Position numbers and translations under genes: made by a program
The notes under the pieces: model-generated
Database searches by the model: none
Told to the model about the DNA's origin: nothing
What the model saw: the letters and a program-made list of their open reading frames with translations, nothing else
Shown: piece by piece, positions 1-64,000 of the stretch
Layout of the letters: the number at the start of each line of letters is the position of its first letter
How positions within the stretch are numbered: the first letter of the stretch is position 1
From: Undaria pinnatifida
Lineage: Eukaryota > Sar > Phaeophyceae > Laminariales > Alariaceae
NCBI GenBank assembly: GCA_012845835.1
Contig: JABAKD010000023.1
Location: 25,399,972-25,463,971, forward strand
Direction: 5' to 3'
Length of the DNA stretch: 64,000 bases

Positions 1-74
1 ACATAACCCACCTCGGTGTGTCTCCACACCTCCATCTGAGAAAGAAAACCCTGCGAAGGGACTACCGTCCCACA
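1..74 (+). repeat. 3' part of the 5' LTR of the Ty3/gypsy fossil
   Basis: Identical base for base to 6577-6650. It ends in CCCACA, and the primer-binding site follows two bases later. The rest of this LTR lies upstream of the window. Confidence 0.9.
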
Positions 75-76
75 AT

Positions 77-90
77 TGGCGTCGAGGCAG
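77..90 (+). other. Primer-binding site of the Ty3/gypsy fossil
   Basis: TGGCGTCGAGGCAG begins two bases after the LTR end. TGG is the complement of a tRNA CCA end. The first eight bases (TGGCGTCG) also start the primer-binding sites of the elements at 19878 and 45519, so all three may use the same or related tRNA primers. It does not resemble the common initiator-Met site (TGGTATCAGAGC). Confidence 0.7.
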
Positions 91-177
91 TGAAGCTTGA
101 TCGGTTCTATAAACCCCACCGAGAGAGCGGGTAAGCTTCAATTCCAAAAAACACCGCACGTTTGTCCCGCTTGCCAT

Positions 178-1701
178 ATGGCAGACGGGGCAGACCCCCC
201 TGGTCCCGGGGATGGTCGTACGGACCCAAACATCCTTCCCCCACGTCTGGAGGGAGGTGGCCTTCCCTCACGTCCTGAGGAAGGCTCTTCGAATCAAGAC
301 CAGGAGGAGGAGGAAGAGGTAGAAGAAGAAACCTACTTCAGCCCCCGCGAGCCGTCACCTGGCCAAGATTCTTCTGAAGAAGAGCAGAGGCGACACCGTT
401 ATGGTCGCCACCGTAGTCGTCGAGGGCGTCACCGCCGCCGGTCGTTCTCCCCCGTAGGGAAAGGAGCAGCTGGTGAGGTCTCTTTCCCTCATCATATGGT
501 CAGTAGTTCTCAACAACAGCAGTCGCTCGTTAGCGAAAGCAACATTGCTAAGTTGAACGAACTGCTCGATAGGTCGTTGACTGAACAAGGACTTACAAGC
601 AATATTGCTGACCTGTTGTCTACGTTGACGGGTAGGGTACAACTAGCTCCGTCTGATTCAAGCAGCCTTAAAATAGGCAGTTCAGTCCCGTCTGTGTCAT
701 CTGTTAACACGAGGATGACAATGTCTGACTTCGGTGCTATCTCCAAGTTTTCAGGAAACGAAAATGACAAGAATAGCATCCTTAATGTCATGTCACAGTA
801 TGAAGCATTCGTCACCGCGTCGTTAAAATCACGTCCCGGCGTCACCGAGGACATGATTGATGACCTCCTAGTAACATACTTCATCTTCGTGTTAAAGGAT
901 GAGGCAATCCAGTTTTATACCCAGCTGGTAGGAGGGCAGGTTCCGTGGAGACGTAGTGCTGATGGAGATCGGCAACTGTCAGATACCGAGAGCAGCGCAA
1001 AACCGACCTCGTGGGCGGAAATGAAAACTGCTTTTGAAGCGTCGTACTTGTCAGCAGACGCTCTGGCACGCTCAGTAGAGCAGATTGTCACTCTGACTCA
1101 GGGTCCAAATGAGTCAGTAACGTCATACGTAAATCGTCTTAGAGACAGTTTTAACAATTTGAACCGTCAAGTTCAAAAACAACATGTACAGCCTGTAGAA
1201 GCTCTGCAGATCGGAATTTTTGAGCGTGGGTTACGCCCAGAAATTTTGGAACTACAACGCATTGGCCAGTACTGTAAGTCAATGCAGCAGGCAGTCGATA
1301 GGGCCCAGCGTAGTGCTGCGTCCCTAGCAGCAGTCGATGGCACAGTCAGTGCCATGTCATGGTCGACTGTTGCGCGCGGTCGTTCTAGAGCTCAGGTGCG
1401 AGCAGTACGCGGCCCTGAGAGTCGTCTTGAACGTAAACGCTCACACAGCGGTTCTCGTAAGAACCACGGTTTAGCAGCAGCAGCAGCATCTCACTTGTCC
1501 AGTTCGAAGATGCCTGCAGCGAGGTCGTCTACGTCTAGGTTGAACATCACGCGTGATCATTCACCCTGTTCAGTATCTGGGTGTACGGCTAGAGATAAGT
1601 CCAGTCACGCCAGTAATGATTGTTTCAACCACCCCTTGTTTGGGGAGGCTAACCTAGCCCGGTATCGGGAGAGGAGAGCTCGCCGTCAGAAGTCCACCTG
1701 A
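178..1701 (+). CDS. gag: Gag-like protein of the Ty3/gypsy fossil
   Basis: The first ATG in the frame is at 178 and gives about 507 residues. The N-terminus is acidic and proline-rich, followed by an Arg/Ser/His-rich stretch. The middle part (about 1020-1280) has the helical capsid pattern of retrotransposon gag proteins, including the SYVNRLRDSF-type segment. The C-terminus is basic and has a short Cys/His cluster near 1565-1640. Structural capsid protein by family knowledge. The protein is recognised by pattern and by its position ahead of protease and RT. Confidence 0.75.
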   Translation: MADGADPPGPGDGRTDPNILPPRLEGGGLPSRPEEGSSNQDQEEEEEVEEETYFSPREPSPGQDSSEEEQRRHRYGRHRSRRGRHRRRSFSPVGKGAAGEVSFPHHMVSSSQQQQSLVSESNIAKLNELLDRSLTEQGLTSNIADLLSTLTGRVQLAPSDSSSLKIGSSVPSVSSVNTRMTMSDFGAISKFSGNENDKNSILNVMSQYEAFVTASLKSRPGVTEDMIDDLLVTYFIFVLKDEAIQFYTQLVGGQVPWRRSADGDRQLSDTESSAKPTSWAEMKTAFEASYLSADALARSVEQIVTLTQGPNESVTSYVNRLRDSFNNLNRQVQKQHVQPVEALQIGIFERGLRPEILELQRIGQYCKSMQQAVDRAQRSAASLAAVDGTVSAMSWSTVARGRSRAQVRAVRGPESRLERKRSHSGSRKNHGLAAAAASHLSSSKMPAARSSTSRLNITRDHSPCSVSGCTARDKSSHASNDCFNHPLFGEANLARYRERRARRQKST

Positions 1702-1713
1702 CGGTGCCCAGTT

Positions 1714-4701
1714 GTGGAAGTCGTTCCCGCAGTTGGGAGTTCGTTTAGGGTTTCCCCCGAGATTGATTGTCCATCGGTTTCTGTAAGGTCGGGTAACCCG
1801 AGGGACGACATAGGGAAGCACGTGCTTTCCGAGTCGCTCACCCTCGAAGGTATGTCCATCTGTGATGAGACAAGCAAGGATACTGCAGTCGTAGATCCTT
1901 CCCCTGTAAGTAAGCGTGTGCGTTTTGCAGACAGTGTACCTGGTAGGTCGTTGGTTGACATGTGTCCCGCAGACCCCCATGTAGGCAATACGCAGGCGAA
2001 TTTTTTATTGCCAGTACCTAGTGAATCAGTGTCTAGGGATGTAGGTAATAAGCAGGTGGATTCTTCGTTGCCAGCGAGTGATGAGTCTGTGTCTGTGGAT
2101 GTCAATGAAGACTGCCCTGGTCATGAAAGGAGCAGTACTCATAATAATAATAAACATGAAGAATGGTACGCCTGTGCTTTATCGCGTCGTACGCGATCGC
2201 CGCTTACGCTTGCTTTCTCGTCTCATCGCGTTCATATATGTGGACGTATTGGAGGCTTCGAGGTGCCTCGTGTCACTGTTGACACGGCAAGCGATGTTCC
2301 ATGTGTGGCTTTCTCGTTTGTGAAACGCCACCCTATCTTGAAAAATGAACCGATACATGCCATCCCACCTGCTGTGCTCACGTTGAAAGCCGCAAATGGA
2401 TCAGTGATGGAAATACTAGGGTTCATTCGCTTTGATTTACAACTGGGGGACGTCACTCGCCCAGTAGAAGCGCTTGTCATTTCATCGTTACGTCCTGATG
2501 ATATCCTGTTAGATAACAGCGTCATGTCTTTATTTGGTGCGAAACTTGACTGGAAAAATCAATGTATCACTTTTCATTCAAGCGAAACAACAATACCCGC
2601 TGTTCATCGTGTTGATTCAAGTACCACTGGATCATCAATTTCTCCAGCAGGAGTAACCTCTGCGTCTGTCGCATCCGTCCATGCTGACTTTGAGGCTATC
2701 CCTGTTTGTCTGAAATCCTGTTTTTATTTACCAGCGGGAACTGAGGCATCGGTTGTTGTTTTCACCGATACAAAACCTCCGGTCGATACTGACGTCGTAT
2801 TAGAACCTCGTACGACGGTATCTCAATCCGAATTCTCCGAAAATATTGGAACAAAAAAATTCCAAACTTTCGAACGTGTTGTTGTTGCACGTACTGTAGC
2901 AACATGGCGTGCAGTGGACGGGTCCGTCTGGTTGCAAATCGCCAATCCGTCTACACGCGGTGTCACTATACCCGCACATCTAGCACTTGCGCTCTTGTCA
3001 ACAGCCAGTGTGACGGATACACCTGAATTACGGATAAGTGCGGTAGCCGCATCACCCAAAAATAAGGATGAGCTAGCAGCTGCGCGAGAAGCACTAGAGC
3101 CAGCCCTTGCTAAAGCATTTGCCGACACTACCTTCTCACCCGAACAAGTTTCGGAGGTTAAAAACCTATGCGCAAAATACCGCCCAGTCTTTTCGTTGTC
3201 AGCGGATGAGTTAGGCTGTTGTAAAATAGCCGAAGCTACATTCCCGTTACAACCAGGCACTTGTCCGGTTGATCGTGCGCCGTACCGTACCTCACCCCGC
3301 CTTCAAAAACAAATCGATGACCAAGTCGACAAGTTACTGAAGCAGGGAATAATAGAGGAACGCACGAGTGCCTGGGGTAGTCCTGTTACTATTGTCAGCA
3401 AAGCTGATGGGTCACCACGGTTCTGTGTTGACTACCGTAACACTCTCAATCGTCATCTCGTCCGTAAAACATGGCCCATGCCCAACATCGAAACTCATCT
3501 CGACTCTGTGGGCGGAGCCAAGTTCATCACAGTAGCCGACGTCCAGAGTGCTTTTCATCAGCTTCCTGTTGCTGACGCGGACATCGAATCAACTGCTTTT
3601 GTCACAGCTAAAGGCAAGTACTGCTTTAAACGCATGCCGTTCGGAGTTTGTAACGCACCCTGGTCGTATCAACATATGATGTCGCTCGCCCTTGGTGATA
3701 CTGGTTCAGCCAATGGTCTTTTGTGTTATATGGATGATTTAATAGCTTGTTCATCTACGTGGGAAGCACATCTGTTGTTACTCGAACGCATGTTTTCAGC
3801 TCTACAAGCAGCTGGTTTGACGCTAAACCGTCCAAGTTACAGTTCGGTTCGAAACAAGTTAAATATTTAGGTCATATAATATCGGAACATGGTATCACTA
3901 TTGGCGATGATCGTATGAAAGCCATTAGTGAGTTGCCAGACCCGAAGAATATCAAGGAACTACGTTCTTTATTAGGCACACTCAATTTCGTTCGCCGGTT
4001 TGTACCAGAATATGCTGAAGTTACAGCACCTCTGGTCGAGCTTACTAAAAAGCAGTATAAGCAACGGCGGGAATTCGAGAAACATTGGGGAACAACTCAA
4101 TCTGAAGCAGTAACCCGGATTAAGAAGTTGTTATCTTCCCCTCCAGTATTACATTTCCCTGATTATTCTAAAGAGTTTATCGTACATGTAGATGCAAGTG
4201 AAGCAGGAGTCGGAGCATTCTTAGCCCAAAACGCCAACGAAGGATCTGATAAACCAGACCTACAAATCATTGCTTACTTTAGTAAACGTTTTACGAAAGG
4301 ACAAAAACATTATTCAGCAACGATGAAAGAGTGTTGTGGAGTTGTCCTCGCTCTACAGCATTGGCGTCCGTACCTTTGGGGCAAACACTTCAAATGCGTC
4401 ACCGACCACGCTGCTCTCACACATCTATATTATATGCAAGACACATCCAACATGTTAACACGTTGGGCCATTGCCTTGCAAAGCTTCGATTTTACAGTCG
4501 AGCATAAGCCGGGAAAATTACACGTAGTACCGGACACATTATCCCGATTGTTTGGCGACATACCAGAGGACACAACCCAAGGAAAGACGTCTATTTCTGA
4601 TGTGTTGCCGCCGAAACCCAGGTTAGCCTCTATCTGTCGCAATGTACCACAAGATGGGCTACCCTATTGCCCACCAACTCCACGTGCGTATAAAGTACAT
4701 T

Positions 4702-4740
<39 letters not shown>
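1714..4740 (+). CDS. pol: Pol region of the Ty3/gypsy fossil: protease, RT, RNase H
   Basis: An aspartic-protease motif of DTAS type lies near 2277. Reverse transcriptase covers about 3250-3900 with the catalytic YMDD at 3727-3738. RNase H follows at about 4170-4540, with the HVDAS and TDHAALTHL-type segments. This order is that of Ty3/gypsy pol. The region does not read as a single open frame and is a fossil; I do not resolve it further. A long A-run lies near its 3' end. Confidence 0.85.
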
Positions 4741-4744
<4 letters not shown>

Positions 4745-6428
4745 ATGAACACTGCTTAGTTAGTCGAGAGTGATCGTGAATTGTTTACGAGTATTGTATC
4801 AGTATTTCGTGCATTAGACCCGGAGAAGTTAATAGAAGGGCAGAAATTAGAATTTAGAACATACAAGGTTTTAGATGATACTTACCATTATCCCCTTCCG
4901 CGACGAGAAACACTTCAATCCGCGAGTAGTTTATTCATAGTTGTCGTAGATCTTGATTTCAATCTTTTCGGGAACTAAATTACCAATACCAAATTTAGAT
5001 GAAGAAACATCCCCGTTTAATGTTCAGTTCCGAGTCCGTTTTCGTGGGGAAGGTCCAAATAGCGATGGCTGGTATCACCGTCGCCAAATTCCCCACTGCA
5101 GTGAATTTATTCGCTCATATTTTGCGAGCATCCAGGACGTCCCTCCTGATCCGCAAACACCAACAACTCCCGCGTCTCCAGTCTAGCAAACTGTCGAGGC
5201 AGAGCCAACGGTACCATCACGTTTGTGCCGCGGTATGAGTTGGATACCAAAGTCGATAATGGGCAGGGTAGGTCGTCAACCACCTCTCCATTATCTTATT
5301 TTCCTTTTGTGAGGAAATACTTGACATCATCGATGTTCGACGATCGTCGTTGTCAAGCAGCAGATTTTTGCATATACAGACTGATCCCCTGTATACAGTC
5401 TGCAAGTCCGTTGATGGTAATCGTTTTGAGTTAGACATGTTGTGTTCCTGTAAATTGTGGTCAGTGGGAGGAAGATCACATTTAGAGCGAATGGGGACGC
5501 CCACGAGCTCCGAATGTAATATCAACTCGCCAAGTTGCTGATGTACAAGATACAGAGATGTCTAATTCCCATCTGGTCGTTGTCATACACCAGATTGTAT
5601 CATGGTTGTTGCATAGCAGGTTCTGCCCTTGGTACAGGCTGAACGTGCGGGTGTGGAGATACTAAGTTGTATCTCAGTGCAATAAATAAACGAGGTACGT
5701 TAAATATTGTAGAGTTAAAGCTCTGCATATCTAAAAGGTGCATGTCTGTTTACAGGCATAATACCCTCAACTCGAACGAGGCTTCTTCGAAGAGTTACCA
5801 ATTGTTTATCGTTTAGATTGTCATATCTCGACGATAGCACTGAGAGATGTACTATCTTGAGACAAGCTAAGTTTCGATAGTAGTCTGTAACACCATGATA
5901 TATACCATGGCAATCCCACCATGCTACGTAGCAAGATGGAGGAGCCGGACCTTGTTTATCAGTATGTCAAAATCTTCATGAAGTACCAAGTGTTAGCAGT
6001 CTGAGCACACTTGAAGAAGGTCCTAGGTTGTCAATCGTACTACAGGTCACAACTGCACCCAGCAAAGTCGCGCAAGCTGAGGCTTAGCAGTAAACCTGTT
6101 CTCTGAAAGTTTCGTAGCTAGTTCGTGCTAGCTCTAAACTGTCATTGTCGTTCCCGTAGGAACATGTCCAAGGATTGTCTCGCGATTCGAAACGTTTCGA
6201 AGCAGCGATAACATTGTACAGCATGGAAGTCCGTTAATACTTGAGAAGAGTCATAATCATATTTACGTGTTTTATCGACACGAATATGAAGTCATATTGA
6301 CCAATTGTTTTACCCGAGTTTCGGACTCTGCTGCAATAATAGTGATTATCGGCGTATTCCAGGGAATTCCTAAGATCCTGTTATCCCAAGTCGACACCTC
6401 TTATAAGACGCGCACGTTTGCACGTCTG
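4741..6428 (+). other. 3' internal region of the Ty3/gypsy fossil, no recognisable gene
   Basis: About 1.7 kb between RNase H and the polypurine tract. Only short open stretches are present. I saw neither the HHCC zinc motif nor the DDE core of an integrase. This may be decayed integrase, 3' untranslated sequence, or both. Confidence 0.5.
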
Positions 6429-6650
6429 AAAAAAGGGGGGGGTGATGTGGATACCAGTCCCTATTCCCTAGATTGTACCGCCTCCTTATCACTATAATAC
6501 TTCAAGATCATCCTGGCTCCTCGAGGCAGACTCTGAGGTGTTTCCTCATCGTTGACCCTCGAGCGTGCGGTTGCGCACATAACCCACCTCGGTGTGTCTC
6601 CACACCTCCATCTGAGAAAGAAAACCCTGCGAAGGGACTACCGTCCCACA
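6429..6650 (+). repeat. Polypurine tract and 3' LTR of the Ty3/gypsy fossil
   Basis: The A/G run at 6429-6442 is directly followed by TGATGTGG. The LTR runs from about 6443 (or 6446, if TGTGG pairs with the terminal CCACA) to 6650, about 205-208 bp. Its last 74 bases equal the partial 5' LTR. The target duplication cannot be checked because the left flank lies outside the window. Confidence 0.85.
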
Positions 6651-6652
6651 AT

Positions 6653-6985
6653 GCGGCAAATTTCAAATTCAAATTGTTTGCAGCCGTCAACGGCAATTCC
6701 CCCTCAACAGCCAGCAATTGGCCAACTTCAAATAAAAGTACAAAAAAGAAGTTGCTGAAAAAGCAAAATAAAAATATCAGAGAGCAAGCAGTAAAGATCA
6801 GAGAATGAGAGCTAAAAAGTAAGTAAGAATGAGACTAGGGAAAGCAAGGAAGGCAAGGAACTTCGGGACGGTTCTTTTCCCCAGCAACTAATTTTCTTTT
6901 CGGCAATTACGGGCTGAGAAGGGCTGAGAGGGGGGAGGATATGCCGAGCGAGACGTCCGAGGGGGGCGAGGTCTAGGTATATAGT
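6653..6985 (-). pseudogene. Inverted scrap of the tandem gene unit (intron 1 block)
   Basis: The reverse complement matches the block upstream of exon 2 at 43240-43570, 46526-46850, 50967-51290 and 54304-54640. Shared landmarks include TTGCCAAT-type sequence, the AGTTGCTGG/GGAAAAGAACC segment and GGATATGCC. It is closest to copy A, since both have GGACGTC where the others have GGAGGTC. The match ends exactly where the Ty3/gypsy fossil begins, so that element inserted into a fifth, inverted copy. Any coding part of this copy would lie upstream of the window. Confidence 0.8.
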
Positions 6986-7598
6986 TGTATGTGGTCCGCC
7001 GAAGGAAGTATCCGGTGAGATCACACTACCAGATCATGACCAGAGCGTCTCTAGACACCAGACACCAGGGGGGGGGGGGGGCAAGACGGTTGTCGATGGA
7101 ATCTTGTGTGGATCCAAGCGTGCAAGGCACACTTCCCCACGCCCACCCTTGTTTGCTGCTGGGGATCTCCATCTCTCCGGCGGCGTGTGGAATGCTCCTC
7201 GATTTCTGGCTCCGGGACGCTTTAATTTCGACCTAGAAGGCGCGTACGACTCGGGTAGCTTTGCTGTCTATCCCCGTTGCTGGTCTACCGCTCCTTGTCG
7301 TGTGTGTGGCAGCAGCAGCCAGCAGCAGCAGCCAGCAGCCAGCACCAAGTTTTCAAACACAGCGAACCATAATACGACGGTGGAAACCCGGGGATAGTTC
7401 TTATATGTCCCCGTGGGCGAGGTTTAGATTCCGCCTATGTCAGCGAGATTATCACTCCCTTGGCAGGCGTTTCCTTCCTGCCAATGTTGGCAGATTCCCG
7501 GGCGCCGCATATGCCGCATAATGGACGCTCCTTATTTCTGATGCAGTTATTTTTGGAGCCTCAAAACTACAAAAATAATCGCCAGAAATAATCGGTCA
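6986..7598. other. Intergenic stretch with short repeats
   Basis: No supported gene. A G run lies at about 7069-7081 and a CAG-rich run near 7305-7345. At 7462-7506 there is a sequence shared with 41169-41213. It contains the inverted repeat TTGGCAGG/CCTGCCAA followed by TTGGCAG. Confidence 0.5.
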
Positions 7599-7615
7599 AA
7601 ATTTTCCAGGGCTTT

Positions 7616-7945
7616 TCACGGGTCGGGTCAAATCTCGCGGGTCGGGTCGGGTCGGGTCGGGTCAGCTGACCCGACCCGACCCGCGAGATTTTCGAGACGT
7701 CTTGACCCGACCCGACCCGACCCGCGAGATTTTGAAAACCTCTTGACCCGACCCGACCCGACCCGCGAGATTTTCGAGACGTCTTGACCCGACCCGACCC
7801 GACCCGCGAGATTTTGAAATCGTCCTGACCCGACCCGACCCGACCCGCGACAATCCGGGTGACCCGCGAGATTCGGGTCGTCTGGCGGGTCACGTTAACT
7901 CGACCCGTGACATTTCTCACGGGTCAGAGTAAAAAAGTCACGGGT
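7616..7945. repeat. Left subterminal GGGTC/GACCC minisatellite
   Basis: GGGTCGGGTC runs turn over at a palindrome near 7661-7672 (GGGTCAGCTGACCC). They continue as about five 40-bp units of GACCC repeats joined by GCGAGATTTT spacers. The minus strand carries four or more GGG tracts separated by TC, a G-quadruplex-capable pattern. The matching array is at the right end of the same block (18005-18290). Open frames here are by-products of the repeat. Confidence 0.85.
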
Positions 7946-8183
7946 CAAAGCATGTATACCTCGGTCGGTTGGTTGGTCCTTGGTCCCTCGTACTTTCCCC
8001 AGTATGTCGTGTTCTCTGCGTTTTTTACCGGCATTGTTTGCAGCTGATGATTATGTCATGCGGTGTGCGCGCGAGAAATAGGAAAGAAACCGCAACCCAC
8101 GTGCATGGACATGCCCGTACCGTTAGACCACCGGGTCGACCCGACGAGCGAGCCGACGAGCGAGCTAGTTATAAGTTACAAGT

Positions 8184-8344
8184 GCAATCTCCGGCCCCGG
8201 CAAGCAGCCTAACTGAGCCGCCTCCGACAGCAAGCAAGCCCACAACTGGGGCGGTGGATCTGTCAGCAGGGGCTGCGATCCGCGAGGATGCGTTGTCTGC
8301 TGCTGGTGCTTGCTGCTGCCAGGGTGCTGCTGCTGCTGCTGCTG

Positions 8345-8388
<44 letters not shown>

Positions 8389-8655
8389 CGACAACGGCTG
8401 CTCTTCTTGCTTGTTTACGTTTGGTCACATTTCGTACGAACTGGTATGATAATTCTCGAGCTAGCTACTACTACTACTTACTGCTGTATCTATCTTCTAT
8501 CTGTGCAGTCTCCAGCCCCGGCAAGCAGCCTAGCTGAGCCGCCTCCGGCAGCAAGCCCACAACTGGGGCGGTGGGTCTGTCAGCAGGGGCTGCGATTCGC
8601 GAGAATCCGGGGTCTGCTGCTGGTGCTTGCTGCTGCCAGTGCTGCTGCTGCTGCT
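8184..8655. repeat. Direct duplication around CTG runs
   Basis: A segment of about 150 bp beginning with the CCCCGGCAAGCAGCCTA motif occurs at about 8184-8345 and again at about 8508-8655. Each copy runs into (CTG)n; the longest run is about 8325-8385. A further segment after the first run (about 8385-8450, ACGTTTGGTCACATTTCGTA) recurs in direct orientation near 17665-17690. Confidence 0.7.
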
Positions 8656-8659
8656 GCTA

Positions 8660-8805
8660 TTGGAGCTAACGAACAGCTAACAGGGTAAAATAAAAGTTTA
8701 GGATGGATTTTTTCTTTAGGATGGGATTTTTTTTTTTTTCGTCGAGAAATCGTCGAAAACATTTCCGACCGAGGGTTCCCGACCGAACATATTTTGCCCA
8801 CTATC
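8660..8805. repeat. Inverted copy of the Harbinger target region
   Basis: The reverse complement of about 8670-8800 matches 16515-16584 joined to 17587-17632, that is, the two flanks of the Harbinger element without the insert. The single TAA here represents the unoccupied site. The two copies are inverted relative to each other inside the 10.7-kb block. Confidence 0.8.
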
Positions 8806-10214
8806 TACTAGTCATCGTTGCCAAGCTCAAAACGCTATTGTGCCTCTGCGTGCATCTAGGGATAAACACGGTAGATCCGATGCTTCTGTGTCTGCATCAA
8901 GCCAGCATCTATAAAAATAGTTAAAACACAAGGCAGTGCACAGCAGTCACATTCTATACTAATATTATTATGAAAATTTAAATTGACTCCAGCTGAGATC
9001 GAATATGTTGTCGAACTCATCTTTGTAAGCTGTGTGTGATACTCCGATCGCGCGTATTATGACGCCACCAACCACCTGTGTATGGCCGATGAACGAAAAT
9101 TGACATGGCTGCCTCATCAAGGTCGCGTGTAATGTATTTATAATGTCCAGCAGCTACAAGCGGCCGCCGGCGTGCTGGTCCGTAGCCGTCTGTGGAGGAG
9201 GAGAGAAACCGGGAGTGGGAAATGATTTTGTCAAGCGCGTCGCAGCCAAAACATTGTTTTTAATCTTTAAGGCAGAACTAGAACGCCAACTAGCTGCGAA
9301 ACCTTTCTAGCTTTTGGTTCTCGGTTCTTGGTTCATACTATATCGCACTTCGATCGCGGGAGATGCGAGTGCTCGAGTGGTGCATTATCAGGAGTAGAGG
9401 AGTCTATCAGCTCACGTGTTATTCACGGCTAACCGTGATGGAGGAATGGAGAACAGCCTGCGTTCAGGAAGTTTCGCTATGGGAGGTGCCACATCCTCAT
9501 CGATGCGATCGAGATCAGGGTCTGTAAAAGGTGAGGCACGTCTCTCACGTTGGATCGGTCGCCTCTCACCTCGGTAAAACTCTATTTTTAACGAACAAGG
9601 CTTTGAGACACTCTTATTCGCAGGGGTCACCGGCCAGCCATGGCGGGACGCACGTCCGTATGTGCAAATCCCATAATCGCCAGCCACGCAACAAGTACTA
9701 CGTCCGAGCCAGTGGCTTGGTGGCTCCAGATAGATAGTGTTTGTCCTTTCTACTTTCACCCTTGTCGCGTGCTTGTCGAATGTCCAGTCAACCAGTCTGG
9801 CATCCTCGAGGACTTTCTACTGCTGCTGCTGTTGGCTGTAGTTCCGAGATGATTTTGTCGCGCGCAAAGGGGGTGCAGGCTGACCGCCTTTGCTGAATCA
9901 TCCTGTGGACCCTCTGGAACTGTAATAGCTCAGGAGTGTTACCGACGTACTGTATATGCTCCGTAAAGGCACACTACACACCCGGTAGCGCGCGCAATCG
10001 CAGTACCTCGACAAACTTGTAAATATGAGCTTCGACGGATCGCTTGGCGTTTTGTGCCCCCCAGCAACCAGTACTTGCACGTAGTTTTGGTGGGAATCGG
10101 GTCCGAAATTCGTACCGAGAGGTATACTAGCACGCTGATCACACCTGACACGGCAGCAGTCAACTACGTACTGCTGCTGTTGTATACAGAAACTGAATCG
10201 AGTGCCGTATCATA
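8806..10214. other. Non-coding interior of the 10.7-kb block
   Basis: Only short open frames without recognisable motifs. I see no gene, RNA or mobile-element end here. Confidence 0.4.
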
Positions 10215-11290
10215 CATACCGGCATTTTTTCGATGCCATGAAAATTAAGCCGGACAGATGCTCTGCGTATTCATAGCAGCAGCAGAGTATATAGAAGCGG
10301 AAGTACACGAGCCCAACGTAGACATGAACCGCTGTCGATACAGGGTTGCTTCATCAATAATACCAGTCGTACTCGCACGGGTAGGAGCAATATGAGAAGT
10401 AATATTTACATTTCTTTGTACGTACGTCGTAGCTGGCATTGTAGTACAGACAGCAGTAGTAGTAGCAATTTGCTGCACGAAAATAGCACGTACATACTCG
10501 TACCAGGTACAAGATTATCACGTGCGTTACACAGCTTCAGAGCAGTTACAGACATGAGGCTTGCGATACCATGCAAGGCACAAACATTGTTCCAACTTAT
10601 TTCGAAAAACGACAGCCAGCCGCCGACGTACAGAGTAGTACACTACAACAGACGACGCATATTTTTAAAGCTGATCGAGTGCTGGGTGTATCTGGATATA
10701 TCGGCATTTTTCGATACCATAGCAATTAAGCCGAAGAGCATCTCCTTGTCTTAACAACGATGTTCCGCCGTATTCATAGTAGCAGCAGCATCAGCAGCAG
10801 CAGGAGCAGCAGCAGCAGCGGAGTAGCAGCAGTAGAACACGAGTCCAACGTAGACGTGCACCGTTATTGATGTACTGTAGGCTCACGAATAGTGCTCGTA
10901 CGCGTAGGAGTAACGTGAGCTCGAGTGAGCGTTTTTTTTTTGTACGTAGCTGACCTCACAAAAATAACACAACACATGCGCGTGCCATACATACCTGGTA
11001 CAAGACTACCAGGTATCACGTGCGTGTAGCAGCGTATACAGAGCTTTAGATAGGAAACCTGCAGATGAGAAGATTCAGACATGAGGCTTGGTGCGTAAAC
11101 GACGGCAAACGTTTGTTCAAGCTGGATAGCGCACTTGCTACAGCTGTTCGTTGCTCTCCTCCTCACGCACTAATAATGTCCTACCATAGGATCTAAGGCT
11201 CGGTCGCGGAACTCCAATGGCAATATACAAATCGTGTGTGAGTATGGGCATTTTTCAATACCATAAAAAACAATCCGAGAAAGCAGCAGT
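10215..11290. repeat. Diverged tandem repeat of about 0.5 kb
   Basis: Units start with the GGCATTTTTCGATACCAT motif near 10220, 10700 and 11247. Later landmarks recur in the same order: CAGCAG runs, the CCAACGTAGAC motif, a GTAGGAG segment, TACGTACG, ACCAGGTACAAG and AGACATGAGGCTTG. The first two units are nearly full length; the third is only a start. No coding capacity is evident. Confidence 0.65.
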
Positions 11291-14200
11291 ACGCCGCCAA
11301 GTGCATCGTCTGATTCTCGCGTGCGTGAACAGGGCGTAGATAGAATCAAGGGGCTGTGGGTGAGATAATCCCGGAGGCTTGGGATAGCAAGCGAGGCAAG
11401 GAGTGCATATACCTGAGTACCGCGGTATCTTATCTGTTGCAGCCGATGCTGTCTCCGCCTTCAGCACTACCAATGCCAACCATCCAGTAAGAAGTATACA
11501 GGCTTGGTCACAGCTCCCAATAATCGGCTCATCGCTAGAGTTGGCGAGCCACGCACGCATTTCAAACCCCGCTTTTGCGTGTGTGTTTCGCCCGTAGGCT
11601 TCGCTGATCCTTCCCATAGCCGTCGACCAGGCTGACTGGGGACTTGGGTTTAGTCAACTGGATGTGTCGTCGTGTGAATACCAAGCACGAAGAAATATAA
11701 CTGAAGGTCGAAAGCTTCAATTTAGTTTTACGTGCAAACGCGTTTGGTCCGAAATGTTTTTGGAGCGCAGAGATCCTTGAAACATTGATATGTATGTGTG
11801 TGGATGCGTACTGCGGTGTACATATTATAAAGAAAGCATTCTTGATTTCAAACTGGTATAAACATTTCTATTTTCGAACAATAAAATTCTCGTATCCTGT
11901 GTCCGATTTCTTTTTTATGTATATTTTTGAACTGCTGCGACCCTCAAATGTTTTTGAAAAATGCAAACGGAGCCCATCAAGTGCCCGTAACATTTCTGCC
12001 CACACGCGTTTGCGTCGAAATGTATTGCAGTAGCCACACACCCCGTTTACATTGTTTGCAACAGAGCCTTTGTTGTACCTTTTCCGTAGGTTTCTGATGG
12101 CATGTATTGTGTGTATTACGCCGGGTACGCTGGGTGTTGCTCCTCCTTCGTAAGAAGGACAGCCCAAGAGGAAACCATATAACATAAACGAGAGAGATAG
12201 CAGTGCTGCTTCGCTCATGGCTGCACCATGTTCGCCAAGGAAGCAGCGATCCCTGTGCCTGACCATGGATAGTTCGCACCGATACCTGGCAGCGTCGGGC
12301 ATCGAGCTTTCTATAATAATAAAAAGTGTACGAATAGACAAGCCGTGTTAAAAACAAGTTTAAATTTCAAAATATAACGTAAAATAAAAATGCGCCGCGT
12401 AGGTCGCGTCGGCGAGGAAGACACAAGACAACTCACAACTAGCTACTCACACCCCACCACACTGAGCATCGCCAAGCCGAGAAGCATCGCTTCGCGGGCT
12501 TGTCAGCAGAGGTAGACTGCAAACGGTTTTGTGGAACCGTACCATGCCAAGCCCTACATAGCTAGCACGAGCGACCTGTTTGTCTTCAGGAGTTCTTAAG
12601 GGCAATCATCCGAATATCGAAAGGGATCGTTGAGACCACAATGATACCAGGCACCCAGGCGTTGAGCAAGATTGGCAAGGACGCCCCACCGAACATGTGC
12701 TTCGAAAACTCATGAGCACCAGTGATCCGTGTGCCTGTGCCCGTCTATGCTTGTTGAAGGATACATTACATAACACTTACTGCTGTAGTAAGCAACAAGA
12801 AATAGGGAAGCAGATGATATTAGCAGGAACAAAAAACCTCGACAGCGTTTATACTGATGTTTGTGTAGAAACACCCTCTCCCTAATGTGAGACGCAGTGT
12901 GTGTCAGTATTTCTGTTTCTTGTGAGTGTCCATTGTCCGGCACCGTACGCGCGTAGGCGTGATTGATGTGCGTCTGACCCCGTGCCACCGTTGTTGTAAT
13001 TATGTTTGCTGGTGCTGGGGTCAGGTGACAGGGTGCAAGCTCTCTTCGTTCTACCACTGTTTCGGAAGGTTGCGGAAAGCGGGCTCCGAAATCTTACTAT
13101 TGGCGAATAGACGTGACGGAGAGGATGTCGATATACATCTAATATCAGCCGCTTGGTGGGCAGATGGTTGCGGTCGGATAGCTAACTCTCTTCATGAGGA
13201 CAAATAAAAGGCAAGTTTTACTGTGTTCGTTCGTAATCGTACAAGCAGTGTGTGCGTGGTTCCCACTTTTGTTTTGTCTCATGGGCAGTTAGCTTGTTGT
13301 GTGGGGCATGGAGCTCCTCAACAGAAGAACCTCATAAAATGCAGATGCTACCACCTTATGTACCGTACTGAAGTACAGTGTACGCTAGTGTCACTCAAAG
13401 CCTTGTCATATGTCGCTTGTCGCTTGTCGCTTGTCGCTTGTCGCCTTTCGATTCTCCACACATGTACGTGTGATTCTCACAGCTGTTCGCTCCGATTTGG
13501 AAAATCGTGTGTTCATGAGAACATGTCGGATCGTGAGTTTTGTCGGACGGCGAAAAAGAAAACAAACGCTGTTTTGCCGATTCTCCCTGCATGCTTCTCC
13601 CTCTGCAAGTAATGGGAGCTTTTGAAAGTATTTTAGTACTGCGAATACTTGATGCACTATCAACATTAACGGCCGAATTGCTGACAGTCCTGGCAGTATA
13701 AGCAATATACAACCCCAAATACTGCAAGTAAGGGTAGTATCCACAGTAGTGAACCCCGACGTACTTGAGAAGAACGCAGTATGAGCGGTTATACTGCGAG
13801 TACTCGCATGGTGAGCAGTGTCGAACACTGATACCCTGCACGCTCTGTTTTTGCGGGGGCCAATGCACGCTCTGTTTTTTTCTTTTTTTCCTTTTGCATG
13901 TTTTTTTTCAAGATGACACGACGTTAGCCCCAGTAGAGCTCCCACATTATTTGTTGGCATCTTGTCCCCAAACGACGATTGCAGTTGTAAAAGGGTTAGA
14001 CTCCCGTCCATACTGCTGTACAGAGGAACGAGGAGCTACTAACTTGTGAAAATCACGTACCTGGTGGTATACCATGTTCATCGTTCGGAGCTTAACCACC
14101 TTTAAAACTTCTACCAAATGGTTTAGTATGCACAAGACAAGAAGGCCAATTGGAACACCACAACAATATAGATAATACTTGCCGGCTACTTTTTAAACTG

Positions 14201-14383
14201 GTCTAGTATATACTGGGCACAGCGAGCACTAAAAACACCGGTATGAGTACTACATACAGCATATTGCTCGTGTATTTGTTGTATCGTTTATACTTGGACA
14301 GCTCTCCTCTTCTTCGCCTGCCACCCCTATATATCATACTTCAAGATGTACGCTGTAAGAGTTTTTGTTTTGGTTTTATATCT
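11291..14383. other. Non-coding interior with a 7-bp microsatellite
   Basis: No gene is supported. A short tandem repeat of TGTCGCT (about five units) lies at about 13411-13445. Other open frames lack motifs and homology to one another. Confidence 0.4.
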
Positions 14384-14505
14384 CATCCTTTTACTTCCCA
14401 GCTTCTGGACAAGCAACGGTCACAGGTGACGCCCCCCCCCCCCCCCCCGCCCCCCCTCCCGGTACGTGCCCTCATTTATTATCGCCGCAGAGGGTTTCCT
14501 GCAAG
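14384..14505 (-). mobile_element. Partial SINE copy related to the one at 15435-15741
   Basis: It shares with the longer copy the segments ACCCTCTGC(G)GCGATAA, CACCTGTGACC and GTCCAGAAGCTGG in the same order on the minus strand, separated by a C-rich run (14432-14460). The tRNA-like head is not seen. Confidence 0.5.
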
Positions 14506-15434
14506 ATATTAAGTGCTCGTGGGGTCTACAGCGGGGATCTGGAGAGGACTCAGGGGGGCTTCGTACTCTTTCGGGAGAATCGTAGTTGCACTACGATCAA
14601 GTTTGGCGACCATCCCACCGTGGAGCTGAAGAGTTGGGGCGATTGCGAATTTTGAATTTTGCAGTAGTTTTGATACCATGCCATTTTTCTCATGTATGGG
14701 GGCTATCGGCGACTGATGCAGGGAAAGAGCTGGGAAGCAGGGTTCGAGAGTGTGGCGCCCTTCCTTAACCAATTTGGAACGGGCAATAGCGCATTGCCAA
14801 GTAAATGTCGACAAGTTTTGGACTATAATAATATGGAAATCAAATTTATCCGGAAAAGGGCAGGAAATACCGCTGGGGGGTATCAGGAAATAGCGTGATA
14901 AAGAGGGCACATTGTGCCATATATACTGTACATATGTAACGAATATATATGCAGTATAAATGGTGGTTGCGATGTGCTTGGTACGAGCGTAGATAAACTT
15001 TATCTACGATACAAACGTTCTAGAAAATATGTGAGGAGTAGAGAATGGGCGAATCGTTCAAACCTCTCGTCCGATTTGTGTTCTGGTGTGTACTGGTGGT
15101 GTGTAGTGATACTACAGCACCAACAAGCGCGCCCGGCGCAAAGGACGAGCGGGGGGCGGTGAAGCGCGGGCGGCGGTGAAGCGCGGGCGGGAGTCTCTTT
15201 CTGTTTGTTTTTGTATATGGGGTCGGACAGGAATAATACTGTGGATATAGTCTAAGCTCTAACATTTATTTTATTGTTTTACTGCCGCATTACGTGGGTG
15301 TGTATATACTTTGAGTATATGGTTATTATGTATGTATACCTCGTACGTATCACTGGTAGTTGTCGGTGAGGGTGGTGGAGGTCATGGTATGTTCCACGTT
15401 GAAGGGGAACGGATTGCCTGGCGGTCAACGAAGT

Positions 15435-15741
15435 ATTTTTTTTTTTTCACATCTGCCTTCCAGCTTCTGGACAACCCGTGGTCACAGGTGTCGTCCCTTC
15501 TCCCCCCAAGTTCTTACCTTGAATTTTATCGCGCAGAGGGTTCAGCAATCCCACTGCTCGTCGATTTTCCATCGAGTGTTAGCTAACTCACGCTCTTGCG
15601 CTCTCTGCAAGTCATTTTGTGCTCAAGAAGAGTCCCCACGAATTTATTCAAGTGAGTACGTGTGCACTAGGGGGGATTTGAACTCACGAAACTGACCTAT
15701 ACCAGGCTCGAGGATAACCTGACACGCCACCGAGGCGACCG
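15435..15741 (-). mobile_element. tRNA-derived SINE
   Basis: Read on the minus strand, it starts near 15740 with GGTCGCCTCGGTGGCG. An A-box-like TGGCGTGTCAGG (10 of 12 consensus positions) is followed by a B-box-like GAGTTCAAATCCCC (15672-15685) at tRNA-like spacing. An unrelated body of about 200 bp follows, and it ends in a run of A (T run at about 15435-15447 on the plus strand). This is the classic layout of a tRNA-headed SINE mobilised by a LINE. A body fragment recurs at 14384-14505. I found no clear target duplication. Confidence 0.6.
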
Positions 15742-16514
15742 GCATAATATGTGGATGCTATTACAAGGATCGACCATATTATTATGGAACGTAAAGATAA
15801 GTAGTGGTTACCTTGTATATACCACCATAGGAGCCAGGGAGGGGGGACGAGCCCCCTGCTTAGAGACTGTCACGGGTGAGTGTGCTCCATACCCAGGAAC
15901 CACAGCAGCTGTTTGTTGTTTTGGTGAACATACCTGAATATAACAGGAATGCCAGTCGTTGTTTTGTTTTTTTTGGTTGCTGCCATCTCCATATGATATG
16001 AAAAGAGCGGCGCGAAAGAGTAAGCCAACGGGTTAACATACACATATCATACTACTATATGTATAGTATTAATATTAATACTAGTTTTTGGTGATCAGGG
16101 GAATGAGCTACCAGTACAATTAAGTGTTATAGAAAAGCATCATTCAGCATCACAGGTCATGGTATACCTGTGACCCACGTGATCGTGGTGGTTGTGGTTG
16201 TTGTTGTTGGTCTTGGGGGCGAGAGGAGGGGGGCTTATGATCACTGCTGCTGTTGATATAATTAAATCTTCTTATCTGACGGGAAACAATACATACATTA
16301 TTTTGATATAACTTCTTATCTGACGTGACACAATACATACATTTTTTACTACTGTTGTTGTTACCTTTTTCATTTCATTTATTTTCGTAAAAATGACCAC
16401 AAAAAAAAGCCCACGAAACCACAACGCCGGCATATCCTCAGATGTACGCAGAGCCACATGAGCTTTTCACGTTCGGCGCGCCTCTAATCCTTTACCCAAT
16501 GACGACTAAGAAGT
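15742..16514. other. Non-coding, with small repeats and a palindrome
   Basis: The 18-bp perfect palindrome AGTATTAATATTAATACT lies near 16066-16083. A segment of about 40 bp (CTTCTTATCTGACG, then CAATACATACATT) is present twice in tandem at about 16268-16345. No gene is seen. Confidence 0.5.
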
Positions 16515-16584
16515 GGGCGAAAAAATGTTCGGTCGGAAATGTTTTTGACGATTTCTCGACGAAAAAAAAAAAATCCCATCCTAA

Positions 16585-17586
16585 GGCCGTTTCTTATAGC
16601 ATTGGATTCTCATCTTCGATTCCGCCAGAATCCGATTTGAGCCCATTTCCGCCTTCTTATAGACACGGATTTTGGCACAATCCAATTCGGAAAAATCCGA
16701 TTTCAGCTTTTCGAGTTGCGGCCACTCGGATTCCTGACCAAAATCCGAGACGCTGCCCAACCCGGATTTCTGTCTCGGATTATTTGAAACTCTCTGGTTG
16801 CGCCGCGCGCGCGCACACACACACACACATCGGGCTACCCCACATGCGTGCTGCAGTGCCGGCGCTGTTAGGGCTGCTGGGCGTCGCCCGTGGGCTAGCC
16901 TACGAACTTGGCTTGCCCTCGGGACGCGTGGTGCACCATCAAATGGCCGCGACAGCGAGAGAAAAAGCTGGTGTCGACGTTTCTGCTGTCTTTGCCACCA
17001 CGCTAGCTGCCTTCCATCTGCAGCAGCAGCGTAGTGTCGCCACCTGGGACCTCATCTTACAAGACTACGAAGACGAGCTAGAGCCCGACACAGAGGACGA
17101 TGAGATGTCAAGGGCTGTCAAGAGGCGGCGTGTGCACCCTCGCAAAGACTACACAAAGTCGGGTTGGTGGCAGGAGCTGGAGGAGCTGCATGAGTATCTG
17201 CTTCTGTGTCATGCCTCCAACACAGCACTCTGCAAAATGCTCTATAGCTGCTTCCGCCAGGCTGTTGTAGCTTAGCAACAGCGACTCTGGTGCCTCTTGG
17301 TCCGGCATGTTTGCAACGTCTGTGTGGTCTGCTGCGTGTGGTCTGCTGCCTCTGCGCTGCGTCTGTATGTCTGTATCGGTCTGCTGTGTGCTGCTGCTGC
17401 TGCTGCTGCTGTGTGGTGTTGGGTTTTGCGCGCGCTGTTTTGAAAAAAAAATGACAGTCCTGCTGAAATCCGTCTGACAAAATCCGTTCGCTATAAGAAA
17501 GGTCGGGCTTTCTTCTCCGCCCGAATTTTGCCGAATCGGATTCTGGCGGAATCGAAGATGAGAATCCAATGCTATAAGAAACGGCC
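16585..17586 (+). mobile_element. PIF/Harbinger deletion derivative (1002 bp)
   Basis: The ends are perfect inverted repeats of 53 bp beginning GGCCGTTTCTTATAGCATTG. The 3-bp target duplication TAA flanks it (16582-16584 and 17587-17589). A TWA duplication with a GG-starting TIR is diagnostic of PIF/Harbinger. The uninterrupted target is preserved, inverted, at 8670-8800. The interior keeps one open frame resembling the N-terminal part of a transposase but no catalytic core, so the element is non-autonomous. The unmutated TIRs suggest recent movement. Confidence 0.9.
16844..17275 (+). CDS. Truncated Harbinger transposase N-terminal region, putative
   Basis: The frame gives 143 residues from the ATG at 16844. 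The N-terminus is hydrophobic and Ala/Leu-rich. An acidic stretch (DYEDELEPDTEDDE) follows, then a basic RRRVHPRKDY segment and the KSGWWQELEEL motif. The last part resembles the region just before the catalytic domain in Harbinger-type transposases (basic Arg-rich patch, then W-W/L). The DDE core is absent and the frame stops about 310 bp before the right TIR. It could instead be a chance or captured ORF. The frame also runs open upstream to 16442, across the TIR, which is unlikely to be meaningful. Confidence 0.45.
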   Translation: MRAAVPALLGLLGVARGLAYELGLPSGRVVHHQMAATAREKAGVDVSAVFATTLAAFHLQQQRSVATWDLILQDYEDELEPDTEDDEMSRAVKRRRVHPRKDYTKSGWWQELEELHEYLLLCHASNTALCKMLYSCFRQAVVA

Positions 17587-18004
17587 TAAAGAAAAAATCC
17601 ATCCTAAACTTTTATTTTACCCTGTTAGCTGCTGCTGCTTCGACGACGACTGCCCTTCCTTGCCTTTTTACGTTTGGTCACATTTCGTACTGGTATGACC
17701 GTATTATTACTGCTGTTGTTACGGCTTCAGTAGGTACGGGATTCGCGTCACACTGCTGTATGCCTTGGTACGAGTAGCTAGGGGTACTGCCTGGTGATTG
17801 TTCTGCACGCTGTGATGACATATGATCGGAGCATCGGCACGACGGAGGCAGGAAGCCGAAATGTTTGTATTTTATTGGCGGACCCGCGGGCCCGACCCGC
17901 GGGGCGCCTGCACAGCATCAACGTGGCTCTCAGCTGTAAGTTTGAAAAAGGCGGATCCGCCGGCTAGATCCGCGGGTTTGACCCGCGGGTCAGCCCAAAA
18001 CAAC

Positions 18005-18290
18005 TCACGGGTCATTATGGCTTGACCCGCGAAGTGACCCGTATCTCGCGAGTCATGACCCGACCCGACCCGCGAGATTTTGAAAACCTCTTGACCCGAC
18101 CCGACCCGACCCGCGAGATTTTGAAGCATTTTGACCCGACCCGACCCGACCCGCGAGATTTTGAAAACATCTTGACCCGACCCGACCCGACCCGTGAGAT
18201 TTTAAAACGTAATGACCCGACCCGACCCGACCCGCGAGATTTTGAAACCCCCTTGACCCGACACGCGGGTCGGGTCATGACCCGTGAAAA
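18005..18290. repeat. Right subterminal GACCC minisatellite
   Basis: About five to six 40-bp units of (GACCC)3-4 with GCGAGATTTTGAAA spacers, in the same orientation as most of the left array (7616-7945). It ends at the palindromic GGGTCATGACCC just inside the right TIR. The family relation to the left array supports a single element with structured subterminal repeats. Confidence 0.85.
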
Positions 18291-18304
18291 GCCCTGAAAT
18301 TTTC

Positions 18305-19607
18305 CATAAAAATAGTAGGTCTTAGGATAAGAGTGACACCAAAAACGCCTGTCTACCTACTCTACAGAACCAGATTTCAATTTGAAAATACCACGAAGTA
18401 CACCTGCCCGCACACTCTGCCCGCAGAGCTAACACACGTAGCAGCACGTAGCAGCACGTAGCGGCGGACCCGCAGTGGTTAACCCCAAGGTATCTACGGG
18501 GCTGAGAACCGCCAGCAGCATGGAGGCTGCTGCAAATGCTGCTGCCAGTCTTGCGAGCTCGGCTTTTCCTTGCCGCCTCGCGAGTCGGACGAAAGTGATG
18601 CACCGGTTTCCTCCTCGCTAGGCACGGCGTGGAGTGCAGTCTCGGATGAAAGACATGCACCCACGACCTCGCTAGGCTTGACGTGGATTAACGAGGAGCC
18701 TATGGTGGTAGATGACCAGGCAGCTCCTTACAACGACAACTCAGCAGCAAGACGCAGATTCCCCGGCGCCGCTTATCAGAGGGCCGGCGGCACGATACTC
18801 TCAAAGTAGTACAGGACGTAAAAATGGCAAGCTGATACTTCTATAAAGACAAGAAATCCGGGAGCTCAAGGCAGTGCAGATGACACCCTCCCAAATAAGA
18901 AACCCGCAGCCCCAGCCAGGATTCCTGTTTCTCGCTATCAAATAGGTACCTGATACTTGTACAAGCAGGTGTAGTGCAGATAGATTATTCTAGGCACAAT
19001 GCTGCTCATACCGCAGTAGAGGCAGAAATTAAATATTAATAGGAAAAAAAGGAAGAAACCGGAATAATTCCGGCCGAGGCTGAATTTCTTATTTGAGACA
19101 GGGTGAGTTCTACACACTATCTTCAGCACAGCGCCTCTCAATTATCTTCCTTTCCTGGTAAGGTACGTGTACTCGTATAGCCTTGCTTTCCTATTCATAT
19201 CCCTGGGTGTTTTTTTACATTTATGTCGTGCACTATTGTGCACTACTACAAGTTGTAGTGTAGTGCTGTATCCCATAATATGTACAACGGCAAGCATCAC
19301 CAACCAGCCGCAACAGAATGTTTTTTTCATGCGTTTGTGATACAAATGTTCACCTAAAGTATAAATGCCAACACTAAGTTACTTACCATTATAGTGGACA
19401 AAAAATAGGGCACCTCCCAATATAAAATCACCCATATAGTATATTACGAGTACCAACAACGCAGCTTGCAAAGATGAGTATTGACCTGAAATTCGTCGAA
19501 CTCACGGCTGACGTCCTTGAAAATTAGTTATATAATGTTGTCGTTGCTATACAACGCGTTTCTTTGTGCGTTGAACTCCTTGGTGTGTATCGAATGGATG
19601 AAGTAGG
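18305..19607. other. Non-coding flank between two mobile elements
   Basis: The region at about 18335-18410 is, in reverse complement, the same family as 41095-41165. A segment at about 18870-18960 (CCCAAATAAGAAA) resembles the repeats at 39640-40450. No gene is supported. TAGG at 19604-19607 is the left target duplication of the next element. Confidence 0.5.
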
Positions 19608-19875
19608 TGTTAAGATACGGCCTCGAAAGGCCTGTAGGTATCCGAATTTGAGATCATTTGGATGGGTTCGTATGATAAGGTTGGCGGTTTATATTCGGGG
19701 AAGTTAGGAATTAGATCGGAGGCACGCGCCTCCGATCTCAGAAGCTATCCCGGGCTCTGGTGAAAACGAATAAAGCTACATCTCTACGAAGGAACGAAAG
19801 TGAGTACTCTCCGAGGACCTACCCAATTGGCAGACCTGCAGGGGGCACTCTGTGTCCCCACCCATTAATTTCACA
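19608..19875 (+). repeat. 5' LTR of the giant element
   Basis: Starts TGTTAAGATACGG and ends TTTCACA, matching 35092-35360 almost perfectly. An internal inverted repeat around GATCGGAGGC/GCCTCCGATC lies at about 19714-19739. Confidence 0.93.
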
Positions 19876-19877
19876 AG

Positions 19878-19891
19878 TGGCGTCGTCGAGC
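19878..19891 (+). other. Primer-binding site of the giant element
   Basis: TGGCGTCGTCGAGC starts two bases after the LTR. The first 12 bases equal those of the TRIM primer-binding site at 45519. Confidence 0.75.
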
Positions 19892-20069
19892 TTGATGTGC
19901 TATTGTGGCAGCGTTCTTCCGGTTTCTCCGATTTTTTTTTCGTAGCGATTTTGCTTTTTTTTGCTTTCCATCGAGCCCACAACCCCTGTTCCTTCTCGGG
20001 TGGCTTCTCAATGGAGGGAGCGCCCTTCCTCCTACAACGGCGACCACAACAGCAGTGAGATGGCAGGGG

Positions 20070-20275
20070 CCCCTCCTGTTGGTCGCCGCGCACGTACCAC
20101 ACGGACGACACCTTCCAAGTACGTGCGGACGACTCTGCTCTGCGGAGCACACTCCTCGTCTCGAATTTTGGTCCCTCCTGTTGGTCGCTGGGCACGCACC
20201 ACACAGAGGACACTTTCCGAGTACGGGCGGACGACACTGCTCTTCGGAGCACACCCCTCGTCCCGGCCTTTGGCC
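20070..20275 (+). repeat. Direct duplication of about 103 bp in the leader
   Basis: CCCTCCTGTTGGTCGC begins two adjacent, diverged copies (about 20070-20172 and 20173-20275). Both run through GGACGAC, CTGCTCT and CGGAGCACAC. No coding role is evident; it lies in the long untranslated leader. Confidence 0.7.
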
Positions 20276-21949
20276 GCATCAGTTCACCGCCAGCTGGTCA
20301 TAGACCACTCCGCAGTGGAACTGCCCGAGCCCCACCCATCAGACTTGTTTGCTCCGCGCTCTGCCAGCATGTTGCACAGCACATATCCGCGAGTTGCCAG
20401 CACAAGCCCCAAGATCGGCCATCGACTCGTACTTTTTTTTTCGCGCTTTGGGGCTCGGAGGCATATGCACGACATGCCACGGACAAGCATACTGGAATCA
20501 ACCCTTCGAATGACATTCGAAGGGGAATTCGCTCGCTGAGAGAGCCCATCGCCCAGCACATCCTTGCTGTCGGTGCCAGACCGTCCTTCGCGGGACCCCT
20601 TGGACTACGGGCACCGTGCTCTAGGAGCTCATGTCGGGGCTCCTTCCTTGTGATCTACCTGGGAAGAAACAGGCGGTGCTCGTGGAATGTTTGGGCTTTT
20701 TCGTTTGGAGATTTTCCAGTACACGCGTTATCGTATGGGTTTCAGTACGTACGTCGATCATTCTTGTGCGTCGAACAAGCAGCTGCCCTTGTGCCCCTTT
20801 CTGCCGAAATTAGTACAAGCTACGAATTTGGCACCTCGGACCCCTCTCCGATCTTTCTCGATCAACAGCGTTCCACTACTGCTGTCCGTCGCGTAGCTTC
20901 AACCACCATCATTTTTGCAGAGGTGCCAACTACAGTGCAGCACAATGGGCTCGCTGTCAATGCCTGCCATATACCGCCGGATTCTCTGCTGTAGAAGTCA
21001 CTGTACAGCAGGCAAGCCGCCTACTTTGCTCCTGCTCATACACCACATAGCTCGACCCTTCACTGCCCCAGCGTCCACAGTTACAGCACCGCAGCTCTGA
21101 CACCCCCCCACTGCTGTTCGAGTGCTCCTTGCAAGTTCGATTCGAGAGTTTTTTTTTTTTCGTCCTGGCCCCTCCGTGACTAGAACTTGAACCTAGTGAA
21201 CGCTGAAACTCTGTGCTGGCTTTTTGGGCAAGGCTGTTGGTGTGTGCGATGCCCTATATTCTCCCATTCATGGGTACGCGGGGACTATAATACCACTTTC
21301 TGTGTATGCACAGCTGTGACCGTGCGGCACTCCGCACTGCTGTCAACGTAACTGTCCCTTTATCGGTGGGAGCGGGTACGGATTTTTTTTTTCAGCTGTA
21401 CGGGCGTTAGGCCGTCTTCCTGCCCGTACATGTGCTGCCCTTCACGATATTGCTAGGGTCTACGCTGGAATTTTTTTTTTCTCTGCACATGTTCGGACAG
21501 CTACTGCCCGTTACAGAGCGCTTACTACACAGTTCGCGGAGATACTGCGCTTCACAGTTTTTACTAGTGCAGTGGAGAACAGCCCGTTTAATGCGGTACC
21601 TTTGGGGGCAAACAGCCTTTCTATTTGACTGTGGGCGTGCACATTTTTCTACAGCTGGTGTTGGTACTACACTACCCATCTTGGTGCGGTTGAAATTGCC
21701 GTTACCTGTGAACACAGCAGTGATACTGCAGCAATCAGCACTACTGCAGGCGCGACCGTCCCCCTTTAGTGCGGTCGGGGGAAACTACTTCGTTGGGGGG
21801 GTTATACTGCCCGTTTTTTTTTTTAATATACGGTTGGTGCGCGAACGCATACTGTCCTACCCCCCACTACACTACTGTGGGGGCAGATGCTGCCCATTTT
21901 TATACGGTTGGCTGCGCGATCCTTCACTGTGCTTCCCCCCTACACTGCA

Positions 21950-23400
21950 CCTAGGGTAAATGCTGCCCGTTTTAGTGCGACGAGTGTCAGCGTGTTGGGC
22001 GATCTTTCACTGTGCTCCCCCCCCTACACTACACCTAGGGTAAATGCTGCCCGTTTTGGTGCGATGAGTGTCAGCGTGTTGGGCGATCTTTCACTGTGTT
22101 CCCCCCCCTACACTACACCTAGGGTAAATGCTGCCCGTTTTGGTGCGATGAGTGTCAGCGTGTTGGGCGATCTTACACTGTGCTTCCACCCCTACACTAC
22201 ACCTAGGGTAAATGCTGCCCGTTTTGATGCGATGAGTGTCAACGTGTTGGGCGATCTTACACTGTGCTTCCACCCCTACACTACACCTAGGGTAAATGCT
22301 GCCCGTTTTGGTGCGACGAGTGTCAGCGTGTTGGGCGATCTTTCACTGTGCTCCCCCCCCTACACTACACCTAGGGTAAATGCTGCCCGTTTCGGTGCGA
22401 TGAGTGTCAGCGTGTTGGGCGATCTTACACTGTGCTTCCACCCCTACACTACACCTAGGGTAAATGCTGCCCGTTTTGGTGCGATGAGTGTCAGCGTGTT
22501 GGGCGATCTTACACTGTGCTTCCACCCCTACACTACACCTAGGGTAAATGCTGCCCGTTTTGGTGCGACGAGTGTCAGCGTGTTGGGCGATCTTTCACTG
22601 TGCTCCCCCCCCTACACTACACCTAGGGTAAATGCTGCCCGTTTGGGTGCGATGAGTGTCAGCGTGTTGGGCGATCTTTCACTGTGTTCCCCCCCTACAC
22701 TACACCTAGGGTAAATGCTGCCCGTTTTGGTGCGATGAGTGTCAGCGTGTTGGGCGATCTTACACTGTGCTTCCACCCCTACACTACACCTAGGGTAAAT
22801 GCTGCCCGTTTTGGTGCGATGAGTGTCAGCGTGTTGGGCGATCTTACACTGTGCTTCCACCCCTACACTACACCTAGGGTAAATGCTGCCCGTTTTGGTG
22901 CGATGAGTGTCAGCGTGTTGGGCGATCTTACACTGTGCTTCCACCCCTACACTACACCTAGGGTAAATGCTGCCCGTTTTGGTGCGATGAGTGTCAGCGT
23001 GTTGGGCGATCTTACACTGTGCTCCCCCCCCTACACTACACCTAGGGTAAATGCTGCCCGTTTTGGTGCGATGAGTGTCAGCGTGTTGGGCGATCTTTCA
23101 CTGTGCTTCCACCCCTGCACTACACCTAGGGTAAATGCTGCCTGTTTTGGTGCGACGAGTGTCAGCGTGTTGGGTGACCTTTCACTGTGCTCCCCCCCCT
23201 ACACTACACCTAGGGTAAATGCTGCCCGTTTTGGTGCGACGAGTGTCAGCGTGTTGGGCGATCTTACACTGTGCTCCCCCCCTACACTACACCTAGGGTA
23301 AATGCTGCCTGTTTTGGTGCGATGAGCGTCGGCGTGTTGGGCGAACCCTTTTTATGATAACCCCTACACTACACCTAGGGTAAATGCTGCCCGTTTTGGT
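21950..23400 (+). repeat. 84-bp satellite in the leader of the giant element
   Basis: About 18 copies of a unit that contains GGTAAATGCTGCCCG, GTGTCAGCGTGTTGGGCGAT, CACTGTGCT, a C run and TACACTACACCTAG. Neighbouring copies differ at a few positions and in the length of the C run. Because 84 is a multiple of three, long frames appear on both strands (a 28-residue repeat), but C-run length changes shift them, so coding is unlikely. Diverged relatives extend upstream to about 21130. Confidence 0.92.
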
Positions 23401-23854
23401 CCGATGAGCGTGGGCGTTTTGGGCGACGCTCTCCTGTGCTACCTCCCCCAGCCTAGGTCGAATGATGCCTGTTTAAGTGCGATGGCTGCAGACGTACCTT
23501 TACTGTGTTGCACCCCCTGCACTGCGGTTGGGGTCAGTGCTGCCCAGTTTTGGCTCCTTGTGCTGCGGTTCGTGCGGGCGTTACCCATATACCCTACGGT
23601 CAGACTGGGCGCTGCTCTTATGTTGCGGTTATGATAATTGGTACCTTGTTACTGCTGTGCTCCTCTTATACGGCTAGTTGACGTGGCTGCTACCATCACT
23701 GAGGCTGGATGGAGTCAAGGCCTTATATTGTCGCTGTGTGCTGAAACACAGATATACCGCCCCTTGGAGCAGGAACACCACAACAATTTATCTGTCTCCA
23801 TAGCTTCTTCACGCGTCGTTCGTATCCCCCCCCCCTTCACTGCTCCTAGGCACC

Positions 23855-26806
23855 ATGTCCACCAGCGACGATGGGGGCTACTCGGGCAGGCTGCGGTCCT
23901 CCGCGCGCCCCATCCAGGAGGCCCAGGGAGAAGGACGGGAACGCTCGAGGTCCCGCGAATCGAGACGAGGTGGACGCGCCGAAAACCTGGACGACGATAG
24001 TGACTCCAACACCAGTCAACAACACGGCACACGGTCCGACCACCCCGACTCGCCGGTCGACGAGGCGGAAAAACTCCTACCGGGTGCGGAGACATCACGA
24101 CGACAAATATCCCCAGCCTCGAGGGAGCATCTCCAGCTGTCCTCAGAGCACCACCGTCGACATCAGACCTCTCCGCGCTCGACAGAGCGCCTTCCCCAGA
24201 GCTACGGAGACCAGCGCTCCCATGCTGGCCCCTTAGACTCAGAGTCTGAAATTTCTCGGGCCCAGAGAGCTCTCGACGAAGCCAACGCGACCCTGCTTCG
24301 ACGAGAGGAACGCAAACGGTTAGACGACGAACGTCGACGCCGTGAGGATCACGCCATCGACCAGGCGAGAGCCGCTGCTCGTGAGGCATCCCGTGCGGTC
24401 GAAAGGGCACGCCAAGCCGTTGCCCTCTCAGCTACATCGACTCCGGCGAGAGCTGCTCCTTCCTCGGCGCGCCCGCTGAGTGTTGCCTCCCAAGATACAC
24501 GACCCGGGGACGACGTTTTCATGTCTGGCAGCGTCCAATACATGGCTACCACGCCGAGGGTCGAGTTCTCGGCGCATCTGGCGGAGGCGGTGATAGCAGC
24601 GGCCAAGGCCCTTCTAACTTCAGAGCGACGGTCGTCGTTCAAGGCGGAAGACCTTTCGGTCGGAGCAGTCTGGGCTCGCCGGGACAACTCGTCCGCCTTC
24701 GGGCAGATGAGGCGAGCACCTACCCTCGCTTTGGTCAAAGCCTTAAGATTGGCCCACGACGACGCCCCTGACCCAGTCCTGTGGCCGACTCCAAAGGAAG
24801 CGCTGGAAGGAAGGCGCTCCACCAAACAGCGGCGCGGTGGCAGCCGTGATCGGGGGGACCGCAACCGTGGAGGTGGCAACTCCGGGGGTGGTGGCGGCCA
24901 GAGTGGGGGAAACGGGGAAAACGGTGGGAGTGGTGGCCACCACAACCGTCGCGGTGGTGGCAACGGTGGTGGAAGCGCGGGAGGAGCGTCGGGTACTGGT
25001 GGTGGCCCACAGCGCCGCCAAGGAAGCAACCAGGCCCGAACCAACCGGGGCGGCGGTCGCAGCTCGGGAGGAGGCACCGGAGGACGGCGAAACAGCACAC
25101 GAGGGCCCTCAGCGTGGGACGGGTCGTCAACGTCCTCCCGCTCGTCTTCGAGCTCCAACACGGACCACGGCGAGGTGACCGTGGTAGCTGGCAGGAGGCA
25201 AGTAACTCCTTCTCTGGTGGATATTGCCTCGTCCGCCGACCGGCTGAGCAAACTTACTGTGTCGGGTGACCACACCAAGCCTGTTTCTTCGGATTTGGCT
25301 CGCGAGCGTACCGCCGAACTTGCTACCGCCGCGGCTCTAGCTAAATCCACGCTCGATGACTCGGTTAGGCGCGCCTATGTTAAGCTCTCCCACAAGGACG
25401 TATCACGCATTTCTGTGCTACCGTTCCCCGCCTCTTTGAACAAGTCTGACGGCACCCAGCAACTCACACGTTCGGTTCGGTCTGCCATGACTGACATACT
25501 CATGCGCTGTGACGACCGTTGCCAAGAGGGTGTACGTGCCCCCACGTGGGTTCCCGGTTGGATCCACCCCCTCCGCCTGGCATTCAACCGTGCCATAACA
25601 CCTGACAGGCCCACGACCGCTCGCATGACCACCTTGATCGACGATTTTTTTGGACAGGTGTCAAGAGCGTTGGACGGAGGAGCATCTGGGCCCGAGGCTC
25701 TCACCCTCCTGCTACGCCTGCTCGTGACACACTTTGACCGGGTCGACACGGGCGAAGGCTACACTAAGTTGCATACTTTTGGAGTGTGTAACGGCACGCC
25801 TTTTTCTGATTTCAGTCGGGAGTTCCGTGTGCTAGTATCGGCAGTCACGGGGAGTGAGCGTGTTTTGTCCCCGGGGACGGATGTCGTGCTGGAGGTGGTT
25901 AGGATGGCGGTCAACGAGCAGTTTCCGACGCTCATGCCTACGTTATACCCTGGCTCGAAGGCTACGGACCCACGGCCATACGCCTCGTTAGATGCCATGT
26001 GGAAAGCGTTCAGTGACTTGGCGCATAATAAGACACCTGCCGTCAACGGCGAAAAACATTTTACTCTACCTGTTTCTTCGACGGGATCGCGGTCATCCGC
26101 CCCGTCGGGGCCCCGGCCCGCCGTTCATGGGCGCGGCCAGGGCCGAGTGCTGTCTCAGTCGCCTTCTTGGCAGACGGGTTCGAGCCATAATCCGATTGTA
26201 ATGCCGATTGTTGCTTCCACCGACCCCTGGCTCGACAAAATGTCCAACTGCTGGCCCCTAGAAGAACAACACTATGCAGAAGTTTTCGCTGTTAGTGCCT
26301 CGTTTAAGACCGACGACCCTCCCCTCTGGAGCGGCCTCCTCACGCCCTCTGCCCGCGCCGCGGCTCTCCGAGAAAACAGGGGTCATTGCCTCAACTGTCA
26401 CGAAGACACTCATTCCTTACGCAACTGTAGGCATCCCTTTATCAACGCCAGCGGCTGTCTAAACCCTGAACTTGGCCAACTTGGCGATGATGACGTTTTC
26501 CGACGGTGGCAAGCACGTATGGTTAGCTACCGCCGCGACGGACGCTATTCTCGCTCGCAAACGTACAACAAAAATCGCCGAAATCGTTCAAACCAATCAC
26601 GAGGGTACCCACGGGACCAGGGACAGACAAACAGCCACAGCGGTAACAACAACAGCACATACACGCCTGGCCAACAAGGTTCTGTCCCGCCCTCACCAGC
26701 CTCCTCGGCTTCCGTGTCTGCTCCGGGGAAACGTTTCGGGGCAACCCACAATCCGAGCGGAAACCCCAACGCGCGCCAACCAGGTACCTTTCGCACTGGC
26801 AACTGA
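23855..26806 (+). CDS. gag: Gag protein of the giant element
   Basis: 983 residues from an ATG in good context. The N-terminal third is charged and likely helical. Residues about 327-415 form an RGG/Gly-rich stretch, as in RNA-binding proteins. The middle to C-terminal part is capsid-like. A CCHC zinc knuckle (C-x2-C-x4-H-x4-C) sits at about residues 845-858, followed by a basic tail. It would form the particle and bind genomic RNA by family knowledge. The long Gly-rich insertion is unusual for gag. Confidence 0.88.
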   Translation: MSTSDDGGYSGRLRSSARPIQEAQGEGRERSRSRESRRGGRAENLDDDSDSNTSQQHGTRSDHPDSPVDEAEKLLPGAETSRRQISPASREHLQLSSEHHRRHQTSPRSTERLPQSYGDQRSHAGPLDSESEISRAQRALDEANATLLRREERKRLDDERRRREDHAIDQARAAAREASRAVERARQAVALSATSTPARAAPSSARPLSVASQDTRPGDDVFMSGSVQYMATTPRVEFSAHLAEAVIAAAKALLTSERRSSFKAEDLSVGAVWARRDNSSAFGQMRRAPTLALVKALRLAHDDAPDPVLWPTPKEALEGRRSTKQRRGGSRDRGDRNRGGGNSGGGGGQSGGNGENGGSGGHHNRRGGGNGGGSAGGASGTGGGPQRRQGSNQARTNRGGGRSSGGGTGGRRNSTRGPSAWDGSSTSSRSSSSSNTDHGEVTVVAGRRQVTPSLVDIASSADRLSKLTVSGDHTKPVSSDLARERTAELATAAALAKSTLDDSVRRAYVKLSHKDVSRISVLPFPASLNKSDGTQQLTRSVRSAMTDILMRCDDRCQEGVRAPTWVPGWIHPLRLAFNRAITPDRPTTARMTTLIDDFFGQVSRALDGGASGPEALTLLLRLLVTHFDRVDTGEGYTKLHTFGVCNGTPFSDFSREFRVLVSAVTGSERVLSPGTDVVLEVVRMAVNEQFPTLMPTLYPGSKATDPRPYASLDAMWKAFSDLAHNKTPAVNGEKHFTLPVSSTGSRSSAPSGPRPAVHGRGQGRVLSQSPSWQTGSSHNPIVMPIVASTDPWLDKMSNCWPLEEQHYAEVFAVSASFKTDDPPLWSGLLTPSARAAALRENRGHCLNCHEDTHSLRNCRHPFINASGCLNPELGQLGDDDVFRRWQARMVSYRRDGRYSRSQTYNKNRRNRSNQSRGYPRDQGQTNSHSGNNNSTYTPGQQGSVPPSPASSASVSAPGKRFGATHNPSGNPNARQPGTFRTGN

Positions 26807-29800
26807 CAGGGCGACGGCGGTACGGCACACCCGACCCGTACGCCGACGGCACTGTCGGGGACACTTCCTTTGATTTCGCAAGATGCTCGTGTGCCTGTCG
26901 TTCGCCTTACACGTGGCGCGGCACAAATTACTTCTGTCAAGAGCCCAAGGGCTCCTACGTCGCCTGATGACTTTCACGGCGCAGTGCCGGCGGTGGGGAC
27001 CAGGGCTCCCAGTATGCCCCCCCCCAGCCAGGCTACATTTTCTACGAAGGGGGTGCGCGCCCACAGTGACGCCCCCCTCGATCATGGTCCGAGTTCGGCA
27101 ATGGGGACCAGTGCTTCCAACGCCGTTAACCCCTGCCGTGGCTCAAGCTCGACAACGGAGGCACGCGCCCCTAACGCTGCCCCCCTTAACCATGACTCAG
27201 GAGCCTGCACCTTGCACGCTCCCCTCAGGCACGCGTCGCGCAGCAAGACAACTGCGGCGACGACGCGTCGCCTCCATACGCGAACGGGTTCGTCTCCGCC
27301 TCTTTCTGACCGTAAAGCGGCGGTTGGCTTGAGGTGTGGGAAAGCCAACCCATATGCACCGAGATCTTTTCCAAGATTTGAGTCGGTGTCTCCTCGCGAT
27401 AGTAGCGGGCGCTCTATCCTTTTTCCCATCAAGGAGGAGCCGACAAGCTTAGCTACCTCGTCTCTCTCCTCCAAGAGGGCTAACGGGAAGGAGCCCTCTC
27501 GGGCGAAGAATTTATTTCCACTTGCCCGAGCCCCGCTCTCGAAGACGCCCACAGGGTCTACGGGCCCTGCTCCGTCTTTAAGCACGCTAACCCACGTGCA
27601 TCAGGCTACGTCTGCCCCAGTGGCACAGGATATAGATCCGACACTGCGCAACGGGCCAGTGGTGACGCCACGGCCTCCAGCCCGATCAGCTGGACGCTAT
27701 TCCCGTGAAGATACGGAAGAATCGCGCCTCTCGTCAAGCAGTAACAGCTCCGAGCCCCCTGTCCCTTCGGGTGCAGTGAGAGCAGTTCCTTGCGATTTTA
27801 CGCCAAAGAGCGACAAGGCCACGACGCGACCACCCGTGGGTTCGGGCTCGCGCCGTGCTCCCGAGGCCGGGCGTCCTCAGACGGGGACGCTGCAGGCCCA
27901 AAGTGCCAGAGACTGGTGTCCCCAGACGGGGACATTACAAGCTCATATGCCTAACACGGCCTCCGACGGGTTGGCACCGTCGACTTTTGACCCTTCCCTC
28001 GAATACTCTACAGACAAAGTAGTGTTGTTCTGGCAGCCGCCGTCCTTTTTCTCGCAGTGGTCTCCTTCGTCGTTTGTCGTCGACGACGTCTCATATTCTT
28101 GCGCGGAGCAGTTTATGATGGCTGAAAAGGCTCGGCTTTTTAAAGACCATCGCGCAGTGGAGCTCATCATGTCATCGTCTGACCCCAGCACACACAAACG
28201 CGTCGGTCGAGGCGTGCGCAATTTTGACGCCGCCGTTTGGGACAGGGAGAAGCAAAATGCCGTGTTATCTGGCAACTATGCCAAATTTACGCAGAACCCA
28301 GCCATGAAAAATCACCTTTTGAGCACTGGCAACAAATTTCTGGCAGAGGCCAGTCCTCTAGACACTGTGTGGGGTATAGGTCTCCGGGCGGACGACCCCC
28401 ACGCCAAGGATCCACACAAGTGGAGAGGAAAACATTTGCTCGGTGAGGCACTCTCTGCCGTTCGCGAAGCAATTCGCGACTGCGAGGACGGATCGCCACA
28501 CCCGGCCTCCCCTCGTCGATTCCGCAGGCCCACCGGGAATGCTGGAATCCATGAAATTTCGTCCGCTCAGCAGTCGCGTTTGGGGACCGCGGTCGGCGCT
28601 GCCCAAGGCCCTCCTTCGGCCTATTTTTCGGGTACACCCGCCGATCAAAGCCCGGAGGTTTTGGCGGTAGCTTCTCGCGGCGCCTCAGACCGCGCACTGC
28701 CAGAACATGGCCCCTGCCTCGTTGGGGGTACCGTGACGCTGGACGACGATTCTTTCACTACCGATATTGCAATACATAGCGGAGGGGGCGCTATTGCGCC
28801 CTACATATGTACAGCGCTGCTTGACACTGGCTCCCCCCAAACCTTCATCCGTCGTGACGTGTTGGATCGTATGCTATCGGTAGGCGCCGCCTCATCGACG
28901 TGCGAGCGGCCTAGCAGCCCTCGCTCCTGGGGTGGCTTTGGCGAATCCGCCCCTTTACGGACCGCGACCCACATCCGTCTGAGCGTTCAATTCTTCCTCG
29001 AAAAAGAACCAACATGCTCTCTCGCGGTGTGGGCATGCGTGGTCCCTCCTTCGGTCATGCAGCACGCTGTCTTGCTGGGCCGCGACAGTTGGATGCGCTT
29101 CAACACCCGTTCATACCGCGCCCTGCCCCCTCGTCCTCTCGATAATCGGGTTTTGGGCGAGCTGACGTTGTCCCACCACGCCACAGCAGGCGTAGCGGCT
29201 TATGCCGTCGACCCCGCAGCATCGAACGGTGCTTTCCACCTTCGCTATGATGGCTCTACAGGCGTCTCTTTGTCGGACGAGCCCCAACTGCTCGAGGTCA
29301 ACTTGGTGCGCAGTAACGGCTCTCCTGCGCTCACAGGACACTATCTTGTCGACATACTGCCGCAGCCGGATGTTCTTTCGGGACAGAAACACTTTGTTGC
29401 TTCAGGACGACAGGTGCTTCCCGTCATAGGTGTCGCGGACCTCGAGCCAGGCGACCTTATCGGGGTCGCCGACGCCCCACTTTTGCGCATCCCGCTGGGT
29501 GCCTTACAACACCCTATCAAGGCTGCGGGTCCCCACCCTGGCCAGACTTCGGACAGCCAGGTCTCTGCGGTCGCGAGCCCGACCGGCGCGGAGGAGATAG
29601 TTCCCGCCGTACTGTCGCCCTCGCCGACGCTTATGGAACGTTTGAACCCGGTCCAACGTTCTGCATTTCTACGCGTCTGGGCCCGACTCCCACCGCACCT
29701 GCGGGAGATTGCGTTCGACTTACACGACCCTGGTTGGGACCCCCCGACCATTGAGCAACTGGGGGATGTGCTCTGCGACTTTTCTGACGTCTTCTCCACC

Positions 29801-32800
29801 TCGAAGACGGATTTTGGGTCATGCTCCCTAATGCCCTTTGAAATCTCGGTTCCGGAGGGCAGCGCTCCGGTCACTTCACGGCCCCATCGCATAAACCCTA
29901 TACTGGCCAGAGAAGTGGACGCGACCCTTAACCAGTACCTCGCGGCTGGGCTGATTCAGCACTCGACCTCACCGTACTCGAGCCCGCTGGTGGTCATCCC
30001 GAAGAAATCTGGCGGTGTGAGGATCACGGTGAACTACAAGAAACTCAACCAAATTAGCAAGCTCAGTCAACTGCCGATTCCGCGCGTGGACCAGGTCCTG
30101 GACTCCTTGGGCTCAGGTCGGGTGTTTTCCCTGTTCGACTTGGTTTCCTCGTTCCACCAGATAACGGCACACAAGGACACAGTTCCCCTTACAGCGTTCT
30201 GCACACCCACGGGCCTTTATGAATGGCTCGTTATGCCCCAGGGCAGCAGCGCCTCGCCTGGGTGGTTCGTCAAGGTTATCAATGAGGTGATCAAGGGTTT
30301 GACACAGGTGGCAGCTTACCTCGACGATGTCATCGTGTTCGACTCCGACCCGGTAACGCATGTTCGGACGATTCGCTCTCTCTTCGAACGCCTTCGAAAG
30401 CACAATCTCAAGCTTTCCCCCTCGAAGGCGCGTTTGGGCGCTACCGATGCGAACTTTCTAGGCCACTCCATTTCTCCAGCAGGCCTACGCCCAAATTCGG
30501 AAAAAGTGTCGGCATTGACCAATATGCCCATGCCCACTGACGTTAAGCAGGTGCGCGCACTCATGGGTGGTATCAACTATTACCGCAAATTTTTGCCCGA
30601 CTTATCGAAGAGACTTCGTCCTATTAACGCACTCCTTCGGAAGGGGGTAAAGTTTGTCTTCACGCCTGATATGGAGAAGTTGGTGAGAGAAATCTTGGCG
30701 GAGCTCACGACCCCGCCGGTCCTCGTTTTCCCTGATTGGGACGCCGTCGCCGACGGCACTCGCCCGTTCCACGTGTACTGCGATGCCTGCATCGACGGGT
30801 TCGGAGCCGCTCTCGAACAGGAGCAGACGGACGGCTCCATAAAACCCATCGCATACATCAGTCGAGCTACGCTCGACTCGGAAAGGCATTGGACTCCTCT
30901 CGATTTGGAAGCTGGCAGCATCGTCTGGGCTCTCAAGCGCCTCCGCGGCTACCTTTGGGGCACCAAGTTCCGAATATTCTCAGACCACAAGGCTCTGGAA
31001 AACATAGGTAAAGTGGGGAATCACAACGGCCGAGTCCAGAGATGGCTCGAGTTCCTCACCGCATTCGATTACACCCTCGAATACCGAAAAGGAAGCGCAA
31101 ACGGCAACGCTGACTTCCTGTCTCGCTTGCCGGAGCCTGCCACGGAACACGACCGCAATGGTTCGACGAGCCTTACCCCTGTTGAGGATGGTGGTATATA
31201 CCTCATACGGGCTTGCGGGCTGTACACTCCTTCTTCTCCGATACCGGGTGTCGGCTTGGGTGGGCTAATGCCCCGCACCGAAAGTAATGCCTTGGGTGGG
31301 CTTCCTCTCACTCTCGCCGACTTTTGCGATTTTCGCACACACGGGCCACGTATGAGGCTTGACGACCTTCCTACTCCTTCCAGGAGATTCGTCGCTCGTG
31401 TTTCTGCATCCACCGCCACCGTCGATAGCTCGCCCGGCCGAGGCGGGGGCTCGCGTACAGCCGACTACAATTTCGCTTCGGTTTTTGCTGTACCCATCGT
31501 GACCAACGAGGACTCCGCCGAAGCCCCGGCTGTCACGACATCGGTGGCCCAACCGACTCCTTCCCGGAGTTCGGTACAAGGGACAAACCCCGTCGAGCCC
31601 ATGGGCCCGACCGCGTCGGTCCCAACCTCGCCTGGATCTCCGGCGCCCCAGACGATGACGCCCTTTTCGGACCGCATCTCCACTCGGACGCGCCGGCGTT
31701 CAGCAACAGCAGCTGGTAAGGCACCCCCTGCTGTCGACTATGGCTTCGGGCCCGGCGGGGTTCCCCAGTCATCGCCCAGACGAGTTACAACTCCGCCGCG
31801 AGCCCGACGGCCGCGGCCGGCTCCGTCAGTCGCCGCGACCCCTACTCTTGCCGACCCGCCGGCCCGCACGGTACCACTTCCGTCCGACCACGACCACGCA
31901 GAGCCTATGGGAACTCCGCTCCTACGGCTTACGCCTCCTCCTGGTGAAACGCCGGCTACACTTACAAGGTCGGATGCCCTCGGCGACGCTGCTGAGTTGC
32001 GATTCGCGGATTCCGTCGCGCGTTATTCACATGCCGATTGGAAGCGCGAACAACACGCAGAGCCGACGTGCCACGCCACTATACGTTACATCTCTATCGG
32101 CCGGCCGTCGGCCCTGCCACCGGACTTCTTGGCATGCTACCCCTCGCCCAAGCGTCCCTCTCTCTCAGACATCCAGGAACTGGCGGATAAGGGTCGACTA
32201 CATACAACCGACGACGACTTTGTCCTACTCGTCCGTAAACCGACACTCCCGCCAACAAGCTCTGACAAACCGAACTCTGTGGGGCGAGCTGCTTGCTTGC
32301 TAAACAACGAGCCAGTTCGCATCTACGTTCCCCTGCTCATGCGCCCTTGGATCATGCAAGCTTGCCACTCGACGGCCTCCTGCCACCTTGGCACCACGCG
32401 CACGTTGCGCATGCTGGAGCGTTTTTATTGGTGGATTGGCATGAGTGTGTGTACCCGGTGGTGGCTTCGCCACTGCTTGAAGTGCCAAGCGCGAAAAACC
32501 CCACGGCTGACTGTCCGCTGGCCCATCATCACAATGCCTCTGCCGGAAGGTCCAGGTATCGCCGTCAGTGTTGACTACTTCGGCCCCCTTCCGGCCACAC
32601 CGCGAGGCAACACCTACATCCTGCTGTTCACCGATCGCTTCAGTCGTCGGGCCGACATGTTCCCCGTCACTGCCGCTGAGTTCACCGCGGAAGGTACAGC
32701 CAATATCCTGGTGAACCAATACATCCCCTTGTGGGGGTGCCCGCGCACCATACTCTCGGACAACGGACTGCAGTTCTGCTCCAAGCTTTCACAAGCTGTA

Positions 32801-33715
32801 TATCAGCTGTTAGGTGTACACAAGCTTGCTACAAGCTCCTACCATCCCAACTGTAACGGGGGCGTTGAGCGGGTAAATCACACTATGGCACAAATGCTGG
32901 CTATGGTCGTCAACGAGCGACAAGACGACTGGGACTCGCATCTGCCCCACGTCGAATTCGCTTACAACAACTCTGTCAGCGCGGCGACGGGTTTGGCGCC
33001 CAACGAGGTCCACATGGGCAGACTCCCACGGCCCCCCCTGACGATTTTCGACCGCAAAGGTGTCGTGGGACACCAGAGTCTGGCCCGTGACCACCTGGCC
33101 TATTGCGATTTGGCCACCGACCGGCAAAAGCGCGCGAACGACATTGTCCGCGCACACCACGCCCTCACCGTTTCCCGTGTTAACCGCAGAAACTCCGCCC
33201 TCGCCGACGCGCTGCGTCCAGCACCTAACTTCACTGTGGGTGGTTGGGCATGGGTATACAATTCTGCCTCTACCATCCGCCAGGGTGTGAAAGCGAATAC
33301 CGACGCCAAGGTACTCAAGGCCAAACTCGCGCTTAACTGGACGGGCCCATACAAGGTCCTGGCCGTCGGTCCCTGCTCCGCCGCCGAGACCCCGGACGGC
33401 TCGCCGCTCGGGAGCAACCTCCTTTATTTGGATCTCCCTTCCGACCTGCCTGGTTCGGACGCTCGTCGGCGTGTGGCTATCGAGCGCTGCAAACCCTGTG
33501 CCAACCCCCACGACAGCGGGGACATGCCCAAATACCTACCGGCGGGGCTGACACAGTATGTGCTCAACAAATTTTCCAAGAAGTCCCCGCCGTACCACGT
33601 CACTCAAGACGACGTTTCGACTCCCCTCCAACGGCTGGAGGTGGAGCAGATCACTGGTCATCAGTCGGTACGGGGGCGAGGTGGCGTCATCGCGGTGCTA
33701 TACAAGACGCATTAG
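26807..33715 (+). CDS. pol: Pol polyprotein with NADAR domain, protease, RT, RNase H, integrase
   Basis: The frame continues in the same phase after gag; the first codons have no ATG, so expression probably depends on gag translation. Numbering from 26870: residues 1-380 are Ser/Pro-rich and low complexity, and a NADAR (YbiA-like) domain spans about 381-538. The aspartic protease has DTGS near 651, and RT has YLDD at about 1150. RNase H begins near 1300 (YCDACIDGFG). Then come an integrase HHCC zinc motif (about 1830-1878) and a DDE core (D about 1901, D about 1964, E about 2000). All core domains look complete. Confidence 0.92.
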   Translation, partial: QGDGGTAHPTRTPTALSGTLPLISQDARVPVVRLTRGAAQITSVKSPRAPTSPDDFHGAVPAVGTRAPSMPPPSQATFSTKGVRAHSDAPLDHGPSSAMGTSASNAVNPCRGSSSTTEARAPNAAPLNHDSGACTLHAPLRHASRSKTTAATTRRLHTRTGSSPPLSDRKAAVGLRCGKANPYAPRSFPRFESVSPRDSSGRSILFPIKEEPTSLATSSLSSKRANGKEPSRAKNLFPLARAPLSKTPTGSTGPAPSLSTLTHVHQATSAPVAQDIDPTLRNGPVVTPRPPARSAGRYSREDTEESRLSSSSNSSEPPVPSGAVRAVPCDFTPKSDKATTRPPVGSGSRRAPEAGRPQTGTLQAQSARDWCPQTGTLQAHMPNTASDGLAPSTFDPSLEYSTDKVVLFWQPPSFFSQWSPSSFVVDDVSYSCAEQFMMAEKARLFKDHRAVELIMSSSDPSTHKRVGRGVRNFDAAVWDREKQNAVLSGNYAKFTQNPAMKNHLLSTGNKFLAEASPLDTVWGIGLRADDPHAKDPHKWRGKHLLGEALSAVREAIRDCEDGSPHPASPRRFRRPTGNAGIHEISSAQQSRLGTAVGAAQGPPSAYFSGTPADQSPEVLAVASRGASDRALPEHGPCLVGGTVTLDDDSFTTDIAIHSGGGAIAPYICTALLDTGSPQTFIRRDVLDRMLSVGAASSTCERPSSPRSWGGFGESAPLRTATHIRLSVQFFLEKEPTCSLAVWACVVPPSVMQHAVLLGRDSWMRFNTRSYRALPPRPLDNRVLGELTLSHHATAGVAAYAVDPAASNGAFHLRYDGSTGVSLSDEPQLLEVNLVRSNGSPALTGHYLVDILPQPDVLSGQKHFVASGRQVLPVIGVADLEPGDLIGVADAPLLRIPLGALQHPIKAAGPHPGQTSDSQVSAVASPTGAEEIVPAVLSPSPTLMERLNPVQRSAFLRVWARLPPHLREIAFDLHDPGWDPPTIEQLGDVLCDFSDVFSTSKTDFGSCSLMPFEISVPEGSAPVTSRPHRINPILAREVDATLNQYLAAGLIQHSTSPYSSPLVVIPKKSGGVRITVNYKKLNQISKLSQLPIPRVDQVLDSLGSGRVFSLFDLVSSFHQITAHKDTVPLTAFCTPTGLYEWLVMPQGSSASPGWFVKVINEVIKGLTQVAAYLDDVIVFDSDPVTHVRTIRSLFERLRKHNLKLSPSKARLGATDANFLGHSISPAGLRPNSEKVSALTNMPMPTDVKQVRALMGGINYYRKFLPDLSKRLRPINALLRKGVKFVFTPDMEKLVREILAELTTPPVLVFPDWDAVADGTRPFHVYCDACIDGFGAALEQEQTDGSIKPIAYISRATLDSERHWTPLDLEAGSIVWALKRLRGYLWGTKFRIFSDHKALENIGKVGNHNGRVQRWLEFLTAFDYTLEYRKGSANGNADFLSRLPEPATEHDRNGSTSLTPVEDGGIYLIRACGLYTPSSPIPGVGLGGLMPRTESNALGGLPLTLADFCDFRTHGPRMRLDDLPTPSRRFVARVSASTATVDSSPGRGGGSRTADYNFASVFAVPIVTNEDSAEAPAVTTSVAQPTPSRSSVQGTNPVEPMGPTASVPTSPGSPAPQTMTPFSDRISTRTRRRSATAAGKAPPAVDYGFGPGGVPQSSPRRVTTPPRARRPRPAPSVAATPTLADPPARTVPLPSDHDHAEPMGTPLLRLTPPPGETPATLTRSDALGDAAELRFADSVARYSHADWKREQHAEPTCHATIRYISIGRPSALPPDFLACYPSPKRPSLSDIQELADKGRLHTTDDDFVLLVRKPTLPPTSSDKPNSVGRAACLLNNEPVRIYVPLLMRPWIMQACHSTASCHLGTTRTLRMLERFYWWIGMSVCTRWWLRHCLKCQARKTPRLTVRWPIITMPLPEGPGIAVSVDYFGPLPATPRGNTYILLFTDRFSRRADMFPVTAAEFTAEGTANILVNQYIPLWGCPRTILSDNGLQFCSKLSQAVYQLLGVHKLATSSYHPNCNGGVERVNHTMAQMLAMVVNERQDDWDSHLPHVEFAYNNSVSAATGLAPNEVHMGRLPRPPLTIFDRKGVVGHQSLARDHLAYCDLATDRQKRANDIVRAHHALTVSRVNRRNSALADALRPAPNFTVGGWAWVYNSASTIRQGVKANTDAKVLKAKLALNWTGPYKVLAVGPCSAAETPDGSPLGSNLLYLDLPSDLPGSDARRRVAIERCKPCANPHDSGDMPKYLPAGLTQYVLNKFSKKSPPYHVTQDDVSTPLQRLEVEQITGHQSVRGRGGVIAVLYKTH
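28013..28485 (+). other. NADAR (YbiA-like) domain encoded within pol
   Basis: Recognised by the family pattern: a hydrophobic strand, FFSQWSP (SNF-like position), then YSCAEQFMMAEKARLF, matching the conserved (S/A)E-x-x-x-x-A-x-K segment. RVGRGVRNF and VWD follow, then a K/F-rich helix, VWGIG (the conserved WG) and HLLGEALSAVRE (the LG-x-x-L-M-x-v-R end). NADAR proteins are N-glycosidases acting on ADP-ribose adducts or on early riboflavin intermediates. Its role in a retroelement is unknown. Confidence 0.85.
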
Positions 33716-33748
33716 GCGGGACTCTCCGAACCGTCCTGGGAGCGGGAA

Positions 33749-34228
33749 ATGGACCTTCACCTCTCCCGCTCCCACATATTGCGTTATTGGGCCGGAACCC
33801 CGGACCAGCACCGCCAAACCAACCGCCTTTACCGCCGAATGCGGATCGGGGCGGCACAGCGTGAGCTCTCCCGCAACAACGGGGAACGTTTCCTAGCGCC
33901 GGGCTACGCCTGTGTTTCCCGCACCGATTGGCTCCGTCGCTACCACGACACCGTACTTCCTAAGGGAGCCCACTTTTGGTACAAGGGAGACGATGGTTTA
34001 TGGTGGCTAGGAAAAATCAGCGCGAGCACTACCGAGGACAAGGTATACCTGGTCCGCTTTCTGGACGACCCGGGACCGATTAAACTCCCTCTTCCCCCGG
34101 CGCGCTACACGACTTCAACGGGAGCCGTACGAGGCTCTTGGTGCTTGCAAGTTCACATCGCTAGTGCGTTTCCTCGGGGAATCCAACGTAACGTAGACGA
34201 ATCTCGAGGCGCGGCCGTGGCCAGTTGA
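33749..34228 (+). CDS. Third ORF of the giant element, Tudor/chromo-like module
   Basis: 159 residues from an ATG 33 bases after pol and in the same phase. The N-terminal half is basic (RRMRIGAAQREL). Residues about 74-137 (HFWYKGDDGLWWLGKI, then VYLVRFLDDPG and LPPARY) have the aromatic, strand-rich pattern of a small Tudor- or chromo-like barrel. In chromoviruses a chromodomain at the pol C-terminus guides integration. This may be an independent or read-through version of such a targeting module. The assignment rests on pattern only. Confidence 0.55.
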   Translation: MDLHLSRSHILRYWAGTPDQHRQTNRLYRRMRIGAAQRELSRNNGERFLAPGYACVSRTDWLRRYHDTVLPKGAHFWYKGDDGLWWLGKISASTTEDKVYLVRFLDDPGPIKLPLPPARYTTSTGAVRGSWCLQVHIASAFPRGIQRNVDESRGAAVAS

Positions 34229-35091
34229 CTTCCAAGCCACCACCGCTTCTCGATAGTTCTTCAATTTTTTGAGGTATGAGTTTTGCGTCTTTGTCTTTGG
34301 GTCGTTCGTAGTGTCCTGAGGGTCTTCATCGAGTTTTGGAGCGGTTCTTTCCATTTTTTTTCTCTTTTCTGTCCAGCCGAACCCCCTGCTCAGTGCCGGG
34401 TCAGGGTTCGGGTAAAACGCCGCTATCTGAGGCGCTGGGCTGTCGCCTTTTTGTCATTGTTTGAATTCGCCCTGCCGACGCCCTCCTCAGCCCAGAGCCG
34501 GGGGGCGACCAGTGTACGGGTCTGTGTGTCTTCTTTTATGTTTTGTGTGTTGTATTTGTTCTGCTTTGTTTTTTTTTGTCGTCTAAATACTTCCTCCCCC
34601 AGCGGGGCAGTATGTGTTGACAACTTCCATCCCGGGTATTCGTCGTTTCCTCGTCTAACCCCCCGCCTTGCCGATGACCCGCGGGAGGTTTTTCGCATTA
34701 CTTCTCCCTTGTGTTAGCGCCTGTGTTCCCCTCCATATCGACGAGGGCTCGCCTCGCCATAGTACTTTTTCTGTGGTTGGTTTACCGCAGAGCCTTTCCT
34801 GCCCCCCCCGCCACACCGGCGGCATGCGGCAAGTTCTAGAGCCTTTTCTGCCCCCCCCGCCACCCCGGCGGCATACGGCAGGTTTTTGATGGGTGACTAT
34901 TGCCTTGCTGTAGGGTCTGCTTTCCTTTCTACTGCTTTTCTTCGCGTGTTCCTGGCTCCATAGCCAGACGGTTAGAGGTGTGGGAGTGGGGTTTGAGGAG
35001 CCGCATCTTCGACTCATGGTCTAGTTCGTAGAACCGGAGTTTCCCCGAATCTCCCATATTTCTGCATATGCGACTCATCAGGGTGGGCTAG
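34229..35091 (+). other. 3' untranslated region of the giant element
   Basis: No long frame is supported. A segment of about 58 bp (GAGCCTTT, then CTGCCCCCCCCGCCAC, CGGCGGCAT and ACGGCA) is present twice in tandem at about 34790-34885. Confidence 0.6.
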
Positions 35092-35360
35092 TGTTAAGAT
35101 ACGGCCTCGAAAGGCCTGTAGGTATCCGAATTTGAGACCATTTGGATGGGTTTCGTATGATAAGGTTGGCGGTTTATATTCGGGGAAGTTAGGAATTAGA
35201 TCGGAGGCACGCGCCTCCGATCTCAGAAGCTATCCCGGGCTCTGGTGAAAACGAATAAAGCTACATCTCTACGAAGGAACGAAAGTGAGTACTCTCCGAG
35301 GACCTACCCAATTGGCAGACCTGCAGGGGGCACTCTGTGTCCCCACCCATTAATTTCACA
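35092..35360 (+). repeat. 3' LTR of the giant element
   Basis: Near-identical to 19608-19875 and followed by the TAGG duplication (35361-35364). Confidence 0.93.
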
Positions 35361-35364
35361 TAGG

Positions 35365-35841
35365 GCTTTCGGTGACAAAATTCGACTGGGAAGCGATGAG
35401 GGTGATTCCGCGAAAATAGACGACACGAACACCACAAATAATAACAGGACCGACGTAACTCTAGTAAAACCAAATGATTGGCGATGCTCCTGAAAAATTC
35501 TTCTTCCAATACAGACACTTTTGTGTGGTGCATGTCTTGGCACTGAATCGTTCTTGCCGCCCGGCGACATCCAGCACCCCCATCATGCCAGGCGAAGGAA
35601 GAGAAATATCAGGGGGGTGGGGAATAGCTACGAGTAGGGACCAGGTAACCCCCCCCCCCCTTCTTCTTTCTCTCTCCCCAGGGATGGATAAAAAGGAAAA
35701 CATGGGAAAGGGAAAACTAAACAAAAAGGGACCACAATTTTGTCGACAACGGTGGTAGTATCGCTGTTGCCCCTCCCCCTGAGATGAAACAGACAATCAA
35801 ACCCAGGGCCACACAAAACGAAACGGCCGGCTCGCAAGCGA
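35365..35841. other. Flank, no supported gene
   Basis: Short frames only. Together with the sequence left of 19604 this is the split target of the giant element. A C run lies at about 35648-35660. Confidence 0.4.
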
Positions 35842-36126
35842 AGCAAAAACTTAAACTCGTACGATATTTATTCTTTGTGAATTAACAAAAGGCAAACTTG
35901 ACCCGACACTTCAGACGCTAACCTACCACACCAAGATGCAAAAACTTAAACTCGTACGATATTTATTCTTTGTGAATACCCAAGAGGCAAACTTGACCCG
36001 ACACTGCAGACGCTAACCTACCACACCAAGATGCAAAAACTTAAACTCGTACGATATTTATTCTTTGTGAATTAACAAGAGGCAAACTTGACCCGACACT
36101 GCAGACGCTAACTTACCACACCAAGA
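35842..36126. repeat. Tandem repeat, three copies of about 95 bp
   Basis: Each unit begins GCAAAAACTTAAACTCGTAC, contains ATTTATTCTTTGTGAAT and GGCAAACTTGACCCGACAC, and ends CCACACCAAGAT. Copies start near 35843, 35938 and 36033 and differ at only a few positions. Confidence 0.92.
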
Positions 36127-37190
36127 TGGGCCCGAGTGCACTTTTCACATTCACACCATGACCACCACCGCTTCCCGTCTGATCTAGTTTTTTCCCAGTT
36201 CTACAGGCCTTGGGCCGGTGCTTTTCTGGCGGCACAGTGCGTTGGGGCCGCCCCTCCCTCCCACGCAGGGCAGGGTGAGCCTCCTGGTACGCGCCTTCTT
36301 GCCGACTGTGGCCGCGGTGAAAGAAAATCTGAGGGCCCCGGCATGGGCCCTTGGGCTTCTTGGGCGTCTGTTGGCGGCGCCAAACTACCCTGCCTCATCC
36401 CCGCCGCCGCCAAAATCGAACATCTTTGCAGCTGACGCCGACACGCCTGCACCTGCCGCTGCGCCCCCCCCTTCGCTGCCGCCACGAACGCCAACAACAC
36501 CTGCCCCATACCAACTCCGCGAAACAGCAGCGGAAACAGCGCTACCGACAACACCCGCAATCATCGCGCCCCCGTCAGCTTCCTGCAACCTAGCACGCAA
36601 TGCAGTATGTCGTTGACAAATAGAGATATCGTATTCCGAACGTTGGCGTGCCCTTTGATTTGATCATAGCGATTCTGAAGTTGTTGGGAGGTCGACAAGA
36701 TCAACCGGCCCCTCACCCCGAGCATCAGGTCCCCACATTCTCTGAGAAAGGTCGCTTCTTTCACCAGTGTCTGCCACGTCGAGAGCAGAGACCCACTCAG
36801 GAAACATCGGGCTATCCGGTGACCAGCTGGCCGTGTCGCTTTAGATAATCTCAAACTCACACTGTTCGTAGCACGCTCCAATCTACTTCGGCAGTCCGCG
36901 GTTCTTCGCAGCCATCTAAATGTCCCAGCGATAATTGAACTCCAGCAGATCGAGTGGGTCCAGCGCAGAAGAAGCGCAATAGTAGCCTGCGGAGGTAACG
37001 ATGAAAACCCTTAAAAAAAGGACAAACAGTTACAGTACGCGGAAAACATATTGGACAGGTGTACGTCAGGTCCATCATAACACGAACTACCTGGTTGACC
37101 ACCAAGCCGAAGAAAAAACTCAACATGTTACAAACACTGCAACAAACGAAACCGTGCGGTATACTTGACGGAAAATACTATGAGCATCGG
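36127..37190 (-). other. Possible 3' exons of the exonuclease-type gene, unresolved
   Basis: The minus strand shows short protein-like stretches. One near 36930-37040 reads LDLLEFNYRWDI, followed after a stop by MAAKNRGLPK; another near 36710-36830 reads MFPEWVSALDVADTGE. They resemble successive parts of one protein but are separated by stops or frame changes. This part is either split by introns I cannot place or decayed. A Gly/Ala-rich minus-strand frame (36385-36600) is low complexity. Confidence 0.35.
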
Positions 37191-37191
37191 G

Positions 37192-39482
37192 TTACGCCGT
37201 GAGGCCAATGTTATGGGTGGAAATGGTTGCTGTACCTGCTAGTGATAGGAAAGTCACGAGAAACACACACCAAGCCCCTGTACTGCTGGAATCTCTGACA
37301 CAGCGACGAGTGGTGATCCTCGCTTTACTTTTCCCTGTTGCGTAGTACAGCGGCACGCCGTCAGGCTTGCTTAGACAACCAGCTTCGATGTGCTTGCGGA
37401 GCAGCTTCACGACTTCCAGTGCTTTCGGGCGCAGGAGAATTTATCCCGATTTCGCATCGATCACGTCGCAGAACCGATCAATCACGGAATCAAAGCGAGT
37501 CAACAATCGTGTACGCTCGGGCGCCAACCGCCGACAATTCCGCAAGAAACACAGTTCATCTCTATCTCTGTCTTCTCTGCCACCTATTCCGACGGCATTT
37601 TCGCGCTTGAAGAGCACTTTCTACCTGCAGTTGGAAGCTAGATCGGCAGGAGCGTAATGGTCACGACACATGACCCAGTACAGGCATTGTTTTCGACGAC
37701 AGCTAAAGTCTCCCCATATCACTGATCCGAACAACGACACAAGTGACGTCAAAACCAATTGCCTCCTTGATGTCTTCCAGATTAACGATATAGCAAGCAT
37801 CTCTCAACCAAGCCATGGAGGGCTTGAAGGCGCCGTGACTCTTCTTCACCAGGCGCGAGATACGTGGAAGCGCGTGGAAGGTATCCAGGCGACCCTTGAG
37901 CATGTTTGGGCCACCCCCCTGATGCAGTTGGGTAACAACCAACATGAATTGAGAACACTCGAACAGAAAAAAATCGTATACAAAGCGCACGTTGACGCCG
38001 AGCAGATTTCATAAACAAACAACACATATTTGCCACCTCTGCAGCACTCACGTCGTCCTGGTAAACATTGCCACCGATCTCGTCTCCGCCTCTTAGGTCG
38101 CAAGCGCGGTCGTGACCAGCATCAAAGTCATACCCGTCGCCACCGTCCTTTTCGCCCTCGTCCGAGTCCGTATCATCTAGAAAACAAAACAAAACGAAAA
38201 AGTTTGGTTTGTTGGGCGAATACAAACGTCAGCAAAAGAATGAGGAACGCCAATGCGTGCAGGGCGTCAGACAACTCAGCTCAATTTTTTCCAAGGACGG
38301 TGTAAGGCCTTACCTAGCGAGCCCACCACGTGGCAAGGTGCTTCGGTGGCGAACAAGTCGGGGTCATCGTTGTAAGCAGCACTTGCATTCGGGTTTGGCG
38401 ACGGTGCTGGTGTCGCAGGGGGGGGTGTCCAATCGGCCGCAAGGCGAACATGGGTAACGTCCCACAGAACAAGCCTGTCACCGCCGCCGCAGATTTCCTT
38501 CATCGTCACACGACCCACACCCGCGGAGGAAGGTGCCTCCTTGTGTGCTGCGTACGTAGCAGGCTTCACCGCGTCGCTCACTTTGACTACGACGTTCTTC
38601 TGGCCGCCAGATTGACGTGATCGAGGACGCCACCGAAGCAAAGATCCAGCGGTAGTCTCATGGCTCTGTACGTTCCCAACGCCAACACAACTGGCATGGT
38701 TGTTGCTGTGGAGTCGCACCTAGAGTTTCATCGCAAAATAGACCAGGTTTGGGGGGTGATACCAGGTTTAGTCGCTTGTGATGCGGATGTGCCGTGCATG
38801 TTGTTGGTTTACATGATGCGAGAAATAAGGTCTCGATGAGTGTGGTACAGAACATCCCAATCGCATCTGTGTTCCCGGCGGCAAAATGGTCGGAACCGGG
38901 CCGCGCATGGGATCCTTCAATGCCTTGATCCCCTCGTAAACGAGAACGGAAGCGTCATCATCCAAGCAGGCATACTCTACCCGTGACGGCACCGTAAGGA
39001 TTTTAAAAGGCAGGCATCATTAACATTCCACATACCAGCAGATTCAAGAGCATGGCGCCAACAATCTAGCTGGCAACAAGAAACGTTCGATAACCTACAA
39101 CGAGCGTGAATAGGACACGCACAGCTAACTAGAGTAGTATCACCAGTTGGGCGTTGAGGGGAGAACTCCGGCGAGACAAGGGGAAGATCGGGTCTGTGGG
39201 CACCTCTTTCCCAACCAAACTAAACACTATACCCGCCAGCGAAAGAGATGGCGTCTGCACCCAACAAGCTTTCGCGTGAGTCAGCGCCCCCACAGTGTTC
39301 GCGGCTTTGACCTCATCCAAATACGTCGCGTCTGACTTGGTGTTGACGCCAAGTCTACCATCATGTCCTGGTACCAAATCACGCTGGTTTTTCACCTTTG
39401 GAAACGCAAGCGAGAATTTTCGATTTGAATACGCCTTGTGCCAGCTGCGAACTGCCGAACCGAGAAAACACGACTGCCGCAA
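37192..39482 (-). CDS. Spliced gene with a DEDDy-type 3'-5' exonuclease segment (partial)
   Basis: Exons read on the minus strand. About 39400-39144 encodes SLSLAGIVFSLVGKEV, as in WRN-like exonucleases. From 38974, YACLDDDASVLVYEGIKAL carries the motif III Tyr and Asp. 38720-38314 encodes a VRLHSNN start and ends at CTAG|GTAAGG. 38176-38052 is acidic and ends GAC|GTGAGT. 37918 to about 37730 encodes HALPRISRLVKKSHGAF. 37702-37625 encodes CRRKQCLYWVMCRDHY. About 37450-37270 encodes GCLSKPDGVPLYY and RCVRDSSST. Phases agree across the 38314/38176 and 38052/37918 junctions. Motifs I and II were not found; start and end are missing, so it may be a relic. Multicopy relatives are known to me from other eukaryotes, from memory. 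Confidence 0.6.
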
Positions 39483-39639
39483 TTGTACCAGGTGCCAGTT
39501 ATCATGTACCAGTCATCATATTCTCAGAGCTAAGAGTATACATCACTTGTACGAGTGTAGAAGCTACAACAGCAAACAAGCTTCAGCAGAAGTAATAGTT
39601 TCAAAATAGATGACGTAATTAGCCAGGCTGTTATTTGCA

Positions 39640-40450
39640 CGAAAATAAGAAACTCGGGATACTTTGTACTGAAGTTAATGTACAATAAGGTAGAGTGCAC
39701 CCTCTACCAAATAAGAAAGCCAGCCTAGGTCGCTATTTTATGTGCCTGGTATCTTTTAGGTGTCCTGTACTACTGCATCTGGTATCTGGCATGCGATTAA
39801 TCAGAGGTCAAGTATGGTATTTACTTCGTACCAGGTACCAGGTATCGCATGCTCAGAGCTATGACACCTGGTACCAGGTAGATTCGCGTACAACCAGCAG
39901 CGCACAAGCAGCAAGAGCAGTAGCCTACAATGACCTGGTACGACTCGTACCTCGTATCAAAATAACATTGCCGAAGACAAACTGCTGGTGTACAGCAGTA
40001 CAGAACACGAAAAAATAAACCTGGTAGTAAGAAAGCCAGGGTGATATTTAGCTACCGGAGTAAGAACCTCGGGAGTCAATATACCTTTATGTGACCACGG
40101 ACTCTAGATTTTTGACAAGAGTTAATGTGAGAAAAAAAAAACAACATACTGAAGTTACCTGTAAGAACAAACCCTCTGCCAAATACGAAAGCCAACCTAC
40201 TCCTGTAGGTCAGTATTTCCGTGCCTTACGATATACAGCGGTGCTACAGCAGTACAAGACACCTACCTGTAATATTAAAGGTGCAGTAATAAAAAAGCCA
40301 AGTTGATATTTTCAGAAAAAAAAAAAGCTCGGGAGCTGTTATACTGAAGTCAGTGTAGAACGTACCCCCTCATAAATAAGAAAGCCAGCTTACCGCAGGT
40401 ACCAGGTAAGTATGTTTCTTATCTGGTGTCCTGTAGTCTACTGCTTTGGC
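39640..40450. repeat. Diverged repeat array with AATAAGAAAGCCAG motif
   Basis: Three to four imperfect units share CTCGGGA, a TACTGAAGT(T)A segment, CCCTC(T)...AAATAAGAAAGCCA and GGT(C)ANTATTT. They lie near 39645-39760, 40040-40230 and 40270-40430. A related piece lies near 18870-18960. ACCAGGTACC palindromes are dense here. No coding signal is seen. Confidence 0.6.
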
Positions 40451-42662
40451 TTTACCATGGTACCAGATACTGCTGTGTAAGATTCGTCCGTACAGCAGCA
40501 GGTAACAGACAGAAGTCTACGAAAGAACCACTCACATCCGGCCTTGTGTAGCGTAGGTAGAGGGCTGTAAGGAAACTACCCCACCCGCTTGCTTTTTTCT
40601 TGAAGTGCTGGCTTTGACAGAATAGTGCTCGTGATGTCGATGAGTGCCCTGCTGTCAAAGTAGATGAAGTTGCACTTTGTTGTGGTTCGCTCTCCCGAGC
40701 GGATCCATCACCGCTGCCTCCACCGCTACTTCCATCGCTACCTCCACCGTCACGATCTCCGCCGGTGCTGCTTCCAATGCCTCCACCGCTGCCTCCGCCA
40801 TCAATACCCACCTCGTCGCATCGACAGATGGCAGGCTCCAAGAAACGAAACTAGTCACACTACAACAACTGTTGCTACAGGGAGGCAGGCTCCTTGGCTC
40901 GGGACCACGGAAACGAGCCCGGTGGTCCTAGGCTAGGAGAGCCGCAATTAGACATACCAAAGCGTACATAGCCGCCACACCAGCATGGTGCTGGGGAGCC
41001 GGCTGTGGTGTCGGTTGTCTGGTGTCTGCGCTGCGCGCGGTCCCGCTTGCAGTCTCTATCCTTACAAAAAAATCCCCAGGTATAGACTAGACGCCGTGCC
41101 GTACTTCGTGGTCTTTTTCAAATTGAAATCTGGTTCTATAGAGTAGGTACACAGGCGTTTTTGGTGCTGGCAGGCTTTTCCTTCCTGCCAATGTTGGCAG
41201 ATTCCCGGGCGCCGGAAAATCCAGGCAACTTCGTTCGCACTGGGCCCGTCGTCCTTCCGTCGCTGCTGTCGCCGGATTGCAAGAATCTGCTTGGCCTGGG
41301 GCAATTCCTCTGCGGTCTTCCGGGATGTCGTTCATGCTTGCTGTGTGACGACGCGCGTTACTGCTGGTGTGGGTGGTGGCGGTCTTGCTTTATGGCTCGG
41401 CTTTCAAAAATCAGGATAAAAAAAGACAAACAACCCCGCGCTCGATAATAATGCAGCCGTTTTGTCATGGAAATCCTGGAAAAAAAAGAGGAAATTTAGG
41501 AAATTCACATCTCCGATAAATTTTCCTAATTTTCCTAATTTTCCTAATTTTCCTAATTTTCCTAATTTTTCATATTTTGGCCGTTCTTATCGGAGAGCTT
41601 TTTTTGTCCTGATTTTCCTAATTTTCCATATTTTGTCTTAAAATACGGAGGCGTTCTGTCATAATTTAGGAAATTCTTCAGCCCTAATTTTAACATAGGG
41701 TGGTTGTAGAGTAAATCGAGAGTGTATAACGCCTTCCAGGTCCGATAGGAACAATGCCTGCAATGTATGGAAACCTTTTTTTTTCATCACTATGTAAGTA
41801 TGCCCACCACGAATTTCTGGGAAAATTCTTGGCGGAAATTTCCGGCAACATTCTTGCATAACTGCTGTGACAGCAGAAATCAATGCGCCTTCTTCGTAGA
41901 TCGGGGTGTTGTGTCCTAAAAACTGGGGGACAGACGGCATTCGTCTTGTGTGTGAGCAGTCCTCGAGATGCATTTTGGAGTAGTGCCACCGTGTGCGCAC
42001 GCACGTGCGCGCACCCTCACAGAACTTCACCCGTGCTGCTGTCCGGCAGCCTTTCACACGTGGTTGCCATCTGCCGCTAGGACGCGGCTACGCACGATTG
42101 TAACACGGAAAACGCGAGACACATACATGATGATGAGTAAAACAAGGGCGGGCGTGTGGCGACACACACAACCAAAGACAAGAGCACGCATGTGTATGGC
42201 GAAAAACGCGAAGAAGACACAGCAGCTGCAGCTGCTGTGGTAGTAGTAGCCCACCACAGCACAGCCGAGAGAGGGCCCTCCCGGCCTAGCTATGGTGGCG
42301 CAGCCGCATCTACCTCGTGTCCGTGCCCTACAGGGCTGGGTGGTGATTGATGTAGAGCGTTCGGAGGGGGAGGTGATATCGTTGTGTGGGGCGGGTGGGG
42401 TGTGGGGGGCAATCAATGAAAACTGGCTTGCTGCTTGCAGGATACAGGATCAACTTCAACCAAAAAGCCCCCCTCGCAAGATTTATAACCCCCTGTCTTG
42501 CGGTTTGGGATCGTTCGAGTTAAACTGGAAAAGTTAACAATCACAAATTAGGAAATCCTGTCGTCGATTTCCTGATTTCGAAGGCAGTGCTTCGACAAGC
42601 GCCGTGGCTCAACGCTGGGACCATCGGGTAGCTTCAAACGTTGACCGGGGTGGTCCAACGTT
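40451..42662. other. Largely non-coding, with a dispersed repeat and an AT-rich microsatellite
   Basis: At 41095-41165 lies a copy of the repeat found inverted at 18335-18410, joined to a segment (41169-41213) shared with 7462-7506. A TTTTCCTAA tandem repeat (about 41517-41572) is enclosed by the inverted repeat CTCCGATAA/TTATCGGAG. A minus-strand frame at 41659-42057 is open for about 130 residues, but I do not recognise it. Confidence 0.45.
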
Positions 42663-45600
42663 ATGGCCGATGGAAGGAAGCGGTCTGGGCCTCCGGAGGA
42701 CTCATCCTCGAGTCGGACGAAGCAACAATTCAGCCTTCCCAATTATCCAGACACGAGGCGCAGGAACAGAAGGCTGTCGCTGGTGTCCGTCGCGTTCGGC
42801 ATGTTCCTGACAGCAGGAGCTACACTCTTATGCTCCCAAGACACGGGCGCCCATCTACGAGCCGCACCGTATGACATGGCCAGAGGTCAGAAAAGATCTA
42901 CGTCGGTGCAAGGCTTTCCGCAGGACTGTTCGAATGTCCGAGGCGAGCTTCGTGAAGCTTCGTCCAGCTATCCAAAAGAACGAGCGCTTTGGAAGTGAGT
43001 ATCATGTGATGTGCCCTGGTACCTGGTATACGAGTACGTAGTTTGTCTTCGCATCCCAAGGCTGTACCCTCTGCAGCCCAGCTACGTTGTAAGGCTCAGC
43101 ACTCGCTTGGAGCATCTCCCATCTACCATACCCTCTGTATATGATAGTTTGTATGCCCGGTACGTTGCACGGCAACTCGTGCTGCTGCAAGGCGGTATGT
43201 ACTCATGATCTAAAAACCACCTGTATGTACATAAAACTATATACCTAGACCTCGCCCCCCTCGGACGTCTCGCTCGGCATATCCTCCCCCCTCTCAGCCC
43301 TTCTCAGCTCGTAATTGCCGAAAAGAAAATTAGTTGCTGGGGAAAAGAACCGTCCCGAAGTTCCTTGCCTTCCTTGCTTTCCCTAGTCTCATTCTTACTT
43401 ACTTTTTAGCTCTCCTCATTGATCTTTACTGCTTGCTCTCTGATATTTTTATTTTGCTTTTTCAGCAACTTCTTTTTGTACTTTTACTTTTGAAGTTGGC
43501 CAATTGCTGGCTGTTGAGAGGGAATTGCCGTTGACGGCTGCAAACAATTTGAATTTGAAATTTGCCGGATCGGCAATAACAATTTGAAGTTGAAATTTGC
43601 GAAGCGGACCAAGGCTAGTGCGGGAGGAGGCTCCGCCAACAGTTAGTGGGGGTGGTGGAGGTTCAGGATCAGGCGTGTGGAAGCTGGTCGGGCAAGAACG
43701 GGACTCAGCTTCTTCTGGCAATCCTGATTGGCCGTGCCCGAGCAAGGGTTGTGACGGCTTCCTCATCGCACGAAATAGGAGAAACAGGAGTTCCCAGTAC
43801 GCTGTCTGCGACACCTGCAGGAGTGACGAGCCTTCCACGTGCCAAGCTTTTCATAACCTTAACAAGAAGCACTGGGGAAGCGGCGACAACCCTCGTGTGT
43901 GTGACTGGTGTTACGCGGACACCTGTGATTCACCTTCGATCGGCGTCCCTAACGAAGGAGCTGAGAGCTTGACGAAACGTGAGTTACATTTCTGTTGTTG
44001 TGCTGTGATTTCTTTTTCATGCGTACAAACACACTTTTGCATGTATGAGTATGATACGTGTACGGGGCAGTCCCGTCATCGCGGTGTAAGCGGGATTTGT
44101 ACAAGTACTCAGGTCTACGAGTAGACCTATGCAGTGACGCTGCGTGATGCGATTTCTTTTTCATACGTACAGCCAAACACACCTACTTCATGTATGTACG
44201 ACTACGAGTACGGGGCAGTCCCGTCATCGGGGTAAGCGGGGGTTGGACAAGTGGTCCATGCAGTGACGCTTTGTGCTGTGATATAAACACACGTTTTGGA
44301 TGTACGACTACGACTACGTGGTATCTATACATGTAAGACGCAATGAAAACGGGCAAGTCTCATCACGGGGGTCAGCCGGGGTTGTAAAAATGGTCCATGC
44401 AGTGATAAATAACACAGCAGCATGATACCTCAGCACCAGTCGCAGTACACACTGGAGGTTGATATATAGCAGTAAACAGAAGCTGAAGTTGACCTGGGTG
44501 ATGCTGGAGAGCAGTCCCGTGATTGGGGTTAGCGAGATGTTCATGTAGTGACGCGGTGTACTACTACTGTTACTCATTTTTCATACAACCACATGAACTC
44601 TTTGTATTAACGAGTACAAGTAGGGTGCGCAACCTCTTCAGGAATCGCAGTACACGTCGGTCGTAATAGTGTTGATAGCAGCAGTAATAGAGTAGTACCG
44701 AACAATATATACAGCAGGTACTGTCTCTTACCCTTCGTTGTCGGTATTCCGCCGGTAGGCCTTATATAGCAGTACACCGGGGCTTACGCTTACCAGTTGC
44801 GACTGTGAATCCCGTTCGTTCCTGTCCCAGTGGTGGTTTCATAGGTGTTAGCAACGTTGTGGTACCAGGCAGGGCTTTGCCCATAAACGACCGCTTTCAT
44901 TACAACAGTGTTAAATTGTACGACTTCCTTTCAAACTTTGGAAATCGACGACAGCTACGTGGCCTTACTATTTTGAACATTCACTGAACGCAAGGTATTC
45001 CCATCCGTTGTTGTCGTTTGCAGAATCCCTGCGAAGCAGCCGCCGAGGGCCGCCAAGTCGGCGAGGACATAAACACGAAGTGCACCGGCGACATCAAGGT
45101 CGGTGACCTCCTGAAGAAGGCAGGCGACCACTTGCTCGATATACATCCCGCATTCCATTCCCACGGTGCCACGAGGGCGTTCGACATCGAGGTACGTTCT
45201 ACTCTTATCTTGCGTCCTGTGTGTCACGAGTCGAGACATCCATGTCTCTTGCTCAAGACTAGGGGATGGCGTGCGGATATAGTCTATGAAGTGCGGCTCT
45301 TTTTCCAAGTACCAAGAGCAAGTACAACAATACCACAACAATTACTAACAACGAAAGGAGCTCCAATAATTTGGATGGTTACGACGTCTGCTGGAGAGAA
45401 GTACGAATACTTTTTTACACATACTTATGTTATAAGGCTTAGTTTGGGTAAGCTATTGGTTAACCTGTGCAAGTGGTCAAACGGACTAATACCCCACTAA
45501 AAATAATACCTTAACAAATGGCGTCGTCGACAGACCATGGGTTTTTGGGTCGTGGGTTCGATCCCCACATCCACCATAATAAACTTTTTCAGATTTTCCT

Positions 45601-45949
45601 ATGGCGAACTTGAAAAATACTCTCCCCGGTTTACCCAGGAAATGAAACGGCTTGGATAAATGACAGGTCCGCCCGTATATCCGGCCGACCTTCTATCCCG
45701 CCGTTTAAGGGGGGGAGAGTGTTATAAGGCTTAGTTTGGGTAAGCTATTGGTTAACCTGTGCAAGTGGTCAAACGGACTAATACCCCACTAATTCCTTGA
45801 CACTTATCGACGTTCTCCCGCCCTGCTTCAACGTTTGTGGACAGATCCACAAGACCATCGACAAAAAACAAGAGTGCAAGGTGCTGGGTACCTCCGCTGA
45901 GGAGGAAGAGTCCAAGCAAGCCTGCATGCTCCTTCGGAAGCAATGTTGA
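42663..45949 (+). CDS. Unrecognised type II membrane protein gene, copy A (five exons)
   Basis: Proposed exons: 42663-42994, 43647-43978, 44797-44861, 45024-45191 and 45845-45949. Exon 1 has a real ATG and ends at a strong GTGAGT. Phases run 2, 1, 0, 0 and total 1002 bases: 333 residues plus stop. The N-terminus is basic, with a membrane segment at about residues 38-57. Exon 2 encodes a Gly/Ser linker, then eight cysteines as CPSKGC, CDTC, TC, CDWC and TC, suggesting metal binding or disulphides. Exon 4 encodes VGDLLKKAGDHLLDIHPAFH; the end is Cys- and Glu-rich. I do not know its function. The exon 3 donor (GTG|GTACCA) is the weakest junction. The last intron holds the TRIM. Confidence 0.6.
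43990..44580 (+). repeat. Exon-like short repeats in the intron after exon 2
   Basis: Four to five units of about 115-150 bp each contain a variant of GGGCAGTCCCGTCATCGGGG followed by GTAAGC or GTTAGC. In B-D the first unit is a 120-123-bp exon-like segment ending SPVVG before GTAAGC. Later units keep the donor end but lose the open frame. They look like serially duplicated, decaying exons. Confidence 0.65.
45428..45802 (+). mobile_element. TRIM (miniature LTR retrotransposon, fossil) in the last intron of copy A
   Basis: Terminal direct repeats at 45428-45516 (89 bp) and 45720-45802 (83 bp) start TGTTATAAGGCTTAG and end CCTTAACA or CCTTGACA. They are identical over about the first 72 bases. 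TGGCGTCGTCGAC at 45519 is the primer-binding site, and AAGGGGGGGAGAG (45707-45719) is the polypurine tract. The CTTA duplication lies at 45424-45427 and 45803-45806. Copies B-D give the empty site. There is no coding capacity, as is normal for TRIMs. The interior has a tRNA-like part (45519-45577). Confidence 0.9.
45519..45577 (+). other. tRNA-like / pol III promoter-like core inside the TRIM
   Basis: TGGCGTCGTCGA fits the A box (TRGCNNAGYNGG) at 10 of 12 positions. GGTTCGATCCC fits the B box (GGTTCGANNCC) fully, about 30 bases downstream. GTGGG/CCCAC with a 7-base loop forms a T arm, and the segment ends ATCCACCA, with a CCA terminus. The anticodon arm is poor and no 5' acceptor strand pairs, so this is not a functional tRNA gene. 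Confidence 0.6.
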
Positions 45950-45953
45950 CAGC

Positions 45954-45971
45954 ACGTTCTTTATAGAACGT
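45954..45971 (+). promoter_or_regulatory. 3' hairpin just after the stop codon (copy A)
   Basis: ACGTTCTTTATAGAACGT forms a perfect 7-bp stem with a TTAT loop, starting four bases after the TGA. The same hairpin follows the stop position in copies B, C and D. It may be an RNA-processing or stability signal; its function is unknown. Confidence 0.6.
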
Positions 45972-46477
45972 TAAGTTGTGGTTTATTATACCAGCATCGT
46001 TTTTTGAGAACTATGCCTAAATGCGTGCTCTTCGTCTTTCAGGAATACAAATAAATGTACTTCACATGTTTGTGGTGTGTGCGTTCAAGTTCCTGCTTCC
46101 AGCATGTTTTTTTTGGCACTGCGCTCCTTTACATCTTATTAAGTTGTAGTTTTCCTGTCTCTATCCTTGACAAGCGCGTGCCTGGTGTTTATGCACTGCG
46201 ATAATTATTGATGATCGACTTAGAGAGAGAGCTATTAATAAGTGTACAGGACCTAGGTGCTACCTGAGAGGTGGAAGGATATGCCAAGCAAGTCCTCCGA
46301 CGTGCCCATCATGGACTGGGCGAATGGATGATAATAACAAACTCATAATCATAATCGTCTCTATCCTGTACCGTTGTACTATATATGGACCTCTTGGCAT
46401 TTTCAAGTCGCCAGTTGCGCCATTTGTGCTTCTTTTCCGCCTTTCTACTGAATGTCTATTCCTCCTTCCGCAAGCGT

Positions 46478-46502
46478 AGCGGGCGGCGCCCAGCCGCCCG
46501 CG
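46478..46502. repeat. GC hairpin at the A/B unit border
   Basis: GCGGGCGGC and GCCGCCCGC are a 9-bp inverted repeat around GCCCA. The same hairpin lies at about 54257-54281 (C/D border) but is absent at the B/C border and after D. Confidence 0.7.
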
Positions 46503-46525
46503 AGCGAAGCCCTTGTAAACTTTAA

Positions 46526-49500
46526 TACCTAGACCTCGACCCCCTCGGAGGTCTCGCTCGGCATATCCTCCCCCCTCTCAGCCCTTCTCAGCCCGTAATT
46601 GCCGAAAAGAAAATTAGTTGCTGGGGAAAAGAACCGTCCCGAAGTTCCTTGCCTTCCTTGCTTTCCCTAGTCTCACTCTCTCATTAGCTCTCATTCTCTC
46701 ATCTTTACTGCTTGCTGTCTGATATTTTTATTTTGCTTTTTCATCAGCAACTTCTTTTTTGTACTTTTACATTTGAAGTTGGCCAATTGCTGGCTGTTGA
46801 GAGGGAATTGCCGTTGACGGCTGCAAACAATTTGAATTTGAAATTTGCCGGATCGGCAATAACAATTTGAAGTTGAAATTTGCGAAGCGGACCAAGGCTA
46901 GTACGGGAGGAGGCTCCGCCAACAGCAGTGGGGGTGGTGGAGGTTCAGGATCAGGCGTGTGGACGCTGGTCGAGCAAGAACGGGACTCAGCTTCTTCTGG
47001 CAACCCTGATTGGCCGTGCCCGAGCAAGGGTTGTGACGGCTTCCTCATCGCACGAAATAGGAAAAACAGGAGTTCCCAGTACGCTGTCTGCGACACCTGC
47101 AGGAGTGACGAGCCTTTTACGTGCCAAGCTTTTCATAATCTTAACAAGAAGCACTGGGGAAGCGGCGACAACCCTCGTGTGTGACTGGCGTGACGCGGAC
47201 GCCTGTGATTCACCTTCGATCGGCGTCCCTAACGAAGGAGCTGAGAGCTTGACGAAACGTGAGTTTCATTTCTTCGTGTTGTTGGAATTTGACGTTTGCT
47301 GTCAGCTACTATACTACTGATGTTGAGAGTTTGTTCCCGTTGTCAGTGTGTTCAGCGCCGTGCGACATAGGTAAGACACCAGATGTCAACACCCTGTATT
47401 TTCAGTAGTGCTGCGTTGAGTGTTGGGCGAGTGTGCTGCAAGTTGTGCACAATCGTAGACTACTAGAGTATGTGGTTTTGGGTGTTGGTGAACTCAAGCG
47501 AATCCTGTTTCCAATAACGATGCACATTGAAATTTACATTGTTTGACCTTGTGTGCCTGTCTGCAACGTTTGCTGTAGCATGTGTGTGCTACACCAGCGT
47601 GGTCGAACTACGACACGATCTGGACGCTGCGCTTGGGGACGCGTAGCCTGAACAAACTCAAGTTCGCCTTGGTGGTCACGGAGTGCAGTCCCGTCGTCGG
47701 GGTAAGCATGTTGTACTAGTTGTCTACTCAGTGACACTGCTGTGTGCTGTGATTTCTTTTTCATGCGTACAAACACACTTTTTGCATGTACGAGTACGTG
47801 TACGGGGCAGTCCCGTCATCGGGGTATAAGCGGGAATTGTAAAAGTACTCAGGTCTAGACGTATGCAGTAACGCTGTGTGATGCGATTTCTTTTTCATAC
47901 GTACAGCCAAACACACTTCATGTATGTACGACCATGAGTACGGGGCAGTTCCGTCATCGGGGTGAGCGGGTGTTGGACAAGTGGTCCATGCAGTGACGCT
48001 TTGTGCTGTGATATAAACACACGTTTTGGATGTACGACTACGACTACGTGGTATCTATACATGTAAGACGCAATGAAAACGGGCAAGTCTCATCACGGGG
48101 GTCAGCCAGGGTTGTAAAAATGGTCCATGCAGTGATAAATAACACAGCAGCATGATACCATCAGCACCAGTCGCAGTACACACTGGAGGTTGATATATAG
48201 CAGTAAACAGAAGCTGAAGTTAACCTGGGTGATGCTGGAGAGCAGCCCCGTGATTGGGGTTAGCGAGTTGTTCATGTAGTGACGCTGTGTACTACTACTG
48301 TTACTCGTTTTTCATACAACCACATGAACTCTTTGTATTAACGAGTACAAGTAGGGTGCGCAACCTCTTCAGGAATCGCAGTACACGTCGGTCGTAATAG
48401 TGTTGATAGCAGCAGTAACAGAGTAGTACCGAACAATATATACAGCAGGTACTGTCTCTTACCCTTCGTTGTCAGTGTGTTCAGCGCCGTGCGACATAGG
48501 TAAGACACCAGATGTCAACACCCTGTATTTTCAGTAGTGCTGCGTTGAGTGTTGGGTGAGTGTGCTGCAAGTTGTGCACAATCGTATACTACCAGAGTAT
48601 GTGGTTTTGGGTGTTGGTGAACTCAAGCGAATCCTGTTTCCCATAATGATGCACATTGAAACTTGCATTGTTTGACCTTGTGTGCCTGTCTGCAACGTTT
48701 GCTGTAGCATGTGTGTGCTACACCAGCGTGGTCGAACTACCACACGGTGTGGACGCTGCGCTTGGGGACGCGTAACCTGAACAAACTCAGGTTCGCCTTG
48801 GTGGTCACGGAGGGCAGTCCCGTCGTCGGGGTAAGCATGTTGTACTAGTTGTCTACGCAGTGACACTGCTGTGTGCTGTGATTTCTTTTTCATGCGTACA
48901 AACACACTTTTTGCATGTACGAGTACGTGAACGGGGCAGTCCCGTCATCGGGGTATAAGCGGGAATTGTAAAAGTACTCAGGTCTAGACGTATGCAGTAA
49001 CGCTGTGTGATGCGATTTCTTTTTCATACGTACAGCCAAACACACTTCATGTATGTACGACCATGAGTACGGGGCAGTTCCGTCATCGGGGTAAGCGGGT
49101 GTTGGACAAGTGGTCCATGCAGGGACGCTTTATGCTGTGATATAAACACACGTTTTGGAAGTACGACTACGACTACGTGGTATCTATACATGTAAGACGC
49201 AATGGAAACGGGCAAGTCTCATCACGGGGGTCAGCCAGGGTTGTAAAAATGGTCCATGCAGTGATAAATAACACAGCAGCATGATACCATCAGCACCAGT
49301 CGCAGTACACACTGGAGGTTGATATATAGCAGTAAACAGAAGCTGAAGTTAACCTGGGTGATGCTGGAGAGCAGCCCCGTGATTGGGGTTAGCGAGTTGT
49401 TCATGTAGTGACGCTGTGTACTACTACTGTTACTCGTTTTTCATACAACCACATGAACTCTTTGTATTAACGAGTACAAGTAGGGTGCGCAACCTCTTCA

Positions 49501-50966
49501 GGAATCGCAGTACACGTCGGTCGTAATAGTGTTGACAGCAGCAGTAATAGAGTAGTACCGAACATCATATACAGCAGGTACTGTCTCTTACCCTTCGTTG
49601 TCGGTATTCCGCCGGTAGGCCTTATATAGCAGTATACCGGGGCTTACGCTTACCAGTTGCGACTGTGAATCCCGTTCGTTCCTGCCCCAGTGGTGGTTTC
49701 ATAGGTGTTAGCAACGTTGTGGTACCAGGCAGGGCTTTGCCCATAAACGACCGCTTTCATTACAACAGTGTTAAATTGTACGACTTCCTTTCAAACTTTG
49801 GAAATCGACGACAGCTCCGTGGCCTTACTATTTCGAACATTCACCGAACGCTAGATATTCCCATCCGTTGTTGTCGTTTGCAGAATCCCTGCGAAGCAGC
49901 CGCCGAGGGCCGCCAAGTCGGCGAGGACATAAACACGAAGTGCACCGGCGACATCAAGGTCGGTGACCTCCTGAAGAAGGCAGGCGACCACTTGCTCGAT
50001 ATACATCCCGCATTCCATTCCCACGGTGCCACGAGGGCGTTCGACATCGAGGTACGTTCTACTCTTATCTTGCGTCCTGTGTGTCACGAGTCGAGACATC
50101 CATGTCTCTTGCTCAAGACTAGGGGATGGCGTGCGGATATAGTCTATGAAGTGCGGCTCTTTTTCCGAGTACCAAGAGCAAGTACAACAATACCGCAACA
50201 ATTACTAACAACGAAAGGAGCTCCAATAGTTTGGATGGTTACGACGTCTGCTGGAGAGAAGTACGAATACTTTTTTACACATACTTATCGACGTCCTCCC
50301 GCTATGCTTCAACGTTTGTAGACAGATCCACAAGATCATCGACAAAAACACGAGTGCAAGGTGCTGGGTACCTCCGCTGAGGAGGAAGAGTCCAAGCAAG
50401 CCTGCATGCTCCTTCGGAAGCAATGTTGACAGCACGTTCTTTATAGAACGTTTAGTTGTGGTTTATATATACCAGCATCGTTTTTTGAGAACTATGCCTA
50501 AATGCGTGCTCTTCGTCTTTCAGGAATACAAATGTACTTCACATGTTTGCGGTGTGTGCGTTCAAGTTCCTGCTTCCAGCATGTTTTTTTGGCACTGCGC
50601 TCCTTTACATCTTAAGTTGTAGTTTCCCTGTCTCTATCCTTGACAAGCGCGTGCCTGGTGTTTATGCATTGCGATAATTTATTATTGATGATCGACTTAG
50701 GGATAGCTATGAATAAGTGTACGGGTGCTACCTGAGAGGTGGAAGGATATGCCAAGCAAGTCCTCCGACGTGCCCATCATGGACTGGGCGAATGGATGAT
50801 AATAACAAACTCATAATAATCATAATCGTCTCCATCCTGTACCGTTGTACTATATATGGACCTCTTGGCATTTTCAAGTCGCCAGTTGCGCCATTTGTGC
50901 TTCTTTTCCGCCTTTCTACTGAATGTCCATTCCTCCTTCCGCGAGCGAAGCCCTTGTAAACTTTAA
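46526..50966 (+). pseudogene. Tandem unit B, copy without exon 1
   Basis: Exon equivalents: 46929-47258, 49657-49721, 49884-50051 and 50326-50429. Exon 2 lacks two bases (GT) relative to A, C and D, and the last exon lacks one base, so the reading frame of the family is lost twice. No exon 1 or ATG-bearing equivalent precedes it. An internal direct duplication of about 1.13 kb doubles the middle intronic part. It is most likely a decaying duplicate, unless exon 1 of copy A is spliced to it. Confidence 0.75.
47337..49606 (+). repeat. 1.13-kb direct duplication inside unit B
   Basis: The block from TTGTCAGTGTGTTCAGCGCC to CCCTTCGTTGTC occurs at about 47337-48470 and 48471-49606. Each copy has a 15-bp exon-like segment (CGCCGTGCGACATAG before GTAAG), a 123-bp exon-like segment (47579-47701 and 48718-48840) and the short repeats. 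The ends share the CGTTGTC microhomology, which fits unequal exchange or slippage. Confidence 0.85.
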
Positions 50967-53900
50967 TACCTAGACCTCGACCCCTTCGGAATCTCGCTCG
51001 GCATATCCTCCCCCCTCTCAGCCCTTCGCAGCCCGTAATTGCCGAAAAGAAAATTAGTTGCTGGGGAAAAGAACCGTCCCGAAGTTCCTTGCCTTCCTTG
51101 CTTTCCCTAGTCTCATTCTTACTTCTTACTTAGCTCTTATTCTGTCATCTTCACTGCTTGCTGTCTGATATTTTTATTTTGCTTTTCAGCAACTTCTGTT
51201 TTGTACTTTTACTTTTGAAGTTGGCCAATTGCTGGCTGTTGAAAGGGAATTGCCGTTGACGGCTGCAAACAATTTGAATTTGAAATTTGCCGGATCGGCA
51301 ATAACAATTTGAAGTTGAAATTTGCGAAGCGGACCAAGGCTAGTACGGGAGGAGGCTCCGCCAACAGCAGTGGGGGTGGTGGAGGTTCAGGATCAGGCGT
51401 GTGGACGCTGGTCGAGCAAGAACGGGACTCAGCTTCTTCTGGCAACCCTGATTGGCCGTGCCCGAGCAAGGGTTGTGACGGCTTCCTCATCGCACGAAAT
51501 AGGAAAAACAGGAGTTCCCAGTACGCTGTCTGCGACACCTGCAGGAGTGACGAGCCTTTTACGTGCCAAGCTTTTCATAATCTTAACAAGAAGCACTGGG
51601 GAAGCGGCGACAACCCTCGTGTGTGTGACTGGTGTGACGCGGACACCTGTGATTCACCTTCGATCGGCGTCCCTAACGAAGGAGCTGAGAGCTTGACAAA
51701 ACGTGAGTTTCATTTCTTCGTGTTGTTGGAATTTGATGTTTGCTGTCAGCTACTATAGTACTGATGATGTTAAGAGTTTGTTCGCGTTGTCAGTGTGTTC
51801 AGCGCCGTGCGAAATAGGTAAGACACCAGATGTCAACACCCTGTATTTTCAGTAGTGCTGCGTTGAGTGTTGGCTGAGTGTGCTGCAAGTTGTGCGCAAT
51901 AGACTACCAGTATGTGGTTTTGGGTGTTGGTGAACTCAAGCGCATCCTGTTTCCAATAATGATGCACATTGAAATTTACATTGTTTGACCTTGTGTGCCT
52001 GTCTGCAACGTCTGCTGTAGCATGTGTGTGCTACATCAGCGTGGTCGAACAACCACACGGTGTGGAAGCTGTGCTTGGGGACGCGTAGCCTGAACAAACT
52101 CAAGTTCGCCTTGGTCACGGAGGGCAGTCCCGTCGTCGGGGTAAGCATGTTGTACTAGTTGTCTACGCAGTTGTGTGCTGTGATTTCTTTTTCATGCGTA
52201 CAAACACACTTTTGCATGTACGAGTACGTGTACGGGGCAGTCCCGTCATCGGGGTATAAGCGGGAATTGTACAAGTACTCAGGTCTACGAGTAGACCTAT
52301 GCAGTAACGCTGTGTGGTGCGATTTCTTTTTAATACGTACAGCCAAACACACTTCATGTATGTACGACTACGAGTACAGGGCAGTCCCGTCATCGGGGTA
52401 AGCGGGTGTTGGACAAGTGGCCCATGCAGTGACGCTTTGTGCTGTGATGTAAACACACGTTTTGGATGTACGACTACGACTACGTGGTATCTATACATGT
52501 AAGACGCAATGAAAACGGGCAAGTCTCATCACGGGGGTCAGCCGGGGTTGTAAAAATGGTCCATGCAGTGATAAATAACACAGCAGCATGATACCATCAG
52601 CACCAGTCACAGTACACACTGGAGGTTGATATATAGCAGTAAACAGAAGCTGAAGTTAACCTGGGTGATGCTGGAGAGCAGTCCCGTGATTGGGGTTAGC
52701 GAGTTGTTCATATAGTGACGCGGTGTACTACTACTGTTACTCATTTTTCATACAACCACATGAACTCTTTGTATTAACGAGTACAAGTAGGGTGCGCAAC
52801 CTCTTCAGGAATCGCAGTACACGTCGGTCGTAATAGTGTTGATAGCAGCAGTAACAGAGTAGTACCGAACAATATATACAGCAGGTACTGTCTCTTACCC
52901 TTCGTTGTCGGTATTCCGCCGGTAGGCCTTATATAGCAGTATACCGGGGCTTACGCTTACCAGTTGCGACTGTGAATCCCGTTCGTTCCTGCCCCAGTGG
53001 TGGTTTCATAGGTGTTAGCAACGTTGTGGTACCAGGCAGGGCTTTGCCCATAAACGAACGCTTTCATTACAACAGTGTTAAATTGTACGACGTCCTTTCA
53101 AACTTTGGAAATCGACGACAGCTACGTGGCCTTACTATTTCGAACATTCACTGAACGCTAGGTATTCCCATCCGTTGTTGTCGTTTGCAGAAGCCCTGCG
53201 AAGCAGCCGCCGAGGGCCGCCAAGTCGGCGAGGACATAAACACGAAGTGCACCGGCGACATCAAGGTCGGTGACCTCCTGAAGAAGGCAGGCGACCACTT
53301 GCTCGATATACATCCCGCATTCCATTCCCACGGTGCCACGAGGGCGTTCGACATCGAGGTACGTTCTACTCTTATCTTGCGTCCTGTGTGTCTCGAGTCG
53401 AGACATCCATGTCTCTTGCTCAAGACTAGGGGATGGCGTGCGGATATAGTCTATGAAGTGCGGCTCTTTTTCCGAGTACCAAGAGCAAGTAAAACAATAC
53501 CACAACAATTACTAACAACGAAAGGAGCTCCAATAGTTTGGATGGTTACGACGTCTGCTGGAGAGAAGTACGAATACTTTTTTACACATACTTATCGACG
53601 TCCTCCCGCTATGCTTCAACGTTTGTGGACAGATCCACAAGATCATAGACAAAAAACAAGAGTGCAAGGTGCTGGGTACCTCCGCTGAGGAGGAAGAGTC
53701 CAAGCAAGCCTGCATGCTCCTTCGGAAGCAATGTTGACAGCACGTTCTTTATAGAACGTTAAGTTGTGGTTTATTATACCAGCATCGTTTTTTGAGAACT
53801 ATGCCTAAATGCGTGCTCTTCATCTTTCAGGAATACAAATGTACTTCACATGTTCGCGGTGTGTGCGTTCAAGTTCCTGCTTCCAGCATGTTTTTTTGGC

Positions 53901-54303
53901 GCTGCGCTCCTTTACATCTTAAGTTGTAGTTTCCCTGTCTCTATCCTTGACAAGCGCGTGCCTGGTGTTTATGCACTGCGATAATTTATTATTGATGATC
54001 GACTTAGAGAGAGCTATTAATAAGTGTACAGGTGCTACCTGAGAGGTGGAAGGATATGCCAAGCAAGTCCTCCGGCGTGCCCATCATGGACTGGGCGAAT
54101 GGATGATAATAACAAACTCATAATAATCATAATCGTCTCTATCCTGTACCGTTGTACTATATATGGACCTCTTGGCATTTTCAAGTCGCCAGTTGCGCCA
54201 TTTGTGCTTCTTTTCCGCCTTCCTACTGAATGTCCATTCCTCCTTCCGCAAGCGTAGCGGGCGGCGCCCAGCCGCCCGCGAGCGAAGCCCTTGTAAACTT
54301 AAA
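50967..54303 (+). pseudogene. Tandem unit C, copy without exon 1, exons open
   Basis: Exon equivalents: 51371-51702, 52964-53028, 53191-53358 and 53633-53737. All keep the lengths of copy A (332, 65, 168, 105), so the frames are preserved. The exon-like segment at 52021-52140 has lost one whole codon relative to B and D. No exon 1 is present, so it cannot make the full protein on its own. Either it is a recent duplicate or a cassette that could be reached by splicing from exon 1 of copy A. Confidence 0.7.
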
Positions 54304-55903
54304 TACCTAGACCTCGACCCCCTCGGAGGTCTCGCTCGGCATATCCTCCCCCCTCTCAGCCCTTCTCAGCCCGTAATTGCCGAAAAGGAAATTAGTTGCT
54401 TGGGAAAAGAACCGTCCCGAAGTTCCTTGCCTTCCTTGCTTTCCCTAGTCTCACTCTCTCATTAGCTCTCATTCTCTGATCTTTTTTTTACTGCTTGCTG
54501 TCTGATATTTTTATTTTGCTTTTTCAGCAACTTCTTTTTGTACTATTACATTTGAAGTTAGCCAATTGCTGGCTGTTGAGAGGGAATTGCCGTTGACGGC
54601 TGCAAACAGTGTGAATTTGAAATTTGCCGGATCGGCAATAACAATTTGAAGTTGAAATTTGCGAAGCGGACCAAGGCTAGTGCGGGAGGAGGCTCCGCCA
54701 ACAGTGGGGGTGGTGGAGGTTCAGGATCAGGCGTGTGGACGCTGGTCGGGCAAGAACGGGACTCAGCTTCTTCTGGCAACCCTGATTGGCCGTGCCCGAG
54801 CAAGGGTTGTGACGGCTTCCTCATCGCACGAAATAGGAAAAACAGGAGTTCCCAGGACGCTGTCTGCGACACCTGCAGGAGTGACGAGCCTTCCACGTGC
54901 CAAGCTTTTCATAATCTTAACAAGAAGCACTGGGGAAGCGGCGACAACCCTCGTGTGTGTGACTGGTGTGACGCGGACACCTGTGATTCACCTTCGATCG
55001 ACGTCCCTAACGAAGGAGCTGAGAGCTTCACGAAACGTGAGTTTCATTTCTTCGTGTTGTTGGAATTTGATGTTTGCTGTCAGCTACTATACTACTGATG
55101 TTGAGAGTTTGTTCCCCTTGTCAGTGTGTTCAGCGCCGTGCGACATAGGTACGAAAGACACCAGATGTCAACACCCTGTATTTTCAGTAGTGCTGCGTTG
55201 AGTGTTGGCTGAGTGTGCTGCAAGTTGTGCACAATCGTAGACTACTAGAGTATGTGGTTTTGGGTGTTGGTGAACTCAAGCGCATCCTGTTTCCAATAAT
55301 GATGCACATTGAAACTTGCATTGTTTGACCTTGTGTGCCTGTCTGCAACGTTTGCTGTAGCATGTGTGTGCTGCACCAGCGTGGTCGAACTACCACACGG
55401 TGTGGACGCTGCGCTTGGGGACGCGTAGACTGAACAAACTCAAGTTCGCCTTGGTGGTCACGGAGTGCAGTCCCGTCGTCGGGGTAAGCATGTTGTACTA
55501 GTTGTCTACGCAGTGACACTGCTGTGTGCTGTGATTTCTTTTTCATGCGTACAAACACACTTTTTGCATGTACGAGTACGTGTACGGGGCAATCCCGTCC
55601 TCGGGGTATAAGCGGGAATTGTACAAGTACTCAGGTCTAGACGTATGCAGTAACGCTGTGTGATGCGATTTCTTTTTCATACGTACAGCCAAACACACTT
55701 CATGTATGTACGACTACGAGTACGGGGCAGTCCCGTCATCGGTGTTAGCGGGGGTTGAACAAGTGGGCCATGCAGTGACGCTTTGTGCTGTGATATAAAC
55801 ACACGTTTTGGATGTACGACTACGACTACGTGGTATCTATACATGTAAGACGCAATGAAAACGGGCAAGTCTCATCATCACGGGGGTCAGCCAGGGTTGT
55901 AAA

Positions 55904-56435
55904 TGTTCGTGATAGCGGCATGTATGTATCAACTGTACTGCGGTGAAACTCTGATTGGTTGGTTTGAATAGCAGAACTGTTGATTGTATGTTGTTGTACC
56001 AGAATACTCTTCTTGTGGTGCTACGGTACTTCGGTAGATTGTACATGTGCACGAGTTATACATCGGACCGTAGTGGTGTGTACGGTACGTTGGTATGTCG
56101 GTACGTTGGACATATTGACGAGTAGGAACATTCCTGTAGTGTTGCTAACACGATATAGCTTGTCTCAACGAACAGCCTAGCAATAAGTTACAGTTACATA
56201 CGTTGTGTCACGGAGGTAAGTTACAGGGATCGTCTCGTGGTATCACCCACGAGCAGTCCCACGGGTATGTACGAGTAGGCACTATGCACGGAGGTTCAGG
56301 TATTCGACTACGAGCGGTTGTTACTGGGCTGTGGAGAGTTGGCCCACATGACCCACTCCACTTTCTGACCTGTCTCTCCAGACATTGGTCTCTCTAATAT
56401 AATACCTTTCTCCAGAAGCCACTGATTTACCAACA
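55904..56435 (+). repeat. 5' LTR of the copia fossil
   Basis: 532 bp, matching 60285-60816 except for about three bases clustered near 56285-56299. A perfect palindrome (CGCTATAGCG) follows the LTR end directly. Confidence 0.92.
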
Positions 56436-56523
56436 CGCTATAGCGCTATCGGTCGACTGCTGTACGTCCCCCTGGACTGTGTTCGACGAGACTGTGAGGG
56501 CGGCTTGATCAACCGGCCTCGTC

Positions 56524-57645
56524 ATGGCTGAACAGGAGGGAGGTGACCCTGCGGCAAACCAACAGGGTGACCCGCAGGGCTTTGGTGAGAGAATGGATTC
56601 CTTAGAGTCTCGAGTGTCTCAAATGCTGGATATGTTTTCTAACCAGCAGCAGATGCTCCAGACAGTTGTTGAGACACACCAGAGGGAGAATGTGGAGTCC
56701 TCTAGTTCGCGTGCTCCGCCGCGAGGCATCGAACTAGAGTCTGGTGTGCACCAATCGGGTGCCGCTGGTAGGACCGCGGGGAGTACGGGAGGCGATACCC
56801 TAGGCTTTGGCGTGTCCGACATGAGGGTTGGGAGTAGGGGTGTTGTAGACCCAGGCTTGAACCCGCGTGTTTCTGATGAGAATCGTTCCTCTGTTCCTGC
56901 AGTAAACTTTGGTTCGGTTGACGGGACTGTTGGTGGGGCTTTAGGTAGCCAGTCCTCTGTTCCGCCCACTACCTCAGCAAGTGAGTGGTGGGGAAAAGTC
57001 GCTAGTGGGAACACACTGATCCCAGCGGCTGACAGTAGTTCGGGGGAGAGCTTGGGTGGGGGTCTTTTCAAGAAAGTTCCCAAGGCTCCTGAATTTATCG
57101 GTACTGATGTATCGTATCCTTCATGGTCGCAGAATTTTCTGCTTAAAGCTCGTCACTACAATCTGAGCGAGCCGTTCACCTGTGATATCGACATTAAAAT
57201 CGCCGACGTTAATTTCGACTTGACCCCTTGGGTAGAGAAGGGATACAGCGTTGGTGTACTGCGTCAGCATGAGATTGCTTGGTGGTTTCTGTTCGACTGC
57301 TTGAAGAAAGACAGCCACAAAAACATGGCAAGGCAAACTGGAAAGCCCGAGGCCGACGAGAATGAGAGCGGTGAGCAGTGTGCTATTCCTGATTCGGATC
57401 TGGTGTGCAGAAATGGTAGTTACCGCATGAGTGATGACTGCCAAAAGGTGTTGCTTGCAGCATGTCGTAAGGAAGTGGTCTTGAAGGCGTGTGATGATTT
57501 GAGTAGGATGTGGTATGATGTCTCTGGTCTGAAGTGTCTGATGACGTCCCGTGATGATCTGATTATGAGCGCCGTCAGTAATGATTTGATCCTGAAAGCT
57601 ACCAACAAGACTGAGGCGGGGAACGTAGCCCACCCATGTCGATGA
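56524..57645 (+). CDS. gag: Gag-like part of the copia fossil
   Basis: 373 residues from an ATG 89 bases after the LTR. The N-terminus is Gln-rich with a short coiled coil (MDSLESRVSQMLDMFSNQQQ). A Gly/Ser-rich linker follows. The C-terminal half (FIGTDVSYPSW, then SVGVLRQHEIAWWFLFDCL) has the UBN2/gag-like pattern of copia elements. It is recognised from pattern and context. Confidence 0.7.
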   Translation: MAEQEGGDPAANQQGDPQGFGERMDSLESRVSQMLDMFSNQQQMLQTVVETHQRENVESSSSRAPPRGIELESGVHQSGAAGRTAGSTGGDTLGFGVSDMRVGSRGVVDPGLNPRVSDENRSSVPAVNFGSVDGTVGGALGSQSSVPPTTSASEWWGKVASGNTLIPAADSSSGESLGGGLFKKVPKAPEFIGTDVSYPSWSQNFLLKARHYNLSEPFTCDIDIKIADVNFDLTPWVEKGYSVGVLRQHEIAWWFLFDCLKKDSHKNMARQTGKPEADENESGEQCAIPDSDLVCRNGSYRMSDDCQKVLLAACRKEVVLKACDDLSRMWYDVSGLKCLMTSRDDLIMSAVSNDLILKATNKTEAGNVAHPCR

Positions 57646-58097
57646 TCGGGCAGGAATGCACCAGCCCACCCAAATCAACACCTCGCGTAGGGCAGCTGGA
57701 AGGGAGGCGACCACAAGAGTGGACGAGGTAAATTAATTCTTCACGCCGGGTGCGGTTAATCGGATGCGACCGGTTCTGTCGCGTATCGCTGCAGTCAGCG
57801 GTTACCTACAGAGAAAATCGGCGTTTCCTGCCTTTGCCTTGTTCTAGAGTAGCGACACCAGCAACAGGGAAGGTAGACTCATACGCGGTAAGGAATTCCA
57901 TCCATCATTGTACACGAGCGTTCGTTGTGCTCGCCATTTGTTATGAAGGATTTCCATCACATTGTGATCAGCAAAATGTAGCGACACCAGCAACAGCCCT
58001 GGAAGGCAAACTTATAGGCCGCGAGGAATTCCATCCATCATCGTACACGAGCGTTCGTTGTGCTCGCCATTTTTTATGAAATATTTCCATTACACTT

Positions 58098-60209
58098 TTG
58101 AAACGTGATGCCGTGCCCTCTGGTGCGGGAGTCGAGGAGGTTGAGAGTGTTGGCGCAGGTAGTATAGGCCCGTCCTTTTCTGTTCCATCTTCCCCTGCTG
58201 AACCGTCTGCCCCCGTGAACATTTCTTCTGGTAGTGTAGCTCCTTCTGTGTCTTCGCCTGTGAATGACGGGGAGGGCCAGGGAGGGCAGGAATCAGGAGA
58301 GGTAGAGATGGGGGATCTGGGAGGGGATGATGAGGTAGAGTCGATGGGGCAGGGAGGGCATGATGATGAAGAGTCGATTGGGTCGGGAGGACTGGTAGAG
58401 GCGGAGGCATCCCCTCCAGCCGCTCGTCGTCCGCGGCATGTGGCCGAGCTTGCTGACTTTAATACTTCCGCGCGTGAAAATGATGAAGTGAGAGAAGGTA
58501 GGACTCGCGCGCAAACTCGTGCAGTCAACCAGCAGAGTGTACCCGGCCTCATGGCCACCCTAGGACCCATCTTCGCGACAGAGGTCGTGTACTCATTGTT
58601 GTCGGAGCAGAGAGCAGGTGATGAGACGGAATCGCTGAAAGAACTGGTTCAGGATGTAGAATCGGAGCTTGGTAGTTATCAGGAAGCCCAGCGTTCGAAG
58701 TACGCTAAGATTTGGGAAGGAGCCAGGTCTACCGAAATTGAAGGCTTGATAAGAGCAGGAACGTTCACGTTGGCAGTAAAAGTCCCGATAGGCTGTAATG
58801 TGATTGATGCTAGATGGGTTTTTAAGTGGAAAGCAGACGAAACAGGAAAGATAGTGAAGGCCAAGGATAGGCTTGTAGCAAAGGGCTTCAAACAGAAGTA
58901 TGGTGTGGATTATCTTGAGACATTCTCGCCTACCGCAAATGCTGCATCTTTACGATTGCTGATAGTGTTGGCGTGTCTGTACAATTTGGAATTACTCCAC
59001 TGGGATATTGAGCAAGCATTTGTTCAGTCGGAATTGGATCACGAGGTGTTCATGAAGTTGCCTCCTTGCTGCGGGTCAATGTCAGGAAAGGTTTTCCGTT
59101 TGAACAAGAGTTTGTACGGATTGAAGCAGGCTTCTAGGACATTTTACAAGAGGCTGGTGTCGGAACTGAAGAGGATTGGTTTTGAGCAGTCAATGTCTGA
59201 CCCCTGTGTCCTACGTTACATGATGGGAGACGAGGTATTGGGGATGGTCGCGATCCACGTGGATGACATTCTGTATGCAGGAAGTAAGAGCCTTGCCAAG
59301 GTGGTTGTGGCAGCACTAGGTGACTCTCTTCCTACGAAGGACTTGGGGGAGGTCAAGTTCTTTCTAGGTTGTGAATATATTCGCGACCGTGAGGCTGGTA
59401 CAATTGAGATTTCTCAGGAAAGTTATATCAGGAGTGTTCTCGAGAGATTCAATATATGTCGCACCAGCTCGATCCCTGCTTCCCTTGCCAATGATAACAG
59501 GTCCGTGATGGAGGATGAGGGGGCAGGAGATGTGCCGTTCCGAGAGGTGGTGGGGAGCCTGATGTGGATCGCCAGCCAGACAAGGCCCGACATCGCGAAT
59601 GCTGCGCGGGCGGTGGCGAGGCACTCTCACGAACCAAAGAGGAGCCACTGGAAGGCAGCTCAGAAGATTCTCAATTATCTTCTGGAAACGGCGCATCTGA
59701 CTTTGAAGTTCAAGCAGGATAGTTCGGTAGACGCAGGCACGTTGGTGTATGTAGATGCTGACTTTGCAAGTAGGGCCACTGACCGTAGATCAGTTTCGGG
59801 TGCGATGGTTTTCGTGGCAGCGATGCTTGTAGTTTGGATTTCTAGGACGCAGAAATGCGTTTCACAGTCAACTTCAGAAGCAGAGTATCTTGCGATGGGA
59901 GATGGTGTAAAGGAGGCTCTGTTTGTAAACGGAATGCTTCAGTTCCTGAGGCCTAGTGCGAAGCCTCGTGAGTTAGATGTCCTTGAAGACAACGAGGGGG
60001 CAATTGCGCTCGCGGAGAACCCGCTGAGCTCGAGTAGGAGTAAGCACATCGATGTGAGGCACCACTTTCTTAGGAATCTGACCGAGGAGGGTGTGATCGA
60101 AGTCACCCACGTCCCCAGCGAGAAACAACACGCGGACATCCTCACGAAGGCGTTGCCGAGAGATCTTTTTGAAGTTCACCGCGACTTTGCACTTGGTATC
60201 AAGAAGTAG
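58098..60209 (+). CDS. pol: Copia-type reverse transcriptase and RNase H region
   Basis: The first ATG is at 58108. An acidic linker precedes RT. RT carries the copia signatures ARWVFKWK, RLVAKGFKQ, DIEQAFVQ, KSLYGLKQA and the catalytic HVDD segment near 59255-59270. RNase H follows, with DADFASRATDRRS, STSEAEYLAM, EDNEGAIAL and KHIDVRHHFLR. Domain order and motifs are those of Ty1/copia. Confidence 0.92.
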   Translation: MKRDAVPSGAGVEEVESVGAGSIGPSFSVPSSPAEPSAPVNISSGSVAPSVSSPVNDGEGQGGQESGEVEMGDLGGDDEVESMGQGGHDDEESIGSGGLVEAEASPPAARRPRHVAELADFNTSARENDEVREGRTRAQTRAVNQQSVPGLMATLGPIFATEVVYSLLSEQRAGDETESLKELVQDVESELGSYQEAQRSKYAKIWEGARSTEIEGLIRAGTFTLAVKVPIGCNVIDARWVFKWKADETGKIVKAKDRLVAKGFKQKYGVDYLETFSPTANAASLRLLIVLACLYNLELLHWDIEQAFVQSELDHEVFMKLPPCCGSMSGKVFRLNKSLYGLKQASRTFYKRLVSELKRIGFEQSMSDPCVLRYMMGDEVLGMVAIHVDDILYAGSKSLAKVVVAALGDSLPTKDLGEVKFFLGCEYIRDREAGTIEISQESYIRSVLERFNICRTSSIPASLANDNRSVMEDEGAGDVPFREVVGSLMWIASQTRPDIANAARAVARHSHEPKRSHWKAAQKILNYLLETAHLTLKFKQDSSVDAGTLVYVDADFASRATDRRSVSGAMVFVAAMLVVWISRTQKCVSQSTSEAEYLAMGDGVKEALFVNGMLQFLRPSAKPRELDVLEDNEGAIALAENPLSSSRSKHIDVRHHFLRNLTEEGVIEVTHVPSEKQHADILTKALPRDLFEVHRDFALGIKK

Positions 60210-60284
60210 AAGTCTGAGTCGTTTTGTTTTTGTTTTTGTTTGATATGTATTTGGTCTGGTAGATACAACAGCCCCTAGGAAGGG

Positions 60285-60816
60285 TGTTCGTGATAGCGGC
60301 ATGTATGTATCAACTGTACTGCGGTGAAACTCTGATTGGTTGGTTTGAATAGCAGAACTGTTGATTGTATGTTGTTGTACCAGAATACTCTTCTTGTGGT
60401 GCTACGGTACTTCGGTAGATTGTACATGTGCACGAGTTATACATCGGACCGTAGTGGTGTGTACGGTACGTTGGTATGTCGGTACGTTGGACATATTGAC
60501 GAGTAGGAACATTCCTGTAGTGTTGCTAACACGATATAGCTTGTCTCAACGAACAGCCTAGCAATAAGTTACAGTTACATACGTTGTGTCACGGAGGTAA
60601 GTTACAGGGATCGTCTCGTGGTATCACCCACGAGCAGTCCCACGGGTATGTACGAGTAGGCACTATGCGAGGAGGTTTAGGTATTCGACTACGAGCGGTT
60701 GTTACTGGGCTGTGGAGAGTTGGCCCACATGACCCACTCCACTTTCTGACCTGTCTCTCCAGACATTGGTCTCTCTAATATAATACCTTTCTCCAGAAGC
60801 CACTGATTTACCAACA
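60285..60816 (+). repeat. 3' LTR of the copia fossil
   Basis: 532 bp and near-identical to the 5' LTR. A short purine-rich tract (AGGAAGGG) stands directly before it. Confidence 0.92.
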
Positions 60817-61056
60817 GCAAAAATGGTCCATGCAGTGATAAATAACACAGCAGCATGATACCATCAGCACCAGGGTGCGCAACCTCTTCAGGAATCGCAG
60901 TACACGTCGGTCGTAATAGTGTTGATAGCAGCAGTAATAGAGTAGTACCGAACAATATATACAGCAGGTACTGTCTCTTACCCTTCGTTGTCGGTATTCC
61001 GCCGGTAGGCCTTATATAGCAGTATACTGGGGCTTTCGCTTACCAGTTGCGACTGT

Positions 61057-61270
61057 TAGGCCTGGGACTGGCAAAATTTTAGACGTAGAATTTGGGAAAA
61101 AAATGTCCCATGGTCGTTCTCTGGGAAAAAAACTCTTTAGGAAATCAACCAATCAGCGATGGGGGGAAAGGCCCCACATCACCTACAAAAAAATATTCGT
61201 GAAAACAAAGCCTGTGCCGCTCGCTGCTGTTCTGCGGCAAAAAAAGTTGGAGCGTGTGTAGAAAAAAATA

Positions 61271-61304
<34 letters not shown>

Positions 61305-62433
61305 GCTGCTGCTGCTGCCCGAGGTGCTGCTCTACCCCCCGCGTGTAGCAGCGTACTCAAGGGACAGCTAGCGTAGGCGGAACATATCTTCTGGGGGACC
61401 CTCCGGCAAGATGGCCGACAGCAGACCTATGCATCTGAATTCCTCCAAGATGGTGATATTATGCAGCAGCAGTGCCGTAGTTTTTCCTTTTTTGCGAACC
61501 TCCAGCGTCTTTCCCAACTCTATCTCGCGTGCCTCCGATGCAGCACGCTTCACCTCTAGCTCGCGGGAAAGTTGCTGCTGTGCGTGCAGCTCGACTCGGG
61601 TTTGGGCCAAGGCTGCATCTGACTCGTGTCGGAGGTCCTGCTCCAGGTTGAGTTTGCCTTTCTCCTCGGACAACTGTTGAGAGACATCTTGCAGCAAAGA
61701 CTTTGCCTCAGCGGCCTCGACCCGGCTCTCGTCGCGCTGCTTCACGACCCGGTCACGGATGCTCTCGGCCGCCTCGACACCGCCGCGCTGGATGGCAAGC
61801 GCCCGGCGTGCAGCCACGCCCGCGTCTGCCGTCGTGGTCCCGGTACGCGCCCGATAAGCCTCCTTGACCTTGGCAATTTTTTTCTTTTTCCTTTCGGTCC
61901 CGTGCCTTCAGGTTTTTCGAGTTGCCCATGGCTGATTTTGCACGATCACTCTGCCAGAATGACCCAATGTGGCCAACTTTGTTTGCGAATTTCTCGCCGG
62001 CTATTTACTCGATTTAAGAGCGGATTGCTTTGCTGTCTCCTCCAAGTCCCGGCGGAGGGAAATACGGGTATTTTACCAATACCCAGTTGCATTAGTTCGA
62101 CCCCATTGAGCAAGAGACGAATATGAGCAGAAAACACGAGTTTTCCCGCACATTTCCGTCCGATTAGACTTCAAAATACAACGGAAAATTCAGAATGATC
62201 CGTATTTCCCTTCGTTTACACTGATTACACGTGTCTGTTGAATTTCAGGATCCAACTCGCCTCCTGTGTTGCGTATTTTGTGATACCCTGTTAAACATTA
62301 TTTCAGTCTAAAACCAAGTAAAAACAGTGTTTGCAATTTTTTTCTCCGAGACATTTTTTCGGATTTTTTGGTGGTTTTCGCCGAATAGACCTGCCATTTT
62401 TTGGGGTCAAATCGACTTCCAGTCCCAGACCTA
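61057..62433 (-). mobile_element. TIR DNA transposon, non-autonomous, superfamily uncertain (1377 bp)
   Basis: The ends read TAGG(C/T)CTGGGACTGG and its inverted complement, 14 of 15 matching. Flanks are ACTGT at 61052-61056 and 62434-62438. The other units read CGACTGTGAATCC without an insert. If the ends are counted as TTAGG/CCTAA, the duplication is CTG instead. A TAGG start with a 5-bp duplication would fit a hAT relative. It contains a (CTG)n run (61271-61318) and a minus-strand coiled-coil ORF but no transposase core. It splits the exon 3 equivalent of unit D. Confidence 0.82.
61368..61929 (-). CDS. Coiled-coil ORF carried by the TIR element
   Basis: The main open frame is 61817-61368. 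Heptad-rich Ala/Glu/Arg/Leu sequence (SLLQDVSQQLSEEKGKL, RVELHAQQQLSRELE) predicts a long coiled coil. Upstream, the ATG at 61929 starts MGNSKNLKARDRKEKEK. A run of seven A then puts this start one base out of phase with the main frame. The whole may be a captured host exon or a transposon accessory protein, with one break at the A run or an intron. Its function is unknown. Confidence 0.5.
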
Positions 62434-63201
62434 ACTGTGAATCCCGTTCGTTCCTGTCCCAGTGGTGGTTTTATCGGTGTTAGCAATGTTGTGGTACCAG
62501 GCAGGGCTTTGCCCATAAACGACCGCTTTCATTACAACAGTGTTAAATTGTACGACTTCCTTTCAAACTTTGGAAATCGACGACAGCTCCGTGGCCTTAC
62601 TATTTCGAACATTCACTGAACGCTAGGTATTCCCATCCGTTGTTGTCGTTTGCAGAAGCCCTGCGAATCAGCCGTTGAGGGCCGCCAAGTCGGCGAGGAC
62701 ATAAACACGAAGTGCACCGGCGACATCAAGGTCGGTGACCTCCTGAAGAAGGCAGGCGACCACTTGCTCGATATACATCCCGCATTCCATTCCCACGGTG
62801 CCACGAGGGCGTTCGACATCGAGGTACGTTCTACTCTTATCTTGCGTCCTGTGTGTCTCGAGTCGAGACATCCATGTCTCTTGCTCAAGACTAGGGGATG
62901 GCGTGCGGATATAGTCTACGAAGTGCGGCTCCTTTTCCAAGTACCAAGAGCAAGTACAACAATACCACAACAATTACTAACAACGAAAGGAGCTCCAATA
63001 GTTTGGATGGTTACGACGTCTGCTGGAGAGAAGTACGAATACTTTTTTACACATACTTATCGACGTCCTCCCGCCATGCTTCAACGTTTGTGGACAGATC
63101 CACAAGATCATCGACAAAAACAAGAGTGCAAGGTGCTGGGTACCTCCGCTGAGGAGGAAGAGTCCAAGCAAGCCTGCATGCTCCTTCGGAAGCAATGTTG
63201 A

Positions 63202-64000
63202 CAGCACGTTCTTTATAGAACGTCAAGTTGTGGTTTATTATACCAGCATCGTTTTTTGAGAACTATGCCTAAATGCGTGCTCTTCGTCTTTCAGGAATAC
63301 AAATGTACTTCACATGTTTGCGGTGTGTGCGTTCAAGTTCCTGCTCCCAGCATGTTTTTTTTGGCACTGCGCTCCTTTACATCTTAAGTTGTAGTTTTCC
63401 TGTCTCTATCCTTGACAAGCGCGTGCCTGGTGTTTATGCACTGCGATAATTTGTTATTGATGATCGACTTAGAGAGAGCTATTAATAAGTGTACAGGTGC
63501 TACCTGAGAGGTGGAAGGATATGCCAAGCAAGTCCTCCGACGTGCCCATCATGGACTGGGCGAATGGATGATAATAACAAACTCATAATAATCATAATCG
63601 TCTCTATCCTGTACCGTTGTACTATATATGGACCTCTTGGCATTTTCAAGTCGCCACTTGCGCCATTTGTGCTTCTTTTCCGCCTTTCTACTGAATGTCC
63701 ATTCCTCCTTCCGCGAGCGAAGCCTTTGTACGCAAGTAATAAAACATCAGCTGTGAGATGATCTTCCACAAAATCCTGGCCATAGAACACATGGTACGAC
63801 TACGAGTACGTGCTACCTACGAGTACGTGATACCGGCACCAGGTACCTGGTGTATGAGTACGTGGGTGAATCTTTCGTGGTTTACGGAGGGAGCTGTGGG
63901 TTAGGGTTATGGCAGCTGTTCGTACATACGGTAGCACTGCAACAGCAGTAGTCGCGTTAGGCAATGCAAGGGTAGTGCATTGCGGCAAGCAGAAGTGCGT
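63202..64000 (+). other. 3' flank of unit D and end of the array
   Basis: The hairpin ACGTTCTTTATAGAACGT lies at 63206-63223. The 3' flank shared by all units runs to about 63725 (GCGAGCGAAGCC), after which similarity stops. The perfect palindrome CACCAGGTACCTGGTG lies near 63838-63853. No gene is seen in the rest. Confidence 0.6.

Follow-up and report, generated by a model that had tools for sequence, protein, structure and literature searches.

The window, i.e. the whole 64,000-nucleotide stretch of Undaria pinnatifida DNA analysed here, contains a retroelement of ~15.7 kb whose features all lie on the forward strand. Its 5' LTR (19608..19875, TG...CA) and 3' LTR (35092..35360) were delimited by blastn and by alignment to each other. 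They are 99.3% identical, with one substitution and one 1-base gap, and are bordered by TAGG at 19604-19607 and 35361-35364, a 4-bp target site duplication. A putative primer-binding site, read by eye, starts with TGG 2 bases past the 5' LTR (19878..19895). The 5' leader carries an 84-bp tandem array of ~18 copies (21829..23455; families D1 and D2 of the repeat search). It is followed by a gag-like ORF1 (23855..26806; open from 23804, first ATG at 23855), in which a Pfam search gave no match, and by the pol ORF2 (26807..33715, 2302 aa), which ends in an in-frame TAG. The two ORFs share one frame and are parted by a single TGA (26804-26806).

The pol product contains a NADAR domain of the YbiA type (PF08719; 28028..28477, placed by profile search and alignments), which comes after a long linker and ahead of the protease. 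It is followed by the aspartic protease motif DTGS (28823..28834, read from the sequence), the reverse transcriptase (RT; PF00078, pol residues 1064-1222; 29996..30472), RNase H (PF17919 and PF17917, residues 1285-1420; 30659..31066) and the integrase zinc-binding and core domains (PF17921 and PF00665, residues 1842-2014; 32330..32848), PF00665 being slightly below the cut-off. This is the Ty3/gypsy order of protease, RT, RNase H and integrase, the protease being recognised by DTGS alone. The element is a young Ty3/gypsy LTR retrotransposon, young because its LTRs are 99.3% identical. Searches of the window for tRNAs and for Rfam families (gathering threshold) gave no match.

The window has further repeats. 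A Copia element (55904-60816) has 532-bp LTRs that are 99.4% identical and an RVT_2 ORF; another retroelement (94-4745) encodes gag, RT and RNase H in frames that are interrupted, and its three ORFs gave no NADAR match. Large blocks within 43230-63730 are repeated within the window at ~92-98% identity, and a 95-bp unit occurs in three tandem copies at 35840-36128.

The NADAR domain matches PF08719 at 164.1 bits against a cut-off of 35.1, over profile positions 2-163 of 163, and its predicted structure has the NADAR/YbiA fold. The sequence-only reading, which had described a complete-looking, YbiA-like NADAR domain in the pol of a young Ty3/gypsy element, agrees with the profile search, the structural model and the element's architecture.

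The profile search was extended to the 511 Mb genome, where 150 of 1454 first-look candidates were scored. All 150 places were above the NADAR cut-off, and many were decayed, with stops or short frames. Sixty of them were retrieved; these and the window copy were divided, according to the residues at the start of the domain, between family A (n=43) and family B (n=18). Open frames of 2371 aa occur at 5 of the 150 places, all of family B (L127, L128, L132, L133 and L134), and frames of 2473 aa at 9. The 2302-aa open length of the window copy recurs at one other of the scored places (C35:7337071). In the window copy, pol is terminated by the TAG (33713-33715) inside a putative chromodomain, and the same-frame stretch beyond it (33716..34228; 170 codons, i.e. 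what remains of the putative chromodomain plus a tail) ends in TGA. The corresponding stretch of one open copy reached PF00385 at E=0.048, under the cut-off; the C-terminal tail weakly matched M-phase phosphoprotein 8 chromodomains in PDB (E 0.5), and its single-sequence model (pLDDT 32.6) was too poor for a fold to be read. A TGA lies 407 codons upstream of NADAR in 24 of the 43 family A copies (the window copy counted) and 318 codons upstream in 10 of the 18 family B copies. The recurrence of this stop at a fixed distance suggests that Gag-Pol is made by stop-codon read-through.

A wider search gave three matches among 390 pol-length candidates. P0001 resembles the window element in domain order and in sequence (46% identity in pol over 1514 columns), although no integrase was matched within its 1680 aa. 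P0002 has NADAR followed by RT, RNase H and integrase, as in the window element, and its NADAR is 48% identical; it differs in that NADAR directly precedes the aspartic protease, with no long linker, and its RT-RNase H stretch is only 33% identical. P0003 has NADAR alone by Pfam. A search with P0002 as query returned 4 of 872 candidates, i.e. the query and three proteins in which Pfam matches no RT. Divergence of RT and of NADAR is out of step: relative to family A, P0001 has 67% and 51% identity respectively, and L127 has 81% and 48%.

The active site was examined at 11 positions taken from PMC11543638 and mapped via alignments. The window domain keeps the equivalents of E43, K50, K75, R79, W89, E125, D130 and W133, and departs at Y84 (Phe), D86 (Ala) and R93 (Lys). 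According to the cited part of PMC11543638, the E125 position holds glutamate in the YbiA subfamily, aspartate in BC4488 and histidine in phage NADARs. Glutamate is found here (E114, numbering of the 28007-28486 translation) in the window, family B, P0001 and P0002. By this residue the domain is placed in the YbiA subfamily and differs from the DarT1-linked antitoxin NADARs of the BC4488 type, which have aspartate there. The window, family B, P0001 and P0002 are identical at 8 of the 11 listed positions as compared to 39 of the 139 others (one-sided p=0.004). These 11 positions are no less variable than the rest when only family A is considered (5/11 vs 65/139, p=1; from 41 of the 43 copies), which decaying copies would be expected to show and which adds no support; E34, K41 and E114 (same numbering as above) are altered in 2, 1 and 2 of the 41 copies. 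The pol-borne NADAR is probably enzymatic. The domain could also be a binding module, i.e. a pocket that binds ADP-ribose, NAD-capped RNA or an RNP partner so as to select or localise element RNA, with no catalysis. The first NADAR domain of SNA-3 lacks catalytic residues, which is a precedent, but changes of the homologous residues in SNA-3 domains 2 and 3 impair function (both from the cited portion of PMC9303266). Moreover, a pure binder would not need E34, K41 and E114, which are the same in the window, family B, P0001 and P0002, and we consider this reading quite improbable.

The comparison of the two families shows how far the domain has been kept. Between the window copy (A) and L127 (B) identity is 81% in RT, 55% in the protease region and 48% in NADAR, and 26% and 34% in the linkers before and after NADAR. 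Synonymous sites are saturated between A and B; nevertheless, 150 of 150 NADAR positions align with no indel. Judged from these sequences, NADAR is a lasting domain of Pol that is kept in diverged families. Neither of the outcomes that the earlier reading had named against itself, i.e. no profile match, or a domain absent or decayed in all related elements, was observed: the same fusion is present in families A and B, and active-site residues are kept between them.

Variation within the families was counted as nonsynonymous (N) to synonymous (S) changes, a variant being called shared if its minor allele occurs in at least 2 copies. The shared N:S counts in family A were 8:11 in NADAR (43 of 43 copies used), 57:33 in the upstream linker (30 copies), 26:13 in the post-NADAR segment that includes the protease (35) and 1:7 in RT (37). 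In family B they were 4:5 (15 of 18 copies), 35:15 (13), 6:10 (11) and 0:6 (15) respectively, i.e. here the post-NADAR segment is as constrained as NADAR. Pooled shared variants differ between NADAR and the upstream linker (p=0.032) in these copies, which were chosen by NADAR score, a bias that favours a result of constraint. Shared and singleton variants differ at p=0.064 in NADAR and at p=1.5e-5 in RT.

A second set of copies was chosen by RT DNA, with 40 of 394 candidates scored. NADAR is present in 35 of these 40 places. Ten places lie beyond the 30 already sampled. Of the 8 retrieved, 3 have NADAR and 5 have other DNA at the NADAR site, which in two cases consists in part of LTR or 3' element sequence; the remaining 2 have partial NADAR matches. 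The idea that the family has a variant lacking NADAR was rejected, as no collinear pol without NADAR is found among the 40. In the 32 gapless NADARs of this set the shared counts are 1 N:4 S as compared to 25 N:14 S in the two flanks (24 and 27 of 30 copies used; p=0.14); the direction agrees with constraint, but a set of this size does not suffice by itself, and we give greater weight to the comparison of A with B. Since dS is saturated between A and B, a ratio above 1 was beyond the reach of the test. An arms race on NADAR finds no support, its A/B identity being 48% against 55% in the protease region. Accidental capture of a functionless passenger would agree with the frequent singleton changes in family A NADAR (73 N:48 S), but the domain has been kept without an indel in 150 codons across two families whose synonymous sites are saturated, and it is also kept in P0001, which makes this explanation hardly credible.

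With regard to origin, a 64-row tree places the window, 12 contig fragments (counted as element copies by similarity), P0001 and three pol-less proteins in one clade (94/90). The pol-less members come from Pylaiella, Scytosiphon and one EukProt entry. Pylaiella littoralis P0060 (248 aa) and Scytosiphon promiscuus P0114 (252 aa) are 59% and 57% identical to the element NADAR and belong to its clade, but they have no pol domains. Since such pol-less brown-algal NADAR genes exist, the domain may also have passed through an alga on its way to the element, or from the element to its host. No clear orthologue of them was found in the genome when 150 of 1666 places were scored against P0114 (at most 54% identical); the best places fall in element frames, and this search could miss intron-split genes. 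The next bacterial NADARs beside the element clade are not resolved in the 64-row tree; the best named bacterial matches by identity are from Nannocystis (57-61%). For the Ectocarpus elements discussed below, transfer from bacteria was suggested (PMC12477816, cited part). The NADAR of P0002 clusters with the viral contigs L002 and L004 (95/84 in the 64-row tree, 92/77 in another tree). Independent origins of the A and B NADARs are not claimed because, although the two are separate in the free tree, one clade was not rejected (AU p=0.19) and pol is collinear. The one-clade test of A-type copies, P0001 and P0002 gave no rejection either (p=0.087, and p=0.20 without P0002).

Some neighbourhoods and fusions were observed along the way. 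The neighbourhoods of two myxobacterial NADARs were read from the ORF list alone; in Nannocystis bainbridge (L008:3164-4486) a YbiA-like ORF lies, by eye, just upstream of the NADAR nearest the element's. On the phage-like viral contig (L002:4308-10814) NADAR adjoins a NAMPT/NAPRTase gene, with an IMPDH-family gene near. In P0126 (EukProt) the precomputed Pfam annotation has an HSP70 domain together with NADAR.

A NADAR-carrying Gypsy pol is already described in kind. The earlier reading knew of no described LTR element with this domain, and this claim falls with the 2025 description of such elements in the brown alga Ectocarpus, e.g. Gypsy-12_Ec32 (PMC12477816, cited part). That genome is a different one (200.2 Mb assembly as opposed to 511 Mb here), and the two pols are likened by description. 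A C-terminal chromodomain is among the marks of that lineage; in the element here it is putative. The same source also has NADAR in a retroelement protein of Crassostrea gigas, there in ORF1 of a Tx1 LINE. Literature on NADAR, YbiA or DUF1768 with retrotransposons, transposition or brown algae held no further description among the matches listed. What is added here is a further genome with two diverged families, the conservation of the active site, selection evidence from copies with its limits, and, with P0002, another type of Gypsy pol that contains NADAR.

The best explanation, which we hold tentatively, is that Pol may carry a captured damage-control N-glycosidase that would be packaged and would clear ADP-ribose-type adducts from element RNA or cDNA. 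It is based on the identity of the domain, its modelled fold, the active-site residues, the two families in the genome and P0001. The TGA between gag and pol would be read through to give Gag-Pol, NADAR would be enclosed in the virus-like particle, the protease would probably release it, and within the particle it would hydrolyse N-glycosidic ADP-ribose (guanine-ADP-ribose) or an adduct of similar chemistry. Reverse transcription and integration would thereby be unblocked, whether the adduct came from a host weapon or from ordinary damage. In betaretroviruses the dUTPase is comparably placed, next to the protease. According to the part of PMC11125620 cited here, the NADARs assayed there hydrolyse guanosine-ADP-ribose in vitro, and YbiA and a phage NADAR are active in vitro yet do not protect cells from DarT1. 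This failure in cells counts against the best explanation, as do the alanine at the D86 equivalent and the lack of a DarT match in the genome.

The domain might instead perform housekeeping damage control, i.e. cleave free ADP-ribose derivatives or reactive riboflavin-type N-glycosides inside or near the particle, unrelated to defence or to adducts on the element. The YbiA-subfamily glutamate is retained, bacterial and plant NADARs clear riboflavin-pathway intermediates (cited parts of PMC11543638 and PMC9303266), and DarT has no match in the genome, all of which would fit. But retention by a retroelement pol would be left unexplained, and the phosphate-binding residues for ADP-ribose in 8bau (R79, W89, D130 and W133; PMC11543638, cited part) are also kept, so we regard this as somewhat unlikely. 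A second option, proposed in the earlier reading, is counter-defence, in which a host transferase would tag the RNA or cDNA of the retroelement with ADP-ribose to combat it and NADAR would strip the tag. In the cited passages a NADAR undoes guanine ADP-ribosylation by DarT1 and rescues cells (PMC11543638), and NADARs in positive-strand RNA virus polyproteins are proposed to reverse host ADP-ribosylation (PMC9503650). The defence version needs a host transferase, but the genome gave 0 matches to DarT PF14487 (the control matched in 1 of 14 genomes) and 0 to ART PF01129 (the control was silent), and NADAR shows no sign of an arms race; we think it unlikely.

A bolder proposal, to which we give little credence, is that NADAR is a nucleic-acid de-ADP-ribosylase packaged with RT and kept because these hosts tag the guanine of foreign or reverse-transcribed nucleic acid with ADP-ribose, possibly recruited repeatedly by Gypsy lineages. 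The A, B and P0001 domains lie near brown-algal NADARs and that of P0002 near phage-like ones, a pattern that would suit repeated recruitment, but one shared origin fits the tests too. If true, it would imply an undescribed eukaryotic defence based on nucleic-acid ADP-ribosylation. Accessory enzymes are uncommonly retained in retroelement polyproteins, and each tends to mark an obstacle that the element really meets in its life cycle. With an intact-looking NADAR in diverged Gypsy families it becomes testable which adduct is removed, on RNA, cDNA or a cofactor, and whether or not the host places it.
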